Shown piece by piece: positions 1 to 64,000 of a stretch of 64,000 nt of DNA. The notes under the pieces are model-generated. The model saw only the letters and a list, made by a program, of their open reading frames with translations. It was not told the origin of the DNA and made no database searches. The stretch's first letter is position 1. Each line of letters begins with the position of its first letter. Source of the stretch: Asticcacaulis endophyticus (GTDB taxonomy: Bacteria; Pseudomonadota; Alphaproteobacteria; Caulobacterales; Caulobacteraceae); assembly GCF_014652575.1 (NCBI RefSeq), contig NZ_BMZB01000001.1, forward strand, positions 434,001 to 498,000, written 5' to 3'. A program made the translations under genes and the position numbers.

Positions 1-799
1 CGAAGGCACGGCCGGTAATACCGGCATCGGGCTGGCTACCGTCGCCAATGCTTTGGGCTATAAGACCGTCATCGTCATCCCGCGCACCCAGTCTCAGGAA
101 AAGAAGGACGCCATCAAGCTTTTGGGCGCTGAACTGATCGAAGTTGATGCCGTGCCCTATTCTAACCCGGACAACTATGTGCGCTATTCCGGCCGTCTAG
201 CCGAAGAGTTAGCCGCCAAGACCCCGGAAGGGGCCATCTGGGCCAACCAATTTGACAATGTCGCCAACCGTCAGGCCCATATCGACGCCACCGGCCCCGA
301 AGTGTGGGCGCAGACCGAGGGCAAGATCGACGGCTTTATCTGCGCGGTCGGATCGGGCGGTACGCTGGCGGGCATGAGCCTTTACCTTAAAGCGCAAAAC
401 CCCGACATCAAGATCGGTCTGGCCGATCCGCTGGGGGCAGCCCTCTATAGCTATTACACCACCGGCGAGCTGAAATCCGAAGGCTCTTCCATCACTGAAG
501 GCGTGGGCCAGGGCCGCATTACCGCAAACCTGGAAGGCGCTGTGATCGACCATGCCTATCAGATCAGCGATGAGGAATGGTTGCCAATCGTGTTTGATCT
601 GGTGCAAAACGAAGGTCTGGTCATGGGCGGCTCAACCGCGCTCAATATCGCCGGTGCGATTCGTCTGGCCAAGGATCTGGGCCCGGGCAAGACCATAGTC
701 ACCATCCTGTGTGACTATGGCAACCGTTATGCCTCAAAGATTTTTAACCCGGAATTCCTGCGCAGTAAAAACCTGCCGGTACCGGCGTGGCTGGCCTAA
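1..799 (+). CDS. cysK: Cysteine synthase A, 5'-truncated by window edge
   Basis: PLP enzyme that makes L-cysteine from O-acetylserine and sulfide. The reading frame is open from base 2, so the start and the PLP lysine lie upstream of the window. Visible are the substrate loop EGTAGNTGIG at the very beginning and the phosphate-binding GSGGTLAG about 115 codons further on, both typical of the CysK/CBS fold. The C-terminus ends with LPVPAWLA. It lies tail to tail with the LysR gene, 4 bases apart. Cysteine synthase fits the sulfate-assimilation genes a few kb away, but a cystathionine beta-synthase-like role cannot be excluded from the partial protein. Confidence 0.88.
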   Translation, partial: EGTAGNTGIGLATVANALGYKTVIVIPRTQSQEKKDAIKLLGAELIEVDAVPYSNPDNYVRYSGRLAEELAAKTPEGAIWANQFDNVANRQAHIDATGPEVWAQTEGKIDGFICAVGSGGTLAGMSLYLKAQNPDIKIGLADPLGAALYSYYTTGELKSEGSSITEGVGQGRITANLEGAVIDHAYQISDEEWLPIVFDLVQNEGLVMGGSTALNIAGAIRLAKDLGPGKTIVTILCDYGNRYASKIFNPEFLRSKNLPVPAWLA

Positions 800-803
800 A
801 ATG

Positions 804-1766
804 TCAGATGTCCTGCGCCGCGAACACAGGCTTATCAAAGCCGCCGAGCGAGGGGTTACCCTCGTCTCTAGCTTGCGCGCGCAACCAGTCCATGAAGCGC
901 GTCTGGGCCTGCGAGGGTTCTCTGGACTGCGGCCACACCAGATAATAGCCGTAGGAAATCGGGCTGAAATCCTCACCAAACAGGGCCTGCAACCGTCCGG
1001 CCTTGAGATCGGCCTCGGCAATGGTGCGCTTGGCCAAAGCCACGCCACGACCCGCCACGGCGGCTTCGATGACCATATGGCTCTGGTTAAAACGCGGACC
1101 GCGCGACGCATCAACACCCTCAACCTTATGGGCCTTAAACCACATCGGCCAGTCGGGGCAGGTCGGATCAGTCTCAAAGCCGACATCGTGCAGCAGGACG
1201 TGGTTGCTCAGGTCTTCGGGCTTGCGGATCGGGGCGGCATCGTACAAGAGCGGCGAGCAGACCGGCAAAACGCCTTCTTCCAGCAGATGCTCGACATTCA
1301 CCCCCTGATAGTTGCCGTGGCCGTAGCGGATGGCCAGATCAACGTCAGAGGTGGCGAAATCAGTCGTGGTCATGTCGGCGCTGACCCAGACATCGACATC
1401 GGGATTTTCGGCGTTAAAATCGCTCAGGCGCGGCATCAGCCATTTGGCGGCAAAGCTTGGGGCAACCGAAATTGTCACCCGGCCCTTTTGCTGCACCTGT
1501 TTCATCAGGCGCGTCGCCTCGAACATCTTCTCGAACGCTTCCTTGAGGATCAGGGCCGACGCCTTACCCGCATCGGACAACACAACTCTGCGGCCGTCAC
1601 GCACGAAGAGTTCAACACCGACATGATCCTCCAGCAGACGAATCTGCTGAGAGACCGCACCGGGGGTCACAAACAGTTCTTCCGCCGCGTGCTTAAAGCT
1701 TTCGTGGCGGGCGGCGGCTTCAAATACCCGAAGCGCCGACAATGGCGGCAAACGATCGCGCGACAT
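804..1766 (-). CDS. LysR-family transcriptional regulator, GcvA-like
   Basis: A 320-residue DNA-binding regulator. Residues 6-65 form the LysR winged helix-turn-helix (PPLSALRVFEAAARHESF then TPGAVSQQIRLLE). The rest is the periplasmic-binding-protein-like effector domain. The opening PLSALRVFEAA and the overall length resemble the GcvA subgroup common in alphaproteobacteria. The ATG at 1766 faces the reductase gene at 1911 across 144 bases that hold a perfect 14-bp palindrome, so it may control that gene and itself. Effector and targets cannot be read from sequence. Confidence 0.9.
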   Translation of the reverse strand: MSRDRLPPLSALRVFEAAARHESFKHAAEELFVTPGAVSQQIRLLEDHVGVELFVRDGRRVVLSDAGKASALILKEAFEKMFEATRLMKQVQQKGRVTISVAPSFAAKWLMPRLSDFNAENPDVDVWVSADMTTTDFATSDVDLAIRYGHGNYQGVNVEHLLEEGVLPVCSPLLYDAAPIRKPEDLSNHVLLHDVGFETDPTCPDWPMWFKAHKVEGVDASRGPRFNQSHMVIEAAVAGRGVALAKRTIAEADLKAGRLQALFGEDFSPISYGYYLVWPQSREPSQAQTRFMDWLRAQARDEGNPSLGGFDKPVFAAQDI

Positions 1767-1795
1767 AGCAAATCCATCAACAAATCTAACCCGAC

Positions 1796-1809
1796 ACCCT
1801 ATATAGGGT
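1796..1809. promoter_or_regulatory. 14-bp perfect palindrome in divergent promoter region
   Basis: ACCCTATATAGGGT is self-complementary and lies between the divergently transcribed LysR gene (start 1766) and the flavin reductase gene (start 1911). Position and symmetry suit a regulator site. The TATATA core could equally be a promoter -10 element. Confidence 0.4.
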
Positions 1810-1889
1810 TCGGCACGGTTTAAAAATACTAATCTTACAGAGTGATTGCCAAATCCTGAAGGCGGTTTGGAAATCGCTTCGCCCTTTGA

Positions 1890-3008
<1,119 letters not shown>

Positions 3009-3068
3009 CAGCGTCGCGCTCAAGAAGCGTACGGGGCCGCCCATGCGGCGTTAGCGCAAGCTAAACAC

Positions 3069-3124
3069 TTCTCCTCCCCTGTTTACGGGGGAGGGGGACC
3101 CCGAAGGGGTGGAGGGGGCAAGCC
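3069..3124. repeat. G/C-rich dispersed palindromic repeat, copy 1
   Basis: Downstream of the reductase gene lies a run of stem-forming blocks: CTCCCC..GGGGGAG, then ACCCCGAAGGGGT, ending GGAGGGGGCAAG. Related blocks occur at 39328-39390 and 43181-43313, always between genes. It probably acts as a transcription stop or is a REP-like sequence. Confidence 0.55.
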
Positions 3125-3187
3125 ACACAAACGGGATTTGCCCACAGCTTTCAGATTCGCTAACCTCCGCCAAAACAGGAGGAAACC

Positions 3188-3535
3188 ATGCTACACACCG
3201 GAAGTTGCCATTGCGGCAAGATCAGTTTCGAGGTTGAGGGCGATTTCAAGGACGCCATCGATTGCAATTGCTCCTATTGTCGCAGGCGCGGCAGCCTGCT
3301 GGCCTTTGTCGCTAAGGATGCGCTTCATCTCAAAACCGATCCGGCTGATATCGAAACCTACCGTTTCAACACAATGAAAATCGCCCATAATTTCTGCAAG
3401 GTGTGCGGCGTCGAACCCTACGGCGAAGGCACGGCCCCCGATGGCAAGCCGATGGTCGCGGTTAACTTACGCTGCCTGCCCGATGTTGATTTTGATAAAT
3501 TGACCATCAATAAGTGGAACGGCGCCGAACATTAG
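3188..3535 (+). CDS. GFA/CENP-V domain protein (glutathione-dependent formaldehyde-activating-like)
   Basis: A 115-residue zinc protein of the GFA fold. The conserved cysteine sets are all present: SCHCGKI (residues 7-13), CNCSYCRR (about 28-35) and CKVCG (about 71-75). These bind the two zinc ions of the family. The family was named for glutathione-formaldehyde adduct formation, but most members have no proven reaction. A good ribosome site, AGGAGGAAACC, precedes the ATG. The gene is followed 32 bases later by the DUF4287 gene and then by a degenerate second GFA gene. Confidence 0.85.
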   Translation: MLHTGSCHCGKISFEVEGDFKDAIDCNCSYCRRRGSLLAFVAKDALHLKTDPADIETYRFNTMKIAHNFCKVCGVEPYGEGTAPDGKPMVAVNLRCLPDVDFDKLTINKWNGAEH

Positions 3536-3567
3536 GTCATTCTGTCAGTATCTGACGGGAGGCACGC

Positions 3568-4137
3568 ATGGGCACGGTCGAGCAGGCGCTGGAAACCCAG
3601 CTTTCAAATATCGAAAAAAAGACGGGTAAATCCCGCACGGCCCTGATGGCGGACATCACCGCATCTGGCAAAACTAAGCACGGCGACATCGTCGCCTGGC
3701 TGAAATCAGGTTATGGGCTGGGTCATGGCGACGCCAACACCCTGACCCACTTTAGCTTACGTGGTGGTACGTTTGAGGCACCGGAAAATGCCGCCGCCGA
3801 TGATGTGCTGGATGCCATCTATAAGGACAAAAAGGCCCACCAGCGCCCGATCCACGAAGCCCTGATGGCCGCGATTAGCGGCTTTGGTGAGTTCGAAATC
3901 GCGTCCAAACAGGGCTATGTCTCCCTGCGCCGCAAAAAACAATTCGCTATGCTGGGCCCCAAGACCAATGATCGTTTTGAACTGGGCCTGAACCTGAAAG
4001 AGGCGATTGATGATCCCCGCGTCAAAGCCTTGCCGCCCGGCGGCATGTGTCAATATGTCGTGCCGCTGACCGAGGCGGCGCAGATCGATGACAGCCTGAT
4101 GGCCATCGTCAAACGCGCTTATGATGCCGCAGGTTAG
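3568..4137 (+). CDS. DUF4287/DUF5655 domain protein
   Basis: A 189-residue cytoplasmic protein. Residues 1-60 match the DUF4287 pattern (VEQALETQL, then a KTGKS block and WLKSGYGLGHGDAN). Residues 80-185 form a DUF5655-like domain (YVSLRRKKQFAMLGPKT, then LELGLN-like strands and DDSLMAIVKRAYDAAG). The function is unknown; DUF5655 has been linked by distant similarity to nucleic-acid transport or binding domains. The ribosome site GGGAGGC precedes the ATG. It sits between an intact and a degenerate GFA gene, which may form one small transcription unit. Confidence 0.75.
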   Translation: MGTVEQALETQLSNIEKKTGKSRTALMADITASGKTKHGDIVAWLKSGYGLGHGDANTLTHFSLRGGTFEAPENAAADDVLDAIYKDKKAHQRPIHEALMAAISGFGEFEIASKQGYVSLRRKKQFAMLGPKTNDRFELGLNLKEAIDDPRVKALPPGGMCQYVVPLTEAAQIDDSLMAIVKRAYDAAG

Positions 4138-4165
4138 CCGCAATAGGGCCTAATTGTTCCTTTAT

Positions 4166-4197
4166 TTGCACTGCACTATATCTGTGTACTGTATAAT
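4166..4197 (+). promoter_or_regulatory. Promoter-like element upstream of the small GFA paralogue
   Basis: TTGCAC (4166-4171) and a perfect TATAAT (4192-4197) are separated by 20 bases, longer than the usual 17. Transcription would begin close to the palindromic element at 4202-4243. The stretch TGTGTACTGTATAAT resembles TGTATACAGTATAAT at 49253-49267. Confidence 0.45.
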
Positions 4198-4201
4198 TTG
4201 C

Positions 4202-4243
4202 GCGCATCTTACCCTAAAACCGATAACACTTTTAGGGATGCGC
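4202..4243. repeat. Palindromic intergenic element, GCGCAT...ATGCGC family, copy 1
   Basis: Outer arms GCGCAT (4202-4207) and ATGCGC (4238-4243) enclose inner arms CCCTAAAA (4212-4219) and TTTTAGGG (4230-4237) with a ten-base loop starting CCG. The second copy, at 45702-45744, has the same outer arms and spacing but inner arms TCTGAAAA/TTTTCAGA. Both strands of the stem have changed together. Both copies end 17-23 bases before a start codon. Confidence 0.7.
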
Positions 4244-4266
4244 TTTGTAAATATCGGAGGCGTATC

Positions 4267-4548
4267 ATGCTCCACTTAGGCGCGGCCCATTTCGGCGACA
4301 TTAATTTTGACCTGTCGGGTCTGAGCGGCAGTAAAGACAATTGCACCTGCGCCCTTTGCCAGCGTAAATCCGCACAACATCCGCTTAAAGTCGCCTTGCC
4401 ACTTATTGAAGCGCCGGATGATGCCCGCGAATTTGGCCGCCACCCGCTTCAGCATTACTTCTGTACAACGGCGGATACAAATCTCCCCGATGCTAACGAT
4501 GCCGCTCTGTCACCGGAGTTTGATTTCGCCCTCAGCGCCAAACGGTGA
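4267..4548 (+). CDS. Small degenerate GFA-like protein
   Basis: A 93-residue protein that starts at the ATG at 4267 behind a strong GGAGG (4256-4260). It aligns by eye with the GFA protein encoded at 3188: MLHLGAAHFGDINFDL parallels MLHTGSCHCGKISFEV, and NCTCALCQRK keeps one zinc cluster. The first CxC has become AHF, and the late FCxxCG has become FCTTAD. One zinc site is therefore lost and the catalytic site is probably broken. It could be a decayed paralogue or a protein with a new role. The palindromic element just upstream probably lies in its leader RNA. Confidence 0.6.
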   Translation: MLHLGAAHFGDINFDLSGLSGSKDNCTCALCQRKSAQHPLKVALPLIEAPDDAREFGRHPLQHYFCTTADTNLPDANDAALSPEFDFALSAKR

Positions 4549-4704
4549 TTTTGGGTGAAATTTGCGCATAATTCGCAACAACTTACGCTTATTTAGCCCC
4601 TCTAATCCCAGAGGGTAAAAACCATCGCTTTTCCAGCCCATGGCTAGAGATTAAAAGTCCACATTAAGGTATGATGGCTTACGCCCGCACCTGTTGAGGA
4701 TGTT

Positions 4705-6126
4705 ATGATCGCTTTGCCCCTGTCCTGGCCGCTGGAAGGCCGTAAGGTTGCGCTGATTGGCGCAGGGGTGGCGCTTGCGCGCAAACTTAATCTGGTGGAG
4801 CGTACACCAGCGGAGCTGCTGATTTATGATATTGATCACACCGCATGGCCGACCGCCGAAGACATTAGCGGCGCTTCGCTGATACTGGTGGCGTTTGAAG
4901 ATCGTGCGTCGGCAGAGCGTGGGGCGGCTTTGGCCCACACATTAAAAATCCCGGTCAATGTCGTCGATCAGCCCGATCTCAGCGATTTTCACATCCCGGC
5001 CATTATTGATCGCGGATCGCTGTCGATTGGCGTGGCCACCGGCGGCACAGCCCCGGTTCTGGCGCGCGAAACCCGCCGCAAGATTGAGGCCGCGGTCCCG
5101 CCGTCTGAGACTCATGTCGCCGAGTTTGCGCTGAAATTGTCGCCGCACCTGCGTGAAACCTTCAGCAATGTCGATGACCGGCGCCGGTTCTGGGAACATA
5201 TCCTGACCGCACCGGCGACGACTTTGGCACGTTCGGGCAAGATAGATGAGGCGCTGACCGCCGCACTGGCTGAGATCAAAGCGCCGAAACCCCGCACGGG
5301 CGTGGTCCATCTGGTAGGTGCCGGTCCCGGCGACCCGGAACTGCTGACGCTCAAGGCGCTGCGCCTGCTGAGTGAGGCCGATGTCATCGTCTATGACCGG
5401 CTGGTCGGGAATGCCATCATGGACTTAGCCCGCCGCGACAGTGAACGGTTTTATGTCGGCAAGCAGCGCTCCAACCACTCGGTGCCGCAGGATCAGATTC
5501 ATGCCCTGCTGGTCGAACAGGCCAACTTGGGCAAGCGCGTGGTGCGCCTCAAAGGCGGCGACCCGTTCGTGTTCGGCCGTGGCGGCGAAGAGGTTGAGGC
5601 ACTGAAAGCCGCCGGTATCGAAGTCCACGTCACACCGGGCATTACGGCAGCGCTGGGCTGCGCGGCGTCTGCGGGTGTACCGCTGACCCACCGCGACCAT
5701 GCGCAATCGGTCACGTTTATCACCGGACATGCACGAGCGCATTCCGAAAAGTGCGACGCGGTTTTCGGGCCCGAATGCGCGACCACTAAAAATGACGGTG
5801 ATGCCGAACACAACGATCTGCAACTGGATTGGGCCGCCTTGTCACTGGCGCATCATACGCTGGTGATCTATATGGGCGTGGCGACCGCGCCGCGTGTCTG
5901 TGCCCGCCTGATGGAGCATGGCCGTGCGGGTTCGACGCCTGCGCTTATCATTGAAAACGGCACGCGCCCCGATGAGGTACGCAAGGCCACGCAGCTTAAT
6001 CAACTGGCCGCCACCCTCGCCGCCAATCCACCCAAGGGCCCGACCCTCGTCATCATTGGCGAAGTCACGGCCCTAAGTCACGAACACTGGGCCATCACCC
6101 AACAGACGATAAAGGTTCCCGCATGA
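4705..6126 (+). CDS. cysG: Siroheme synthase CysG (dehydrogenase/ferrochelatase plus uroporphyrinogen-III methyltransferase)
   Basis: A 473-residue bifunctional enzyme that makes siroheme, the prosthetic group of the sulfite reductase two genes downstream. The N-terminal half has the NAD-binding start VALIGAGVALARKLNL (residues 14-29) of the precorrin-2 dehydrogenase/ferrochelatase. From about residue 200 the methyltransferase begins with VGAGPGDPELLTLKA and continues with YDRLV, RLKGGDPFVFGRGGEE and TPGITAALG, the SAM-binding signatures. The N-terminal part is somewhat shorter than in E. coli CysG. The stop codon overlaps the ATG of the next gene, so translation is probably coupled along the operon. 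Confidence 0.93.
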   Translation: MIALPLSWPLEGRKVALIGAGVALARKLNLVERTPAELLIYDIDHTAWPTAEDISGASLILVAFEDRASAERGAALAHTLKIPVNVVDQPDLSDFHIPAIIDRGSLSIGVATGGTAPVLARETRRKIEAAVPPSETHVAEFALKLSPHLRETFSNVDDRRRFWEHILTAPATTLARSGKIDEALTAALAEIKAPKPRTGVVHLVGAGPGDPELLTLKALRLLSEADVIVYDRLVGNAIMDLARRDSERFYVGKQRSNHSVPQDQIHALLVEQANLGKRVVRLKGGDPFVFGRGGEEVEALKAAGIEVHVTPGITAALGCAASAGVPLTHRDHAQSVTFITGHARAHSEKCDAVFGPECATTKNDGDAEHNDLQLDWAALSLAHHTLVIYMGVATAPRVCARLMEHGRAGSTPALIIENGTRPDEVRKATQLNQLAATLAANPPKGPTLVIIGEVTALSHEHWAITQQTIKVPA

Positions 6127-6425
6127 AGCTCCTGACCGCCAACCGATTAACCGACGGCCTGGTGCTGTGGTATGCTGACGGCCAGTGGGTTGAAGATGCC
6201 GCCATTGCTACGCACCTTGAGGACGCCGCGGGCGAAGCGCTGAAGGCCGAATGGGCCGCTCGCGAAACCGAAGTGGTTGCCCCCTATCTGATCCCCGTCA
6301 CCGATGACGGCACACCGGTGCAGCGTGAACTTGTGCGTGAGTTCGTACGCGCCAACGGACCGACCATCGGCCAGACGACCTTTGATACCGCTAAGCAATT
6401 CAAACGTGACGAGGTTTTCCAGTAA
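6123..6425 (+). CDS. DUF2849 domain protein of the sulfite reductase operon
   Basis: A 100-residue protein whose family occurs mainly between cysG and cysI in alphaproteobacteria. Visible hallmarks are the start MKLLTANRLTDGLVLWY and the core EVVAPYLIPV. Its exact role is unknown. The constant linkage suggests an accessory to sulfite reduction or siroheme insertion. It overlaps cysG by 4 bases and cysI by 1 base. Confidence 0.82.
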   Translation: MKLLTANRLTDGLVLWYADGQWVEDAAIATHLEDAAGEALKAEWAARETEVVAPYLIPVTDDGTPVQRELVREFVRANGPTIGQTTFDTAKQFKRDEVFQ

Positions 6426-8068
6426 TGTATGTTTACGACCAATTCGATCACGCCCTTGTCCGTGAACGTAACGCCGAATTTTCGGATCAGGTGGCCCGCC
6501 GTCTGAGCGGGGAATTGTCCGAAGACCAGTTCAAGCCGTTGCGCCTGATGAACGGGCTTTATCTGCAACTGCACGCCTATATGCTGCGGATCGCCATCCC
6601 TTACGGCGTTTTGTCATCCGTTCAGATGCGCAAATTCGCCCATATCGCGCGCACCTATGACCGCGATTTCGGCCATTTCACCACCCGTCAGAACCTTCAG
6701 TTCAACTGGATCAAGCTGGCCGATACGCCCAAGATTCTCGAAGAATTAGCCGAAGTTGAGATGCACGCCATGCAGACCTCCGGCAACTGCATCCGCAATA
6801 CCACGACCGATCAGTTTTCGGGTGCGGCCAAGGACGAACTCGACGATCCGCGCCCGTGGGCCGAACTGATCCGTCAGTGGTCGACCATCCATCCGGAATT
6901 TACCTTCCTGCCGCGCAAGTTCAAGATCGCCATCACGGGTGCTACCAAGGATCGCGCCGCCATCCGCGTCCATGATATCGGCCTGCACCTGACGCCCAAG
7001 GGCTTTGAGGTCTATGTCGGCGGCGGCATGGGCCGCACCCCGCATCTGGGCCACCTGATCAAGTCGGGCGTGCCGGGTGAGAAACTGCTGAGTTATCTTG
7101 AGGCCTGCCTGCGGGTGTATAACCGCTATGGCCGCCGCGATAACATCTATAAGGCGCGCATCAAGATTCTGGTCTCGGCGCTTGGCCCTGATGAATATGC
7201 CCGTCAGGTCGAAGAAGAGTGGAACACGCTCGATCAGGCCGCCATTGACGCGCCCTATTATGAGATCGACCGTATCCGTTCGTTCTTCCCCGATCCGGCC
7301 TTTGCCGATAAGGCATTTGATCAGGCTGCGTTAGACCGCGCCAAAGCTGCCGATCCGGCTTTTGCGCGCTGGGTGCGTAACAATACCCATCCCCATAAGC
7401 GCGATGACCACGTCAGCGTCACCATTTCAACCAAGCCGGTGGGCCTGCCGCCAGGCGATGCTTCGTCCGCGCAGATGGACGTTATGGCCGATGTCGCAGA
7501 TAGCTTTGCCTATAGCGAACTGCGCGTGGCGCATGATCAGAACATCATCCTGCCCCATGTGGCCAAGGCTGATCTCTATGACCTTTATCAGCAATTGGAC
7601 CGCGTCAATCTGTCGACCGCCAATGCCAAGAAGATCAGCGATATCATCGCCTGCCCTGGCCTTGATTACTGCACCCTGGCCAATGCCCGCTCGATCCCGT
7701 TGTCGCAGGAAATTTCCAAGCGCTTTGCCGATGCCGACCTGACCGATGAAATCGGTGAGCTGGAGATCAAAATCTCCGGCTGTATCAATGCCTGCGGTCA
7801 CCACCATGTCGGCCATATCGGTATTCTGGGCGTCGATAAGCAGGGGATCGAGTTCTATCAGATTCTGCTCGGCGGCCGCGCCGATGAAAAAGCAGCGCTG
7901 GGCGTCATCACCGGCAAGGGCTTGCCGGCCGAAGCCGTGCCTGCCGCCATTGAGCGCGTCGTGCGCCTTTATCTTCAACTTCGCACGTCGCCTGCGGAAC
8001 GCTTCATCGATGTGGTTGAGCGTCTGGGCCGTGAAACCTTTGCCGAGGCACTCCATGAGCCAGCTTAA
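6425..8068 (+). CDS. cysI: Sulfite reductase hemoprotein CysI (nitrite/sulfite reductase family)
   Basis: A 547-residue cytoplasmic enzyme that reduces sulfite to sulfide with six electrons. It has the two ferredoxin-like half domains (HIARTYDRDFGHFTTRQNLQ near residue 80) and the siroheme/4Fe-4S ligands CPGLDYC near residue 408 and GCINACGHHHVGHIG near residue 452. The operon encodes no CysJ flavoprotein, so the electron donor is probably ferredoxin or a separate reductase such as the one at 1911. The gene is packed against DUF2849 upstream and overlaps the DUF934 gene downstream. Confidence 0.93.
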   Translation: MYVYDQFDHALVRERNAEFSDQVARRLSGELSEDQFKPLRLMNGLYLQLHAYMLRIAIPYGVLSSVQMRKFAHIARTYDRDFGHFTTRQNLQFNWIKLADTPKILEELAEVEMHAMQTSGNCIRNTTTDQFSGAAKDELDDPRPWAELIRQWSTIHPEFTFLPRKFKIAITGATKDRAAIRVHDIGLHLTPKGFEVYVGGGMGRTPHLGHLIKSGVPGEKLLSYLEACLRVYNRYGRRDNIYKARIKILVSALGPDEYARQVEEEWNTLDQAAIDAPYYEIDRIRSFFPDPAFADKAFDQAALDRAKAADPAFARWVRNNTHPHKRDDHVSVTISTKPVGLPPGDASSAQMDVMADVADSFAYSELRVAHDQNIILPHVAKADLYDLYQQLDRVNLSTANAKKISDIIACPGLDYCTLANARSIPLSQEISKRFADADLTDEIGELEIKISGCINACGHHHVGHIGILGVDKQGIEFYQILLGGRADEKAALGVITGKGLPAEAVPAAIERVVRLYLQLRTSPAERFIDVVERLGRETFAEALHEPA

Positions 8069-8576
8069 TTCTTCTGCCACTCCGACCCTGATCGCCAAGG
8101 ACGGCACCCGTATTCTTGACGGCTGGGCCTTACTCAACGACGAAGATGTTGTCGGTGCTGACGGGCCCTATGTGCTGGGCTTTGAGCGCGCGCTCACCGA
8201 ACTGCCGGGCCTCAATGGCAAGTACGGGGTGCGCGTCAATCCGGGGGATGATATTCGTCTGCTGACTCCCTATATGGAAAAGATCGCGCTGGTTGAGGTC
8301 AACTTCCCCGGCTACCGCGATGGCCGTGGCTATTCCAACGCCCGGATATTGCGTTCTGACCTGAACTATCAAGGCGAAATCCGTGCGGTCGGCGATGTGT
8401 TGCGGGATCAGTTGTTCCTGATGCTACGCTGCGGGTTCAACGAATTTGTCCTGAAAGATGCCGATCCCGAAGGCGCCATCAAGGCGGCTACCGATCGTTT
8501 TGAAAATGCCTACCAAACTGCCGCAGATGCCCGTCAACCGATCTGGGCGTTACGCCAAAAGCTCACGGAAGCTTAA
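8055..8576 (+). CDS. DUF934 domain protein of the sulfite reductase operon
   Basis: A 173-residue protein. The chosen ATG at 8055 overlaps the end of cysI by 14 bases and gives the usual family length. The reading frame stays open further upstream inside cysI, but those codons do not look like this family. The DUF934 core is seen in VGVRVNPGDDI-like, VEVNFPGYRDGRGYSNARILR and EIRAVGDVLRDQLFLMLRCGFNEF. The family is found next to cysI in many proteobacteria and is thought to assist sulfite reduction; no reaction is proven. Confidence 0.85.
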   Translation: MSQLNSSATPTLIAKDGTRILDGWALLNDEDVVGADGPYVLGFERALTELPGLNGKYGVRVNPGDDIRLLTPYMEKIALVEVNFPGYRDGRGYSNARILRSDLNYQGEIRAVGDVLRDQLFLMLRCGFNEFVLKDADPEGAIKAATDRFENAYQTAADARQPIWALRQKLTEA

Positions 8577-8597
8577 TCCGTAGAAAGCGTTTTGATC

Positions 8598-9344
8598 ATG
8601 ACTATGATCATCAACAATATTGCCGATCAGGTCGCTTCACCCGAAGCTATCCGTGCGGCGAAACTGTCGGCACGGTATGAAAATTGGGCCGCCGCCGACA
8701 TCCTGCGCGATGCGATAGAGCATGAGTTTATCGGCTCCATCGCCCTGTCGTCGTCGTTTGGGGCGGATTCCGCGGTTATGCTGCATCTGGTGTCGCAGAT
8801 TAATTCAGACCTGCCGGTTATTTTTCTCGATACCGACCGGCACTTTTTTCAGACCCTGCAATACCGCGACCAGCTGGCCAAGATATTAGGCCTGACCAAT
8901 CTGATCAACCTCAAGGCCGATAAGGCTGAGGAACAGGATTTCGACCCAAAAGGCAATTTGTGGAAGCTGGCCCCTGATGCCTGCTGTGCCCTGCGCAAAG
9001 TTCGCCCGCTGAATAGGATCACCGACGACTACACCGCCTGGATCACCGGCCGTAAGCGTCATCAGGCAGCGACCCGCGCCAATATGCCTATCGTTGAGTG
9101 GGATGGCCGTAATTTCAAGGTCAATCCGCTGGCCAACTGGACGGCGGACGATATCGCGGATTACATCGAAACCCACGCCCTGCCCGCGCACCCTTTAGTC
9201 GAACAGGGCTATCCGTCGATTGGCTGCTTTACCTGCACTAAGCCGGTTGAAGTCGGTGAGGACGCCCGCGCTGGCCGCTGGGCCGGGCAGGACAAGACCG
9301 AGTGCGGCATCCATAAGCCGATCTTCGGTGGCGACGGGATCTGA
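8598..9344 (+). CDS. cysH: Assimilatory APS/PAPS reductase CysH, iron-sulfur type
   Basis: A 248-residue reductase that forms sulfite from activated sulfate. The PP-loop is SSFGADSAVMLHL (about residues 51-63). Both cysteine pairs that bind the 4Fe-4S cluster are present: DACCALRKVRPL near residue 124 and GCFTC near residue 208. The catalytic cysteine is in TECGIH near residue 236. The cluster-type cysteines point to adenylyl-sulfate (APS) rather than PAPS as the substrate. ATG 8598 was chosen; ATG 8604 is also possible. It is the last gene of the cys operon; cysDN for sulfate activation are not in this window. Confidence 0.92.
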   Translation: MTMIINNIADQVASPEAIRAAKLSARYENWAAADILRDAIEHEFIGSIALSSSFGADSAVMLHLVSQINSDLPVIFLDTDRHFFQTLQYRDQLAKILGLTNLINLKADKAEEQDFDPKGNLWKLAPDACCALRKVRPLNRITDDYTAWITGRKRHQAATRANMPIVEWDGRNFKVNPLANWTADDIADYIETHALPAHPLVEQGYPSIGCFTCTKPVEVGEDARAGRWAGQDKTECGIHKPIFGGDGI

Positions 9345-9355
9345 TTTCTCTTGAG

Positions 9356-9398
9356 AAAGTCCTTCGGTGTCGATCAAGCTCCCGCCTCAGTGTACTTT
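9356..9398 (-). repeat. AAAGTACACTGAG...GGACTTT repeat, copy C
   Basis: Read on the minus strand this is AAAGTACACTGAGG, a variable middle, then CGAAGGACTTT. Copies occur at 39405-39434 and 56517-56549, with a short one at 9455-9479. The AAAGT/ACTTT ends are complementary, so a hairpin can form. It lies just behind cysH, between converging genes, where a terminator is expected. Confidence 0.6.
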
Positions 9399-9454
9399 AT
9401 CACGGGATCAATAAGAAAACCCAGCATTCAGCGCGGAACTGCATTCAGCGTAAA

Positions 9455-9479
9455 AAAGTACAATTTAGCGAGGGACTTT
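9455..9479 (+). repeat. AAAGTAC...GGACTTT repeat, short copy D
   Basis: AAAGTACAATTTAGCGAGGGACTTT keeps both ends of the family and the GCGAGGGACTTT tail of the copy at 39405, with a shortened middle. The flanks extend the stem to AAAAAGT/ACTTTTT. It abuts the stop codon of the DUF1579 gene and is inverted relative to copy C. Confidence 0.5.
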
Positions 9480-9959
9480 TTACGGGTTAATACGCCGGTA
9501 GTGGTTCTGCATCAGCCGCTTCCACTCGCCGTCGGTGCTCTGCACCATCGCCGTCAGGGTGCGGGTATTGTCATCATTGAGCGTATAGATGTCGCGGTAT
9601 TTCAGGGTCTGGCCGGGATTTTCCCAGTCAGGCCCTTCGCAATCGAGCGACAGGGATTTGTGCGCCTCATTCCAGTGGCCGTCATAGACCCACAAATGAT
9701 CCATCATCGAACCTACCCATGACCCGACAAACTGGCCCTTGGCGCGATCAAAGCCCAGCGTCATCAGGGTCGTCGCGTCACCCCCGCCTGGCATTTGACC
9801 GTGGCCTTCGACTACCAGCCATACCCCGTGCAGCATCCGCCCGCGCTCGATCCACTCGGTTGTGCGCTCAGTCTCTGGCAGGGACATATCAGGGATGATC
9901 TCCCAGTCCCCGGTCATCCTCTCCAGCCAGTGATGCTCAGTTTGGATATCGACTTTCAT
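9480..9959 (-). CDS. DUF1579 family protein
   Basis: A 159-residue soluble protein of the DUF1579 beta-barrel family. Its signature is the start TEHHWLERMTGDWEI followed by the residues WVGSMMDHLWVYDGHW. Start ATG 9959 is supported by the ribosome site GAGGAGG directly upstream; a longer frame to 9992 is unlikely. Biochemical function is unknown; relatives resemble small-ligand-binding barrels. It stands alone between cysH and gltB, with a hairpin terminator upstream separating it from gltB. Confidence 0.8.
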   Translation of the reverse strand: MKVDIQTEHHWLERMTGDWEIIPDMSLPETERTTEWIERGRMLHGVWLVVEGHGQMPGGGDATTLMTLGFDRAKGQFVGSWVGSMMDHLWVYDGHWNEAHKSLSLDCEGPDWENPGQTLKYRDIYTLNDDNTRTLTAMVQSTDGEWKRLMQNHYRRINP

Positions 9960-9998
9960 GGCGGCCTCCTCTGTTCTGATTACCGCCACCATAAAACA

Positions 9999-10032
9999 AA
10001 AGCGGTTCGCTGTTAACGAACCGCTTTTTTAT
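9999..10032. terminator. Bidirectional rho-independent terminator downstream of gltB
   Basis: Arms AGCGGTTCG (10001-10009) and CGAACCGCT (10017-10025) form a 9-bp stem with a 7-base loop. Runs of T follow on both strands. It would end gltBD transcripts before the DUF1579 gene. Confidence 0.75.
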
Positions 10033-10101
10033 TTTGAGACCTTAAGAGATAAGCCGCTCTGGTGCGGCGAAAATCATTGGCTTGCGAGACGCACATCGCA
10101 G

Positions 10102-10150
10102 CGTACCGTGCTCAAAGAGCGAAGCGTTAGCACAGCTAACATTCGGTACG
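10102..10150. repeat. Inverted repeats in the gltB 3' region
   Basis: CGTACCG (10102-10108) pairs with CGGTACG (10144-10150). Inside them lies the smaller symmetric sequence GTTAGC-ACA-GCTAAC (10126-10140). The stretch between gltB and the terminator otherwise codes for nothing visible. Its role is unknown. Confidence 0.4.
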
Positions 10151-10203
10151 TGAGCAGCGCATCGCAGCAAGACGGCGATTTGCAGACCACCAGAGTGGAC
10201 TTA

Positions 10204-14718
<4,515 letters not shown>

Positions 14719-14720
14719 TC

Positions 14721-16169
14721 TTATTCCGCAGCCTCCGACAGAGACAAAGCTAACTGGGTTTGCAGATAGTGGTGGATATCAGCGGCGGCGTCCTGACCTT
14801 CACGGACAGCCCACACCACCAAAGATGCACCGCGCACAATATCACCGGCGGCAAAGACACCGGGCACGAGGGTCTGGAACTCACCGGCCAGAGTCTTGAT
14901 CGTACCCCACTTGGAGACCTCAAGGCCCGGTTCATTGAACATGACCGGAATGTTTTCCGGCTCAAAGCCCAGCGCCTCAATGATCAGATCGGCCGGCAGA
15001 TCGTTCTCGGCACCGGCAATATCTTCGATACCCTGACGGCCTTGCGCGTCCGGCGTGGTCAGGCGCATACGCTGCACCTTAAGGCCGGTGACGGTCTCGG
15101 CATCGCCCAGCACGGCCATCGGCGCTGACAGCCATTCGAACTTCACGCCTTCTTCTTCGGCGTTATACACTTCGCGGTCAGACCCCGGCATGTTGGCGCG
15201 GTCACGACGGTAGACGCAGGTGACAGACTTTGCCCCCTGACGAGTGGCGGTACGCACGCAGTCCATAGCCGTATCGCCACCGCCGATGACGATGACGTTC
15301 TTACCTTCGGCATTCAGACGGCCCGACACATAGTCCGGTACATTATCGCCAAAACCGACGCGGTTCGACGCGGTCAGGTAATCGAGCGCAATGACCACGC
15401 CCTGCGAGCCACAACCGGGCACGCTCAGGCGGCGGGTCTTATAGACGCCCGTGGCGATCAGGATGGCGTCGTGCTTTTCGCGCAGTTCTTCAAACGACAC
15501 GTCGTTGCCGATGTCGCAGTTCATGACATATTCGACGCCCGATTGCGCGAGGCGATCCGTACGGCGCAACACGACCTCTTTCTCTAGCTTGAACGACGGG
15601 ATACCATAGGTCAGCAGGCCACCGGCGCGGTCATAGCGGTCATAGATGGTGACTTTGTATCCGAGCGTGCGCAGACGGTCAGCCGCGGCGATACCGGCAG
15701 GGCCAGCACCTATGATGCCAACGCTCTGTCCGCGCTCCTGCACCGGCACAATCGGTTCGATCCAGCCGTTCTCAAACGCCATATCGCCTAAGAAACGCTC
15801 AACGGAACCAATAGTGACGTTTTCCCAACCGGATTGTTCCAGCACGCAGGAGCCTTCGCACAGGCGATCCTGCGGGCAGATACGACCGCAAATTTCCGGC
15901 AGGGTCGAGGTCGCCGACGACAGCAGGTAAGCTTCTTCGTAACGGCCTTCTGCGGTCATGCGCAGCCAGTCAGGGATGTTGTTCTGCAAAGGGCAACCCG
16001 ACTGGCAGAACGGCACACCGCACTGCGCGCAGCGCGAAGACTGGGTCGTGGCCTGGGCCGGTTTGAAATCGGCGTAAATTTCCGAGAAGTTATTAATGCG
16101 GGTTTTCGCATCATGCTTCTGCGGCGTGCGCCGGACTTCGACAACAAAGCGGTTCGTTTCGCCCGTCAT
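14721..16169 (-). CDS. gltD: Glutamate synthase (NADPH) small chain
   Basis: A 482-residue NADPH- and FAD-binding partner of GltB. The N-terminus holds the double iron-sulfur cysteine set CAQCGVPFCQSGCPLQNNIP (about residues 42-61). The FAD motif GIIGAGPAGIAAADRL lies near residue 150 and the NADPH motif VIVIGGGDTAMDC near residue 290. It delivers electrons from NADPH to the large subunit. The ribosome site GGAGG precedes the ATG. It is first in a two-gene operon with gltB. Confidence 0.96.
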   Translation of the reverse strand: MTGETNRFVVEVRRTPQKHDAKTRINNFSEIYADFKPAQATTQSSRCAQCGVPFCQSGCPLQNNIPDWLRMTAEGRYEEAYLLSSATSTLPEICGRICPQDRLCEGSCVLEQSGWENVTIGSVERFLGDMAFENGWIEPIVPVQERGQSVGIIGAGPAGIAAADRLRTLGYKVTIYDRYDRAGGLLTYGIPSFKLEKEVVLRRTDRLAQSGVEYVMNCDIGNDVSFEELREKHDAILIATGVYKTRRLSVPGCGSQGVVIALDYLTASNRVGFGDNVPDYVSGRLNAEGKNVIVIGGGDTAMDCVRTATRQGAKSVTCVYRRDRANMPGSDREVYNAEEEGVKFEWLSAPMAVLGDAETVTGLKVQRMRLTTPDAQGRQGIEDIAGAENDLPADLIIEALGFEPENIPVMFNEPGLEVSKWGTIKTLAGEFQTLVPGVFAAGDIVRGASLVVWAVREGQDAAADIHHYLQTQLALSLSEAAE

Positions 16170-16558
16170 TGTTAAACCTCCAAAACCTGTCGGAAGCGTT
16201 TACACCTCCGACCCCAAAAACTATTGTCTCACTGCGCCTGATACGTTCAGCAAAAGCGTTTGGGTGAAAGCGCAATTGCTGACAAATAAAAAGCACAAAA
16301 ACCAAGTTAGATAAAGATTTCACCCGTGGGTGAGATTTTTATCAGCATTAGACCACTTAGTATCACAGGATACCAGTTTGCCTTTTGTTCCCGTCAGAGA
16401 CTTCGTCCGAATGCGAACGAATATCTTTTTCAAGAACCATAGCCCAAACATGCGAACCCCCTCGGTTCTGGTCTCTGCCCGGCCTGACTGCCAAAAGCGG
16501 AGCCAAAACGCGAGGGGGAGGATAAACGCCCAAGCCTTTTGGAAAATGTGGCTTGCTT
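16170..16558. other. 389-base gap: amtB 3' end and gltD promoter region
   Basis: Both flanking genes run leftwards, so this holds the amtB terminator and the gltDB promoter. Visible are the 6-2-6 inverted repeat TCACCC-GT-GGGTGA (16320-16333) and the distant arms CCCCCTCG (16457-16464) and CGAGGGGG (16511-16518) closer to amtB. No convincing sigma-54 promoter (GG/GC pair at -24/-12) and no gene was seen. Confidence 0.5.
16320..16333. promoter_or_regulatory. Inverted repeat upstream of gltD
   Basis: TCACCC, two bases, GGGTGA. It lies about 150 bases before the gltD start, a plausible operator position for a nitrogen or glutamate regulator. The identity of any binding protein is unknown. Confidence 0.35.
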
Positions 16559-17860
16559 CTATCCGTGCTGGGTCTCTCCGTGCTGCGTGCTGTCGAGACC
16601 CTCAATTTCCTGTTCTTCGGTGACCCGCAGCCCGGTCATGTATTTGCAAATCATCAGAATAAGGAACGTCACCACACCTGACCAGATAATCACGGCCACC
16701 AGACCCAGCGCCTGTTTGCCGATATTGGCACCCTCAGCCAGAGCATTCACCGACGTCGTGGCGAAAATCCCGGTCAGAAGCGCACCCACCAGACCCCCGA
16801 CACCATGCACCCCAAAGGCATCCAGACTGTCGTCATATTTCATGGCCTTCTTGATCGCGGTCGAGGCTACGAAACAAATCGGGCCGGTAATCAGGCCGAT
16901 CAGCATCGCCCCGCGCGGATCGACAAAGCCTGCCGCCGGCGTAATGGCCACCAGACCGACCACAAGGCCGGTGATCATGCCCAAAACCGTGGGCTGCTTG
17001 CGCTCGATCCACTCCGGAATGATCCAGCCGATCGCACCGGTCATGGCCGCAAGGATAGTGTTGAGCGTGGCCACTGCCGCCAGCGAGTCTGCCGCCAGAG
17101 CTGAACCGCCATTAAACCCAATCCAGCCGACCAGCAGCAAGGACGCACCGATCATCGTAAAGGCCAGATTATGCGGGGCCATGTTATCACGTCCGTAACC
17201 GCGGCGCTGACCTAAAACATAGGCGCACACCAGACCGGCGACCCCGGAATTGACGTGGACCACGGCGCCACCGGCGAAATCAAGCACACCCATAGCGCCT
17301 AAGAAACCGCCGCCCCATACCCAGTGACAAACCGGCGCATAGACCAAAAGGTGCCACAGACCGACAAACAGCAGAAAGGCCGAAAACTTCATGCGCTCAG
17401 CAAAAGCCCCGGCAATCAGGGCGGGCGTGATGATCGCAAAGGTCATCTGGAACACCACCCATAGATATTCAGGCAGTCCGGGCAGGGCCTTATAGGCCGT
17501 ATCCATGCCGACCCCGTAAAGGAGGGCGACTTGGAAACCGCCCAAAACCTTGTTCCAGCCCTCATTCGGGCCGACGCCGAATGACAGGCTGTAGCCGATC
17601 ACGATCCATAGAACTGAGACCAGAATGGTCGCGGCCACTGATTGGGCCAGGGTTGCCAGCAGGTTTTTCTTACGCACCATGCCGCCGTAAAAGAGCGCAA
17701 GACCCGGCAGGGTCATCAATAGCACAAGGGCAGTCGAGATAAGCACCCACACGGTTGCCGCCGGATCGAGCGCAAGCTGTGCCTGATGGGCCAGCAATGC
17801 CAAAACCGGTTCAGGATTTGCCGCAGCAACCATCGCATCCGTGGCGGGTGTAGCCGTCAT
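16559..17860 (-). CDS. amtB: Ammonium transporter, Amt family
   Basis: A 433-residue inner-membrane ammonium channel with about 11 membrane helices. After a short Ala-rich lead, the family signatures appear: VLLMTLPGLALFYGGMV near residue 52, WNKVLGGF, DFAGGAVVHVNSGVAGL near residue 194, and GGLVGALLTGIFATTSVNA. The His of GGAVVHVNSG lines the pore. It lies upstream of gltDB on the same strand, a sensible pairing of uptake and assimilation. The usual partner glnK is not adjacent on either side. Confidence 0.95.
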   Translation of the reverse strand: MTATPATDAMVAAANPEPVLALLAHQAQLALDPAATVWVLISTALVLLMTLPGLALFYGGMVRKKNLLATLAQSVAATILVSVLWIVIGYSLSFGVGPNEGWNKVLGGFQVALLYGVGMDTAYKALPGLPEYLWVVFQMTFAIITPALIAGAFAERMKFSAFLLFVGLWHLLVYAPVCHWVWGGGFLGAMGVLDFAGGAVVHVNSGVAGLVCAYVLGQRRGYGRDNMAPHNLAFTMIGASLLLVGWIGFNGGSALAADSLAAVATLNTILAAMTGAIGWIIPEWIERKQPTVLGMITGLVVGLVAITPAAGFVDPRGAMLIGLITGPICFVASTAIKKAMKYDDSLDAFGVHGVGGLVGALLTGIFATTSVNALAEGANIGKQALGLVAVIIWSGVVTFLILMICKYMTGLRVTEEQEIEGLDSTQHGETQHG

Positions 17861-18065
17861 TCCCGATATATCCCCGTATCAAGCCTGAAAGAATTAGCGC
17901 TTCGCCTCATGATCCGCACGTTTGCACACGCGAAGGCATCGCTGTTTTTCTCAAGCATATATACTGACGCCTTGTCAATTCCGTGTCAAAATTTTTCCTG
18001 CAAAAATGGCTTTGGTGACAAATTTTACCGCCACAGAGTCATTTTATTGCGTGCCGCGATGCATT

Positions 18066-19226
18066 TTAACCCTTAAAGGATTTTATCGCCTCGACGATTT
18101 CGTTTTGCGTTTCGGCCGTAAGGTAAGGCGAAAACGGTAAGGAAATCACGGTCTTCGACTTGGCCTCAGACACCGAAAGGTTACGCGTGCCGGAGGTAAA
18201 GCCTGCATAACCCGGTTGCTGGTGCAGCGGGATTGGATAATAGACCGCCGTGGGGATGCCCTTTTCGCGCAAATGCAGTTGCAAACCATCGCGATTTTCA
18301 TGCTCAATCGTATATTGCGCCCAGGTCGAGACATAGCCGTCCTTCACATAGGGCACACTGGTCACAAAACCTTCGAGCGCCTCATTGTAGCGTTTAGCAA
18401 CCACCTGACGCAGCTCGATTTCTTCGGCAAAGATGGCCAGTTTTTCAATCAGAACCGCCGCCTGAATGGTATCCAGACGCGAATTCATGCCAATACGGAC
18501 ATTAAGGTACTTGGTTTCATGTTCGAACTTGGCTGCCGCCGCATCTGCAGCCGTCGCGCCACCGTGGACACGATAAGAAATCAGCCGGTCCTGCAAAACA
18601 TCATCATTGGTGACCACCGCTCCGCCATCGCCATAGCAGCCGAGCGGCTTGGCCGGATAAAAGCTGGTCGCGGTCGCCACCGCCCACTCAAGCGGCTGTT
18701 TGCCGTCAATCGTGCCGCCAAAGCCTTGCGCTGCATCGGAAATCAGCGGCAGGCCATATTTATCAGCAATGAGTTTGAGCGCCGGATAATCGGCAGGCTG
18801 GCCGAACAAATCGACGGCGATAATGGCGGCAGGCTTGAGGCGTCCCTCTGCGATCACGGCTTCTATAGCGGCCTCCAGCTTGACCGGGTCAATATTATAG
18901 GTGCGGGCGTCGATATCGACAAACACCGGCTCGGCGCGGGTCATCGGCACGACCTCCGCCGTCGCCACAAAGGTAAAGGCCGGAACGAACACGGCGTCGC
19001 CCGCGCCAATCCCAAGCCCCAGCAGGATTAGCTCAATGGCATCGGTGCCATTCGCGCAACTCAAGGCATGTTTTGACTGGGCAAACGTCGCCAGATCGGC
19101 TTCAAAGGCCTTGACCTCCGGCCCCATGATGTAGGCGCCATGACCAATGACCTTAAGCACACCGGCTTCGATCTTTGCGCCGATACGCGCGCGTTGGGTG
19201 CCGAGGTCGATAAACGGAATAGCCAT
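18066..19226 (-). CDS. DegT/DnrJ/EryC1/StrS-family sugar aminotransferase
   Basis: A 386-residue PLP enzyme that transaminates a nucleotide-linked keto sugar. Seen are FIDLGTQRARI at the start, CANGTDAIELILLGLGIGAGD near residue 57, VPAFTFVATAEVV near residue 80, SDAAQGFGG near residue 166, and the PLP lysine in SFYPAKPLGCYGDGGA near residue 190. The pattern resembles WbpE-type UDP-sugar aminotransferases of O-antigen pathways. It stands alone, about 3 kb before the pseudaminic acid cluster, which has its own PseC. It may supply a different amino sugar. Confidence 0.88.
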   Translation of the reverse strand: MAIPFIDLGTQRARIGAKIEAGVLKVIGHGAYIMGPEVKAFEADLATFAQSKHALSCANGTDAIELILLGLGIGAGDAVFVPAFTFVATAEVVPMTRAEPVFVDIDARTYNIDPVKLEAAIEAVIAEGRLKPAAIIAVDLFGQPADYPALKLIADKYGLPLISDAAQGFGGTIDGKQPLEWAVATATSFYPAKPLGCYGDGGAVVTNDDVLQDRLISYRVHGGATAADAAAAKFEHETKYLNVRIGMNSRLDTIQAAVLIEKLAIFAEEIELRQVVAKRYNEALEGFVTSVPYVKDGYVSTWAQYTIEHENRDGLQLHLREKGIPTAVYYPIPLHQQPGYAGFTSGTRNLSVSEAKSKTVISLPFSPYLTAETQNEIVEAIKSFKG

Positions 19227-19564
19227 AGGACGCCTTCATAAAAAGCCTGAAAATTCAGCACCTGTCATTTATCAGGTTATGGCGCGTACGCACCTCAAAA
19301 GGCATTACCCAACATTTCAATCCAAAAAGGGGGTTTGGGTGAAAATTTCGTATACGATTTTATGAAATCAGCCCTTTAATTTGTCGGACTTTTCTCTATA
19401 TAGAGGTCACGGCTGCGCAGGCGCCGACATTAGCCGGACTTTTCACTTTTTTGCGAGAGACGGTTGACGTAAAGCGGCTTTTGCGCGACCACAGAGCCCC
19501 TAAGTTAGCGCTAACATTTCGTGTGCAGCTAAAAAGATTTTCATACACTCCGGGAGAGCGGACT
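19227..19564. other. 338-base divergent promoter region
   Basis: Between the aminotransferase and aldehyde dehydrogenase genes, no coding sequence is seen. It holds CTCTATATAGAG (19394-19405), a TTGACG -35-like element (19464-19469) and the GTTAGCGCTAAC palindrome (19504-19515). The reading frame of the dehydrogenase is open back to 19451 but does not resemble its family there. Confidence 0.6.
19504..19515. promoter_or_regulatory. LacI-type operator, XylR-like palindrome
   Basis: The perfect palindrome GTTAGCGCTAAC lies 50 bases before the dehydrogenase start and 35 bases after a TTGACG. From memory it closely matches the Caulobacter xylose operator (TGTTAGCGCTACCA-like), bound by a LacI-family repressor. 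Placement between promoter and gene fits repression. No LacI gene is in the window. Confidence 0.6.
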
Positions 19565-20995
19565 TTGACCACATATGGCAACCTGATTAACGGCGAATGG
19601 GTCGTAACGGGCAACACCTTTAACGACATCAACCCGTCCGATACCAACGACATCATCGGCACCTATTCGACCGCCGGTGAAGCGGAAGTCAAAGCGGCCA
19701 TCGACGCCGCCCGCGAAGCCTTTAAGACCTGGCAGTTTTCAACGCCGCAGCAGCGTTTCGACGTGCTCGACAATGCCGGCACTGAAATTCTGGCCCGTAA
19801 GGCCGAACTCGGTGCGCTTTTGTCGCGCGAAGAAGGCAAGACCCTGCCGGAAGGTATCGGCGAAGTCACCCGCGCCGGTCATATCTTCAAATATTTTGCC
19901 GGTGAAGCCCTGCGCGCCCACGGCGAAGTGCTCGACTCTGTGCGTCCCGGCGTCAAAGTCGAGATCACCCGTGAGCCGGTCGGCGTTATTGGCCTGATTT
20001 GCCCGTGGAACTTCCCGATCGCTATTCCAGCATGGAAAATGGCTCCGGCCATCGCGTTTGGCAACACGGTTGTCTGTAAGCCTGCCGAACTGACCCCGGC
20101 CTGTGCCTGGGCACTGGCGGATATCCTGACCCGCGCTGGCCTGCCCAAGGGCGTGCTGAATGTCGTGTTTGCCCGCGGTTCGGTCGCTGGCCCGTTGCTG
20201 ATCGACGGCTGTGACGCTATCTCCTTCACCGGCTCGGTGCCGACCGGCACCCGTGTGCGCGATCAGGCTGTAGCGAAGGGCAAGCGTATTCAGGCCGAAA
20301 TGGGCGGTAAGAACCCGGTCATCGTGCTTGACGATGCTGACCTCAACGTCGCCGTCAATTCCGTGCTGAACTCGGCCTTCTTCTCGTCCGGCCACCGCTG
20401 CACGGCCTCGTCGCGTATCATCGTGACTGAGGGCATTGCCGACACGTTTGTGGCCAAGCTGGCCGAAGCCGCCAAAGCGATCAAGGTTGGTGACAGCCGC
20501 GCTGATGGCGTTCAGATGGGCCCGATCGCCTCTCAGGAACAACTCAAGATCGCTCAGGACGCGGTTGCCAAGGCCAAGGCCGAAGGCGCTGAAATCCTGT
20601 CGGGCGGCGAAGACCTGACCTTTGGCACACCCGGCTACTATTACGCCCCGACGCTGATCGACAAAACCACCCCGGCCATGTCGATCAACAAAGAAGAAGT
20701 GTTCGGCCCGGTCGCGTCTATCATCCGCGTCAAGGATCTCGAAGAAGCCATCAAGGTCGCCAACGACACCGAGTTTGGTCTGTCGGCCGGTATCTGCACG
20801 ACCTCACTCAAGTCGGCCGAAACCTTCAAGCGCCGCTCGGAAGCCGGTATGGTCATGGTCAACCTGCCGACCGCCGGTGTTGATTACCACGTCCCGTTCG
20901 GTGGCCGTAAGGGTTCCTCCTATGGTCCGCGCGAACAAGGCGCCTATGCCAAGGAATTCTACACCATCGTCAAGACGGCCTATACTTCGGCTTAA
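19565..20995 (+). CDS. NAD(P)-dependent aldehyde dehydrogenase, 2-oxoglutarate-semialdehyde (2,5-dioxopentanoate) type
   Basis: A 476-residue cytoplasmic dehydrogenase, last step of the oxidative (Weimberg) pentose and uronate pathways. The start is a TTG at 19565 behind GGGAGAGCGG, which gives the exact family length. The motifs are PWNFPIAIPAWKMAPA (cofactor tunnel), FTGSVPTG, the catalytic Glu in EMGGKNP near residue 245, and the catalytic Cys in SSGHRCTASSR near residue 278. The pattern follows the 2-oxoglutarate-semialdehyde dehydrogenases. The GTTAGCGCTAAC operator upstream supports a sugar-acid role. Substrate choice remains inference. Confidence 0.87.
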   Translation: MTTYGNLINGEWVVTGNTFNDINPSDTNDIIGTYSTAGEAEVKAAIDAAREAFKTWQFSTPQQRFDVLDNAGTEILARKAELGALLSREEGKTLPEGIGEVTRAGHIFKYFAGEALRAHGEVLDSVRPGVKVEITREPVGVIGLICPWNFPIAIPAWKMAPAIAFGNTVVCKPAELTPACAWALADILTRAGLPKGVLNVVFARGSVAGPLLIDGCDAISFTGSVPTGTRVRDQAVAKGKRIQAEMGGKNPVIVLDDADLNVAVNSVLNSAFFSSGHRCTASSRIIVTEGIADTFVAKLAEAAKAIKVGDSRADGVQMGPIASQEQLKIAQDAVAKAKAEGAEILSGGEDLTFGTPGYYYAPTLIDKTTPAMSINKEEVFGPVASIIRVKDLEEAIKVANDTEFGLSAGICTTSLKSAETFKRRSEAGMVMVNLPTAGVDYHVPFGGRKGSSYGPREQGAYAKEFYTIVKTAYTSA

Positions 20996-21013
20996 AGCTT
21001 TAGGTTCAAGGTT

Positions 21014-21077
21014 TTGGGGTCACAACCCCAAGCCCCAGATACAAAAAAAGCGGCTCCGGAAACGGGGCCGCTTTTTT
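21014..21077. terminator. Tandem hairpins with bidirectional terminator
   Basis: TTGGGG/CCCCAA (21014-21031) forms a small hairpin. It is followed by arms AAAAAAGCGGC (21044-21054) and GCCGCTTTTTT (21067-21077), which make a classic terminator in both directions. It serves the dehydrogenase gene and the converging small secreted-protein gene. Confidence 0.8.
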
Positions 21078-21079
21078 AG

Positions 21080-21445
21080 TCAGAACCTACCCTTGCGCGG
21101 CTCAATTCTGGACTGGAGCTGAGGGCTGGATTTGCGGTATTCAAGGTTTGTGACCGTATCGTTCTGGCCCTTGGCGTTGCCTTCGATCCAGACCGTCTGG
21201 CCGTCGCTGTTTATTTGCGAATAACGGAAGGTCGCCTCAAACCGGCTGCCGCCACCCTCGCACTTAAGAATGTCGATCACCGGCTTGCGGGCCGGCGTAA
21301 TCACTCCCGACAGGTCTTTTTGGGTGGCGCGGGTGATGGCCTTACCCACCTGCTGCCCCTGCACGATGTCACATTCGGCAAAAGCCGCTGAAGCTGTAAG
21401 CACACCAAAGGCCGCAGCCGCGAGAACTGCATTTAACTTAAACAT
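21080..21445 (-). CDS. Small secreted protein of unknown function
   Basis: A 121-residue protein with a clear Sec signal peptide, MFKLNAVLAAAAFGVLTASAAFA, cut before ECDIV. The mature part of about 98 residues has two cysteines (ECD and LKCEGGG), probably forming one disulfide, and no recognised domain. ATG 21445 follows GGGAG; the longer frame to 21496 lacks such a site. It probably resides in the periplasm. Two hairpins and two similar operator-like palindromes lie upstream. Confidence 0.65.
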   Translation of the reverse strand: MFKLNAVLAAAAFGVLTASAAFAECDIVQGQQVGKAITRATQKDLSGVITPARKPVIDILKCEGGGSRFEATFRYSQINSDGQTVWIEGNAKGQNDTVTNLEYRKSSPQLQSRIEPRKGRF

Positions 21446-21480
21446 GATTTCACTCCCGTTTTTTGTTTTATCGGGTGAAA

Positions 21481-21513
21481 GCCGAAAGTTCGGCACAGTC
21501 CTCCCAAGACTGT
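21481..21513. promoter_or_regulatory. Two adjacent hairpins in the leader of the small secreted-protein gene
   Basis: GCCGAA-AG-TTCGGC (21481-21494) is followed at once by ACAGTC...GACTGT (21495-21513). They lie 36-68 bases before the start codon at 21445, so they are probably in the leader RNA. Confidence 0.4.
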
Positions 21514-21556
21514 TATGAAATCATGCGCTCTTTTAGAGACTTAGCAACAAAAATAA

Positions 21557-21616
21557 ATCCGAATACGGATCAATTTCACACTATTTTGAACGGAATATTT
21601 TAATCTGTATACGGAT
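21557..21616. promoter_or_regulatory. Pair of related operator-like palindromes
   Basis: ATCCG-AATA-CGGAT (21557-21570) and ATCTG-TATA-CGGAT (21603-21616) share arms and spacing, with centres 46 bases apart. They lie between msrB (ends 21622) and the small secreted-protein gene (starts 21445), in that gene's promoter zone. The repeated design suggests one dimeric regulator. Confidence 0.45.
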
Positions 21617-21621
21617 TATAT

Positions 21622-22092
21622 TTACACTTGCGCCGGATCATCCCGCTCCAGCATATCGGGTAAGGCCTCGCCATCCGGCACAAAATCCATAGCGACCGAA
21701 TTCATGCAATAGCGCAGGCCGGTCGGCCGCGGGCCGTCCTCAAACACATGGCCCAGATGGGCATCGCAACGGCCACAGCGGATTTCGGTGCGCACCATAC
21801 CGTGGGAGCGATCCTGAATATTGCGGATATGATCCTCATCAATGCCTTCATAAAAGCTTGGCCAGCCCGAACCGGAATGGAACTTGGCGCGCGACCGGAA
21901 CAAAGGCAGGTGACACAGAGCGCAGGTATAGATGCCCTCATCCTCATATTCATCGAACTTACCGCAAAACGGCGGTTCCGTACCATGATTGAGCAAGATG
22001 CGCACGGCTTCGGGATCAAGTTTAGCCGCCAGCGCTTTGTATTGCGCCTCTGTCGGCGGTGTCAGATCAAAACCTAACGATGAACGGGCCAT
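21622..22092 (-). CDS. msrB: Peptide-methionine (R)-S-oxide reductase MsrB
   Basis: A 156-residue repair enzyme that reduces methionine-R-sulfoxide in proteins. The structural zinc cysteines are CALC near residue 57 and CGRC near residue 106. The substrate loop is GSGWPSFYE, and the catalytic Cys is in [11 protein letters not shown] near residue 128. Length is a little above the core family because of an N-terminal lead of about 20 residues. No signal peptide is visible, so it is cytoplasmic. It stands 46 bases after pseH on the same strand, with a CCTATATAGG motif between them. Confidence 0.95.
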
Positions 22093-22112
22093 ATTTGCTC
22101 TCCTATGTGATA

Positions 22113-22122
22113 CCTATATAGG
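22113..22122. promoter_or_regulatory. CCTATATAGG palindrome upstream of msrB
   Basis: This 10-bp palindrome lies 21-30 bases before the msrB start. Its CTATATAG core also occurs upstream of other genes, at 1799, 19396 and 44747. It may be the -10 region of an msrB promoter. Confidence 0.35.
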
Positions 22123-22138
22123 CCCGCGTCGTTAAATC

Positions 22139-22723
22139 TCAATCGGTAACGGGTAAGGGATCAGGCCGCGCAACCCCATCCCAGTCGCGCGTATCCGGAT
22201 ATTTGCGCCGAAACTGCGCCCATTCTTCGGCGGTTTGTTCAAACACATAAAGATCGCGCGCGATACCGTCCTTGACGACCTTGCCGGGTTCGACCCCGAT
22301 CTGACGGTAGCCGTTATATTTCTGAACCTTGATGACGCGCGGGTTCCAGTCGGCAATATGGTTGACCAGCTTGGTAAGCCGCAACGCAAAAAAGGCGTGG
22401 TTCAGGGTCGGCACAAAATTATACATGGTCAGGTCGCCCGGCACGTCGCGCTCACCCATATAGATGCCGATTTCACCAATACGTTCATCCATATCGACAA
22501 TAGTAATCGAGGTATAGCCGACCGGCCGGCCATGAATCAGGATCAGCCGGTGATGGTAATCAGCGCGGGCATTGCTGCGCTCAATCCATGCCCGCTGTTT
22601 ATCTAGGTCATAGTCCACCACCGTCAGCATATAGGGTGCGACATGATCCGCCGTACGCCAGTCTAGTATCATCTGGGCGTCATCAATCGTCGGTTCGCGA
22701 AACGACATGTGTGCGTAGGTCAT
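22139..22723 (-). CDS. pseH: GNAT acyltransferase, probable PseH (UDP-amino-sugar N-acyltransferase)
   Basis: A 194-residue GNAT-fold enzyme. In the pathway it acylates the 4-amino group of UDP-4-amino-4,6-dideoxy-beta-L-AltNAc made by PseC. Seen are REPTIDDAQMILDWRT at the start, the strand EIGIYMGERD, and RVIKVQKYNGYRQIGV near the C-terminus, which match the PseH/FlmH pattern of acting on substrates between PseC and PseG. Its start is 2 bases after the pseG stop. Because the operon also encodes KAS III, SDR and oxygenase enzymes, its acyl donor may not be acetyl-CoA. Confidence 0.8.
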   Translation of the reverse strand: MTYAHMSFREPTIDDAQMILDWRTADHVAPYMLTVVDYDLDKQRAWIERSNARADYHHRLILIHGRPVGYTSITIVDMDERIGEIGIYMGERDVPGDLTMYNFVPTLNHAFFALRLTKLVNHIADWNPRVIKVQKYNGYRQIGVEPGKVVKDGIARDLYVFEQTAEEWAQFRRKYPDTRDWDGVARPDPLPVTD

Positions 22724-22725
22724 GG

Positions 22726-23739
22726 TCAGAGACTCAATTCGTTCATGATCTCAACAATCCGGCGCGGCCCCTGCCCGTCGATCAGGCCCTTGGCGCGCGT
22801 GGCGGTTTCCTGACAAATTTCAGGATGCATCAGAAAGGTCGCCACCCACTGCGCGAAGTCATCCGGCAAACCTGAGCGCGCATCCATCACCGGATAGGGT
22901 GAGGATTTCAGCGACATGACCTGATTATCGACCACAATCAGCACCAGCGCCATCAGGTTCTGAGCGGCGATTTCTCCGACGCTGCCGCCTGCCGCCGTTA
23001 CCACCAAAGCCGCACCGTTGAGGGTTTCGGCCACACTATCAGGGGCCACATGCAAAGACACCTGCTCCATGCCCGCGATCTGGGCCGATAACGCCTCAAT
23101 GTGCGGATTGGCGGGGCCAGCGATCAGGCGGATCGGCACGCGCTGGCCGATCATCGGGAACATTTCATGGTAGAGATGACTGAGCGCCTGACACGTCAGG
23201 TTTTTAGGATCTGACCCGCCAAACATGAGGGCAATAAACCCCTCCTGATCGAACTTTGGGTATTCGCGGCTAAACTCCGCCCGGATCGGCGCATAGCGCG
23301 GCCCCAGACACGTAATCGCCTTGGGGGCTATATCGTCATAGGGTAAGGTCTTGGCCGCCGCCGCGGCATTGACCACCATATGGGCGCGGATATGGCTGAG
23401 TTTAGCCAGATCATCCATAACCAGTACCCGGCAATGATCATACATGGCGGCAATATAGTCAGGCGTCGCGCTATAGCTGTCGATGATCAGCCAGTGATGA
23501 CTGGAAATCAGTACGCGCAACGCGACCCCATCCGCCTGAGAGCCGATCCGGCTTTGCACCTGCACCCAGTTGGCGCCAATGGCCGCCATATGTTTTTGCG
23601 CGGCGCTTGATGCCTCATTGAGGATGAAGCTGACCTTCCATCCGTGCGCACGGGCGGCTTCGGCAATCGCAAAACAACGCATGAAATGGCCAAGCCCCAA
23701 GGTGGGCGAGGCTTCGGTTCTGATCCACAGTCGCGCCAT
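22726..23739 (-). CDS. pseG: UDP-2,4-diacetamido-2,4,6-trideoxy-beta-L-altropyranose hydrolase PseG
   Basis: A 337-residue GT-B-like hydrolase that removes UDP from the diacetamido sugar, the fourth step to pseudaminic acid. The N-terminal GLGHFMRC (residues 15-22) contains the catalytic His region. The nucleotide-binding half has LMFGGSDPKNLT near residue 172 and TAAGGSVGEIAAQ near residue 250. Its start overlaps the stop of the preceding KAS III gene in a TAATG arrangement, so the sugar and acyl genes are translationally coupled. Confidence 0.9.
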   Translation of the reverse strand: MARLWIRTEASPTLGLGHFMRCFAIAEAARAHGWKVSFILNEASSAAQKHMAAIGANWVQVQSRIGSQADGVALRVLISSHHWLIIDSYSATPDYIAAMYDHCRVLVMDDLAKLSHIRAHMVVNAAAAAKTLPYDDIAPKAITCLGPRYAPIRAEFSREYPKFDQEGFIALMFGGSDPKNLTCQALSHLYHEMFPMIGQRVPIRLIAGPANPHIEALSAQIAGMEQVSLHVAPDSVAETLNGAALVVTAAGGSVGEIAAQNLMALVLIVVDNQVMSLKSSPYPVMDARSGLPDDFAQWVATFLMHPEICQETATRAKGLIDGQGPRRIVEIMNELSL

Positions 23740-24761
23740 TATGGCTGATCCTTATGCGGCAGGCGGATGATATCGCAATAACGCGGCAGAGGGGTGCGCC
23801 AGACGGCTGACGCCCACGACCAGCCCACACCGAACCCACTCAGCAGCAGATTGACCGGCTTTTTCGATGTCGCCTGATGGAACGTCTCGCACATCGCCAG
23901 CGGAATGGAGGCCGGGCCGGTATTGCCGTAGTCCCTGACCACCTCCACCACCTGTTCGTCACGCAGACCGATCTTCTTGGCCAGAGACTGGATCATCATG
24001 GCATTGGCCTGATGCAGGATAACATGGTCCATGTCGTCAGCCGCCAAACCCACCGCCGCCAACGCGCGTGCCACCGATGGCGCCACCTGACGCAGGGAAA
24101 ACGACAGTACCCGCGCCCCGTCCATATAAAGACGCGGATCACCGGGATGGGCCACCCCGCCGGTTTCCGACATCAAATGTGGCGCACCCGTGCCGTCGGC
24201 CCCTAGATCAAAGCCAATCTGATGATCGTCATCTGACGCTTCCAAAGCCGTGGCCGCCACCGCATCGCCAAACAGCAGTCGCAAGGCCCGGTCATCATCG
24301 GCAATCATGCTGTTGATGACATCGCCACCGAGCAGCAGGGCCCGCTTGAGGCCGCCCGCCGCCATCATCGACGATATGATGCTTAAGGCATAGACGAAGC
24401 CGGAACATCCCAGACGTAGATCAAGGGTCGCGGTGGTTATCGGCAGGCCCAGTCGGCCATGCACCACATAGGAGGTCGCGGGTAAGGGATAGTCCGGCGT
24501 CTGGGTTACCAAAACCAACAGATCAATGCTGTCCTTGTCCCAGCCCAGACCATCCATCAGATTTTGTGCGGCGGCCACCGCCATATCGCTGATGAGCAGT
24601 CCGTCTGAAACCGGACGGGTCTCAATGCCGGTCGCCCGGATGATCTTATCCACCATCTCTTCGCCAAACAGACCCGACAGATCGTGGTTCGATTCCTGAT
24701 GCGCCGGCATGGCCGTGACTATGCCTCTGAGGGCTGGGGCGCGGGTTACAAATGTGACCAT
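23739..24761 (-). CDS. 3-oxoacyl-ACP synthase III-like enzyme (KAS III paralogue B)
   Basis: A 340-residue thiolase-fold condensing enzyme. The complete triad is present: Cys119 in RLGCSGF, His250 in LHQAN and Asn280 in YGNTGPASIPLA. The C-terminus has SGFGVGWSW, shared with the second KAS III of the operon. KAS III enzymes join an acyl-CoA primer to malonyl-ACP; relatives transfer acyl groups to other acceptors. The setting between an alpha/beta hydrolase gene and pseG argues for a dedicated pathway and not for housekeeping fatty-acid synthesis. Confidence 0.87.
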   Translation of the reverse strand: MVTFVTRAPALRGIVTAMPAHQESNHDLSGLFGEEMVDKIIRATGIETRPVSDGLLISDMAVAAAQNLMDGLGWDKDSIDLLVLVTQTPDYPLPATSYVVHGRLGLPITTATLDLRLGCSGFVYALSIISSMMAAGGLKRALLLGGDVINSMIADDDRALRLLFGDAVAATALEASDDDHQIGFDLGADGTGAPHLMSETGGVAHPGDPRLYMDGARVLSFSLRQVAPSVARALAAVGLAADDMDHVILHQANAMMIQSLAKKIGLRDEQVVEVVRDYGNTGPASIPLAMCETFHQATSKKPVNLLLSGFGVGWSWASAVWRTPLPRYCDIIRLPHKDQP

Positions 24762-24771
24762 GACCGCACCC

Positions 24772-25611
24772 CTATACTGCCGTTTCCAGAAAGGCTTTTA
24801 AGCGCGCCACGACCATCGCCCCCGCCTCGACATGGGGCAGGTGCCCCACGTCCGGCAGGACATGAATGGCGGCATCCACCGGCAGATAGGCCGCCTCACG
24901 CAACGGGGTCAGACGGTCCTGATCGCCCCAGATAAACTGTATGGGGCAGCGCAACCGCGTCCAGTCACGCCATTCCGGCGATAACGCTACGCCAAAGGTC
25001 TTGGCAGTCTCCAGCAGCTTAGCAAAAGCCGCCTGACGTTCGGGATTACTGACCGCCTCAAAAAGCGCCTGCGCCAGGGCGGGCACCATCTGGGCGTGGC
25101 TATCGGCCACCAGAAACCGGGCCAGATCATGTGCGGTCTTTAGCGATGGTGCGGCCAGATAGGCATCCATGGTTTCGTAATGAAAAGGCCCGCCAAGGCC
25201 CGCCGGCGCGATGAGGCTAAGGGACTGCACCCGTTCTGAGTGACGATGGGCCAGACCCAAGGCCAGCTTGGCCCCCATCGAATGGCCGACCACATGGGCA
25301 GAGGTCACTTTCAGCAGGGTCAAGGCTTCGTCCAGCCAGCCAGTCATGAACGCGACATCACCGTCGCCAACCTCGTGTCCCGACCGGCCATGCCCCGGCA
25401 GATCGAGCGCAATGATCCGGTAGCGCGCCATAAACGCGGGCAGACAGTAATGCCAGGCCAGACAATCCGCCCCCAATCCATGGAGAAAGACCAGCACCGG
25501 CCCGTCTGCACGACCCATTTCCAGATAACTGAGCGGCGCACAGCTATGATCGGAGTTCAACGACAAACTGAGGCGCCGGGACGGGGCTTTGGGCGCAGTC
25601 ACGGCGGTCAT
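24772..25611 (-). CDS. Alpha/beta hydrolase
   Basis: A 279-residue hydrolase. The oxyanion HGLGADC lies near residue 44, the nucleophile elbow GHSMGAK near residue 110, the acid Asp in WGDQDRLTP near residue 233, and the His in VGHLPHVE near residue 259, so the triad is complete. In this operon a thioesterase role, releasing or editing an acyl intermediate, is the simplest idea; the sequence alone gives no substrate. It overlaps the SDR gene by 4 bases (ATGA) and ends 10 bases before KAS III B. Confidence 0.83.
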   Translation of the reverse strand: MTAVTAPKAPSRRLSLSLNSDHSCAPLSYLEMGRADGPVLVFLHGLGADCLAWHYCLPAFMARYRIIALDLPGHGRSGHEVGDGDVAFMTGWLDEALTLLKVTSAHVVGHSMGAKLALGLAHRHSERVQSLSLIAPAGLGGPFHYETMDAYLAAPSLKTAHDLARFLVADSHAQMVPALAQALFEAVSNPERQAAFAKLLETAKTFGVALSPEWRDWTRLRCPIQFIWGDQDRLTPLREAAYLPVDAAIHVLPDVGHLPHVEAGAMVVARLKAFLETAV

Positions 25612-26399
25612 GCCAAAAGGCCCCCATCGACCGCCATGATCGACCCGGTGATCCAGCGCGAGGTATCGGCCAGCAGAAAGGCCACGGCGGCGGCGACATC
25701 TTCAGGGTATCCGATGCCCAGCGGATGGGCGGCGGTCAGGCGCTGATAGCCATCCTCGGTCAGCTTACGGTAGGCATGGGCGATGGGCGTATCCACCAGC
25801 GCCGGGGCGACGCAATTGACCCGCAGACCGTCGCGCACCAACTCGATCCCCAGACTGCGCGTCATGGCCGCCATACCGCCTTTTGACGCCGCATAGACCG
25901 AATTGCCGGACGCTCCGCGCAAGGCCGAGGTTGAGGCCACAAACACCAATGAGGCCTGCGGCGTATGGCACGTCTTAAGCCGCATACCCTGCGCCAGCAC
26001 CAGCGCTGCCGTCAGATTGGCGTCAAACACCTCACGGATATAATCGAGATTTACCGTTTGCAGCGGTCGCATCGACTGAATACCGGCACAGTGTGCCAGA
26101 CCGTTTAAGGGGCCATAAAGCGCGCACATTTCCTTCATCCACGGCACGATCAGCTCATGTTGCGACAGGTCGAGCACGCGCCCGACATGGCCCTCACCCG
26201 GCATCTCATTCAGCGTTTCCTGCAATCTTTCGGCATTACGGCCGGACGCAATGACCTTTGCCCCCAGCTTGGCCAGATAGATAGCCGTGCCCTTACCGAT
26301 ACCACTGGAGGCCCCTGTCACCAGAATGGTCCGCCCCTCAAGCGACATAGGATTGAACGGTTCACGCGCCAGATTTTGTGTCGGCATCAGATCGCTCAT
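25608..26399 (-). CDS. SDR-family oxidoreductase, 3-oxoacyl-ACP reductase-like
   Basis: A 263-residue short-chain dehydrogenase. It has the cofactor motif TGASSGIGKGTA near residue 27, the Ser of VASTSALRGASG, the catalytic YAASK near residue 170, and the C-terminal ITGSIMAVDGG. Start ATG 26399 follows a GGGGG ribosome site and overlaps the oxygenase stop by 4 bases; a longer frame to 26447 lies inside that gene. With KAS III and ACP neighbours it probably reduces a 3-oxoacyl intermediate to the 3-hydroxy form. Confidence 0.87.
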   Translation of the reverse strand: MSDLMPTQNLAREPFNPMSLEGRTILVTGASSGIGKGTAIYLAKLGAKVIASGRNAERLQETLNEMPGEGHVGRVLDLSQHELIVPWMKEMCALYGPLNGLAHCAGIQSMRPLQTVNLDYIREVFDANLTAALVLAQGMRLKTCHTPQASLVFVASTSALRGASGNSVYAASKGGMAAMTRSLGIELVRDGLRVNCVAPALVDTPIAHAYRKLTEDGYQRLTAAHPLGIGYPEDVAAAVAFLLADTSRWITGSIMAVDGGLLA

Positions 26400-27490
26400 A
26401 AGGCCCCCTTCATTCGGTTGGCATAGACAGCATGAAAATGGGCGCAAGCATCTTCCATCTTACCTAACAAAGGTGCGCGCGGCGTGGCCATCGATGTCAG
26501 CCCCAGATGCACCTTGGCACAGATGCCGTGATCCTCGGACCGCACCTTATCGGAAAACTCTTTAAGCTGCGCCACGATCATGTCGCGGGCGGCCCCGCCC
26601 TTATTGCGGCCCAGAAACAGCCCGGCATTGACCGCGGTGGCATCCACCCCGATCGGATCAAACATCAGGGCGGAATAGAAGCCACCCCAGCTCATATTGA
26701 TGACCAAATTGGGAAAGACCAGAAAACAGGCATATTCGGGATAGCGCGGCGTGGTCTGCAATCCGATGGCCTTGGAGACGCCGGCCCACCATTTCACCGA
26801 CTGTTCGCGAAAATCGCCCAGAAAATAACCGTGCTCACCCTCAGCCGTCAGGCGCAGATCGGGCTTTAACATGGCCGCGAAACTTTCAGGATGCACCAGA
26901 GGGACATGATACCCTTCGGCGGCATTGTCCACACCCAGCTTCCAGTTAAAGTCCCAAAACGCCTGATGGCTATCAAACCGCTCCGGGCAGGTATCGCTCA
27001 AATGCTCAAGGATGTCATAAAACCCAGCCAAGAACCCGCGCAGATCCGGCCCGTCCGCGGCCATGCGCACAAACACAAATCGACCGCAGGTCTCAAGCGC
27101 AAACGCCTCAAGCCGTAAGGACTGCCGGTCATCGTCACTCAGGTCAAAGCTTTTGGCATTATGCGGCACACCCACCGGCGTGCCGTCGCCATCAAACGAC
27201 CAGCCGTGATAGGGGCAGGTCAGTGGCCGGTTACCCTTCGCCTCACACTGGATACGCGAAAACCGGTGGGTGCAGACATTGCGAAAGGCCCGTAATGTGC
27301 CTTTGACATTCTGCACGACAATATTGGTCTTACCGATCTGACGGGTGATGAAATCGTTCGGGTTTTGCAGATCATCGCTAAAGCCCAGGCACAACCACGA
27401 AGGGGCAAATACCCGTTCCATCTCGGCCTCGAACACGTCGGGCCTGAGATAAACGTCAGAGGTAAAGCCGCTGTAGAGCCCGTCAAACAT
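26396..27490 (-). CDS. Rieske-type ring-hydroxylating oxygenase, alpha-subunit-like
   Basis: A 364-residue non-heme iron oxygenase. The Rieske 2Fe-2S ligands are Cys73 and His75 (CTHR) with Cys92 and His95 (CPYHGW). The mononuclear iron site is DNAAEGYHVPLVH near residues 192-204, with a late Asp in SEDHG. Length and spacing match the terminal oxygenases. No reductase or ferredoxin partner is in the operon, so electrons must come from elsewhere. The start follows the KAS III A stop by 2 bases. Presence in a nonulosonic acid operon is unusual; the substrate may be the acyl chain or sugar. Confidence 0.87.
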   Translation of the reverse strand: MFDGLYSGFTSDVYLRPDVFEAEMERVFAPSWLCLGFSDDLQNPNDFITRQIGKTNIVVQNVKGTLRAFRNVCTHRFSRIQCEAKGNRPLTCPYHGWSFDGDGTPVGVPHNAKSFDLSDDDRQSLRLEAFALETCGRFVFVRMAADGPDLRGFLAGFYDILEHLSDTCPERFDSHQAFWDFNWKLGVDNAAEGYHVPLVHPESFAAMLKPDLRLTAEGEHGYFLGDFREQSVKWWAGVSKAIGLQTTPRYPEYACFLVFPNLVINMSWGGFYSALMFDPIGVDATAVNAGLFLGRNKGGAARDMIVAQLKEFSDKVRSEDHGICAKVHLGLTSMATPRAPLLGKMEDACAHFHAVYANRMKGAL

Positions 27491-27492
27491 GT

Positions 27493-28557
27493 TCAGTATT
27501 CGTCGATCTGGGGTGCCCGGATCGCCGTCATATCTAGCTTGATCGCTCCCCACGACCAGCCCACCCCAAAGCCCATCATGACCATGCGCTGCGGCTTTGT
27601 CAGTTCATCCGACAGATGCGACGCCATAGCCAGCGGGATCGAGGCCGATGACGTGTTGCCATAAGCGCCCAGCGCTATCGGCACCTTCTCTTCCGGAAGG
27701 CCTATTTTTTTACGCAGGTGATTGAGCATGAAGGCGTTGGCCTGATGCAGCACGACATAATCAACATCATCGGCCGTAATACCCGCCGTCTCAAACAGTT
27801 CTTTCGCCAGCGCCGGCACGGCCCGCAAGGTGAAGTTAAACACCTCCGCCCCGTTCAGATGCAGGCGCGATTCCTTATAAAGGGCGGCCTGGTCTTCGGG
27901 CGATTTGGGTTCATCGGCCGGCACCAGTGAGCGGCGCATAGCCCCCGCCTTGACCATGATATGCTCGGCGCCTGATCCGTCCGTGCCGAACACACCGTGC
28001 CAGATACCGCCGGCGTCATCGACCTCCAGCGCCGTCGCCGATCCGGCATCGCCAAACAAAGGCACGGTCGCCTTATCGTCTTTCAGCAGCTTTACGGTCG
28101 AAATATCCCCGGCCAGAACCAACGCGCGGGCGGGTCTGCCCGCAACCGTCAGCGTCTTCAGTAAACTGGCTGCCGTCCACAAACCGTAGGGATAACCCGA
28201 ACAGCCTAAGTTGATATCAAAAGCCAGACAGTTGCCGATGCCCATTCGCGTTTGCAGGGTGCAGGCGGTCGCCGGAATGACGAAATCGGGACTTTGGGTG
28301 ACCATGATCAGCACATCGATGCTATCCTTGGCCCAGCCCAGTTCGGCCAAGAGGTTCTCAGCCGCCCGCTCACACAGATCAGACGTCGTTACACCCTCAG
28401 CCGCCACCCGGCGCTCGATCACCCCGATCGAGCCGGTCAGGCGGTCACGGTCTTTGGCTTCGGGAAAAAGGCCTTCGTCCTCAAGGCGGCGGATATCCTT
28501 CGGCACGCACACCCGCACGCCCTTGATTGCAATGCCGCTTAAACGGGCTGAAGTCAT
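27493..28557 (-). CDS. 3-oxoacyl-ACP synthase III-like enzyme (KAS III paralogue A)
   Basis: A 354-residue KAS III, first gene of a seven-gene operon. The triad is Cys119 (NLGCSGYPYG), His271 (LHQAN) and Asn301 (YGNTSSASIPLA). The ending GFGVGWSWGA matches paralogue B. The start ATG 28557 follows GGAGGG, while the longer frame to 28608 lacks support. An insert near residues 205-235 (SLVPADEPKSPEDQAALYKE) is not in paralogue B. It probably begins the acyl chain and cooperates with the divergent ACP gene 146 bases away. Confidence 0.88.
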   Translation of the reverse strand: MTSARLSGIAIKGVRVCVPKDIRRLEDEGLFPEAKDRDRLTGSIGVIERRVAAEGVTTSDLCERAAENLLAELGWAKDSIDVLIMVTQSPDFVIPATACTLQTRMGIGNCLAFDINLGCSGYPYGLWTAASLLKTLTVAGRPARALVLAGDISTVKLLKDDKATVPLFGDAGSATALEVDDAGGIWHGVFGTDGSGAEHIMVKAGAMRRSLVPADEPKSPEDQAALYKESRLHLNGAEVFNFTLRAVPALAKELFETAGITADDVDYVVLHQANAFMLNHLRKKIGLPEEKVPIALGAYGNTSSASIPLAMASHLSDELTKPQRMVMMGFGVGWSWGAIKLDMTAIRAPQIDEY

Positions 28558-28703
28558 GCCGGCCCTCCGTCGGGTTTGGGACGATGTCGCGTTAACCTTA
28601 GTTAGCAAGTTTTAAGCAAATATTGACGAAAACCATATTCCCTGTGACCTGATCAACTTAGCCGCACGCGCCGATTCGTGCAGGCCTTACCGGAGTACCG
28701 TAC
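28558..28703. promoter_or_regulatory. Divergent promoter region of the acyl/Pse operons
   Basis: These 146 bases separate the leftward KAS III A operon from the rightward ACP-PhyH-pseF operon. It is AT-rich near the middle and contains a TTGACG (28623-28628) pointing towards the ACP gene, but no good -10 at standard distance. Shared control of both operons from here is likely. Confidence 0.4.
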
Positions 28704-28925
28704 ATGGACAAACCCGCTTTTTTCGCCGCCGTTGCGGAAATACTTGAAACCGAGACGACTGGTCTTACAGGTGATGAAACGCTTGATGCCCTAGGCAACT
28801 GGGACAGTCTGGCGGTTATCTCGTTCGTGGCCATGGTCGATTCAGACCTCGACCGGATCGTCGATAATGAAAAATTGAAGCAAGCCAAAACCCTCAACGA
28901 TCTGGCAGACCTCGCAGGGCTTTAA
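28704..28925 (+). CDS. Acyl carrier protein
   Basis: A 73-residue acidic four-helix carrier. The phosphopantetheine attachment Ser35 sits in GNWDSLAVISF, a variant of the usual DSL motif. The protein begins MDKPAFFAAVAEILE and ends with LNDLADLAGL. It is not the housekeeping AcpP type (which has GADSLD) but the specialised type found in glycan and secondary-metabolite clusters. It starts the rightward operon and is 2 bases from the PhyH gene. It is the likely carrier for the acyl group made by the two KAS III enzymes. Confidence 0.9.
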   Translation: MDKPAFFAAVAEILETETTGLTGDETLDALGNWDSLAVISFVAMVDSDLDRIVDNEKLKQAKTLNDLADLAGL

Positions 28926-28927
28926 AA

Positions 28928-29851
28928 ATGACCCCGACCTTTTCAGAACGGCTAAGGACCCGCGTGCCGTCCCTGAAACGGTTTTCTGAGCGCGCCCGCA
29001 CAGACCCGCGCCATATCGCCTATGATCTTTTGCCGGTTCTGGGTTTACCTGAGCGCGGCGGCGTGTCGGCAATGATCGCAGCTTTAAAACCCAAAACTCC
29101 CGATTTTGCCCCGTCCGATACGGCCCGCGGCTTATGCCAAGCCCTGCAACAGGACGGCCTGACCCCGGTACAACCGGCCATACCGGGCGATGTGATTAAT
29201 GAGGTGGTGGACTACTTCAAGGCCACACCCTGCCATGATCCGTTCCGACCACAGGTGGGCACGTTCGGCTGGGACACACCGCCCGCAGATGAGATCAATA
29301 TGGGCTACTACACCGCAGAGGAAACCCTGCGCGCCCCCCATATGCTCGATCTGATGAACCGACCCGAAGTGTTGCAGGTGATGGAATTGCGATTGGGATG
29401 TAAACCGGTGGTCGATAATATCGGCGCCTTCTGGTCATACCCGCAGCGCCATACCGCCAAGGGGGTGCAGCGCTTTCACCGCGATTACGACTGTGTGCAA
29501 AACATCAAGGTGTTCTACTACCTGACCGAAGTTGACGACGACGCGGGTCCCCATATGTTTGTGCGCGGCTCCCACCATGACCGCATCTTAGAGACCGGTA
29601 AGGCCCAAACCGATGCGGCCATTACGGAAGCGTTTGGCGCGGATCGCATCACCGCCATTACCGGCCCCGCCGGGTCGTGGTTTCTTGAGGACGTTTATGG
29701 TTTTCACAAGGGCCAGTTGCCGGTCAATAAGCCGCGTCTGCTACTGGCCATCCAGTATAATCTCTACGCCTCACCGCACTGCCCGAAAGCGCCCCTTATG
29801 GATAATCCCGGCGGCTATGATCCCTATATCAACCGGATTTTCCTGCGATGA
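28928..29851 (+). CDS. Phytanoyl-CoA dioxygenase (PhyH) family 2-oxoglutarate/Fe(II) oxygenase
   Basis: A 307-residue oxygenase of the double-stranded beta-helix fold. Iron ligands are seen in FHRDYD near residue 186 (HxD) and GFHKGQ near residue 258. The 2-oxoglutarate Arg is in KPRLLLAIQY. GSHHDRIL between them is typical of the PhyH family. Substrates in the family are acyl chains or carrier-bound and sugar compounds. It lies between the ACP and pseF genes and overlaps pseF by 4 bases, so it probably hydroxylates an ACP-bound acyl group or the sugar product. Confidence 0.82.
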   Translation: MTPTFSERLRTRVPSLKRFSERARTDPRHIAYDLLPVLGLPERGGVSAMIAALKPKTPDFAPSDTARGLCQALQQDGLTPVQPAIPGDVINEVVDYFKATPCHDPFRPQVGTFGWDTPPADEINMGYYTAEETLRAPHMLDLMNRPEVLQVMELRLGCKPVVDNIGAFWSYPQRHTAKGVQRFHRDYDCVQNIKVFYYLTEVDDDAGPHMFVRGSHHDRILETGKAQTDAAITEAFGADRITAITGPAGSWFLEDVYGFHKGQLPVNKPRLLLAIQYNLYASPHCPKAPLMDNPGGYDPYINRIFLR

Positions 29852-30564
29852 GCGCTCCAAATCTAAAGTCTGTCGCCATTATCCCCGCCCGTGGCGGCTC
29901 AAAGCGCATCCCGCGCAAGAATATCAAGCCCTTTCATGGTCAGCCGATGATCAGCTATTCGGTCCGCGCGGCGATCGACAGCGGCCTGTTTGAGCGGGTG
30001 ATCGTCTCGACTGACAATGCCGAAATCGCTGAGGTCGCGAAAGAATACGGCGCTGAAATCCCGTTCCTGAGACCGCCCGAACTGGCCGATGATCATACCG
30101 GCACAGGGGCCGTCGTGGTCCATGCGATCAATTGGTTTAAAGCGCGGGGGATCGAGTTTGATCTGGCCTGCTGCATCTACGCCACCGCCCCGTTCATTCA
30201 GGTAGAACGCCTGATTGAAGGCCATGATGCCTTGCTGGCGCACAACAAATCCTTTGCGTTTTCCGTCACATCCTTTGCCTTCCCCATCCAGCGGGCCTTG
30301 AAACGCACGCCGGACGGCAGCGTCGATATGTTCTGGCCGGAGAACCTGAACAAGCGTTCGCAGGATTTAGAGGCTGCCTATCACGACGCCGCCCAGTTCT
30401 ACTGGGGTAGAACCGAGGCCTGGCTTAATGGCCATATCGCCTTTTCACCGGTCTCCGTGCCAGTCATCCTGCCCCGCCATCTGGTCCACGATATCGACAC
30501 CCCCGAAGATTGGGACGTCGCCGAAGTGGCGTTTGAAGTGCTGAAGAGACGTGGATCGATTTAG
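29848..30564 (+). CDS. pseF: Pseudaminic acid cytidylyltransferase PseF
   Basis: A 238-residue nucleotidyltransferase that activates pseudaminic acid to CMP-Pse. The N-terminal CTP motif IIPARGGSKRIPRKN (residues 10-24) is complete. Further on are FLRPPELADDHTGT near residue 72, CCIYATAPFI near residue 109, and the C-terminal DIDTPEDWDVAE. The family also includes NeuA and LegF; the QDLEAAYHDAAQFYWG stretch is the PseF pattern. It is the last gene of the ACP-PhyH-pseF unit, separated from the rest of the Pse genes by a NYN gene. Confidence 0.9.
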   Translation: MSAPNLKSVAIIPARGGSKRIPRKNIKPFHGQPMISYSVRAAIDSGLFERVIVSTDNAEIAEVAKEYGAEIPFLRPPELADDHTGTGAVVVHAINWFKARGIEFDLACCIYATAPFIQVERLIEGHDALLAHNKSFAFSVTSFAFPIQRALKRTPDGSVDMFWPENLNKRSQDLEAAYHDAAQFYWGRTEAWLNGHIAFSPVSVPVILPRHLVHDIDTPEDWDVAEVAFEVLKRRGSI

Positions 30565-30598
30565 CTAGAGATTAAATATTTCGCGCTAAAGTTATGAA

Positions 30599-31318
30599 AT
30601 GAAGTCCGCTAATCTGGCTATTTTAATCGACGGTGATAATTTTCCAACCGCGCACATTAGTGACGCGCTTAGTAAACTTGAAACCCACGGCACATGTACT
30701 GTGCGCCGATTATACTGTGACTGGACGCGTGACAACGCTTCCGTCTGGAAAAAGATCGTCCTGAAACATGGTCTTCAGACAATTCAGCAACTCGCATTCA
30801 GCACGGGTAAAAATGCCACTGATTTCGCGATTACCATCGACGCGATGGATCTTATGTATAGCCATAAATATGATGGCATCTGCCTTTTAACCAGCGACAG
30901 CGATTTTACCCCGTTAGTATTACGTTTGCGGCAGAATGGACTTAAGGTTTACGGCGTTGGCGAACATAAAGCCCCCCTTCCCCTTCGGGAAGCCTGCACG
31001 CAATTCATAACATTGCCCACGCCAATCCGGAACGAATCCACGCCGATACTACCTGACACACTTACATTTAATCAGCAGCTAAAGGCTGCGATTATAGCAA
31101 CTTCAAAGGACGGATGGACTACACCGGCTGTCTTGGGGCAGCATTTAAGTCAAAAACTCGGTAAGGAATATGTAGCGGCTCAGCGTAAGGAACATTCGGT
31201 AGCAACCTTAAGCAAGCTGCTGCACAAGATTAGCCCCGGCTATGTGGAAATTGAGTTGAAAGCCGGAACAGACACTATTTCCCGTCTTCGGCTTAAACTA
31301 ACCGAAGCCAGCCATTAA
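30599..31318 (+). CDS. NYN-domain (PIN-like) protein with C-terminal OST-HTH/LOTUS-like domain
   Basis: A 239-residue protein. Residues 1-140 form a NYN ribonuclease-like fold with acidic residues in LAILIDGDNF (near residue 7), DFAITIDAMDLM (near residue 77) and LLTSDSDFTPLVLRLRQNG (near residue 95). Residues 155-235 resemble the LOTUS RNA-binding fold (LKAAIIATSKDGWTTPAVLGQHL). Such LabA/DUF88-like proteins are thought to cut or bind RNA. The gene is visibly more AT-rich than its neighbours, has its own short leader, and meets the pseI end with a 4-base overlap. It looks inserted into the Pse locus. Confidence 0.8.
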   Translation: MKSANLAILIDGDNFPTAHISDALSKLETHGTCTVRRLYCDWTRDNASVWKKIVLKHGLQTIQQLAFSTGKNATDFAITIDAMDLMYSHKYDGICLLTSDSDFTPLVLRLRQNGLKVYGVGEHKAPLPLREACTQFITLPTPIRNESTPILPDTLTFNQQLKAAIIATSKDGWTTPAVLGQHLSQKLGKEYVAAQRKEHSVATLSKLLHKISPGYVEIELKAGTDTISRLRLKLTEASH

Positions 31319-32364
31319 CCCACCATCTCGTCCGTCAGTGGTTCGCCGCGCACCAGATCGCGGGCGGCGCGTTTACCCAGCACATCCCACAGTCTGACCG
31401 GCGGCAAACCCAGTCCCGGCCGGATCGAGCGGACATTGTCCTTGGTCAGCACTTCCCCGCTTTTGACATCGGCGACCACATAGAGCGAACGCCGGAAGGT
31501 CTTTGAGCCGCGCTCAGACCCCAGAGTGTTGTAATGCACACTCCCCAAGGCGCGGTGGGCATCTTTGCAGTCTCGCACCAGCGCCGTAAACTCAGCCGGT
31601 TCCAGACTAAAACTCGAATCCGGCCCGCCATCTGCTCGCGCCAGGGTGAAATGCTTTTCAATCACGCACCCACCCAGTGATACTGCCGCGATAGACGCCG
31701 CCGTCCCAAAAGTATGATCCGACAGGCCTGACGGGCACTGAAACTTTGCCCCCAGATCAGGCACGACCCGCACATTGGCATCGTTGATATTGGCCGGATA
31801 TTCGCTGACGCAATGCAGCATCACAAACTGGCCATTGCCGTATTTGCGCACAGTCTCAACCGCCGCTTCTATTTCGGCCAGATTAGCCATGCCGGTCGAC
31901 AGGATCAGGGGCTTCATCTTAGACGCCGCATAGGCGATCAACGGCAAATCGATCATTTCAAACGACGCGATCTTATAGGCCGGGGCCCCCAGCCCTTCCA
32001 GCAGATCAACCGCGGTTTCATCAAAGGGCGATGAAAACATGGTCACACCGCGCGACCGCGACCGCGCAAACAGGGCCTCATGCCAGTCCCAGGGGGTGTG
32101 CGCTTCGTTATAGAGATCCCACAGGCCGTAGCCTTCCCACGGCCCACCGCCGATGAAAAATTCCGGCCGGTCGGATTTCATGGTGATCGTGTCGGCGGTA
32201 TAGGTCTGAAGCTTGATGGCATCGCAGCCGGTCTCCGCCGCCGCATCAACCAGCGCCAGCGCCCGTTCCAGCGAGCCGTTATGATTGCCGGACAGTTCAC
32301 AGATTATGTAGGGCGAATGAGCCGACCCGATCTTGCGTCCAGCGATCTCGATTTCATAACTCAT
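31315..32364 (-). CDS. pseI: Pseudaminic acid synthase PseI
   Basis: A 349-residue NeuB-family enzyme that condenses the 6-deoxy-diacetamido sugar with phosphoenolpyruvate. The TIM barrel begins YIICELSGNHNGSLERA and includes DAIKLQTYTADT, KIASFEMIDLPLI, LSTGMANLAEI, the iron/manganese His in VIEKHFTLAR, and the C-terminal antifreeze-like SAF domain (about 285-345, RSLYVVADVKSGEVLT). ATG 32364 overlaps the pseC stop by 4 bases. The sequence pattern favours PseI over sialic or legionaminic synthases, as do the neighbours. Confidence 0.92.
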   Translation of the reverse strand: MSYEIEIAGRKIGSAHSPYIICELSGNHNGSLERALALVDAAAETGCDAIKLQTYTADTITMKSDRPEFFIGGGPWEGYGLWDLYNEAHTPWDWHEALFARSRSRGVTMFSSPFDETAVDLLEGLGAPAYKIASFEMIDLPLIAYAASKMKPLILSTGMANLAEIEAAVETVRKYGNGQFVMLHCVSEYPANINDANVRVVPDLGAKFQCPSGLSDHTFGTAASIAAVSLGGCVIEKHFTLARADGGPDSSFSLEPAEFTALVRDCKDAHRALGSVHYNTLGSERGSKTFRRSLYVVADVKSGEVLTKDNVRSIRPGLGLPPVRLWDVLGKRAARDLVRGEPLTDEMVG

Positions 32365-33566
32365 AGGCCGCACACCTCTTTCAGGATGGCAATCACCGCC
32401 GCCGGATCGTTGTCAGTCATGTCTGGATAGAGCGGCAAGGACAGGGTTTGGCTGTAATAGGTATCCGCTCCGGGCAGGTTGCGTTGCGCAAGGGCGTGCT
32501 GCTGCCAATAGGGTTGGCGGTGCACAGGAATATAATGCACCTGCGTGCCGACACCGCCCGCTTTTAATTCAAACATAATTTCAGTGCGGGTTTTACCAAG
32601 GCTTTGATAATCAATCTGCACCGCCATAAGGTGAAAAACCGGATCAGAGTCCGGCATGGGCGGTGCCCAGCTTACCGGCAGGCGCGCCGAAGCGAGTGCC
32701 GCCTGATAGAGTTCAACCAACCGGCGGCGACGAGCGGCAAAGTGCGGCATCTTACTGAGTTGCGATACCCCCAGCGCGCAGTTCAGATCAGGTAAACGGT
32801 AATTATACCCCAAAGCCTGCATCTCGTAGACCCAACCGCCGCTATCGCGGTCGTCACCAAAGCCAAGTCCGGTAAATCGCGTCGGATCGCGCTCTAAGCC
32901 GTGGCTGCGTAGGCTGCGCAGTTTACGCGCCAGTTCGGAGTCATTAGTCATGATCGCCCCGCCTTCACCAGTCGTCAGAGTCTTGACCGGATGGAAGGAA
33001 AACACGGCCATATCGGAGTATTGGCACGCGCCGGTCATGACACCCTTATCGACGGTGCCGAGCGCATGGCAAGCATCTTCGACCACAAAGGCATCTAACT
33101 CAGCGCAGCGGCCCGCGATCTGATCCAGCGCCACCGGACGACCCGCATAATGCACCGGCACCACACCGGCAAAGCGCAGTTCGCTATAGTCACGCTGCAC
33201 GATCTTCAGCGCATCCTCAAACGTCTCATCGGTCATCAGGCCTGTTTGGGGATCGACATCGGCAAACACCACCTTTGCGCCACAGAACGCCGCACAATTG
33301 GCCGACGCCACAAAGGTAATCGACGGTACAATGATAACATCGGACGGCCCTACCCCCAAAGCCAGCATGGCCAGATGCAGCGCCGCCGTGCCGTTTGCGA
33401 CCACCACCGCCTCTTTCGCGCCGACATAGGCGGCCAGTTCGCGCTCAAAGCGTTCCACCCACGGCCCGGTGGTCAGAAAATCGGATTTCAGGGCCTCAAT
33501 GACATGATCGATGTCGGTCTGATCAATCGACTGGCGGCCATAGGCCAAAAACGGCTGGCTTAACAT
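32361..33566 (-). CDS. pseC: UDP-4-amino-4,6-dideoxy-N-acetyl-beta-L-altrosamine transaminase PseC
   Basis: A 401-residue PLP aminotransferase that acts on the 4-keto sugar made by PseB. The start LAYGRQSIDQTDIDHVIEAL is characteristic of PseC. Further motifs are VANGTAALHLAMLALGV near residue 57, VPSITFVASANC near residue 80, VEDACHALG near residue 163, and the PLP lysine in FHPVKTLTTGEGG near residue 192. It lies 5 bases after pseB and overlaps pseI, forming the order pseB-pseC-pseI. Confidence 0.94.
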   Translation of the reverse strand: MLSQPFLAYGRQSIDQTDIDHVIEALKSDFLTTGPWVERFERELAAYVGAKEAVVVANGTAALHLAMLALGVGPSDVIIVPSITFVASANCAAFCGAKVVFADVDPQTGLMTDETFEDALKIVQRDYSELRFAGVVPVHYAGRPVALDQIAGRCAELDAFVVEDACHALGTVDKGVMTGACQYSDMAVFSFHPVKTLTTGEGGAIMTNDSELARKLRSLRSHGLERDPTRFTGLGFGDDRDSGGWVYEMQALGYNYRLPDLNCALGVSQLSKMPHFAARRRRLVELYQAALASARLPVSWAPPMPDSDPVFHLMAVQIDYQSLGKTRTEIMFELKAGGVGTQVHYIPVHRQPYWQQHALAQRNLPGADTYYSQTLSLPLYPDMTDNDPAAVIAILKEVCGL

Positions 33567-33571
33567 CGCCC

Positions 33572-34624
33572 CTACCCCGTGTAGGCGGCCAAAAGCGCCT
33601 TGATGCCGTCGATGTCCAGCCGCTCAGGATTAACGTCGGAAGCGTAATAGAAATCCTCCGCCACGCGCTTTGCCCCGCGTACCTTGGCAAAGCTTTTGCG
33701 GGTATATTCGGCAAATTCCGGCTCAATTATGAACCGGTCATCCAGTTCAAAAGTTGAGCGGGCATCATCGGCGGAGATCATGACTTCATGCAGTTTTTCG
33801 CCCGGCCGGATGCCGACGGTGGGCTGCTCAAGCTCAGGGGCCATGGCGGTGGCCAGATCCGTCATCAGGGTCGCCGGAATCTTCGGCACGAAAATTTCCC
33901 CGCCCTGCATCAGCTCTAACGACGACAAAACGAAATTCACCCCCTGATCAAGCGTGATCCAGAACCGCGTCATGCGCGGATCGGTGATCGGCAGGGTCTT
34001 GGAACCATTCGCAATCAGGCGCTTAAACAATGGCACCACCGACCCGCGTGAGCCGATGACATTGCCATAACGCACGGCGCAGAACCGGATGCCGGTATCG
34101 CCGGCCATATTGTTGGCGGCCACGAAAATCTTGTCCGACGCCAGTTTGGTCGCGCCATACAAATTGATCGGTGAACAGGCCTTATCGGTCGAGAGTGCGA
34201 CCACCCGGTGCACACCCGTCTGCAAGCAGGCCGAAACGACATTTTCCGCACCATTGACGTTGGTGGCGATACATTCGGACGGGTTATATTCCGCCGCAGG
34301 CACCTGTTTCAGCGCGGCGGCATGGATGACGATATCGACCCCGCGAAACGCCGTAACCAGCCGCAAACGGTCGCGTACATCCCCTAAGAAAAAGCGCAGG
34401 CGAGAGATTTTTTCCTTGGGGAACATCTCTTCCAGTTCGGCGCGCATCTCATATTGCTTAAGCTCATCGCGCGAAAAAATGATGACCTTCTTCGGATCAT
34501 AATCCCGCAGCAGCGTCATGACCATCTTGCGCCCGAACGATCCGGTGGCACCGGTGATCAGAACGACCTTGCCCTGAACGGGGTCCATCTGAGGGGCAAA
34601 ATCACGGTATAACGGTGCGGACAT
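33572..34624 (-). CDS. pseB: UDP-N-acetylglucosamine 4,6-dehydratase (inverting) PseB
   Basis: A 350-residue SDR enzyme that dehydrates and inverts UDP-GlcNAc, the first step to pseudaminic acid. The NADP motif ITGATGSFGRKMV lies near residue 24, SRDELKQYEMR near residue 51, the catalytic NLYGATKLASDK near residue 155, and the family-specific MTRFWITLDQGV near residue 221. The Caulobacter homologue is FlmA. It starts the pseBCI group, 54 bases after the TagA-like gene, which is probably in the same transcript. Confidence 0.94.
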   Translation of the reverse strand: MSAPLYRDFAPQMDPVQGKVVLITGATGSFGRKMVMTLLRDYDPKKVIIFSRDELKQYEMRAELEEMFPKEKISRLRFFLGDVRDRLRLVTAFRGVDIVIHAAALKQVPAAEYNPSECIATNVNGAENVVSACLQTGVHRVVALSTDKACSPINLYGATKLASDKIFVAANNMAGDTGIRFCAVRYGNVIGSRGSVVPLFKRLIANGSKTLPITDPRMTRFWITLDQGVNFVLSSLELMQGGEIFVPKIPATLMTDLATAMAPELEQPTVGIRPGEKLHEVMISADDARSTFELDDRFIIEPEFAEYTRKSFAKVRGAKRVAEDFYYASDVNPERLDIDGIKALLAAYTG

Positions 34625-34678
34625 GGTCGAAACTCCAGTTACATGTGCGCATGATGCTGTGGTGCGCTTAAGGCGTGG

Positions 34679-35440
34679 TTAACGCCGATCTCGCCTCATT
34701 AAATCCCTCATAGCATGGGGGATCAACACCCACGGTTCCAGGAAATAGCGGCTGAACAAACGCTTCGGCTCATGGAAAAACCTGACCAGCCATTCGATAC
34801 CCATCTGCCCGGTCCAGCGCGGCGGGGTGTACATGACACCGGCCTCATAATCGAAAGCCGCCCCGATCGGCATGATCGCACACTCAGGCAGTCGCTTCAG
34901 GTTATTGAGTATCCAGAGTTCCTGACGCGGCATTCCCATGCCGACCAACAATACATCCGGTTTTTGAGCCGCAAGCTCGGCCAAAAGCCGCTCATTATCA
35001 GCGCCCGTCACATCGAAATAACCGGTGTGCATGTCTAGGTGAACCTGGGGGAAGCGTTTAAGGATCGCTGCCTTCGATAGCGGATTATGCGCCGGCGCAC
35101 CGCCAACATGACAGACCCGCCAGCCCTCACTTTGCGCCCGCGCCCAGAAGCTTTCGCGAAAATCGAGATAGGTGCAGCGATGGGCCCGCGATACGTCTTT
35201 GCCAAGCAACCGCCCCCACAGGATCATGGGCGTCGAGTCGATCTCGATCAGGTCGGCCTTATCGTAAAAGGCCCGCATGTCTGAGCGGCGATGAAACAGA
35301 TAAAGACTGTGCAGATTATGATTGGCGATCACCATCTGGCGTTTTGCGGTCACTGACTGCGCGATGGCCGACATCACCTCATCGGGAGTGACGGCATCGA
35401 CTTCGGCTCCAAGCAAAGACAGGCGGCATGAGGGTGTCAT
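34679..35440 (-). CDS. WecG/TagA/CpsF-family glycosyltransferase
   Basis: A 253-residue GT26 enzyme, which usually adds N-acetylmannosamine(uronate) or a related sugar to a polyprenyl-linked acceptor at the membrane. Motifs are VIANHNLHSLYL near residue 37, IEIDSTPMILW near residue 65, the core CHVGGAP near residue 115, LLVGMGMPRQELWI near residue 165, and GAAFDYEAGVMYTPPRW near residue 198. The C-terminal basic tail (RDLMRRDRR) may bind membrane. The start codon lies inside a 13-bp perfect hairpin; a TTG nine codons later is the alternative start. Confidence 0.88.
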   Translation of the reverse strand: MTPSCRLSLLGAEVDAVTPDEVMSAIAQSVTAKRQMVIANHNLHSLYLFHRRSDMRAFYDKADLIEIDSTPMILWGRLLGKDVSRAHRCTYLDFRESFWARAQSEGWRVCHVGGAPAHNPLSKAAILKRFPQVHLDMHTGYFDVTGADNERLLAELAAQKPDVLLVGMGMPRQELWILNNLKRLPECAIMPIGAAFDYEAGVMYTPPRWTGQMGIEWLVRFFHEPKRLFSRYFLEPWVLIPHAMRDLMRRDRR

Positions 35441-35449
35441 GCCGCCTGT
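35419..35449 (-). promoter_or_regulatory. Hairpin covering the start codon and SD of the TagA-like gene
   Basis: In the minus-strand mRNA the arm ACAGGCGGCAUGA (35449-35437) pairs perfectly over 13 bp with UCAUGCCGCCUGU (35431-35419), with the loop CACCC. The first arm holds the AGGCGG ribosome site and the AUG. The structure should strongly limit initiation unless it is opened. Confidence 0.7.
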
Positions 35450-35485
35450 TATAGATTAGAGGTATTTAAAAATTACTGCCTAAAC

Positions 35486-36151
35486 CTACTGCTCAACCGG
35501 ACGCAAAGTCACTTCGACGCGACGGTTTTGAGCGCGGCCCGATTCAGTATCGTTTGAGGCGATCGGACGGGTTTCACCGGCACCGGCCACATAGATACGC
35601 TGATAAGCGACGCCGCGGCTCGACATATAGTTGGCCACCGAATTGGCGCGACGCTCCGACAGGGCCTGATTGTAATCATCAGCGCCGGTCGAATCGGCGT
35701 GGCCGATCACATCGATATAGGTCGACGGATAATCTTTCAGAACACCCGAAACATCGTCAAGAACTTTGTAGAAACGGGTATCAACCTGATCGCCATTGAC
35801 GGGGAAGGTCACGTCGGACGGCATGTTCAGGGTGATGACATTGCCATTACGATCGACCGTCACGCCGGTATTGGCCAGCTTTTTACGCAGTTCAGCCTGC
35901 TGCTTATCCATGTAGTTGCCGACAGCGGCACCACCGAGCGCACCAATACCGGCACCGATGATCGCGTTTTTGCGGCCCTGCTCACCCTTATTGGTGTTGG
36001 TGGCATAACCCGCCGCAGCACCGACGGCCGCACCGATGATGGCATTGGTTTTGGTGTTATCACGCACCACCTGACCCGTGTTTGGGTCGGTGGTCGTACA
36101 GCCCGCCAGCAAAATACCGGTCGCAGCGAAACCTAACAGAACTTTTTTCAT
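35486..36151 (-). CDS. OmpA-family outer-membrane lipoprotein with glycine-zipper region
   Basis: A 221-residue lipoprotein. The signal MKKVLLGFAATGILLAGC ends in the lipobox LLAGC, so Cys18 is acylated. Residues 38-80 hold glycine-zipper stretches (AIIGAAVGAAAGYA and AIIGAGIGALGGAAVG). Residues 105-218 form the OmpA-like peptidoglycan-binding domain (VIGHADSTGADDYNQALSERRANSV, then GRAQNRRVEV). It tethers the outer membrane to the cell wall. ATG 36151 was preferred over a longer frame because it begins the signal peptide and follows GGGAGAG. Confidence 0.92.
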   Translation of the reverse strand: MKKVLLGFAATGILLAGCTTTDPNTGQVVRDNTKTNAIIGAAVGAAAGYATNTNKGEQGRKNAIIGAGIGALGGAAVGNYMDKQQAELRKKLANTGVTVDRNGNVITLNMPSDVTFPVNGDQVDTRFYKVLDDVSGVLKDYPSTYIDVIGHADSTGADDYNQALSERRANSVANYMSSRGVAYQRIYVAGAGETRPIASNDTESGRAQNRRVEVTLRPVEQ

Positions 36152-36324
36152 GCTTAAACTCTCCCTTAAGCTCAGACCTTCCGCCATTCATGGGTTGAAG
36201 CGGATATGAGCTGAAACTATTCCAGTTTTGCTGAACCTAGAATGAACGTCGCAAACAACCAATGCCGATGACCGACCCAAAAATAAGGGCGCCATAAGCC
36301 AGCCATCAAAAGCCAATGAGGATG

Positions 36325-38127
36325 TTAGTTTACGGCCTTGGCAGCCTCAGTTTTATGACAACGCCATACGGTCTGGGTCTCTGGTTGCGCCGTCAGGTAA
36401 GACTGCGCCAGGGTGCGCACCTTTTGCAGATTATCTTTCAACGCCGCCTGCTGCCCGGTATTATCCGGTGATGCGCACCGCAAAGTCCCAAGCGCCGTAC
36501 GCTGAGACACATAGGCCTGATGGGCCTCCGGTGACAGGCGGTAATCGCTGCGTTTAAACCTTAGCCCGTCTTTGGACAGTTCGAGTTTAGCCGCAAAAGG
36601 CTCAGAGTCGCTAACCGTAAAGCGCAGCAATGACCCATCCGCCTGACGCTCATAAGGGGTGCGGTTATTGACGCAGGCGCGCGAGGCCTCGAACTCAAAC
36701 TCGGTCGGCCCTGCCCCGCTCAGCGGACGGGGCGATGCGGATTTATCGACCTCGCAGGCCAGCCGCACCAGACCTTCGGACGCGGTCTCAGCGGCGGCTT
36801 TCTTGGCATTATGCCGTGCCCACAGACCGGAATCGCGCACCACAAACACCATGGCCAGTATGACCACCAACACCCCAAGCAATGTCCAGCCCCACGGGAA
36901 CGGATGCTTGATGCGCACCTTGGCCGGCGTTGTTTTCAGGTGCAACGGCTTGGCGTCCGCACTTTCCGGCGTCGTATCGGGCTCTGGCGCATAGGCCGTC
37001 GGTGCCGCTTTTTCCTTATGCTCACGCTCACGGCGGATGTGCACAACAATCAGCACCAGTACCAATACGGACAAAACCACCAACGCCGCCAGTTGCAACT
37101 GATCCATCAGGGCCGAAGCGGCTTCGGCCTTTTTGGCCTGCTCCAGCCGTTGACGCTGGGCTTCGGCCGCCGCCGCCAGCGCCTTGGTCAGGGCATCGTC
37201 CTTGGAGATTTCGTCCTCGGACTTGGCGTAACAGGCTTCACCCTGAATCTGCGGGGTAATGCCCGCCGAACTCAGGAAGGTATTGAGTGCCGAGACATGG
37301 GTGGCGACATATTGCCCTGCCGGGACATCGAAATCACCACTGTCCGACAGGGATGAGGCCGCACTCCAGGTATTGACGCCGACGACCTGACCACATTCAT
37401 CAAGCAGCGGCCCACCCGAATTACCCGGATTGACGGGGGCCGTATGAAACAGCGTATCGACCCGGCCGCCATCGGGGTTTGTCGAGGCAAACAGGGCAAT
37501 AGACCCTTGCGTCACATAGGCATCCGCCGGCACCAAAAGCTCCGTCCCACCGCGTTTCAGCAAGCGATCGGTCACGCCGGGATAGCCCATGGCAATGATG
37601 CGCTGGTTCTTTTGCGGCGTCAGATAAAGCTTAAGGGGTGCTACTTTGAGCGATGGCGCTTTAAGCAGCGCCAGATCGCCTTCGGTCCACGATTTGACCA
37701 GTTCGACCTGCTGATAGCCCGCGCCTGTGTCCTTATGCGGCACGATATAGATTTCCGCCGATGAGGCTTCGGGCGGCGCTTCAACCACATGGAAATTGGT
37801 GACGATATAACCGGGGGCGACCACAAAGCCTGAGCCCATGCCGACGGCATCGAGCGGCACACCGCCGAAACCGCGATAGACCACCAGCACCCGCACCACC
37901 GACTGCTCAGACGATTTCAGCGCCTTGGTCGAATTAATCGGCTGGAATTTCGGATCGACCATTTCGGCCAGAACCTGATCCGTCGAGGCCGAAGCGGGCG
38001 CTTCAGTTACCGCAGGTGTGGCTACGGCAGGCACGGCCATCAGCGATAACCACAAGGCGCACAGAAGCGCCCCGGCGCTAAGACCGCGGATATTTGACGC
38101 TAAGGGTTTGTGAGCCCACAATCTCAT
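36325..38127 (-). CDS. Membrane-anchored trypsin-like serine protease
   Basis: A 600-residue envelope protein. A signal or anchor segment occupies residues 12-36. The trypsin-like domain (about 65-290) has a complete triad: His in TNFHVVEA, Asp in EGDLALLK, Ser in PVNPGNSGGPLLDE. A coiled-coil-like EAQRQRLEQAKKAEA segment leads to a membrane helix (LAALVVLSVLVLVLIVV, near residue 350). After a Pro-rich linker a second helix (WGWTLLGVLVVILAMVFVV) is followed by a C-terminal domain of unknown type with several cysteines. No PDZ domain is present, unlike DegP. The role is unknown; envelope quality control is plausible. Confidence 0.8.
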   Translation of the reverse strand: MRLWAHKPLASNIRGLSAGALLCALWLSLMAVPAVATPAVTEAPASASTDQVLAEMVDPKFQPINSTKALKSSEQSVVRVLVVYRGFGGVPLDAVGMGSGFVVAPGYIVTNFHVVEAPPEASSAEIYIVPHKDTGAGYQQVELVKSWTEGDLALLKAPSLKVAPLKLYLTPQKNQRIIAMGYPGVTDRLLKRGGTELLVPADAYVTQGSIALFASTNPDGGRVDTLFHTAPVNPGNSGGPLLDECGQVVGVNTWSAASSLSDSGDFDVPAGQYVATHVSALNTFLSSAGITPQIQGEACYAKSEDEISKDDALTKALAAAAEAQRQRLEQAKKAEAASALMDQLQLAALVVLSVLVLVLIVVHIRREREHKEKAAPTAYAPEPDTTPESADAKPLHLKTTPAKVRIKHPFPWGWTLLGVLVVILAMVFVVRDSGLWARHNAKKAAAETASEGLVRLACEVDKSASPRPLSGAGPTEFEFEASRACVNNRTPYERQADGSLLRFTVSDSEPFAAKLELSKDGLRFKRSDYRLSPEAHQAYVSQRTALGTLRCASPDNTGQQAALKDNLQKVRTLAQSYLTAQPETQTVWRCHKTEAAKAVN

Positions 38128-38372
38128 GGCTATGCGCAACGGCTCTTTCGATTCCAAACTTTGTGACTTTAACCGATATGAACAATGGTTAAAGCCGCCC
38201 CGCAATTAAAATTTCCTCAACCGCCGAAGTTTTGGGCGACTGTGATAGAATTACGCGGGTTAATATGGATCGCGCGTCACGGCAAGTGCGGCATTTTCAT
38301 CCCTTGCGCCCCAATCGATGCCGGATTAAGGCATAGCCACCCAACACGTATCTATTGTGACAGGTTTTCCCC

Positions 38373-39326
38373 ATGACCGCTTCCGCCATCACCCCCGTGC
38401 CGATCAGCCTTTATGCCGAGGATATCGACGCCTTTGCCCAAAGTCTGGGGGCGTCGTTTGAGCGTTATGGTTTTGCGGTGCTGTCGGGCCTGTTCGATAA
38501 GGACGGTGCGGGGCTGGATAAAACTCTGGTCGATGCGGCACTTGATGACACCAAGGCGTTTTTCGCCCTGCCGGCTGAAACCAAAATGCAATATAAGGTC
38601 GGCGTCGGCGGGCAACGCGGTTACACCCCGTTTGGCATTGAGACGGCTAAGGGCGCCAGCCACCACGACCTTAAGGAATTCTGGCACACTGGTCGCGACC
38701 TGCCCGATGGCCACCCTTACCGCGACTATATGCTAGAGAACGTCTGGCCCGGCGAAGTCAGCGGCTTTCGCGACCATGTGTCGGAGCTTTATACCGCGCT
38801 CGATTTCCTCGGCAAACGGGTGCTGAAAGCCATTGCCATCTATCTGAAACTCGATCCGGAATTTTTTACCCCCACCGTGCGCGAAGGCAATTCGGTCTTA
38901 CGTTTGCTGCATTATCCGCCGGTGACGTCTGAGGGGATGAGCGTGCGCGCCGGTGCCCACGGCGATATCAATGTCATTACCCTGCTGATGGGGGCCGAAG
39001 AGCCCGGTTTGCAACTTCAGGATCGTGATGGGACATGGCTGCCGATCACCCCGCCGGAGGGCTGCATCGTCATCAATATCGGCGATATGCTGTCGCGCCT
39101 GACCAATGGCATGTTGCCGTCGACCATCCACCGTGTCGTCAATCCTGCCGAAGGGCGTAAGGATTTCTCACGCTATTCGACGCCGTTTTTCCTGCATTTC
39201 GAGCCGCCCTATGTGATCGAGACGCTCACAAACTGCATCAGCGCAGACCGGCCCAACCAGTTCCCCGACCCCATCACTGCCGAAGATTTCCTCCAGCAAC
39301 GTCTCCGCGAAATTAAGCTGACCTAG
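38373..39326 (+). CDS. Isopenicillin-N-synthase-like 2-oxoglutarate/Fe(II) dioxygenase
   Basis: A 317-residue oxygenase. The N-terminal DIOX_N part ends with FFALPAETKMQYKV and RGYTPFGIETAKG. The iron ligands are His and Asp in GAHGDINVITLL near residue 196 and His in STIHRVVNP near residue 252. The 2-oxoglutarate pair is RYSTPFFLHF. It resembles the bacterial family related to plant gibberellin and ethylene-forming oxygenases; the substrate is unknown. It is transcribed alone, divergent from the protease, and ends in a strong terminator. Confidence 0.87.
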   Translation: MTASAITPVPISLYAEDIDAFAQSLGASFERYGFAVLSGLFDKDGAGLDKTLVDAALDDTKAFFALPAETKMQYKVGVGGQRGYTPFGIETAKGASHHDLKEFWHTGRDLPDGHPYRDYMLENVWPGEVSGFRDHVSELYTALDFLGKRVLKAIAIYLKLDPEFFTPTVREGNSVLRLLHYPPVTSEGMSVRAGAHGDINVITLLMGAEEPGLQLQDRDGTWLPITPPEGCIVINIGDMLSRLTNGMLPSTIHRVVNPAEGRKDFSRYSTPFFLHFEPPYVIETLTNCISADRPNQFPDPITAEDFLQQRLREIKLT

Positions 39327-39360
39327 TCCCCCTCCGTCTCGTCGCTTACGCGCCGATCCA

Positions 39361-39396
39361 CCTCCCCATGCCTGCGGCATAGGGAGGAGATTTTTT
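39361..39396 (+). terminator. Terminator behind the 2OG oxygenase gene, part of the G/C-rich repeat family (copy 2)
   Basis: CCTCCCCATGCC and GGCATAGGGAGG form a long stem around TGC, followed by AGATTTTTT. The preceding CCCCCTCCGTC...GATCCACCTCCCC (from 39328) matches the second half of the repeat at 43251-43313. The hairpin therefore comes from a dispersed repeat that now serves as a terminator. Confidence 0.72.
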
Positions 39397-39402
39397 ACAC
39401 TT

Positions 39403-39436
39403 CTAAAGTACACTGAGCGTCAGCGAGGGACTTTAG
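39403..39436 (+). repeat. AAAGTACACTGAG...GGACTTT repeat, copy A
   Basis: Arms CTAAAGT (39403-39409) and ACTTTAG (39430-39436) flank an inner CTGAGCGTCAG, making a two-step hairpin. It lies between the converging 2OG oxygenase and M2 peptidase genes, 11 bases before the latter's stop, so it probably ends the peptidase transcript. Confidence 0.65.
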
Positions 39437-39446
39437 AGGTGAGGCC

Positions 39447-41318
39447 CTATGCTTCCCACCCGCATTTCTGGCCCTTGTTCTGCTGGATCAGCCAGGTGTT
39501 GAGCGGCGCAAAATATTCCGTCACCGCCGAGGCATCGGTCTGGCGCGTGCCGGTAAAGGCTTCGAGCGCGTCCGGCCACGGCTTTGACTGACCCATTTCC
39601 ATCATCTTATTGAACTTTTCGCCGACGGCCTTTTCCCCGTAGATCGAGCAGCGGTAAAGCGGGCCTTTGAAGCCAATCTGATCGCAGGCGGCTTTCTGGA
39701 ACTGGAACTGGTAAACATGGGCCAGGAAATAACGCGTATAGGGCACGGACGCCGCCACATGGTACTTTGAGCCCGGATCGAAGGCCGCGACCGGACGTGC
39801 GCCCGGAGGCGTTAAGCCCTGATATTTTTTGACCAGCGCCCACCAGCGGTCATTATACTGCGCCGGTGTGATCTGCCCGGAATAGACTTCCCAGCGCCAG
39901 CGATCGACCAGCAGACCAAACGGCATGAAGGCGATCTTCTGCATCGCCATTTTCAGCAGATACGGAATATCTTCGCCGGTTTGCGGCGGCACCTTATCCA
40001 GCAGACCAATCTGGTTGAGATAGGTTGGGGTGACCGACGACAGACCTACGAAATCACCGATCGCTTCATGGAAACCGTCATTGGCACCGTTTTTAAACAG
40101 GAACGGCTGGTTCTTATAGGCGCGCTGATAGTAGTTGTGACCCAGTTCGTGGTGGACCGTATAGAGGTCTTCGCCATTGACGAGGGTACACATCTTTATG
40201 CGGATATCGTCGGCATTATCGAGGTCCCAGGCCGAGGCGTGGCAAACCACTTCGCGGTCTTTCGGGCGCACGATCATTGAGCGCTCCCAGAAGGTCTGCG
40301 GCAGAGGTGCTAAGCCCAGCGAAGTATAGAAACCCTCACCGGTCTTGACCATCTTCACTTCGTCGTATTTCTTGGCCTTCAGCAGGGCATCAAGGTTATA
40401 GGCCGGCTTATAATTGCCGGTCTTAGGAGCGGCGATATCATAGATATTGGCCCAGTCCTGCGCCCACATATTTCCCAGAAGATCCGCGCGGATTGGCCCG
40501 TTTTTCGGTTGAACCGCATCGCCGTATTTCTCATTCAGCTTAGTGCGGACATAACAATGCAGGTTCTCATAGAACGGCTCAACCTGCGCCCACAGACGGT
40601 CGGTTTCGGCGGCAAAGGCGTCAGGTTCCATGTCATAGCCCGACCGCCACATCGCCCCGGCATCCGAAAAGCCTAAGCCCTTGGCGCCTTCGTTCGACAG
40701 CTCGATCAGCTTGGTATAGTCGGCCTTCATGGCCGGAGAGACGGTGCGCCAGCCTTCAAACATGGCGCGCAACTCGGCGGGGTTACGCGATCTGGCCATC
40801 ACTTCTGAGGCGTCATTGAGCGTATAGGTTTTAGTGTTATAGCTGAATTTGCCGGTCGAATAGACCGAGTCCAGCTTGGTTGACAGCTTGGCCAGTTCAT
40901 CGGCAGCCCCCGGACGATCGGCGGCAGGCAGGGACAGGGCCAGTTTAAGCAGTTTCAGTTTTCGCGCCGTGACCGGGTCGACATCAACGCCATCATATTT
41001 GGCGGCTTCCATCGCAAAGGTGACGGTTTGCTCGGTAAATTCGCCGTTGACCTTGGACTCCAGCCACATGCTGTCGAAATTGATGTAGGTCGCTCGCAGC
41101 CACTGCACACGCGCGGCATATTCGCTCATTTCCGACAATTTTGTCTCAGCCGCATCGACAAAAGCCTTGGCCTCAGCCGGTGTGGGTTTCGTCGCCATAA
41201 CGGGCGCTTCGGGGGCCGTGGCCATCGGTGGCGCGGTGGGCTCTACCGATGAGGTGGTGGCGCAGCCGCTTAAGATAGCGACCATAGCGGCGGACAGCAT
41301 CAAACGCTTGATGATCAT
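39447..41318 (-). CDS. M2-family metallopeptidase lipoprotein (peptidyl-dipeptidase A / ACE-like)
   Basis: A 623-residue zinc dipeptidyl carboxypeptidase related to angiotensin-converting enzyme. The signal MIIKRLMLSAAMVAILSGC ends in a lipobox, so it is a lipoprotein of the periplasmic face. The zinc motif HHELGHNYYQ and the third ligand Glu in HEAIGDFVGLS are present. PPGARPVAAFDPGSKYHV and the following substrate-binding stretch fit family M2. ATG 41318 follows GGGAGAGGG; a longer frame to 41360 lacks this. It probably trims peptides for uptake. Confidence 0.92.
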   Translation of the reverse strand: MIIKRLMLSAAMVAILSGCATTSSVEPTAPPMATAPEAPVMATKPTPAEAKAFVDAAETKLSEMSEYAARVQWLRATYINFDSMWLESKVNGEFTEQTVTFAMEAAKYDGVDVDPVTARKLKLLKLALSLPAADRPGAADELAKLSTKLDSVYSTGKFSYNTKTYTLNDASEVMARSRNPAELRAMFEGWRTVSPAMKADYTKLIELSNEGAKGLGFSDAGAMWRSGYDMEPDAFAAETDRLWAQVEPFYENLHCYVRTKLNEKYGDAVQPKNGPIRADLLGNMWAQDWANIYDIAAPKTGNYKPAYNLDALLKAKKYDEVKMVKTGEGFYTSLGLAPLPQTFWERSMIVRPKDREVVCHASAWDLDNADDIRIKMCTLVNGEDLYTVHHELGHNYYQRAYKNQPFLFKNGANDGFHEAIGDFVGLSSVTPTYLNQIGLLDKVPPQTGEDIPYLLKMAMQKIAFMPFGLLVDRWRWEVYSGQITPAQYNDRWWALVKKYQGLTPPGARPVAAFDPGSKYHVAASVPYTRYFLAHVYQFQFQKAACDQIGFKGPLYRCSIYGEKAVGEKFNKMMEMGQSKPWPDALEAFTGTRQTDASAVTEYFAPLNTWLIQQNKGQKCGWEA

Positions 41319-41408
41319 GAAACCCTCTCCCTGAAACAGAACCGGCACAGGGAAAGGCATTTGGGCTTAATCGTCAACCCAATAGTTGCGCGGGATATTA
41401 GCTATTAA

Positions 41409-42113
41409 CTAATTCAGGCACGCCATGTCGCCGGTCGCCTTAATGGATGAGGCATTGGCGCGGATACGGCCGGAGCGTTTGGCAACATATTTACCGGGCC
41501 TGGCTGCCTTCCACTTGCGCGGGCTGGGCAGGATAGCCGCCAGACGTGAGGCTTCGGCGCGGGTCAGATCAGACGCGCTTTTTTTGAACCAGTACCGCGA
41601 CGCCGACTCGGCCCCATAAACCCCAGGGCCCCATTCCACACTGTTGAGATAGACTTCCATGATCCGCTTTTTCGGCCACAAAGTCTCAATCAGGACGGTA
41701 TAATAGACCTCAGCCCCTTTGCGCACCCACGACCGCGCGGGCCACAGGAAGACGTTCTTGGCGGTTTGCTGGGATATGGTCGACGCCCCGCGCTTACGCT
41801 TGGTATGGCGGGCATTATATTTCTGGGCTTTTTCGATGGCTTCAAAATCAAAGCCGTCATGGCTGCAAAAGCGGGCGTCTTCGGCCCCAATCACCGCGGT
41901 TTGCAGGTGCGGGCTGATGTTTTTCATCGACACCCAGCGGTGATCATAGCCTTCGCCTTCAAACAGACGCTGCACCATCAAGAACGTCACAGGCACCGGC
42001 ACAAAGCGGTGGATCAGCACCGAGGCCACGCTGAACACAAAAAACCCCAGTACCAGCCCTAACAAAACCCGTCCCCACTTGACGGATTTAAGCTTTGCGA
42101 AAAACTCCGACAT
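41409..42113 (-). CDS. mtgA: Monofunctional peptidoglycan glycosyltransferase MtgA
   Basis: A 234-residue inner-membrane GT51 enzyme that polymerises lipid II into glycan strands. One membrane helix (VLLGLVLGFFVFSVASVLI) spans residues 17-35. The catalytic Glu is in VIGAEDARFCSHDGFD near residue 76, followed by RGASTISQQTAKN, ETLWPKKRIMEVYLNSVEWGPGVYGAE and a basic C-terminus. It lacks a transpeptidase domain. ATG 42113 was chosen over an upstream TTG. It is transcribed leftwards, apparently alone or with the WD40/CobW genes upstream. Confidence 0.94.
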   Translation of the reverse strand: MSEFFAKLKSVKWGRVLLGLVLGFFVFSVASVLIHRFVPVPVTFLMVQRLFEGEGYDHRWVSMKNISPHLQTAVIGAEDARFCSHDGFDFEAIEKAQKYNARHTKRKRGASTISQQTAKNVFLWPARSWVRKGAEVYYTVLIETLWPKKRIMEVYLNSVEWGPGVYGAESASRYWFKKSASDLTRAEASRLAAILPSPRKWKAARPGKYVAKRSGRIRANASSIKATGDMACLN

Positions 42114-42173
42114 CAAACGCCCCGTAACCTGCTACGTGATCACCTTATACGATTTTGGTAAATAATTGGAACG

Positions 42174-43169
42174 TCAATCAACGGTCGATTCAAACAACCA
42201 CACATGGCCGTCTTCGTTGCCAAACAGGATGCGGGCCGCATCCCCTGATACCGCCAATGCGGAAATGGGTGAGCCTTTTTCGCGCTGGATGTATTCAATA
42301 CCCGTCGATTGCAGCTCAGCCACCCAGACCCGGCCGTCATCAAGCCCCGCCGCCAGCACTGTATCCTCGGGCGCACCGGCCACGACCGTGACCATAGACG
42401 ACTCATCGGCATTTATCTCAGACGCCTCTTCGCCCATCGGCCCATTGGCCTTAAGGAACGGCCAAACCACCGCGCCATTGGCCCCGGAGGTGGCCAAAAG
42501 CTTGCCCTTAGCAAAGAAATCAATCGACTTAATCTTGGTCGGATAGCCACCCATGCGCATGTCCTTGGAATCGGACAACCGCCAGCCGTGCAGCGCATTT
42601 TCCTGCATCGAGGTAACCACAAACTTGCCATCGGGGGAGATGGCAATGCCGGTATGCGAGCCTGCCCATTTCAGAAGTTGCGGCTTTTGCGGATGGATGC
42701 GCGAAAACCAGACATAGGCGCCGTTATAGGACGCGCAGTATAACTTACGGCCCTTTGGGTCGAACACTAACCCTGAGACGCTGTTGGGGTGATCGAAAAC
42801 CTTGGGTTCGCCTTTTTTGGCCAGGTCGTAGATATAGACCTTTTTGCCGGAGGCCGCCGCCAAAAGCATAGCTTCGGCATTAACGGCAACGGAATCGAAC
42901 CACGCGCCCTTGATGTTCAAAAGCTCAATCGGCTGAGAGTCCTTAGTCGTCCAGACCACGCGCCCGTCATCGCCGCCGGTGACCATGCCAACGCCGGTCG
43001 GGTGCACCACGGCGCACAAAATCCCGGCATTGGGGTGGGCATCAAAGCTCATGTCGACATCGACAAACACCACCCGCCCATCGGACAGGGCGACAATCGC
43101 TTCATCGGCGGCATCAAACAGGGCGCTGACGACATAGGCACCGTAGTTGTTTTGAACAGCAAAGGTCAT
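42174..43169 (-). CDS. WD40-repeat beta-propeller protein, CobW partner
   Basis: A 331-residue protein with about seven beta-propeller blades. Recurrent blade patterns are seen: DGRVVFVDVD, DDGRVVWTT, GKKVYIYDLA, GRKLYCASYNGAYVWFS, GKFVVTSMQENALHGWRL, GANGAVVWPF, DGRVWVAEL and DGHVWLFES. No signal peptide is present, so it is cytoplasmic. In alphaproteobacteria this propeller commonly sits beside the CobW/COG0523 GTPase gene, as here (start 43169, GTPase stop 43326). It may be a client or scaffold for metal handling; the function is unproven. Confidence 0.8.
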   Translation of the reverse strand: MTFAVQNNYGAYVVSALFDAADEAIVALSDGRVVFVDVDMSFDAHPNAGILCAVVHPTGVGMVTGGDDGRVVWTTKDSQPIELLNIKGAWFDSVAVNAEAMLLAAASGKKVYIYDLAKKGEPKVFDHPNSVSGLVFDPKGRKLYCASYNGAYVWFSRIHPQKPQLLKWAGSHTGIAISPDGKFVVTSMQENALHGWRLSDSKDMRMGGYPTKIKSIDFFAKGKLLATSGANGAVVWPFLKANGPMGEEASEINADESSMVTVVAGAPEDTVLAAGLDDGRVWVAELQSTGIEYIQREKGSPISALAVSGDAARILFGNEDGHVWLFESTVD

Positions 43170-43180
43170 TTTTTTATATT

Positions 43181-43313
43181 CCTCCTCCCCGGCGTGCGGG
43201 GGAGGTGTTGTCGTAAGCCTGAGACAACGGAGGGGGCAACACCGTCCTCAGCATTGCCCCCTCCGTCTTTTTGCTAAAGCAAAAATCCACCTCCCCCGCA
43301 AGCAGGGGCGGAT
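43181..43313. repeat. Inverted pair of G/C-rich dispersed repeats, copies 3 and 4
   Basis: CCTCCTCCCC..GGGGGAGGTG..GGAGGGGGCAA (43181-43239) is followed by its inverted counterpart TTGCCCCCTCCGTC..CCACCTCCCCC..GGGGCGG. Internal stems GTTGTC/GACAAC and TTTTGC/GCAAAA are also present. The whole 133 bases can fold into a very long hairpin between cobW and the WD40 gene. Related single copies are at 3069 and 39328. Confidence 0.65.
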
Positions 43314-43325
43314 AATATGCTGACT

Positions 43326-44459
43326 TTAAACCTTGATACAGGCTTCAAAACCGGCGCGCAGAGCGGCGTCATCAAGATGGCGACCGATAAATACCGCGCG
43401 CGAGAAGCGGTTTTCGCTGTCTTTCCACGGCGCTTGCAGTTCACCTTCCAGGATCATGTGGACCGCCTGAAACACCAGACGCTTGTCTTCGCCGGCCACA
43501 TCGATAATGCCCTTGGCGCGCAGAATATCCGCCCCCTTGGTGGCCAGAAGCTGATCGATCCATTTCGTAAACCGCACACCGTCCAGGGGCTTGTCCGACG
43601 ACAGAGATACCGAGCGGATTTCATTATCGTGGATCGGATTAATGTGCCCATGTCCATGAGAGTGCCCGTGATCGTGGTGGTGATGGTCATGACCGCAATG
43701 TTCATCATGGACATGGCCCGCGTCACCGTGGGCCGGATTATGGTCATGCCCGTGTGAATGATCGTGATCATGGCCGCAGTCATCGGCACAGTCCGGGCCG
43801 TGGTCGTCATGATTAGCGATGCCGTCCATCTTCGACAGATCAAAGCGGTGCTGGTTCAGCAGGCTTTTGATATCCACGCCTGAGCGCTCAGCCCGCAGAA
43901 TGGTCGCCAGCGGGTTCAGGCCACGGATGCGGGCCTCGACTTCATTCAACTCCTCCGGCGTGACCAGATCGGTCTTGTTGAGGATGACCTGATCGGCAAA
44001 AGCGATCTGTTCCTTAACCACCCGGTCAGCCTCCAGCGCCGATTTAAAGTGCTTGGCATCAACCAGTGCCGTCACACTATCCAGATAGGTTCTGGCCTTG
44101 ACGTCTTCATCGACAAAGAAGGTCTGCGCCACTGGCCCCGGATCGGCCAGACCTGTGGTCTCAACGATAATGGCGTCAAACTGGCCTTTACGGCGCATCA
44201 GCCCTTGCAGGATGCGGATCAGGTCGCCGCGCACGGTGCAGCAGACGCAGCCGTTATTCATCTCGAACACTTCTTCGTCGGCACCGACGATAAGGTCGTT
44301 ATCGATGCCGATTTCGCCAAACTCATTGACGATGACCGCATATTTCTGACCGTGATTTTCCGACAGAATACGGTTGAGCAGCGTCGTCTTGCCCGCCCCC
44401 AGATAGCCGGTCAGAACCGTCACGGGGGTCTTAAGGGATGCGGATGCAGTATCGGCCAT
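43326..44459 (-). CDS. CobW/COG0523-family GTPase with histidine-rich metal-binding loop
   Basis: A 377-residue G3E GTPase that acts as a zinc metallochaperone in the cytoplasm. The P-loop VLTGYLGAGKTTLLNRIL (near residue 15), the metal motif GCVCCTVR (CxCC, near residue 70) and VILNKTDLV are complete. Between about residues 215 and 280 lies a loop of repeated HDH, HGH and HHHH units with extra cysteines, clearly for metal storage or delivery. The C-terminal CobW_C domain follows (KGIIDVAGEDKRLVFQ). It is upstream of the WD40 gene on the same strand. Zur-type control is expected, but no clear operator was identified. Confidence 0.92.
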   Translation of the reverse strand: MADTASASLKTPVTVLTGYLGAGKTTLLNRILSENHGQKYAVIVNEFGEIGIDNDLIVGADEEVFEMNNGCVCCTVRGDLIRILQGLMRRKGQFDAIIVETTGLADPGPVAQTFFVDEDVKARTYLDSVTALVDAKHFKSALEADRVVKEQIAFADQVILNKTDLVTPEELNEVEARIRGLNPLATILRAERSGVDIKSLLNQHRFDLSKMDGIANHDDHGPDCADDCGHDHDHSHGHDHNPAHGDAGHVHDEHCGHDHHHHDHGHSHGHGHINPIHDNEIRSVSLSSDKPLDGVRFTKWIDQLLATKGADILRAKGIIDVAGEDKRLVFQAVHMILEGELQAPWKDSENRFSRAVFIGRHLDDAALRAGFEACIKV

Positions 44460-44771
44460 AAATGCGCCTTCACAGTAATATAGAGGACAGAAGTTGGTGT
44501 TTAAGTATGCCTTTTAAGCCTGAAATCAAGCGGCAAACGCTGTGCTTATCGTGCCTTGCGATATTTTTTGGTCATACCCCGGCCAATAATGCAGATTTGC
44601 GGCGGCTTTGCGATTGACTCAACAATAATCGTCTGTATAAGTCCGCCCCTCACGCCGGGCAGGCTTTATTCGTCTGTCGGGTTACCCGTTTATGGCGCGG
44701 GCTTGAAGTCACCTAATTCGGTTAATTTCAGGGTCTGCGCATTAGTCTATATAGATAAGAGGCGCTTGACC
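44460..44771. other. 312-base divergent promoter region cobW / rplU
   Basis: No gene is seen. It holds the rplU promoter candidate at 44614-44641 and a leader of about 120 bases before the rplU start with TCTATATAGA at 44746-44755. A ribosomal-protein or stress-responsive leader structure is possible, but no known motif was recognised. Confidence 0.5.
44614..44641 (+). promoter_or_regulatory. Probable rplU-rpmA promoter
   Basis: TTGACT (44614-44619) and TATAAG (44636-44641) are separated by 16 bases, near the ideal housekeeping sigma-factor layout. The start of transcription would be near 44648, leaving a leader of about 120 bases. Confidence 0.6.
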
Positions 44772-45281
44772 ATGTACGCGGTCATTAAAACTGGCGGTAA
44801 GCAATACCGCGTTTCAGCCGGCGACCTTCTGGTCGTTGAGAAGCTTGAAGGCGAAGCGGGCGAGCAAGTCCGTTTTGAAGAAATCCTGATGATCGGCGAC
44901 GAAGCCGGTGCTGTGGTCGGCGCTCCGCTGGTTGATGGCGCTGCCGTCGTTGGCACCCTGGTCGAAACCCGTAAGGGCGACAAGGTTAAGATCTTCAAGA
45001 AAACCCGTCGTCAGGGCTATCGCCGTACCCGCGGCCATCGCCAGCATGAAACCGTGATCCGCGTCACCGGCATCGATGGTGCAGGTAAGTCCGGCACATG
45101 GGATGGCACGGTATCGCTGACCACTAAGGCCGAGCTTAATGCCCGCGCCCGTAACCTCGCTCCGCGTGATGTTGCTGCTGCTGTCGAGACACCTTCGGTT
45201 GCTGACGTGGCTGTGGCTGAAAAGCCCGCAAAAAAGGCTCCGGCCAAAAAGAAAGCCGACGCTTCGGACACCGAAGCTTAA
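44772..45281 (+). CDS. rplU: 50S ribosomal protein L21
   Basis: A 169-residue ribosomal protein. Residues 1-103 are the L21 core (MYAVIKTGGKQYRVSAGD at the start, KIFKKTRRQGYRRTRGHRQ near residue 75). The remaining 65 residues are an Ala/Lys/Glu-rich extension ending in PAKKAPAKKKADASDTEA, absent from E. coli L21 but common in alphaproteobacteria. ATG 44772 was chosen because the open frame upstream to 44556 does not resemble L21. It is followed 28 bases later by rpmA. Confidence 0.95.
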   Translation: MYAVIKTGGKQYRVSAGDLLVVEKLEGEAGEQVRFEEILMIGDEAGAVVGAPLVDGAAVVGTLVETRKGDKVKIFKKTRRQGYRRTRGHRQHETVIRVTGIDGAGKSGTWDGTVSLTTKAELNARARNLAPRDVAAAVETPSVADVAVAEKPAKKAPAKKKADASDTEA

Positions 45282-45309
45282 GCGACAACCATTTTATTAG
45301 GAGGCCACT

Positions 45310-45579
45310 GTGGCTCACAAAAAATCTGGCGGTTCGTCGCGTAACGGCCGCGATTCAGAATCGAAGCGCCTAGGCGTTAAGAAGTACGGCTCTGAAAACG
45401 TCCTTTCCGGCAACATCATTGTCCGTCAACGCGGCACCAAGTTCTTCGCGGGTGAAAATGTCGGCATGGGCCGCGATCACACCCTTTTCGCCACGGCTCA
45501 CGGCCAGGTGAAGTTCACAACCAAGCGCGATAACCGCTGTTATGTGTCGATCATTCCGGCCGCAATTGCTGCCGAATAA
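45310..45579 (+). CDS. rpmA: 50S ribosomal protein L27
   Basis: An 89-residue ribosomal protein near the peptidyl-transferase centre. It begins at GTG 45310 behind AGGAGG (45299-45304) and reads [20 protein letters not shown], the L27 N-terminus. It has no N-terminal propeptide of the Firmicutes type. It ends [13 protein letters not shown]. It is co-transcribed with rplU and followed by a hairpin and a terminator. Confidence 0.96.
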
Positions 45580-45596
45580 GCCGATCTAAGACATGT

Positions 45597-45631
45597 TTCA
45601 GATCGCGCTTAACCCTTAAGCCCGATCTGAA
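45597..45631. repeat. Nested hairpin behind rpmA
   Basis: TTCAGATCG (45597-45605) pairs with CGATCTGAA (45623-45631), with an inner CTTAA/TTAAG stem. No T run follows, so it is a stabilising or processing structure and not a terminator by itself. Confidence 0.5.
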
Positions 45632-45645
45632 CTAAAGCGATAAGC

Positions 45646-45679
45646 GGGGAGTTCGGGTCATACCGGCTCCCCTTTTTCT
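45646..45679 (+). terminator. Terminator of the rplU-rpmA operon
   Basis: GGGGAG (45646-45651) and CTCCCC (45667-45672) close an inner CGG/CCG pair. They are followed directly by TTTTTCTTT. A standard rho-independent terminator. Confidence 0.8.
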
Positions 45680-45701
45680 TTGCCCCGCATGTTATTTTGT
45701 C

Positions 45702-45744
45702 GCGCATTTATATCTGAAAACCGCACACACTTTTCAGAATGCGC
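45702..45744. repeat. Palindromic intergenic element, GCGCAT...ATGCGC family, copy 2
   Basis: Outer arms GCGCAT (45702-45707) and ATGCGC (45739-45744) enclose TCTGAAAA (45713-45720) and TTTTCAGA (45731-45738) with a CCGCACACAC loop. It lies 17 bases before the GNAT start. See copy 1 at 4202-4243 for the matching design with compensated stem changes. Confidence 0.7.
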
Positions 45745-45761
45745 TTTAGGGACACACTCCG

Positions 45762-46352
45762 ATGATATCGAAAGATTTCGGGGGCAGAGATTTAAGTTTA
45801 ACGCCCCCCAGATTACACACGCCGCCCACAGCGACACGGATTGAAACCGACCGCTTGGTGTTAAGCCCGCTGACCTTTTCGGATGTCACGGCGTTGACGC
45901 AGGTTTTTGCGTCGGCTGAAACGGCGCGCATGACCCATGACATCCCGCACCCGTTCGCGTTAGAGGATGCGTTTGGCTTCTTAAGCATGGCCATGACCCA
46001 ACATTCGCGCCGCTTCCCCAAGTGGGGCATCCGATTGGGAGACAGGCTTATCGGTGTGATCCTGTTTTCCGAAACCGTAGGCCAGGACAGCTTTGGCCCG
46101 CAAATGAGCCTGTTTATTGCCCACCCATACCAGAACCACGGTTATGGGACTGAGGCCGTGACAGCCGCACTTGGCTGGCTGCGCACACATGGCGGTGCAA
46201 AAATCGTTCATGCGGCGCACTTTGCCGATAATACGGCGTCGGCTCAGGTTCTGATCCGGTCAGGCTTTCTCTATACCGGGCGGCGCACGCAGGAAACCTC
46301 CCTGATGCGTCATGGCCCGCACACCGCCCTGCACCTGATCAAAATCCTCTAA
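45762..46352 (+). CDS. GNAT-family acetyltransferase, RimJ/RimL-like
   Basis: A 196-residue GNAT acyltransferase. It starts with the typical TATRIETDRLVLSPLTFSD and carries the strand GVILFSETVGQDSFGPQMSLFIA. The acetyl-CoA loop is HPYQNHGYGTEAVTAALGWL, and the closing stretch is NTASAQVLIRSGFLYTGRR. It probably acetylates a protein N-terminus or a small amine. The gene lies between rpmA and obgE, its usual place in Caulobacter relatives. A palindromic element sits in its leader. Confidence 0.9.
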   Translation: MISKDFGGRDLSLTPPRLHTPPTATRIETDRLVLSPLTFSDVTALTQVFASAETARMTHDIPHPFALEDAFGFLSMAMTQHSRRFPKWGIRLGDRLIGVILFSETVGQDSFGPQMSLFIAHPYQNHGYGTEAVTAALGWLRTHGGAKIVHAAHFADNTASAQVLIRSGFLYTGRRTQETSLMRHGPHTALHLIKIL

Positions 46353-47481
<1,129 letters not shown>

Positions 47482-47491
47482 ATCAGATATC

Positions 47492-48145
47492 ATGTGGTTC
47501 GCCGGTCCCGCCCCTCTTTATCATTCTGTGCGGCCCGGCGCGCTGCGTACCGGCCTGCATCTGGAGCGCGGCATGACCATCGGGCTGTTCGGAGGCTCGT
47601 TTAATCCGGCCCACGAAGGCCACGCCCATGTCGCCAATACCGCGCGCATTGCTCTGGGGTTGGATAAGATCATCTGGCTGGTGTCGCCGCAGAACCCCTT
47701 GAAATCAAATCATGAAACCGCACCTCTGTCCGAACGCATAGATGCCATTCGCCCGTTTATCGGGCCGCGCGACATAATATCTGATTTTGAAACCCGCATT
47801 AAGGCGAACTATACGCTTGATACCCTGCGCGCCCTCAAAGCCCGTTATCCCGGCGTCAGGTTCGTGTGGATCATGGGCGGCGACAGTCTGGCCTCTTTTC
47901 ATCGCTGGCGCGGCTGGACGCAGATCGCCCATATGATCCCGATGGCCATAGTGTCGCGTCCGGGTGCCTTGATGAACAGCCGTTTCTCACCTACCGCGCG
48001 CCGTTTTGCCCATGCCCGCCACCCGCAAACGGCGGCCAAAACCCTTGCCCGTCAAAAGGTTCCGGCCTGGACCTATCTAACCGGCCCGCTCCATACCGCT
48101 TCATCGACCGCCCTGCGTAATATGCGCCGTAAGGCAGTCACATAG
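47492..48145 (+). CDS. nadD: Nicotinate-nucleotide adenylyltransferase NadD
   Basis: A 217-residue enzyme that converts nicotinate mononucleotide to deamido-NAD. The core begins IGLFGGSFNPAHEGHAHVA, the nucleotidyltransferase signature, and includes WLVSPQNPLK, WIMGGDSLASFHRW and SSTALRN (substituting the usual SST.IR motif). The frame starts at 47492 with a 27-residue N-terminal extension; an internal ATG at 47573 with GGAG seven bases upstream is a strong alternative start. It lies between obgE and rsfS. Confidence 0.9.
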   Translation: MWFAGPAPLYHSVRPGALRTGLHLERGMTIGLFGGSFNPAHEGHAHVANTARIALGLDKIIWLVSPQNPLKSNHETAPLSERIDAIRPFIGPRDIISDFETRIKANYTLDTLRALKARYPGVRFVWIMGGDSLASFHRWRGWTQIAHMIPMAIVSRPGALMNSRFSPTARRFAHARHPQTAAKTLARQKVPAWTYLTGPLHTASSTALRNMRRKAVT

Positions 48146-48165
48146 AGGTGGTCGCTCTTTCGTAT

Positions 48166-48189
48166 CCATCAAATGATACCATTTGATGG
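48166..48189. repeat. Palindrome CCATCAAATG-ATAC-CATTTGATGG
   Basis: A perfect 10-bp inverted repeat with a 4-base centre between nadD and rsfS, flanked by CGCTCT on both sides. It may be an operator, or a repeat of the alphaproteobacterial AGAGCGTTTT type. It lies about 100 bases before the rsfS start. Confidence 0.45.
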
Positions 48190-48286
48190 GAAAACGCTCT
48201 AAAATTACCCACAGCCCTAACCAACGCGGATGACCTTGGCGATTTAATGTGCTAAGGTCTGCGCACTATCTGTAATCTAAGGAACC

Positions 48287-48739
48287 ATGACACTGTCTCG
48301 TCAACCGGCCGAAACGGCCCCGTCCACCCTCGCTGATACCGGCGACTCTGCCATTGATCTCAGTAGCCTGTCCCCGGCGGACGGCGAAGATCTGGCGCTT
48401 GAAACCCTCATCCTCAACCGTCTGGATGACGATAAGGCACAGGATATCGTCTGCATCGACCTGCGCGGCAAATCGTCCATGGCCGATACCCTGATCATCG
48501 CGTCGGGTCGTTCGCATCGTCACGTCGGCGCTCTGGCTGACCATGTGCTGCGCGCGCTTAAGGACTCCGGACACGGTAAGGCCAAGATAGAAGGCCTGCC
48601 GGCGTGCGACTGGGTATTGATCGATGTCGGTGATGTGGTCGTGCACCTGTTCCGTCCGGAAGTGCGCGCCTTTTACAACATTGAGAAAATCTGGTCGGTT
48701 TCCGCGACCGGCACCGGCCATACGGTTTCGACCAACTAA
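48287..48739 (+). CDS. rsfS: Ribosome silencing factor RsfS
   Basis: A 150-residue protein that binds L14 and stops subunit joining when nutrients are low. The core (residues 38-148) carries ILNRLDDDKAQDIVCIDLRGKSSMADTLIIASGRSHRHV and the final VVVHLFRPEVRAFYNIEKIW. The N-terminal 35 residues are a low-complexity lead. ATG 48287 follows AAGGAA. rlmH begins 14 bases after the stop. Confidence 0.94.
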   Translation: MTLSRQPAETAPSTLADTGDSAIDLSSLSPADGEDLALETLILNRLDDDKAQDIVCIDLRGKSSMADTLIIASGRSHRHVGALADHVLRALKDSGHGKAKIEGLPACDWVLIDVGDVVVHLFRPEVRAFYNIEKIWSVSATGTGHTVSTN

Positions 48740-48753
48740 GGTTACCCGCCCGT

Positions 48754-49233
48754 ATGAAACTTATACTGGCGGCAGTCGGACGCTTAGGTTCGACGCCGGA
48801 AAACACCCTGACCCGTGACTACCTTCAGCGCGCCTCCAATACGGGGCGCGCTTTAGGTTTGGGGCCTGCTGAACTGCTCGAAATCGAGACTAAGAAAACC
48901 AATAAGGCCCCCACTAAGAGTCAGGAAGCCGAAGCCATTCTGGCCGCACTGGGGGAAGGGGTGGCCCTTGTCACCTGCGACGAACGCGGAGAGCTTTTGA
49001 CCTCGCGCCAGATCGCCACCCGCATCGATAAGTTCAAGGATCGCGGTGAGCGCAAGATGGCGTTTGTGATTGGCGGCGCCGATGGCCTTGATCCGGAACT
49101 GGTCAAGGCCTCAGCCTTTTCGCTGGCCTTTGGGCCTCAGACCTGGCCGCACGCTTTGGTCCGTCTTATGCTGGCCGAACAGATGTACCGCGCCACCACG
49201 ATTCTGGCTGGAAGCCCTTATCACCGCGACTAA
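48754..49233 (+). CDS. rlmH: 23S rRNA pseudouridine-1915 N3-methyltransferase RlmH
   Basis: A 159-residue SPOUT methyltransferase. It starts MKLILAAVGRLGSTPENTL and contains the SAM knot VIGGADGLDPELVKASAFSLAFGP and the C-terminal MLAEQMYRATTILAGSPYHRD, which are diagnostic. It modifies helix 69 of the large ribosomal subunit. It is the last gene of the nadD-rsfS-rlmH run before an inserted glycine-rich gene. Confidence 0.95.
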   Translation: MKLILAAVGRLGSTPENTLTRDYLQRASNTGRALGLGPAELLEIETKKTNKAPTKSQEAEAILAALGEGVALVTCDERGELLTSRQIATRIDKFKDRGERKMAFVIGGADGLDPELVKASAFSLAFGPQTWPHALVRLMLAEQMYRATTILAGSPYHRD

Positions 49234-49235
49234 TC

Positions 49236-49267
49236 TTGACACCCGCCTCAGTTGTATACAGTATAAT
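49236..49267 (+). promoter_or_regulatory. Promoter-like element of the glycine-rich gene
   Basis: TTGACA (49236-49241) and TATAAT (49262-49267) are both perfect but 20 bases apart. TGTATACA lies between them and could be an operator. The elements follow the rlmH stop directly, giving the next gene its own promoter. Confidence 0.5.
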
Positions 49268-49287
49268 AATACAGATAAGGGGCCGTC

Positions 49288-50163
49288 ATGACATTAAAAT
49301 GGTGCGCGCTAGTGGTGGCGTTGTGGATGGCAGCGGGAGCTGCGCCCGCACAGGACAAACCTGATAATCCCGAAAACGTCACAACCGTGACAGTGACTGC
49401 CAACCTGCCGCCAGATCGGATATCCAAGCCCCTGACGACCATCCTGGTTACAGAACCCGCCAATTTACGGGCACTGGCGGACGCGTCTGGATATGACGGC
49501 AAATCCGCCGCAAACTTTCTGTTCGTCGTCGAAAAACAGACGACCATCATGGGCAAACCCGGCGGCGGCACGGCCATAGATACCGGCGACTGGCCCGACA
49601 CTGTTTATCTGGCATTGGCCATCAACGGCAAGGTCTACGGCGGCGGCGGCAATGGTGGCGACGGCGGACCCAGCGCTAAATCGGGCACCAAGGGTGGTGA
49701 CGCCATCTATGTGCGCGCGTCCATTCTTATTGTAATCGCCGAAACCGGCACCGTCGAAGGCGGCGGCGGTGGAGGGGGCGGTGCCGAAGCGAACAACAGT
49801 CTCAACGCTCCGGGGGGCGGAGGGGGCGGTGGTGGCTTTCCCAACGGCCTTTATGGCCTCGGCGGAGGCAGTGCCGATAATGGCCGCTCAGGCACACTCC
49901 ACAGCCCTGGCCGCGGTGGCAATAATTACTCAGTAACAAACTGGTACTGGAGCGGGGGCATCATACCTCCGCCGGCGTCAGGTAGGGCAAGCAGTATGTT
50001 AACCCCCATTCCCGGTGGAAACGGCGGCAATGCGGGCCGTGACGGCGAACCGGGCACAGGCGACCGTGGTCGCGGCGGGGGTGCGGGCGGCTATGCGGTT
50101 CGCGCCAACAATATTCCGGTCGAACTGATCCTGTCGGGCCGCATCAGAGGCGAAATCGGCTGA
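49288..50163 (+). CDS. Secreted glycine-rich repeat protein, unknown function
   Basis: A 291-residue exported protein. A signal peptide (MTLKWCALVVALWMAAGAAPA) is followed by an ordered segment (about 30-110: ITTILVTEP-like strands, ANFLFVVEKQTTIMG, DTVYLALAINGKVYGGGG). From residue 118 a glycine-rich region has blocks of GGGGNGGDGG, GGGGGGGG and PGGNGGNAGRDG type, alternating with short strands such as AIYVRASILIVIAETGTV, and ends VELILSGRIRGEIG. This recalls polyglycine-II sandwiches of phage tail-tip adhesins. No standard domain is recognised. It sits alone in a housekeeping gene run. Confidence 0.75.
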   Translation: MTLKWCALVVALWMAAGAAPAQDKPDNPENVTTVTVTANLPPDRISKPLTTILVTEPANLRALADASGYDGKSAANFLFVVEKQTTIMGKPGGGTAIDTGDWPDTVYLALAINGKVYGGGGNGGDGGPSAKSGTKGGDAIYVRASILIVIAETGTVEGGGGGGGGAEANNSLNAPGGGGGGGGFPNGLYGLGGGSADNGRSGTLHSPGRGGNNYSVTNWYWSGGIIPPPASGRASSMLTPIPGGNGGNAGRDGEPGTGDRGRGGGAGGYAVRANNIPVELILSGRIRGEIG

Positions 50164-50214
50164 CCTGAAATCGGCTAACCTATTGAGAAGCGCCTCAAAC
50201 CGGTTTACCCATAG

Positions 50215-51348
50215 ATGATGCGCAAACCACCCCGTCAGCTTAAACCCGCAAGCGTTGCGGCTTTGGTCGTTACGGGGCTATTGTGCCTGACCGGGCCGGT
50301 GACCAGCCAGTCCAAACCGCCCTTATCGAAACAGGCGCAGGCCGAACTTGACGCCATCGATGCCCGCCTGACCGCCGCTGAGCGTACGACCGACACGCGC
50401 CGCGCCTCGGCCCGTCAGATTGCCTCCGAGATCGAAAAACTGCGCGAACAGATCGTCGCTATTTCCCGCCAGCAGGGCGCTTCCGAAAAACGCAGCGCCA
50501 TCTACCGCGCCAAGCTTGAGACCCTCAATCAGATGGAGGCCGACCTGACCCGCCGGTTAGGGGCGGTACGGGCCAAGCAGTCGCGGCTGTTGTCGGCTCT
50601 GCAACTCTATTCGCGCAATCCGCCGCCGGCAATTTTCGTGTCCTCACGCCGCGCCAATGACGCCGTGGTCGCCGCCATCATCATGAAGGAAATCACACCT
50701 GAGCTGAAACTACGCGCCGCCAAACTGTCCGAGCAGAACAAAACCCTGATCAATGTCAGGCGGGCCGCCGCCCTGCAATCAGAAGCCCTGTTCGTGTCTG
50801 AGAGCGACGTGTCAGAACAGCAGGCTAAAATCGAGGCGCTGATCGCGGAAAAATACGATCTGGAAGACCAGCTTTTGCGCGAAGCCGATGCGGCGGAACG
50901 TCAGGCCCTGTTGCTGAAAAGCCAGTCCGACCGCCTGCGCGGTAATCTGCCGCTCAAGGGCCTGTTGGGGGCAACAAAAGATACCCGCCTCAAAGCTCCG
51001 CTGCTCGGGCGCAAGGTCGGTGACTTTGGTGTGGACGGCAGTCGCGGCCTGACGCTGGAATCGGCACCCGGCGCGCAGGTAACGGCCCCTGGTGGCGGCA
51101 CGGTCGAATATGCCGGGCCACTCGATACCTATGGGCAGGTCGTGATCGTGCGCACCGGCGCGGATGAGCGGATCGTCCTGACCGGGCTAGGGCGGGTCTA
51201 TGTCGATGCCGGACAGACCGTGATCGCCGGGGAACCGGTCGGGCGCATGCCCAATTTGTCGTCAAAAAAGACCGAACTTTATCTGGAGCTGCGCCGGGGT
51301 GAGACACCGGTAAACCCCAATGCGCGCTTTGATCTGGCGGCATCTTGA
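50215..51348 (+). CDS. EnvC/LdpF-like murein hydrolase activator with degenerate LytM domain
   Basis: A 377-residue periplasmic protein. After an N-terminal signal (near residues 12-32, VAALVVTGLLCLTGPVTSQ), a long coiled coil spans about residues 38-245. A LytM/M23 fold covers about 258-375. That fold contains no histidine at all, so the HxxxD and HxH zinc sites are missing. The ending ELYLELRRGETPVNPNARF matches EnvC. Such proteins do not cut peptidoglycan but switch on amidases at the division site; in Caulobacter the homologue is LdpF. Confidence 0.85.
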   Translation: MMRKPPRQLKPASVAALVVTGLLCLTGPVTSQSKPPLSKQAQAELDAIDARLTAAERTTDTRRASARQIASEIEKLREQIVAISRQQGASEKRSAIYRAKLETLNQMEADLTRRLGAVRAKQSRLLSALQLYSRNPPPAIFVSSRRANDAVVAAIIMKEITPELKLRAAKLSEQNKTLINVRRAAALQSEALFVSESDVSEQQAKIEALIAEKYDLEDQLLREADAAERQALLLKSQSDRLRGNLPLKGLLGATKDTRLKAPLLGRKVGDFGVDGSRGLTLESAPGAQVTAPGGGTVEYAGPLDTYGQVVIVRTGADERIVLTGLGRVYVDAGQTVIAGEPVGRMPNLSSKKTELYLELRRGETPVNPNARFDLAAS

Positions 51349-51497
51349 GCGTTAACCGCCTGTTTGCCTCTGTTACGCCATAGTTGCATGTCTGGATAAT
51401 TTTACGGTCACCCGCCTCGCCCCCTTGTAAATTATGGCAAGGCTCGTAACCTATGATGTTAGGCCAGTTGCGGCATATCTTTGTTTGGACAGCGTTT

Positions 51498-52973
51498 ATG
51501 AAGAAGTTTTTGACGGGTGGCGTTGCGGCACTGGCCTTGGGGGTTGGGGCTATGGCCTATGCCAACCAGCCGGTATTCTCGCCAAAATCCGACACCTATG
51601 AGATGCTGGAGTTGTTTGGCGACGTGCTCGCCCTCGTTCAGCAGAACTATGTGGTCGAAACCGACGACAAAAAACTGATCGAAGCCGCCCTTGAGGGCAT
51701 GCTGTCGTCGCTCGATCCCCATTCGAATTACCTGCCCGCCGAAGATTTTACCGATCTTAAAGAAAAAACCCGCGGCTCCTACGGGGGTCTTGGCCTTGAG
51801 GTTCAGTCCGAAGACGGCGCCGTTAAGGTCGTGACGCCGATGGACGACACACCCGCCAGCAAGGCCGGGATCATGTCCGGTGACTATATCACCGCCATCA
51901 ACGGCACCTCGATCCTGGGGCAGCGGCTCAATGACGCCGTTTCCCAGATGAAGGGCGAGCCCAAGACCGACATCACCATCACTATCGTCCGCGAAGGCCG
52001 CGATGAGCCGTTTGACGTCACCCTGACGCGTGAGATCATCAACGTCAAATCGGTCAAGGCGCGCATGGAGGGGGATTTCGGTTACCTGCGCATTTCGTCA
52101 TTCAACGAAAACACCGCCAAGGAAGCCCGCGACGCCCTGACCGAGCTTAAGGCCAAGCATAAGCTCAAAGGCCTCGTCCTCGACCTGCGCAACAATCCGG
52201 GTGGCCTGCTCGATCAGTCCGTGGGCGTAGCCGACATGTTCCTTGAAGGCGGCGAAGTCGTCTCCCAACGCGGGCGCGACACGTCTGACATCGTGCGTTA
52301 TCACGCCAAAAAGGGCGACATGATGAAGGGTCTGCCCATCGTCGTGCTGACCAATCCGGGCTCGGCCTCGGCGGCAGAAATCGTTGCCGGTGCCTTGCAG
52401 GATCAAAAGCGCGCCTCGATCGTCGGTCTTACGACCTTTGGTAAGGGCTCGGTTCAGAGCGTGATGGATCTGGGCGAAGGCCGCGCCGTCAAACTGACTA
52501 TCGCCCGCTATTTCACCCCATCAGGCCGTTCGATCCAGAAAACCGGCATTGAGCCGGATCTTGAGGTCGCCCAATCCCAGGAGCAGGCTAAGATCATCGC
52601 CTCTTCGGCTTTCCAGTATTCCGAAGCCGCCTATAAAAACGCGCTCGATGCTGACGAGGGCAAGGCCCGCCGTGAGAAGCATGAGGTTTCGGAAGTACCG
52701 CCAGAGGATTATGATACCAAGGCCGGTGATTTCCAACTGGCACGCGCCCTGGATGTTCTGGGCTATAACGGTGATGTCAAAATGGCCGCGGCCCACCCAC
52801 GCGGTAAGGCCTATGCCGCTGCCGCAGACGCCAAGCCCGGTTCGCGTTTTGAGAAGAAGATGCAGGCCAAGGCCGCCGCTGCCAAAGATCCGGTGAAAAC
52901 CACGCCTGCCGCCCCAGCCAAGCCACCGGAAACACCCTCTGAACCGGCGAAACCGGCCGCACCGAAACCCTGA
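51498..52973 (+). CDS. ctpA: C-terminal processing serine peptidase, S41 family (CtpA)
   Basis: A 491-residue periplasmic protease. The signal MKKFLTGGVAALALGVGAMAYA supports ATG 51498; an ATG at 51453 in the same frame would put 15 extra residues before it. The PDZ domain covers about 75-165 (YGGLGLEVQSEDGAVKVV). The Ser-Lys dyad is Ser in NPGSASAAEIVAGAL near residue 297 and Lys in TFGKGSVQ near residue 322. The C-terminus is a Lys/Pro/Ala tail. It trims C-termini of envelope proteins and lies between the EnvC-like and DUF610 genes, as in Caulobacter. Confidence 0.93.
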   Translation: MKKFLTGGVAALALGVGAMAYANQPVFSPKSDTYEMLELFGDVLALVQQNYVVETDDKKLIEAALEGMLSSLDPHSNYLPAEDFTDLKEKTRGSYGGLGLEVQSEDGAVKVVTPMDDTPASKAGIMSGDYITAINGTSILGQRLNDAVSQMKGEPKTDITITIVREGRDEPFDVTLTREIINVKSVKARMEGDFGYLRISSFNENTAKEARDALTELKAKHKLKGLVLDLRNNPGGLLDQSVGVADMFLEGGEVVSQRGRDTSDIVRYHAKKGDMMKGLPIVVLTNPGSASAAEIVAGALQDQKRASIVGLTTFGKGSVQSVMDLGEGRAVKLTIARYFTPSGRSIQKTGIEPDLEVAQSQEQAKIIASSAFQYSEAAYKNALDADEGKARREKHEVSEVPPEDYDTKAGDFQLARALDVLGYNGDVKMAAAHPRGKAYAAAADAKPGSRFEKKMQAKAAAAKDPVKTTPAAPAKPPETPSEPAKPAAPKP

Positions 52974-53076
52974 CAAATTTAACTTTCGTTAGTCTTTGTT
53001 AACTGTAAGTCGCGCATATTGGGTCAATAATCTAATATGCGCGTTTGTTTTTAGGGCGCGCTTTCGGGTACGTCAG

Positions 53077-54300
53077 ATGTTCGCTAAATTTAAGGCCACA
53101 AGCGCAGCGGCAGGTTCGGTGTTCGGTAAGACACCGTCAAGGCCCGGCCTTGACCTTAAGACTAAGCTGGCTCCTGTTCTGGCCACCCTCAGTAAACCCT
53201 ATGTGGCGCCATCTTTAGCGCTTGTCGTATTTCTGGGGTTGGGTGCCACCTTTATCGGTCTGTCCTCCGATCCGGACGCAGGATCACCCAGCATCCGCGT
53301 TAAAATGTCGAAAGAAAAACCGGCCACCGCTGCGGTTACGACGGATGTACCCGTAGCCCCATCCGGTGCCGATGCCTTTACCATCGACTCTCTGGGGCTG
53401 TTTTCCGATGCCCCCGTGGGCATGGTGGACGCCAATGGTCAGCCAGTTGATAATCGCGCGGTCATTACCCTGCCCGGCGGTGATGGCGGCACGGCCACTG
53501 CCCCGAAACTGAGCGCCCAGCCCCTGCCGCCCGCACCGATTACGGGTTTGTCGCAACCGTCGCCGCAAGGGCCACTGCCAGCCATCGGGCCAAATGGTCA
53601 GACCCCGGCGCAGGCCTATGCCCGCCCGTTCCGCAGCGATGGTCGCCCGATGGTCGCCCTTATCGTGGGTGGCCTTGGCATCAACCCCGCCACCACCAAG
53701 GCCGCGATTGAACAATTGCCCGCCGATGTGACCTTAAGCTTTGTGCCCTATGCCGATAATCTGCAAACCTGGATCGATCTGGCGCGCGCTCAGGGCCACG
53801 AAGTTCTGATCGAAATCCCGATGCAGCCCGTCAACTATCCCGATAATGACACTGGCCCGGACACTCTGCTGGTCAATACCCGCGCCGATGACCTTAATCT
53901 GCGGCTGAACCGGGTCTTGGGTCGCGCTACCGGCTATTTCGGCGTCACCAACTATCAGGGCAGCGCCTTCCTGAAAGATCGCACCGGTGTCGGTGCCCTG
54001 ACCGGCAGCCTGCGGGCGCGGGGCCTCGCCTTCATTGATGATGGTCAGGGCCGGGCTATTGACGGTGCCGCTGCCACCATGCCGCGCGCCAGTGCCGACC
54101 GCATCATCGATCAGTCCCTGACCGCCACCGCCATTCAGGCGCAACTGGCAGGGTTAGAGACCGCCGCCAAAAGCCGTGGACAGGCGCTGGGCACCGGCTT
54201 TGCCTATCCGGTGACGGTTGCGACGGCGATCAAGTGGACGCAAACGCTCAATCAAAAAGGGCTGCAACTGGCGCCCGCTTCGGCTATAACGCGCCGATGA
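53077..54300 (+). CDS. Divergent polysaccharide deacetylase family protein (DUF610/YibQ)
   Basis: A 407-residue protein with an N-terminal membrane helix (APSLALVVFLGLGATFIGL, residues 47-65) and a Pro/Ala-rich linker. The NodB-like barrel (about 185-405) has the family start MVALIVGGLGINPATTKAAIEQLPADVTLSF, then VLIEIPMQPVNYPDNDTGPDTL and GYFGVTNYQGSAF. The catalytic residues of true deacetylases are altered in this family. Its role in envelope biology is unknown. ATG 53077 was chosen over a longer frame from 52996. Its stop overlaps the rppH start. Confidence 0.88.
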   Translation: MFAKFKATSAAAGSVFGKTPSRPGLDLKTKLAPVLATLSKPYVAPSLALVVFLGLGATFIGLSSDPDAGSPSIRVKMSKEKPATAAVTTDVPVAPSGADAFTIDSLGLFSDAPVGMVDANGQPVDNRAVITLPGGDGGTATAPKLSAQPLPPAPITGLSQPSPQGPLPAIGPNGQTPAQAYARPFRSDGRPMVALIVGGLGINPATTKAAIEQLPADVTLSFVPYADNLQTWIDLARAQGHEVLIEIPMQPVNYPDNDTGPDTLLVNTRADDLNLRLNRVLGRATGYFGVTNYQGSAFLKDRTGVGALTGSLRARGLAFIDDGQGRAIDGAAATMPRASADRIIDQSLTATAIQAQLAGLETAAKSRGQALGTGFAYPVTVATAIKWTQTLNQKGLQLAPASAITRR

Positions 54301-54779
54301 ATGAAGATAATCTGAAAGCTTACCGCCCCAATGTTGGCATTGTGGTGGTCAATCGTGACGGCAAGGTATGGCTGGGCCATCGCTTTGGCATGACCGGTGC
54401 CTATGTCTGGCAATTTCCGCAAGGCGGGGTCGATGACGGCGAAGAGTTGGAGCCCGCCGCCAAGCGCGAGCTTTATGAAGAAACCGGCATGACCTCGGTC
54501 GAACTGATCGGTCGCACGCAGGATTGGGTCATCTATGATTTCCCGCCCGAAGTGCTGGCGCAAAAAAAGATCGGCCGTAATTTCAGGGGCCAGAAGCAGA
54601 TATGGTTCGCCTACCGCTTTTTAGGCGACGATTCTGAGATAAATCTGCAAGCCCATGGTGAGCAGGAATTTGAAGCCTGGGAATGGTGCGATTTGAGTGA
54701 GGTCATGGACCGGGTCGTGTCGTTTAAGCGCGAGTCGTATCGTGCGGTGATAGACACGTTCAAACCGCTTATTAGCTAA
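54297..54779 (+). CDS. rppH: RNA pyrophosphohydrolase RppH
   Basis: A 160-residue Nudix enzyme that removes pyrophosphate from mRNA 5' ends and so triggers decay. It starts at ATG 54297 overlapping the DUF610 stop (ATGA) and opens YRPNVGIVVVNRDGKVWLGHR. The Nudix box is GGVDDGEELEPAAKRELYEETGM near residues 43-65, and WFAYRF and EFEAWEWCDLSEV follow. These are the RppH-specific stretches. It ends the rightward housekeeping run, overlapping the converging hydrolase gene by 4 bases. Confidence 0.94.
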   Translation: MNEDNLKAYRPNVGIVVVNRDGKVWLGHRFGMTGAYVWQFPQGGVDDGEELEPAAKRELYEETGMTSVELIGRTQDWVIYDFPPEVLAQKKIGRNFRGQKQIWFAYRFLGDDSEINLQAHGEQEFEAWEWCDLSEVMDRVVSFKRESYRAVIDTFKPLIS

Positions 54780-56032
54780 CGTGTAAATTCCAAAATGACC
54801 GGATAATCCGGCAGGTCGATGGTCACCTGGCCCTCACCGCCATAGGTCTTGACCGGAGCCTCACCGATCAGCGGATCATAGAGCGCGCGGGCCTTGGCCC
54901 CATCGGGTAGCTTGACCGCCAAGGGCACCGTTGGGTTGTCCTTACGCTTACCCGCCTCACGCACCCAGATCTGGGTCTCGCGCCAGATCACCAGTTGCGT
55001 CACCCCGTCCGCTTTATCCAGCGCCAGCGCAAACGTCCCTTCCGGCAGGTTCACATCGACCTCAAGCGCGCGCGGCGTGAACGCTTTCGCACCCGCGCCT
55101 TTGTCCTCAATAATGCGGATCAGGTTGCGCACAGCGGTTTCCGCCGGTTTAGGTTTATAGTGGTAATCAAACAGCCCAAAGTGCATCTCACGATGGGGCT
55201 CCAGCTTCTGATCCAGAAGTTCATAGAGATATATGCTTGAGGCCCCCAAATGATAGGCATCGAAAATGCCCATCAGCGTGCCCTTCGCCTGAGTGCGTTC
55301 ATCAACCCCGATGACCAGCCAGTCGATTTCGGGATAGGTCGCATATCCAAATTCCGTCACCACCCATGGCTTGAGGCCATTCAGGCCCTTGTGCGCCCCC
55401 TCGAAATGCGGGCGCGGCGGATTGCCGTTCTGGGCATAGACATGTTTGTTGGCATAGTCACCGCGCGGCCCCAAGGCCTGCGGCGCAGCCGTACCTGTAA
55501 GATCATAGATCGGCAGAGATTTCAGACGCTTACGCTCGCGGAGCAAGCGAACGGTTTCCAGATGCGCCGCGATCGATGATGCCTCGGTGCGTTGATCACC
55601 ATAGGTCACCGGCGCATGGTCGATCTCGTTAAAGCCTTCGATAGCCACAATCCCGCCGGGATAGGCCCATTCGAGATTATCGATCAGATCAACCGGTATC
55701 TTTGGGTCGTAATTAGCCCCCGGCCCCTGTCCGAACAGCACAATATTGAACTTCACACCTTTTTTCATCAGGTTGGTATAGGTGTTCACGCCAGTGCTGC
55801 CGCCTACCCACGGAAACGGCGATGAGTCGCGGATCAGCTTGATGCCCAGATAGTCGAGCGCCTTATAGACCTCATCGGGCGCACGATATGACCCGTCAGT
55901 GTAGTTGATATGGGTATTGATACCTATCGAGTCGCGCACATCCTGCGCCCGCAACGGGGTCAAGGTTTCGGCCCACGCCGGAAGCGTCGCAGCGGCCAGC
56001 AAAGCGCACAGCAGGGTCTTGATCGGTTTCAT
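54776..56032 (-). CDS. Secreted clan-A-like glycoside hydrolase
   Basis: A 418-residue exported protein. The signal peptide MKPIKTLLCALLAAATLPAWA is followed by a TIM barrel (about 30-330). The acid/base Glu is in AIEGFNEIDH near residue 134 and the nucleophile Glu in WVVTEFGYATY near residue 227, the layout of clan GH-A (families such as GH39 or GH5). A C-terminal beta-sandwich (about 335-418) is also seen. Start ATG 56032 was chosen over a TTG at 56038. The polysaccharide target is not readable. It has no operon partner. Confidence 0.75.
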   Translation of the reverse strand: MKPIKTLLCALLAAATLPAWAETLTPLRAQDVRDSIGINTHINYTDGSYRAPDEVYKALDYLGIKLIRDSSPFPWVGGSTGVNTYTNLMKKGVKFNIVLFGQGPGANYDPKIPVDLIDNLEWAYPGGIVAIEGFNEIDHAPVTYGDQRTEASSIAAHLETVRLLRERKRLKSLPIYDLTGTAAPQALGPRGDYANKHVYAQNGNPPRPHFEGAHKGLNGLKPWVVTEFGYATYPEIDWLVIGVDERTQAKGTLMGIFDAYHLGASSIYLYELLDQKLEPHREMHFGLFDYHYKPKPAETAVRNLIRIIEDKGAGAKAFTPRALEVDVNLPEGTFALALDKADGVTQLVIWRETQIWVREAGKRKDNPTVPLAVKLPDGAKARALYDPLIGEAPVKTYGGEGQVTIDLPDYPVILEFTR

Positions 56033-56079
56033 GGTCAATAGGCCTTGTGCAGATTATACCCGCATCCAACCTGCCATAA

Positions 56080-56110
56080 AAAAAGCCCCGCCGGAAGCGA
56101 GGCTTTTTGA
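56080..56110. terminator. Terminator of the atp operon
   Basis: AAAAAGCC (56080-56087) and GGCTTTTT (56101-56108) with inner CGC/GCG pairing form a hairpin with T runs on both sides. It ends the leftward atpHAGDC transcript. Confidence 0.8.
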
Positions 56111-56132
56111 ACTTAATAAGACACGGTCAGGA

Positions 56133-56408
56133 TTAGTGCGCGCTCTCAGAATACTCTTCGGCGTGTTCGGCCAGAATGGTCATGCCCGATGCATTGACAT
56201 CAGCAAAGCCGCCGCGGACGTTGAACACCCGACGCTTATCACCATCAAGGATCACAACAGACCCTTCTGCCAGCGTCGTCATGAACGGCGCGTGGTTCGC
56301 CAGCACGCCGAATTCGCCTTCGGTGCCGGGGGCGATAACCTGATCGACATCACCGGAAAACAGTTCCTTTTCCGGGGTCACCAGCGAAACGTGAAGTTTG
56401 TCAGCCAT
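56133..56408 (-). CDS. atpC: F1F0 ATP synthase epsilon subunit, short form
   Basis: A 91-residue epsilon subunit, only the N-terminal beta-sandwich (HVSLVTPEKELFSGDVDQVIAPGTEGEFGVLANHAPFMTTL pattern, then GGFADVN). The two C-terminal regulatory helices found in the 139-residue E. coli protein are absent. Short epsilons occur in alphaproteobacteria, where the zeta protein takes over inhibition. ATG 56408 is preceded by GGAGCAGGGAAG-type sequence; a longer frame to 56444 lacks an argument. It lies 154 bases after atpD, and that spacer holds three hairpins. Confidence 0.93.
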   Translation of the reverse strand: MADKLHVSLVTPEKELFSGDVDQVIAPGTEGEFGVLANHAPFMTTLAEGSVVILDGDKRRVFNVRGGFADVNASGMTILAEHAEEYSESAH

Positions 56409-56428
56409 GTTGGCTTCCCTGCTCCTGC

Positions 56429-56447
56429 GGTTTGCTAACGGCAAACC
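56429..56447 (-). repeat. atpD-atpC spacer hairpin 3 (nearest atpC)
   Basis: GGTTTGC (56429-56435) and GCAAACC (56441-56447) with loop TAACG form a 7-bp hairpin 21 bases before the atpC start, close to its ribosome site. Confidence 0.55.
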
Positions 56448-56461
56448 TCAAACAAAAATGC

Positions 56462-56498
56462 GAAACATTCCCGACGGGCCGCCCCTAGGGAATGTTTC
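56462..56498 (-). repeat. atpD-atpC spacer hairpin 2
   Basis: GAAACATTCCC (56462-56472) and GGGAATGTTTC (56488-56498) make a perfect 11-bp stem with a 15-base G/C-rich loop. Confidence 0.6.
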
Positions 56499-56511
56499 AC
56501 GATGCTGAACC

Positions 56512-56554
56512 GGGCTAAAGTACACTGAGCGCAACGCGCGAAGGACTTTAGCCC
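56512..56554. repeat. atpD-atpC spacer hairpin 1: AAAGTACACTGAG repeat, copy B
   Basis: Perfect 10-bp arms GGGCTAAAGT (56512-56521) and ACTTTAGCCC (56545-56554) with inner GCGC/GCGC pairing. It shares TAAAGTACACTGAGCG and GGACTTTAG with the copy at 39403-39436. It lies 8 bases after the atpD stop. Confidence 0.7.
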
Positions 56555-56562
56555 GAAGTTCT

Positions 56563-58900
<2,338 letters not shown>

Positions 58901-58912
58901 GAAATCTCCTCT

Positions 58913-58946
58913 CACTTGAAAATGCCGAAAGGCGCATTTTCAAGTG
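58913..58946 (-). repeat. atpA-atpG spacer hairpin 3
   Basis: CACTTGAAAATGC (58913-58925) and GCATTTTCAAGTG (58934-58946) form a perfect 13-bp stem with an 8-base loop. The atpG ribosome site lies just downstream in the mRNA. Confidence 0.65.
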
Positions 58947-58958
58947 GGTCAACAGTGA

Positions 58959-58995
58959 CAAATCAAAACTCGAAGCGGTTCTTCGTTTTGATTTG
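58959..58995 (-). repeat. atpA-atpG spacer hairpin 2
   Basis: CAAATCAAAAC (58959-58969) and GTTTTGATTTG (58985-58995) form a perfect 11-bp stem, topped by an inner GAAG/CTTC pairing. Confidence 0.65.
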
Positions 58996-59011
58996 GGTTT
59001 ATCTTGTTAGA

Positions 59012-59037
59012 CAAGACCTGAGCGGGCTCAGGTCTTG
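59012..59037 (-). repeat. atpA-atpG spacer hairpin 1
   Basis: CAAGACCTGAG (59012-59022) and CTCAGGTCTTG (59027-59037) form a perfect 11-bp stem with a CGGG loop, 3 bases after the atpA stop codon. Confidence 0.65.
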
Positions 59038-59040
59038 AAG

Positions 59041-61133
<2,093 letters not shown>

Positions 61134-61435
61134 AGCTCATCCAAAAGATTTAATTATAAAGCACACGGACACCGCTACACGGATGGCGTTCTCATGGCGT
61201 GGATCGCGGCCTATTAGCATGTGACTTTGCGCATCGCAACCAAGCAAAACCGCATTGCCTGAAAAAATCTTGACACAATTCGCAAACAAAACCGCACAGA
61301 GTGCATTGCGCTATAGTATAATTGCCCTATCTAAGAATCTTATGCCCGGTTGCGCACGGCATGACAGCGTTTACCGCAACTGGCACAGTTCTTTATTCAT
61401 GGCATCCGATGCGATGCAAGGGGAGATAAATTCTA
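61134..61435. promoter_or_regulatory. 302-base divergent promoter region atpH / terC
   Basis: No gene is seen. Towards terC there are TTGACA (61270-61275) and a later CTATAGTATAAT (61311-61322), too far apart to be one promoter; the second is a good -10 alone. This leaves a terC leader of about 105 bases. I looked there for the manganese riboswitch (yybP-ykoY) that often controls terC relatives and saw no clear match. Confidence 0.5.
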
Positions 61436-62185
61436 ATGGACCAGATTCTGGCCCTGTTTGCTGATCCCGCCGTTTGGGCGGCGCTCGTTACACTTATCGT
61501 GATGGAAGTCGTCCTTGGGATCGACAATCTCATCTTCATTTCCATCCTGACCAACAAGCTGCCCGAAGCCCAGCGTGCCCGTGCGCGCGCCATCGGTATC
61601 GGCGGCGCTCTGGTTATGCGCATCCTGCTGCTGTTCACCCTGTCGTGGATCGTCGCATTGAAAGAACCCGTGATCACGCTGATGGATAAGGGTTTTTCCT
61701 GGCGCGACATTATCCTGATCGTGGGCGGCCTGTTCCTGGTCTATAAGGCCACCAAGGAAATCAACCACGCTACCGAAGCTCACGCCGCCGGCGATGCCTC
61801 GGAAACGAAAGACGCGCCAAAGCCGGTGACGGGCAATATCGCCTCGGCTATCGCCCAGATCTTGCTGCTTGATCTGGTGTTTTCGATCGACTCGATCCTG
61901 ACCGCCGTTGGCATGACGGATCACCTGCCGATCATGGTCATCGCCGTGATGTTCGCTGTGTTTGTGATGTTCGTGGCCTCCGGTCCTATCGCCAACTTCA
62001 TCAGTAAGCATCCATCCATTGTCATGCTGGCCCTCGGCTTCCTGCTGATGATCGGTATGGTGCTGATTGCCGAAGGTTTCGGAGCCCATATCGAAAAGGG
62101 CTATATCTATGCGGCTATGGGGTTCTCGGCCTTTGTCGAGTTCCTGCAAATGTTCCGGCGCAAGAAATCCGGCACGGCGCATTAA
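61436..62185 (+). CDS. TerC-family integral membrane protein
   Basis: A 249-residue inner-membrane protein with about seven helices. The two family signatures with membrane acids are present: [17 protein letters not shown] (residues 22-38) and [17 protein letters not shown] near residue 145. A hydrophilic loop (about 112-135, [17 protein letters not shown]) separates the halves. Relatives export manganese or help load metal into exported proteins; tellurite resistance is a historical name. The ribosome site AGGGGAGA precedes the ATG. It is a single gene with its own terminator. Confidence 0.9.
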
Positions 62186-62210
62186 AATACGCAAACCAGC
62201 CTGAGCTTTA

Positions 62211-62239
62211 CGCCCCCGTTATCAAACGGGGGCGTTTTT
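62211..62239 (+). terminator. Terminator of terC
   Basis: CGCCCCCGTT (62211-62220) and AACGGGGGCG (62225-62234) form a perfect 10-bp stem with loop ATCA, followed by TTTTT. Confidence 0.85.
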
Positions 62240-62252
62240 ATGAGAGGGACAG

Positions 62253-62876
62253 ATGTGCGGACGCTTTAAACGCCACAGCAAATTCTGGGAACGGATCTTT
62301 GAGATCCTCAGCATGACCGCGCCTGCCCCGGACGTGAGCGGCGATGATGAAATCCGCCCCACCGACCTTTATCCGATTATCGGCGCGCGGCCGGAGGGTT
62401 ATGCCGTAGGGCCCGCCCGCTGGAGCCTTATTCCGCGTAGCCACGTTGGGCCTATAAAAGAGTTTAAACTGACGACCTTTAATGCCCGCATCGAGACCGC
62501 CGCCACATCAAAGGTGTTTGAAACGCCGTGGCGCAAGCGCCATTGCCTGGTGCCCGCCGACGCCTTTTGGGAATGGTCGGGCGACAAGGGCCAGAAGCAA
62601 AAATGGCAAATCACCCGCGCCGATAATCATCCGCTGATGTTTGCAGGGCTGTGGGATCGAACTGAGAGCACCGACGGCCCTGTCACCAGTTTCACCCTGC
62701 TGACCCGTCCAGCCGGTGAAGACATGGCCCCCATCCATACCCGCGAACCGGTGATTTTACACCCGGATCAGTGGCGGGACTGGCTTGATCTCAACTCTCT
62801 GCCCGACCTGTCGCAACCGGCAAAGGCAAGCACCTTTCGCGCTCTGGCAGTGACCACCAGCGGTTCATTGTTATAG
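62253..62876 (+). CDS. SRAP-family abasic-site protein (YedK/HMCES-like)
   Basis: A 207-residue protein that cross-links to abasic sites in single-stranded DNA and protects them. The catalytic Cys2 follows the initiator Met in MCGRF. Further signatures are TTFNARIETAAT near residue 74, CLVPADAFWEW near residue 97 and the active-site His in MAPIHTREPVIL near residue 160. It begins 14 bases after the terC terminator T run and overlaps the priA end tail to tail by 6 bases. Confidence 0.93.
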   Translation: MCGRFKRHSKFWERIFEILSMTAPAPDVSGDDEIRPTDLYPIIGARPEGYAVGPARWSLIPRSHVGPIKEFKLTTFNARIETAATSKVFETPWRKRHCLVPADAFWEWSGDKGQKQKWQITRADNHPLMFAGLWDRTESTDGPVTSFTLLTRPAGEDMAPIHTREPVILHPDQWRDWLDLNSLPDLSQPAKASTFRALAVTTSGSLL

Positions 62877-64000
62877 AAAACTATACGGATCGATATCCGT
62901 GACCAGACGGATAATATTGGGCTTTTTCACGGTTCTCAGCCACGCCGCCATAAAGCCCTGAAGGTCGCGGTTACGGTCAGCCCGCACCAGAAAGCGCTTA
63001 CGCCACTGCCCGCGCACCAGACTTAGGGGCGCATCAGCCGGCCCGTAAACTTCTACCCCATCAGTATTGGGAATGGTCAGCGCCAGTTCGCGCGAAAACC
63101 GGTTCAGTTCGGCCTGATCCTTTGACGACATGATCACCGCCGCCAGCCGCCCGAACGGCGGAAACTTGGCCAGTTCCCGCGTCATTTGTTCATAGGCATA
63201 AAAAGCTTCGCGGTCCTGAGCCTTAAGGGCCTGCATGACCGGATGTTCGGGGCTGTAGGTTTGCAGCAGGGCCTTGCCCGCCTTATGCGCCCGTCCGGCC
63301 CGACCGGTCGCCTGAGCCAGTAACTGAAACGTCCGCTCTGCCGCCCGCAGGTCTCCGCCCTTGAGGCCCAGATCAGCATCGACAATACCGACCAAGGTCA
63401 GATTGAGGAAGTTATGGCCTTTGGCCGCCGCCTGAGTGGCGACCAGTATATCGGTGTCATGATCCTGCACCCGCTTGATCAGGGCTTCGGATGAGGCGGC
63501 ATCGGGCGTAGTGTCGGAGGAGAAAATCTCCGCTCGCGCCGCCGGAAAGCGCGACCGCACTTCTTCCAATATTCGCTCCACCCCCGGCCCGATCGCCGCC
63601 AGACTGTCGAGTGCGCCGCAGTGCGGACAGCGATCTGGTTTTTTCATCGAAAACCCGGTCAGGTGGCAGACCAGCCGCCCTGTCGCGCGATGTTCCACCA
63701 GCCAGCTATCGGTATTCGGCGCCGTCATGCGCTCCCCGCACGCCCGACACAGCACCAGCGGCGCATAACCGCGCCGGTTGAGGAACAGCAGCACCTGCTC
63801 CTTGCGCGCCAGAGTATGTTCAATCTCAGCCACCAGAGGTGCTGACAGCCACAGCGGATCGCCCATCTCGGTCTTACCCGGAGGATGGACCTTCATATCA
63901 ATCAGGTGAATATCCGGCAGTTGCGCCGTACCGTGGCGTTCGGTGAGCCGTATCCACTCATAACGCCCCTTTTGGGCATTGCTCAGGCTTTCCAGCGACG
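62871..64000 (-). CDS. priA: Primosomal protein N' (PriA helicase), 5' part outside window
   Basis: The C-terminal 376 codons of the replication-restart helicase. The frame is open to the window edge. LSNAQKGRYEWIRL and AQLPDIHLIDM precede the first internal Met at 63896. Zinc-binding cysteines are seen in CRACGERM and CPHCG, with motif IV-VI stretches VATQAAAKGHNFLNLTLVGIVDADLGLKGGDLRAAER and ATGRAGRAHK. The C-terminus ends NIIRLVTDIDPYSFL, typical of PriA. It reloads DnaB at stalled forks. Proximity to atpH is seen in Caulobacter relatives. Confidence 0.95.
   Translation of the reverse strand, partial: SLESLSNAQKGRYEWIRLTERHGTAQLPDIHLIDMKVHPPGKTEMGDPLWLSAPLVAEIEHTLARKEQVLLFLNRRGYAPLVLCRACGERMTAPNTDSWLVEHRATGRLVCHLTGFSMKKPDRCPHCGALDSLAAIGPGVERILEEVRSRFPAARAEIFSSDTTPDAASSEALIKRVQDHDTDILVATQAAAKGHNFLNLTLVGIVDADLGLKGGDLRAAERTFQLLAQATGRAGRAHKAGKALLQTYSPEHPVMQALKAQDREAFYAYEQMTRELAKFPPFGRLAAVIMSSKDQAELNRFSRELALTIPNTDGVEVYGPADAPLSLVRGQWRKRFLVRADRNRDLQGFMAAWLRTVKKPNIIRLVTDIDPYSFL

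Follow-up and report, generated by a model that had tools for sequence, protein, structure and literature searches.

A pseudaminic acid locus of Asticcacaulis joined to an acyl-building and oxygenase cassette: a probable route to a custom oxidised N-7 acyl group

A cluster of ten genes in Asticcacaulis endophyticus, at 22139-30564 of the window (the whole stretch of DNA that was analysed, 64,000 nucleotides long, to which all coordinates refer), probably directs the synthesis of CMP-pseudaminic acid carrying a custom-built, oxidised N-7 acyl group, as judged from the genes and their distribution. In Asticcacaulis and its relatives the pse genes are joined to an acyl-building and oxygenase cassette and to a distinct PseH, which suggests a custom oxidised side group and not a plain acetyl. 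An earlier note on this DNA had proposed an unusual, oxidised N- or O-acyl group on pseudaminic acid (Pse) or on a related nonulosonic acid; an unusual, probably oxidised acyl group on Pse is the best fit, and the recurrence of the set beside pse genes supports it. Pseudaminic acids are found on flagella and on surface polysaccharides, and the nature of their N-acyl groups can influence how glycosyltransferases, phages and immune receptors recognise them.

Organisation and gene content of the locus

The cluster consists of a leftward operon and a divergent one. The former, on the minus strand, comprises the genes for KAS III-A (27493-28608, with an ATG also at 28557), a Rieske oxygenase (26396-27553), an SDR (25608-26447), an alpha/beta hydrolase (24772-25611), KAS III-B (23739-24761), PseG (22726-23739) and PseH (22139-22723); the latter, on the plus strand, comprises those for an acyl carrier protein (ACP, 28704-28925), a PhyH oxygenase (28928-29851) and PseF (29848-30564). 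The coordinates, strands and families given earlier for these ten genes were all verified, and the tight spacing claimed for the operons, with gaps of at most 10 bases or short overlaps, holds once internal ATG starts are used. Intergenic distances (negative for overlaps) are 2 for pseH/pseG, -1 for pseG/KAS-B, 10 for KAS-B/hydrolase and -4 for hydrolase/SDR in the leftward operon, and 2 for ACP/PhyH and -4 for PhyH/pseF in the divergent one. The longest-ORF overlaps of SDR/Rieske (-52) and Rieske/KAS-A (-61) are due to early TTG/GTG starts; the ATGs at 26399 (SDR) and 27490 (Rieske), the likely starts, give a 4-base overlap and a 2-base gap instead. KAS-A and ACP diverge with 95 bases between them, and promoter and terminator scans gave results at chance level.

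Beyond the cluster, again on the minus strand, lie pseI (31315-32373), pseC (32361-33566) and pseB (33572-34624) and, adjoining pseB, a gene for a WecG/TagA/CpsF glycosyltransferase (34679-35440, minus strand; PF03808, TIGR00696 above cut-off), which is a possible user of the sugar and whose membership of the cluster is uncertain. The claim that all six standard pse genes are present stands for five, which pass their NCBIfam equivalog cut-offs: the inverting 4,6-dehydratase PseB (TIGR03589, 506 bits against 408), the aminotransferase PseC (TIGR03588, 468 against 424), the Pse synthase PseI (TIGR03586, 490 against 340), the UDP-sugar hydrolase PseG (TIGR03590, 171 against 153.6) and the CMP-Pse synthetase PseF (TIGR03584, 338 against 205.7). 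It does not stand for PseH, a PseH-like GNAT N-acyltransferase that fails its cut-off at 45.4 bits against 93.1 (TIGR03585). The possibility that PseG is exchanged along with the cassette was rejected, as its sequence does not follow cassette presence; the window PseG is 44-45% identical to those of two cassette-free relatives and 45-50% identical to those of three cassette-bearing ones.

The acyl-building and oxygenase proteins retain their catalytic residues, in counts that take identical sequences once and use author-set score thresholds. Both KAS proteins belong to Pfam ACP_syn_III and are beta-ketoacyl-ACP synthase III paralogues with a Cys/His/Asn triad (119 of 119 aligned sequences for KAS-A, 19 of 19 for KAS-B, whose nearest solved chain is 4efi); a FabH above its cut-off is located elsewhere in the genome, so the KAS genes of the cluster are extra. 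The ACP (PF00550) has a DSL phosphopantetheine site whose serine, Ser35, is present in 42/42 sequences, and the ketoreductase-like SDR (PF13561 and PF00106; FabG-like NCBIfam matches below cut-off) keeps its Tyr and Lys in 66/66. In the hydrolase (PF00561; thioesterase- or acyltransferase-like, Ser111/Asp232/His257) the Ser is found in 23/23 and Asp232 and His257 in 21/23, with two gaps each. The Rieske protein, a non-heme iron oxygenase alpha subunit (PF00355 and PF00848) with carnitine monooxygenase as its nearest solved chains, retains the [2Fe-2S] ligands and the His/His/Asp iron site in 42/42. The PhyH-family 2-oxoglutarate/Fe(II) oxygenase (PF05721, HxD...H...R), for which solved structures held no sequence relative at E <=1, retains His/Asp/His/Arg in 17/17. 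No Rieske reductase was found by Pfam scan among the ten cluster proteins. Pyr_redox_2 flavoproteins are encoded at 14721-16169, beside glutamate synthase, and at 1911-3008, with nothing to tie them to the Rieske gene.

A distinct PseH accompanies the cassette

The window PseH is the only TIGR03585 match above 30 bits in its genome, and the cassette-linked PseHs, this one included, form a single clade (support 98/92). Three canonical PseHs from the genus were scanned and reach 162, 152 and 165 bits, and the premise of the earlier note that PseH here is the standard acetylating enzyme is, at 45.4 bits, not supported. A further distinction lies in the G-x-G/A motif, which is taken here to be the coenzyme-A pyrophosphate loop of GNATs and whose position was set by the canonical PseH alignment. 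After homologues below 60 bits (L234, L236 and L238 among 16 stretches), L104 and L105, which are not of pse type, and repeats sharing the last 170 residues had been removed, the last two steps reducing 70 sequences to 59, the GxG loop is absent from 30 of 45 cassette-linked PseHs, among which L223 and L224 are classed by a KAS III match in their genomes and not in the stretch, and is present in all 14 homologues without a cassette, six of which (L192, L227, L229, L230, L231 and L233) come from stretches that lack pseG, pseI and pseF and are possibly not genuine PseHs, although L192 scores above the PseH cut-off. There were 41 PseH matches, and the neighbourhoods covered are those of the window, of 16 and of six others, the stronger matches.

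The window PseH carries D and T at two loop positions and lacks the G-x-G/A motif. The C. jejuni enzyme (4xpk) retains the GxG loop in the alignment and, in the available text on H. pylori PseH, the main chain of Gly103 binds the coenzyme pyrophosphate (PMC4363471). Given that GxG or GxA is retained in 15 of the 45 cassette-linked PseHs (12 from Azospirillaceae and three from genomes that group with them in the tree), and that the cassette-linked PseH of Shewanella corallii lies, at 94.8 bits, just above the canonical cut-off, ACP would not be a direct donor in general.

Distribution of the cassette

KAS III-A is found in 18 of 25 Asticcacaulis genomes, and the same 18 have a window-type PseH (at least 53% identity), an exact co-occurrence with a Fisher p of 2e-6 that is not corrected for kinship; PseI is above its cut-off in 24 of the 25. 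KAS III-A, ACP, SDR, Rieske and pseF are present in all 18 cassette loci. Asticcacaulis machinosus LKC15W and Asticcacaulis sp. YBE204 are among the strains that have the set (loci L069 and L070). KAS-B, the hydrolase and PhyH are found in 14, 15 and 14 of the 18, so their steps are not core, with the proviso that in one locus the contig ends within the set and the lack of KAS-B, hydrolase, pseG and pseH there need not be a real absence. PhyH was accordingly rejected as a defining member, and in all 13 other PhyH-bearing genomes of the genus pseF, PhyH, ACP, KAS-A, Rieske and SDR are kept together in the same arrangement. At the corresponding site, two cassette-free congeners (G085 and G094) have a SelR-like gene adjoined by pseG, pseF and the gene for a canonical PseH (162 and 152 bits), with no KAS III-A match genome-wide at E 1e-60 and no KAS, ACP or Rieske gene in the stretch. 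Three genomes of the genus (G080, G052 and G124) have PseI above its cut-off and neither type of PseH.

The earlier note had made recurrence beside pse genes in other genomes a test of its proposal, and the set was indeed found next to such genes in Azospirillum, Acetobacter, a Rhodobacteraceae bacterium and Shewanella. In two Shewanella a single run holds KAS-A, SDR, pseG, Rieske, pseI, a cytidylyltransferase-family gene, ACP, SDR and pseH. Within a class sample of 385, one and the same set of eight genomes holds the closest matches to KAS III-A and the closest to PseH. The association is not always by position: KAS III-A lies about 265 and about 56 kb away from pseH in G372 and G468, and, outside the genus, 11 of the 30 top loci have PseH as their sole pse gene in the stretch examined. 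With gene counts per locus based on author-set score thresholds, Rieske joins KAS/ACP in 13 of 44 loci that have no pse genes above those thresholds, which ties the Rieske gene to the acyl part.

Proposed pathway and alternative explanations

In the proposed pathway, PseB and PseC would yield UDP-4-amino-4,6-dideoxy-AltNAc, as usual, and the dedicated ACP and the SDR would act together with KAS III-A (and III-B) to build a short 3-hydroxyacyl-ACP, in the simplest case by way of acetoacetyl to 3-hydroxybutyryl. The Rieske oxygenase, joined by PhyH in many species, would oxygenate the acyl chain, a chain length and an order of oxidation that we infer, and the specialised PseH would move the finished acyl group onto the 4-amino group, with ACP presumably as the direct donor. 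The acylated 4-amino group would become N-7 once PseG, PseI and PseF have acted; given that the travelling partner of the cassette is the divergent PseH, the step-3 N-acyltransferase, it is to this amide that the evidence points. The final acceptor may be flagellin or an envelope glycan. MptE-like/Maf (PF01973) and GT41 (PF13844, a family taken to include FlmG) proteins were considered as flagellin transferase and were not found in the window's genome, the PF01973 search being a weak test whose four positive control genomes are all archaea. For this role, two TPR proteins encoded next to flagellin genes are no more than candidates.

It is conceivable that the cassette makes an unoxidised short acyl group, such as 3-hydroxybutyryl, for PseH, and that Rieske and PhyH hydroxylate the sugar or another group. 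The core of ACP, KAS III, reductase and acyltransferase matches the viosamine island, which leads to 3-hydroxybutyryl; PhyH is variable and placed between ACP and pseF, and PhyH-family genes adjoin pse genes without KAS in G085, L232 (96 bits) and L035 (33% identity). However, this is unlikely, given that Rieske is present in all 18 Asticcacaulis cassettes and in the 13 KAS/ACP loci without pse genes and so follows the acyl genes and not the sugar genes, an argument that has no bearing on PhyH. Less likely still is that the acyl group is placed elsewhere, as an O-acyl, at N-5 or on another of the glycan's sugars, and that PseH still acetylates from acetyl-CoA. The loop retained in fifteen cassette-linked PseHs would allow this, the alpha/beta hydrolase of 15 of the 18 cassettes is a potential acyltransferase, and the Aeromonas authors, in the available text, suggest a liposugar component for their islands (PMC7874193); nevertheless, it is PseH that varies together with the cassette, and 14 of the 18 cassette genomes have no PseH above the canonical cut-off. 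That the product of the KAS/ACP/Rieske genes is an unrelated lipid or polyketide, and that they are simply neighbours of the pse genes, is highly improbable: other lineages, other phyla included, do have similar KAS, ACP and SDR sets that are not near pse genes, but the operons are interleaved, the cassette coincides exactly with one PseH type within the genus, and a single PseH clade and recurrence in several families argue against it.

If the oxidised N-7 acyl group is indeed made, the PseH clade, KAS III-A, ACP and Rieske together would be a sequence marker predicting oxidised-acyl makers among environmental and plant-associated Proteobacteria, and the locus would be a source of an ACP-dependent sugar N-acyltransferase and two oxygenases for new nonulosonic acids. 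More tentatively, the cassette may be a mobile module that tailors a sialic-acid-like sugar much as a small polyketide line would, with a private ACP, paired KAS III, Rieske and 2-oxoglutarate oxygenases and direct ACP-to-sugar transfer by a PseH-clade GNAT without the CoA loop, the same acyl module perhaps serving other amino sugars beside DegT aminotransferases in distant lineages.

Comparison with known systems

Related parts of such a system are already known from the viosamine island, the Aeromonas islands and Acinetobacter Pse. Among the papers listed by a literature search there was no report of such modules with Rieske or PhyH oxygenases, an absence that is weak, most subscription journals being outside its scope. 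In the Pseudomonas syringae viosamine island, as described in the available text, vioS, vioR, vioB and acp serve N-(3-hydroxy-1-oxobutyl)-viosamine on flagellin, a pathway supported by mass spectrometry of a vioR mutant (PMC3927599). It shares with the window a dedicated ACP, a KAS III, a 3-oxoacyl-ACP reductase and an amino-sugar acyltransferase, and all four elements of a module of this type, ACP, KAS III, a ketoreductase and a sugar N-acyltransferase, were found at the locus; however, its sugar is dTDP-viosamine and not pseudaminic acid, it has one KAS III, and Rieske and PhyH are absent from the seven genes given. In Shewanella oneidensis, the predicted 3-oxoacyl-ACP reductase of sfmABCDE is, in the portion of the report available, required for normal Pse-type flagellin modification (PMC3765264). 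A gene of this type serves a Pse-type sugar there, as proposed for the window, but the five genes include NeuB-type, TPP-enzyme, methyltransferase and ATP-grasp genes and lack KAS III, ACP and Rieske.

The Aeromonas Group II flagella glycosylation islands, as far as the text available describes them, combine ACP and 3-oxoacyl-ACP reductase with pse genes, like the window, and also have an AMP-dependent synthetase; the flagellin carries a Pse derivative of 376.14 Da (PMC7874193). An acyl group of C4H6O3 replacing one acetyl gives 376.148, which fits, as do other compositions. Calculated residue masses are 316.127 Da for Pse5Ac7Ac, 360.153 with 3-hydroxybutyryl at N-7, 376.148 with one further O and 392.143 with two. 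Unlike the window, these islands have luxC and luxE instead of two KAS III, Rieske and PhyH are not mentioned in that text, and the acyl is not tied there to PseH by the authors; no LuxC or LuxE family was found by Pfam (E <=0.001) among 40 selected window proteins from 53 to 47481. Finally, in the Acinetobacter baumannii module psaABCGHF, the replacement of psaD/psaE by psaG/psaH goes with 7-N-(R)-3-hydroxybutanoyl Pse in the available text (PMC9676051). ACP, KAS and oxygenase genes are absent from the module as given there, but it is a case, as is proposed for the window, in which exchanged pathway genes accompany a new N-7 acyl group.

Results

All ten genes that the earlier note had placed at the locus were found with named families, and its operon-like spacing was borne out, the gaps running from -4 to 10 bases when internal ATG starts are taken for the SDR and Rieske genes; KAS III-A and ACP form a divergent pair with 95 bases between them. 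Next after the set in the window come pseI, pseC and pseB (31315-34624), and a NYN-domain gene (putative RNase, 30599-31318) lies between pseF and pseI, with a 4-base overlap with the end of pseI. Of the six standard pse genes claimed, five encode enzymes over their NCBIfam equivalog cut-offs, but PseH reaches only 45 bits against 93; it is the sole TIGR03585 match above 30 bits in the genome. The checked active-site residues are invariant among aligned relatives for KAS III-A, KAS III-B, Rieske, PhyH, ACP and SDR (Tyr and Lys), and the hydrolase Ser, Asp and His are kept except in two gapped rows. Given that a separate FabH over cut-off (405 bits) is encoded elsewhere in the genome, on contig C4, the two KAS III genes of the cassette are additional to it. 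Contig C2 (233504-234445) encodes yet another KAS III homologue, the fourth in the genome, which scores under the FabH cut-off.

KAS III-A (E up to 1e-60) occurs in 18 of the 25 Asticcacaulis genomes, and the window-type PseH (at least 53% identity) in exactly the same 18 (Fisher's exact p = 2e-6, uncorrected for kinship); in three relatives within the genus KAS III-A is 96, 93 and 66% identical. Pseudaminic acid synthase is over cut-off in 24/25 and therefore the sugar is general in the genus while the cassette is not. Canonical PseH is over cut-off in seven of the 25, three of them cassette-free (G085, G094 and G149) and four with both types; three congeners (G080, G124 and G052) have PseI over cut-off and neither PseH type.

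KAS-A, ACP, SDR, Rieske and pseF are each present in 18/18 cassette loci of the genus, pseG in 17 and pseH in 16, the two stretches lacking pseH stopping short of it, yet both genomes have the gene. The hydrolase (15/18), KAS-B and PhyH (14/18 each) and an AMP-ligase (7/18) are more variable; one of the 18 loci, L029, is cut by its contig end. In some relatives, locus L028 among them, the AMP-ligase and a second SDR, both absent from the window, stand between the hydrolase and KAS-B. A PhyH search of 199 family genomes gave a match in 20, 14 of them within the 25 genus genomes, and pseF-PhyH-ACP divergent from KAS-A-Rieske-SDR is kept in 13/13 other same-genus PhyH neighbourhoods; four further congeners have the set without PhyH. 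Of the neighbourhoods of five PhyH matches in other genera, one (L035) has pseC, pseF, pseG and pseI and no KAS, and four (L034, L036-L038) hold no further cluster gene. That the cassette is a genetic unit is well supported.

KAS III-A relatives (E up to 1e-60) were found in 10 of a class-wide sample of 385 genomes. Eight of these (>300 bits, own genome included) are exactly the eight best PseH genomes (at least 189 bits), and the other two, G312 and G236, match KAS III-A less strongly and do not match PseH at E up to 1e-12. The best 80 loci of a contig scan comprised 6 from Asticcacaulis, 30 others (L074-L102, L138) and 44 more. Recurrence beside pse genes, which the earlier note had asked for, was found: 27 of the 30 have a pse gene within the fetched stretch (16 with one besides PseH, 11 with PseH alone), cassette-type PseH is present in 25 and Rieske in 22. 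Among these 30 are Azospirillum, Niveispirillum, Nitrospirillum, Acetobacter lambici, Rhodobacteraceae SB2 and two Shewanella. A single run of alternating acyl and sugar genes is seen in Shewanella and SB2, with a cytidylyltransferase-family gene, under all PseF/KdsB cut-offs (L099), at the expected place of pseF; the set has flagellar genes as neighbours in SB2 (flhB, motA/B, judged by eye) and in Acetobacter (FliL).

Six pse stretches with other PseHs (L225, L226, which is cut by its contig end, L228, L232, L235 and L237) gave no profile match for KAS, ACP or Rieske; an SDR is present in L228, and PhyH is weakly matched in L232. The 44 further loci among the best 80, from other phyla, beta-proteobacteria and sphingomonads, have no pse gene over the thresholds used; ACP is matched in 41, a DegT-type gene in 18 and Rieske in 13. 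KAS III, ACP, SDR and Rieske sets occur in eleven stretches (L106, L109, L112, L113, L117, L118, L120, L122, L125, L135 and L145) from Undibacterium, Janthinobacterium, Sphingobium, Methylovorus and others, nine of which have a DegT-type aminotransferase gene.

In a tree, 45 non-redundant cassette-linked PseHs fall on one side of a branch (98/92) and all 14 others opposite, with a program warning of long branches, mainly among the 14. The G-x-G loop, at the position where GNATs bind the coenzyme pyrophosphate, is kept in all 14, as in the aligned C. jejuni PseH, and is absent from 30 of the 45; six of the remainder have GxG and nine GxA. In PseH of H. pylori it is the main chain of Gly103 that contacts this pyrophosphate (PMC4363471). 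Seven cassette-linked PseHs score 45-77 bits against the canonical model, and that of Shewanella corallii, at 94.8 bits, is barely above the cut-off of that model.

Discussion

The window cassette lies between SelR, assigned by Pfam, and pseF, and in G085 and G094 pseG, another PhyH-family gene, canonical PseH and pseF stand beside a gene that by eye resembles SelR, while KAS, ACP and Rieske are absent from both stretches. We read this as a natural swap. The PhyH-family oxygenases between pseG and canonical pseH in cassette-free Asticcacaulis (L189 7909-8826, L190 7545-8462) are missed by the window PhyH profile, with a Pfam match for the L189 copy.

Since the pyrophosphate loop is lost in 30/45 cassette-linked PseHs, a donor without adenosine-pyrophosphate, as with acyl-ACP, is suggested. 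However, 12 of the 15 loop-keepers are from Azospirillaceae, with which the other three group in the tree, and this exception counts against a general rule.

The custom acyl chemistry is predicted from gene content. KAS III would condense the chain on ACP, the SDR would reduce it, and Rieske and PhyH would then oxidise it, before PseH transferred it to the UDP-altrose intermediate, at the 4-amino group that later forms N-7; KAS-B and the hydrolase may provide a second condensation, or acyl-ACP release or editing. The nearest solved relatives of the Rieske protein are carnitine monooxygenases, which act on an aliphatic substrate.

As to destination, flagellin is a candidate, with six matches in the genome, but a WecG/TagA/CpsF transferase adjoins pseB. 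Given that genome searches with PF01973 (Maf-type) and GT41 found no flagellin glycosyltransferase, two adjacent TPR proteins are candidates for this role. They (545 and 618 aa; contig C4, L187 3045-6535) are encoded just upstream of flagellin genes, and their C-terminal parts are without Pfam match.

In another genus, locus L039 (genome G008, 8320-16680) holds two KAS III, ACP, SDR, Rieske and PhyH-like genes, with no pse gene in 19 kb. As this set adjoins glycosyltransferase-like genes (judged by eye), the acyl module there may serve another sugar.

Related islands are known: mutants of the viosamine island show that genes of this kind decorate a sugar on flagellin (PMC3927599), Acinetobacter psaGH accompany N-7 3-hydroxybutanoyl (PMC9676051), and Shewanella sfm is a described system (PMC3765264). 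Open-access literature searched for Rieske oxygenases yielded no paper that ties them, or PhyH enzymes, to pseudaminic acid. The cassette is thus best seen as a variation on known sugar-acyl systems. In the Aeromonas Group II islands the pse genes have an ACP, a reductase and a ligase as neighbours, and the Pse derivative found there measures 376.14 Da (PMC7874193).
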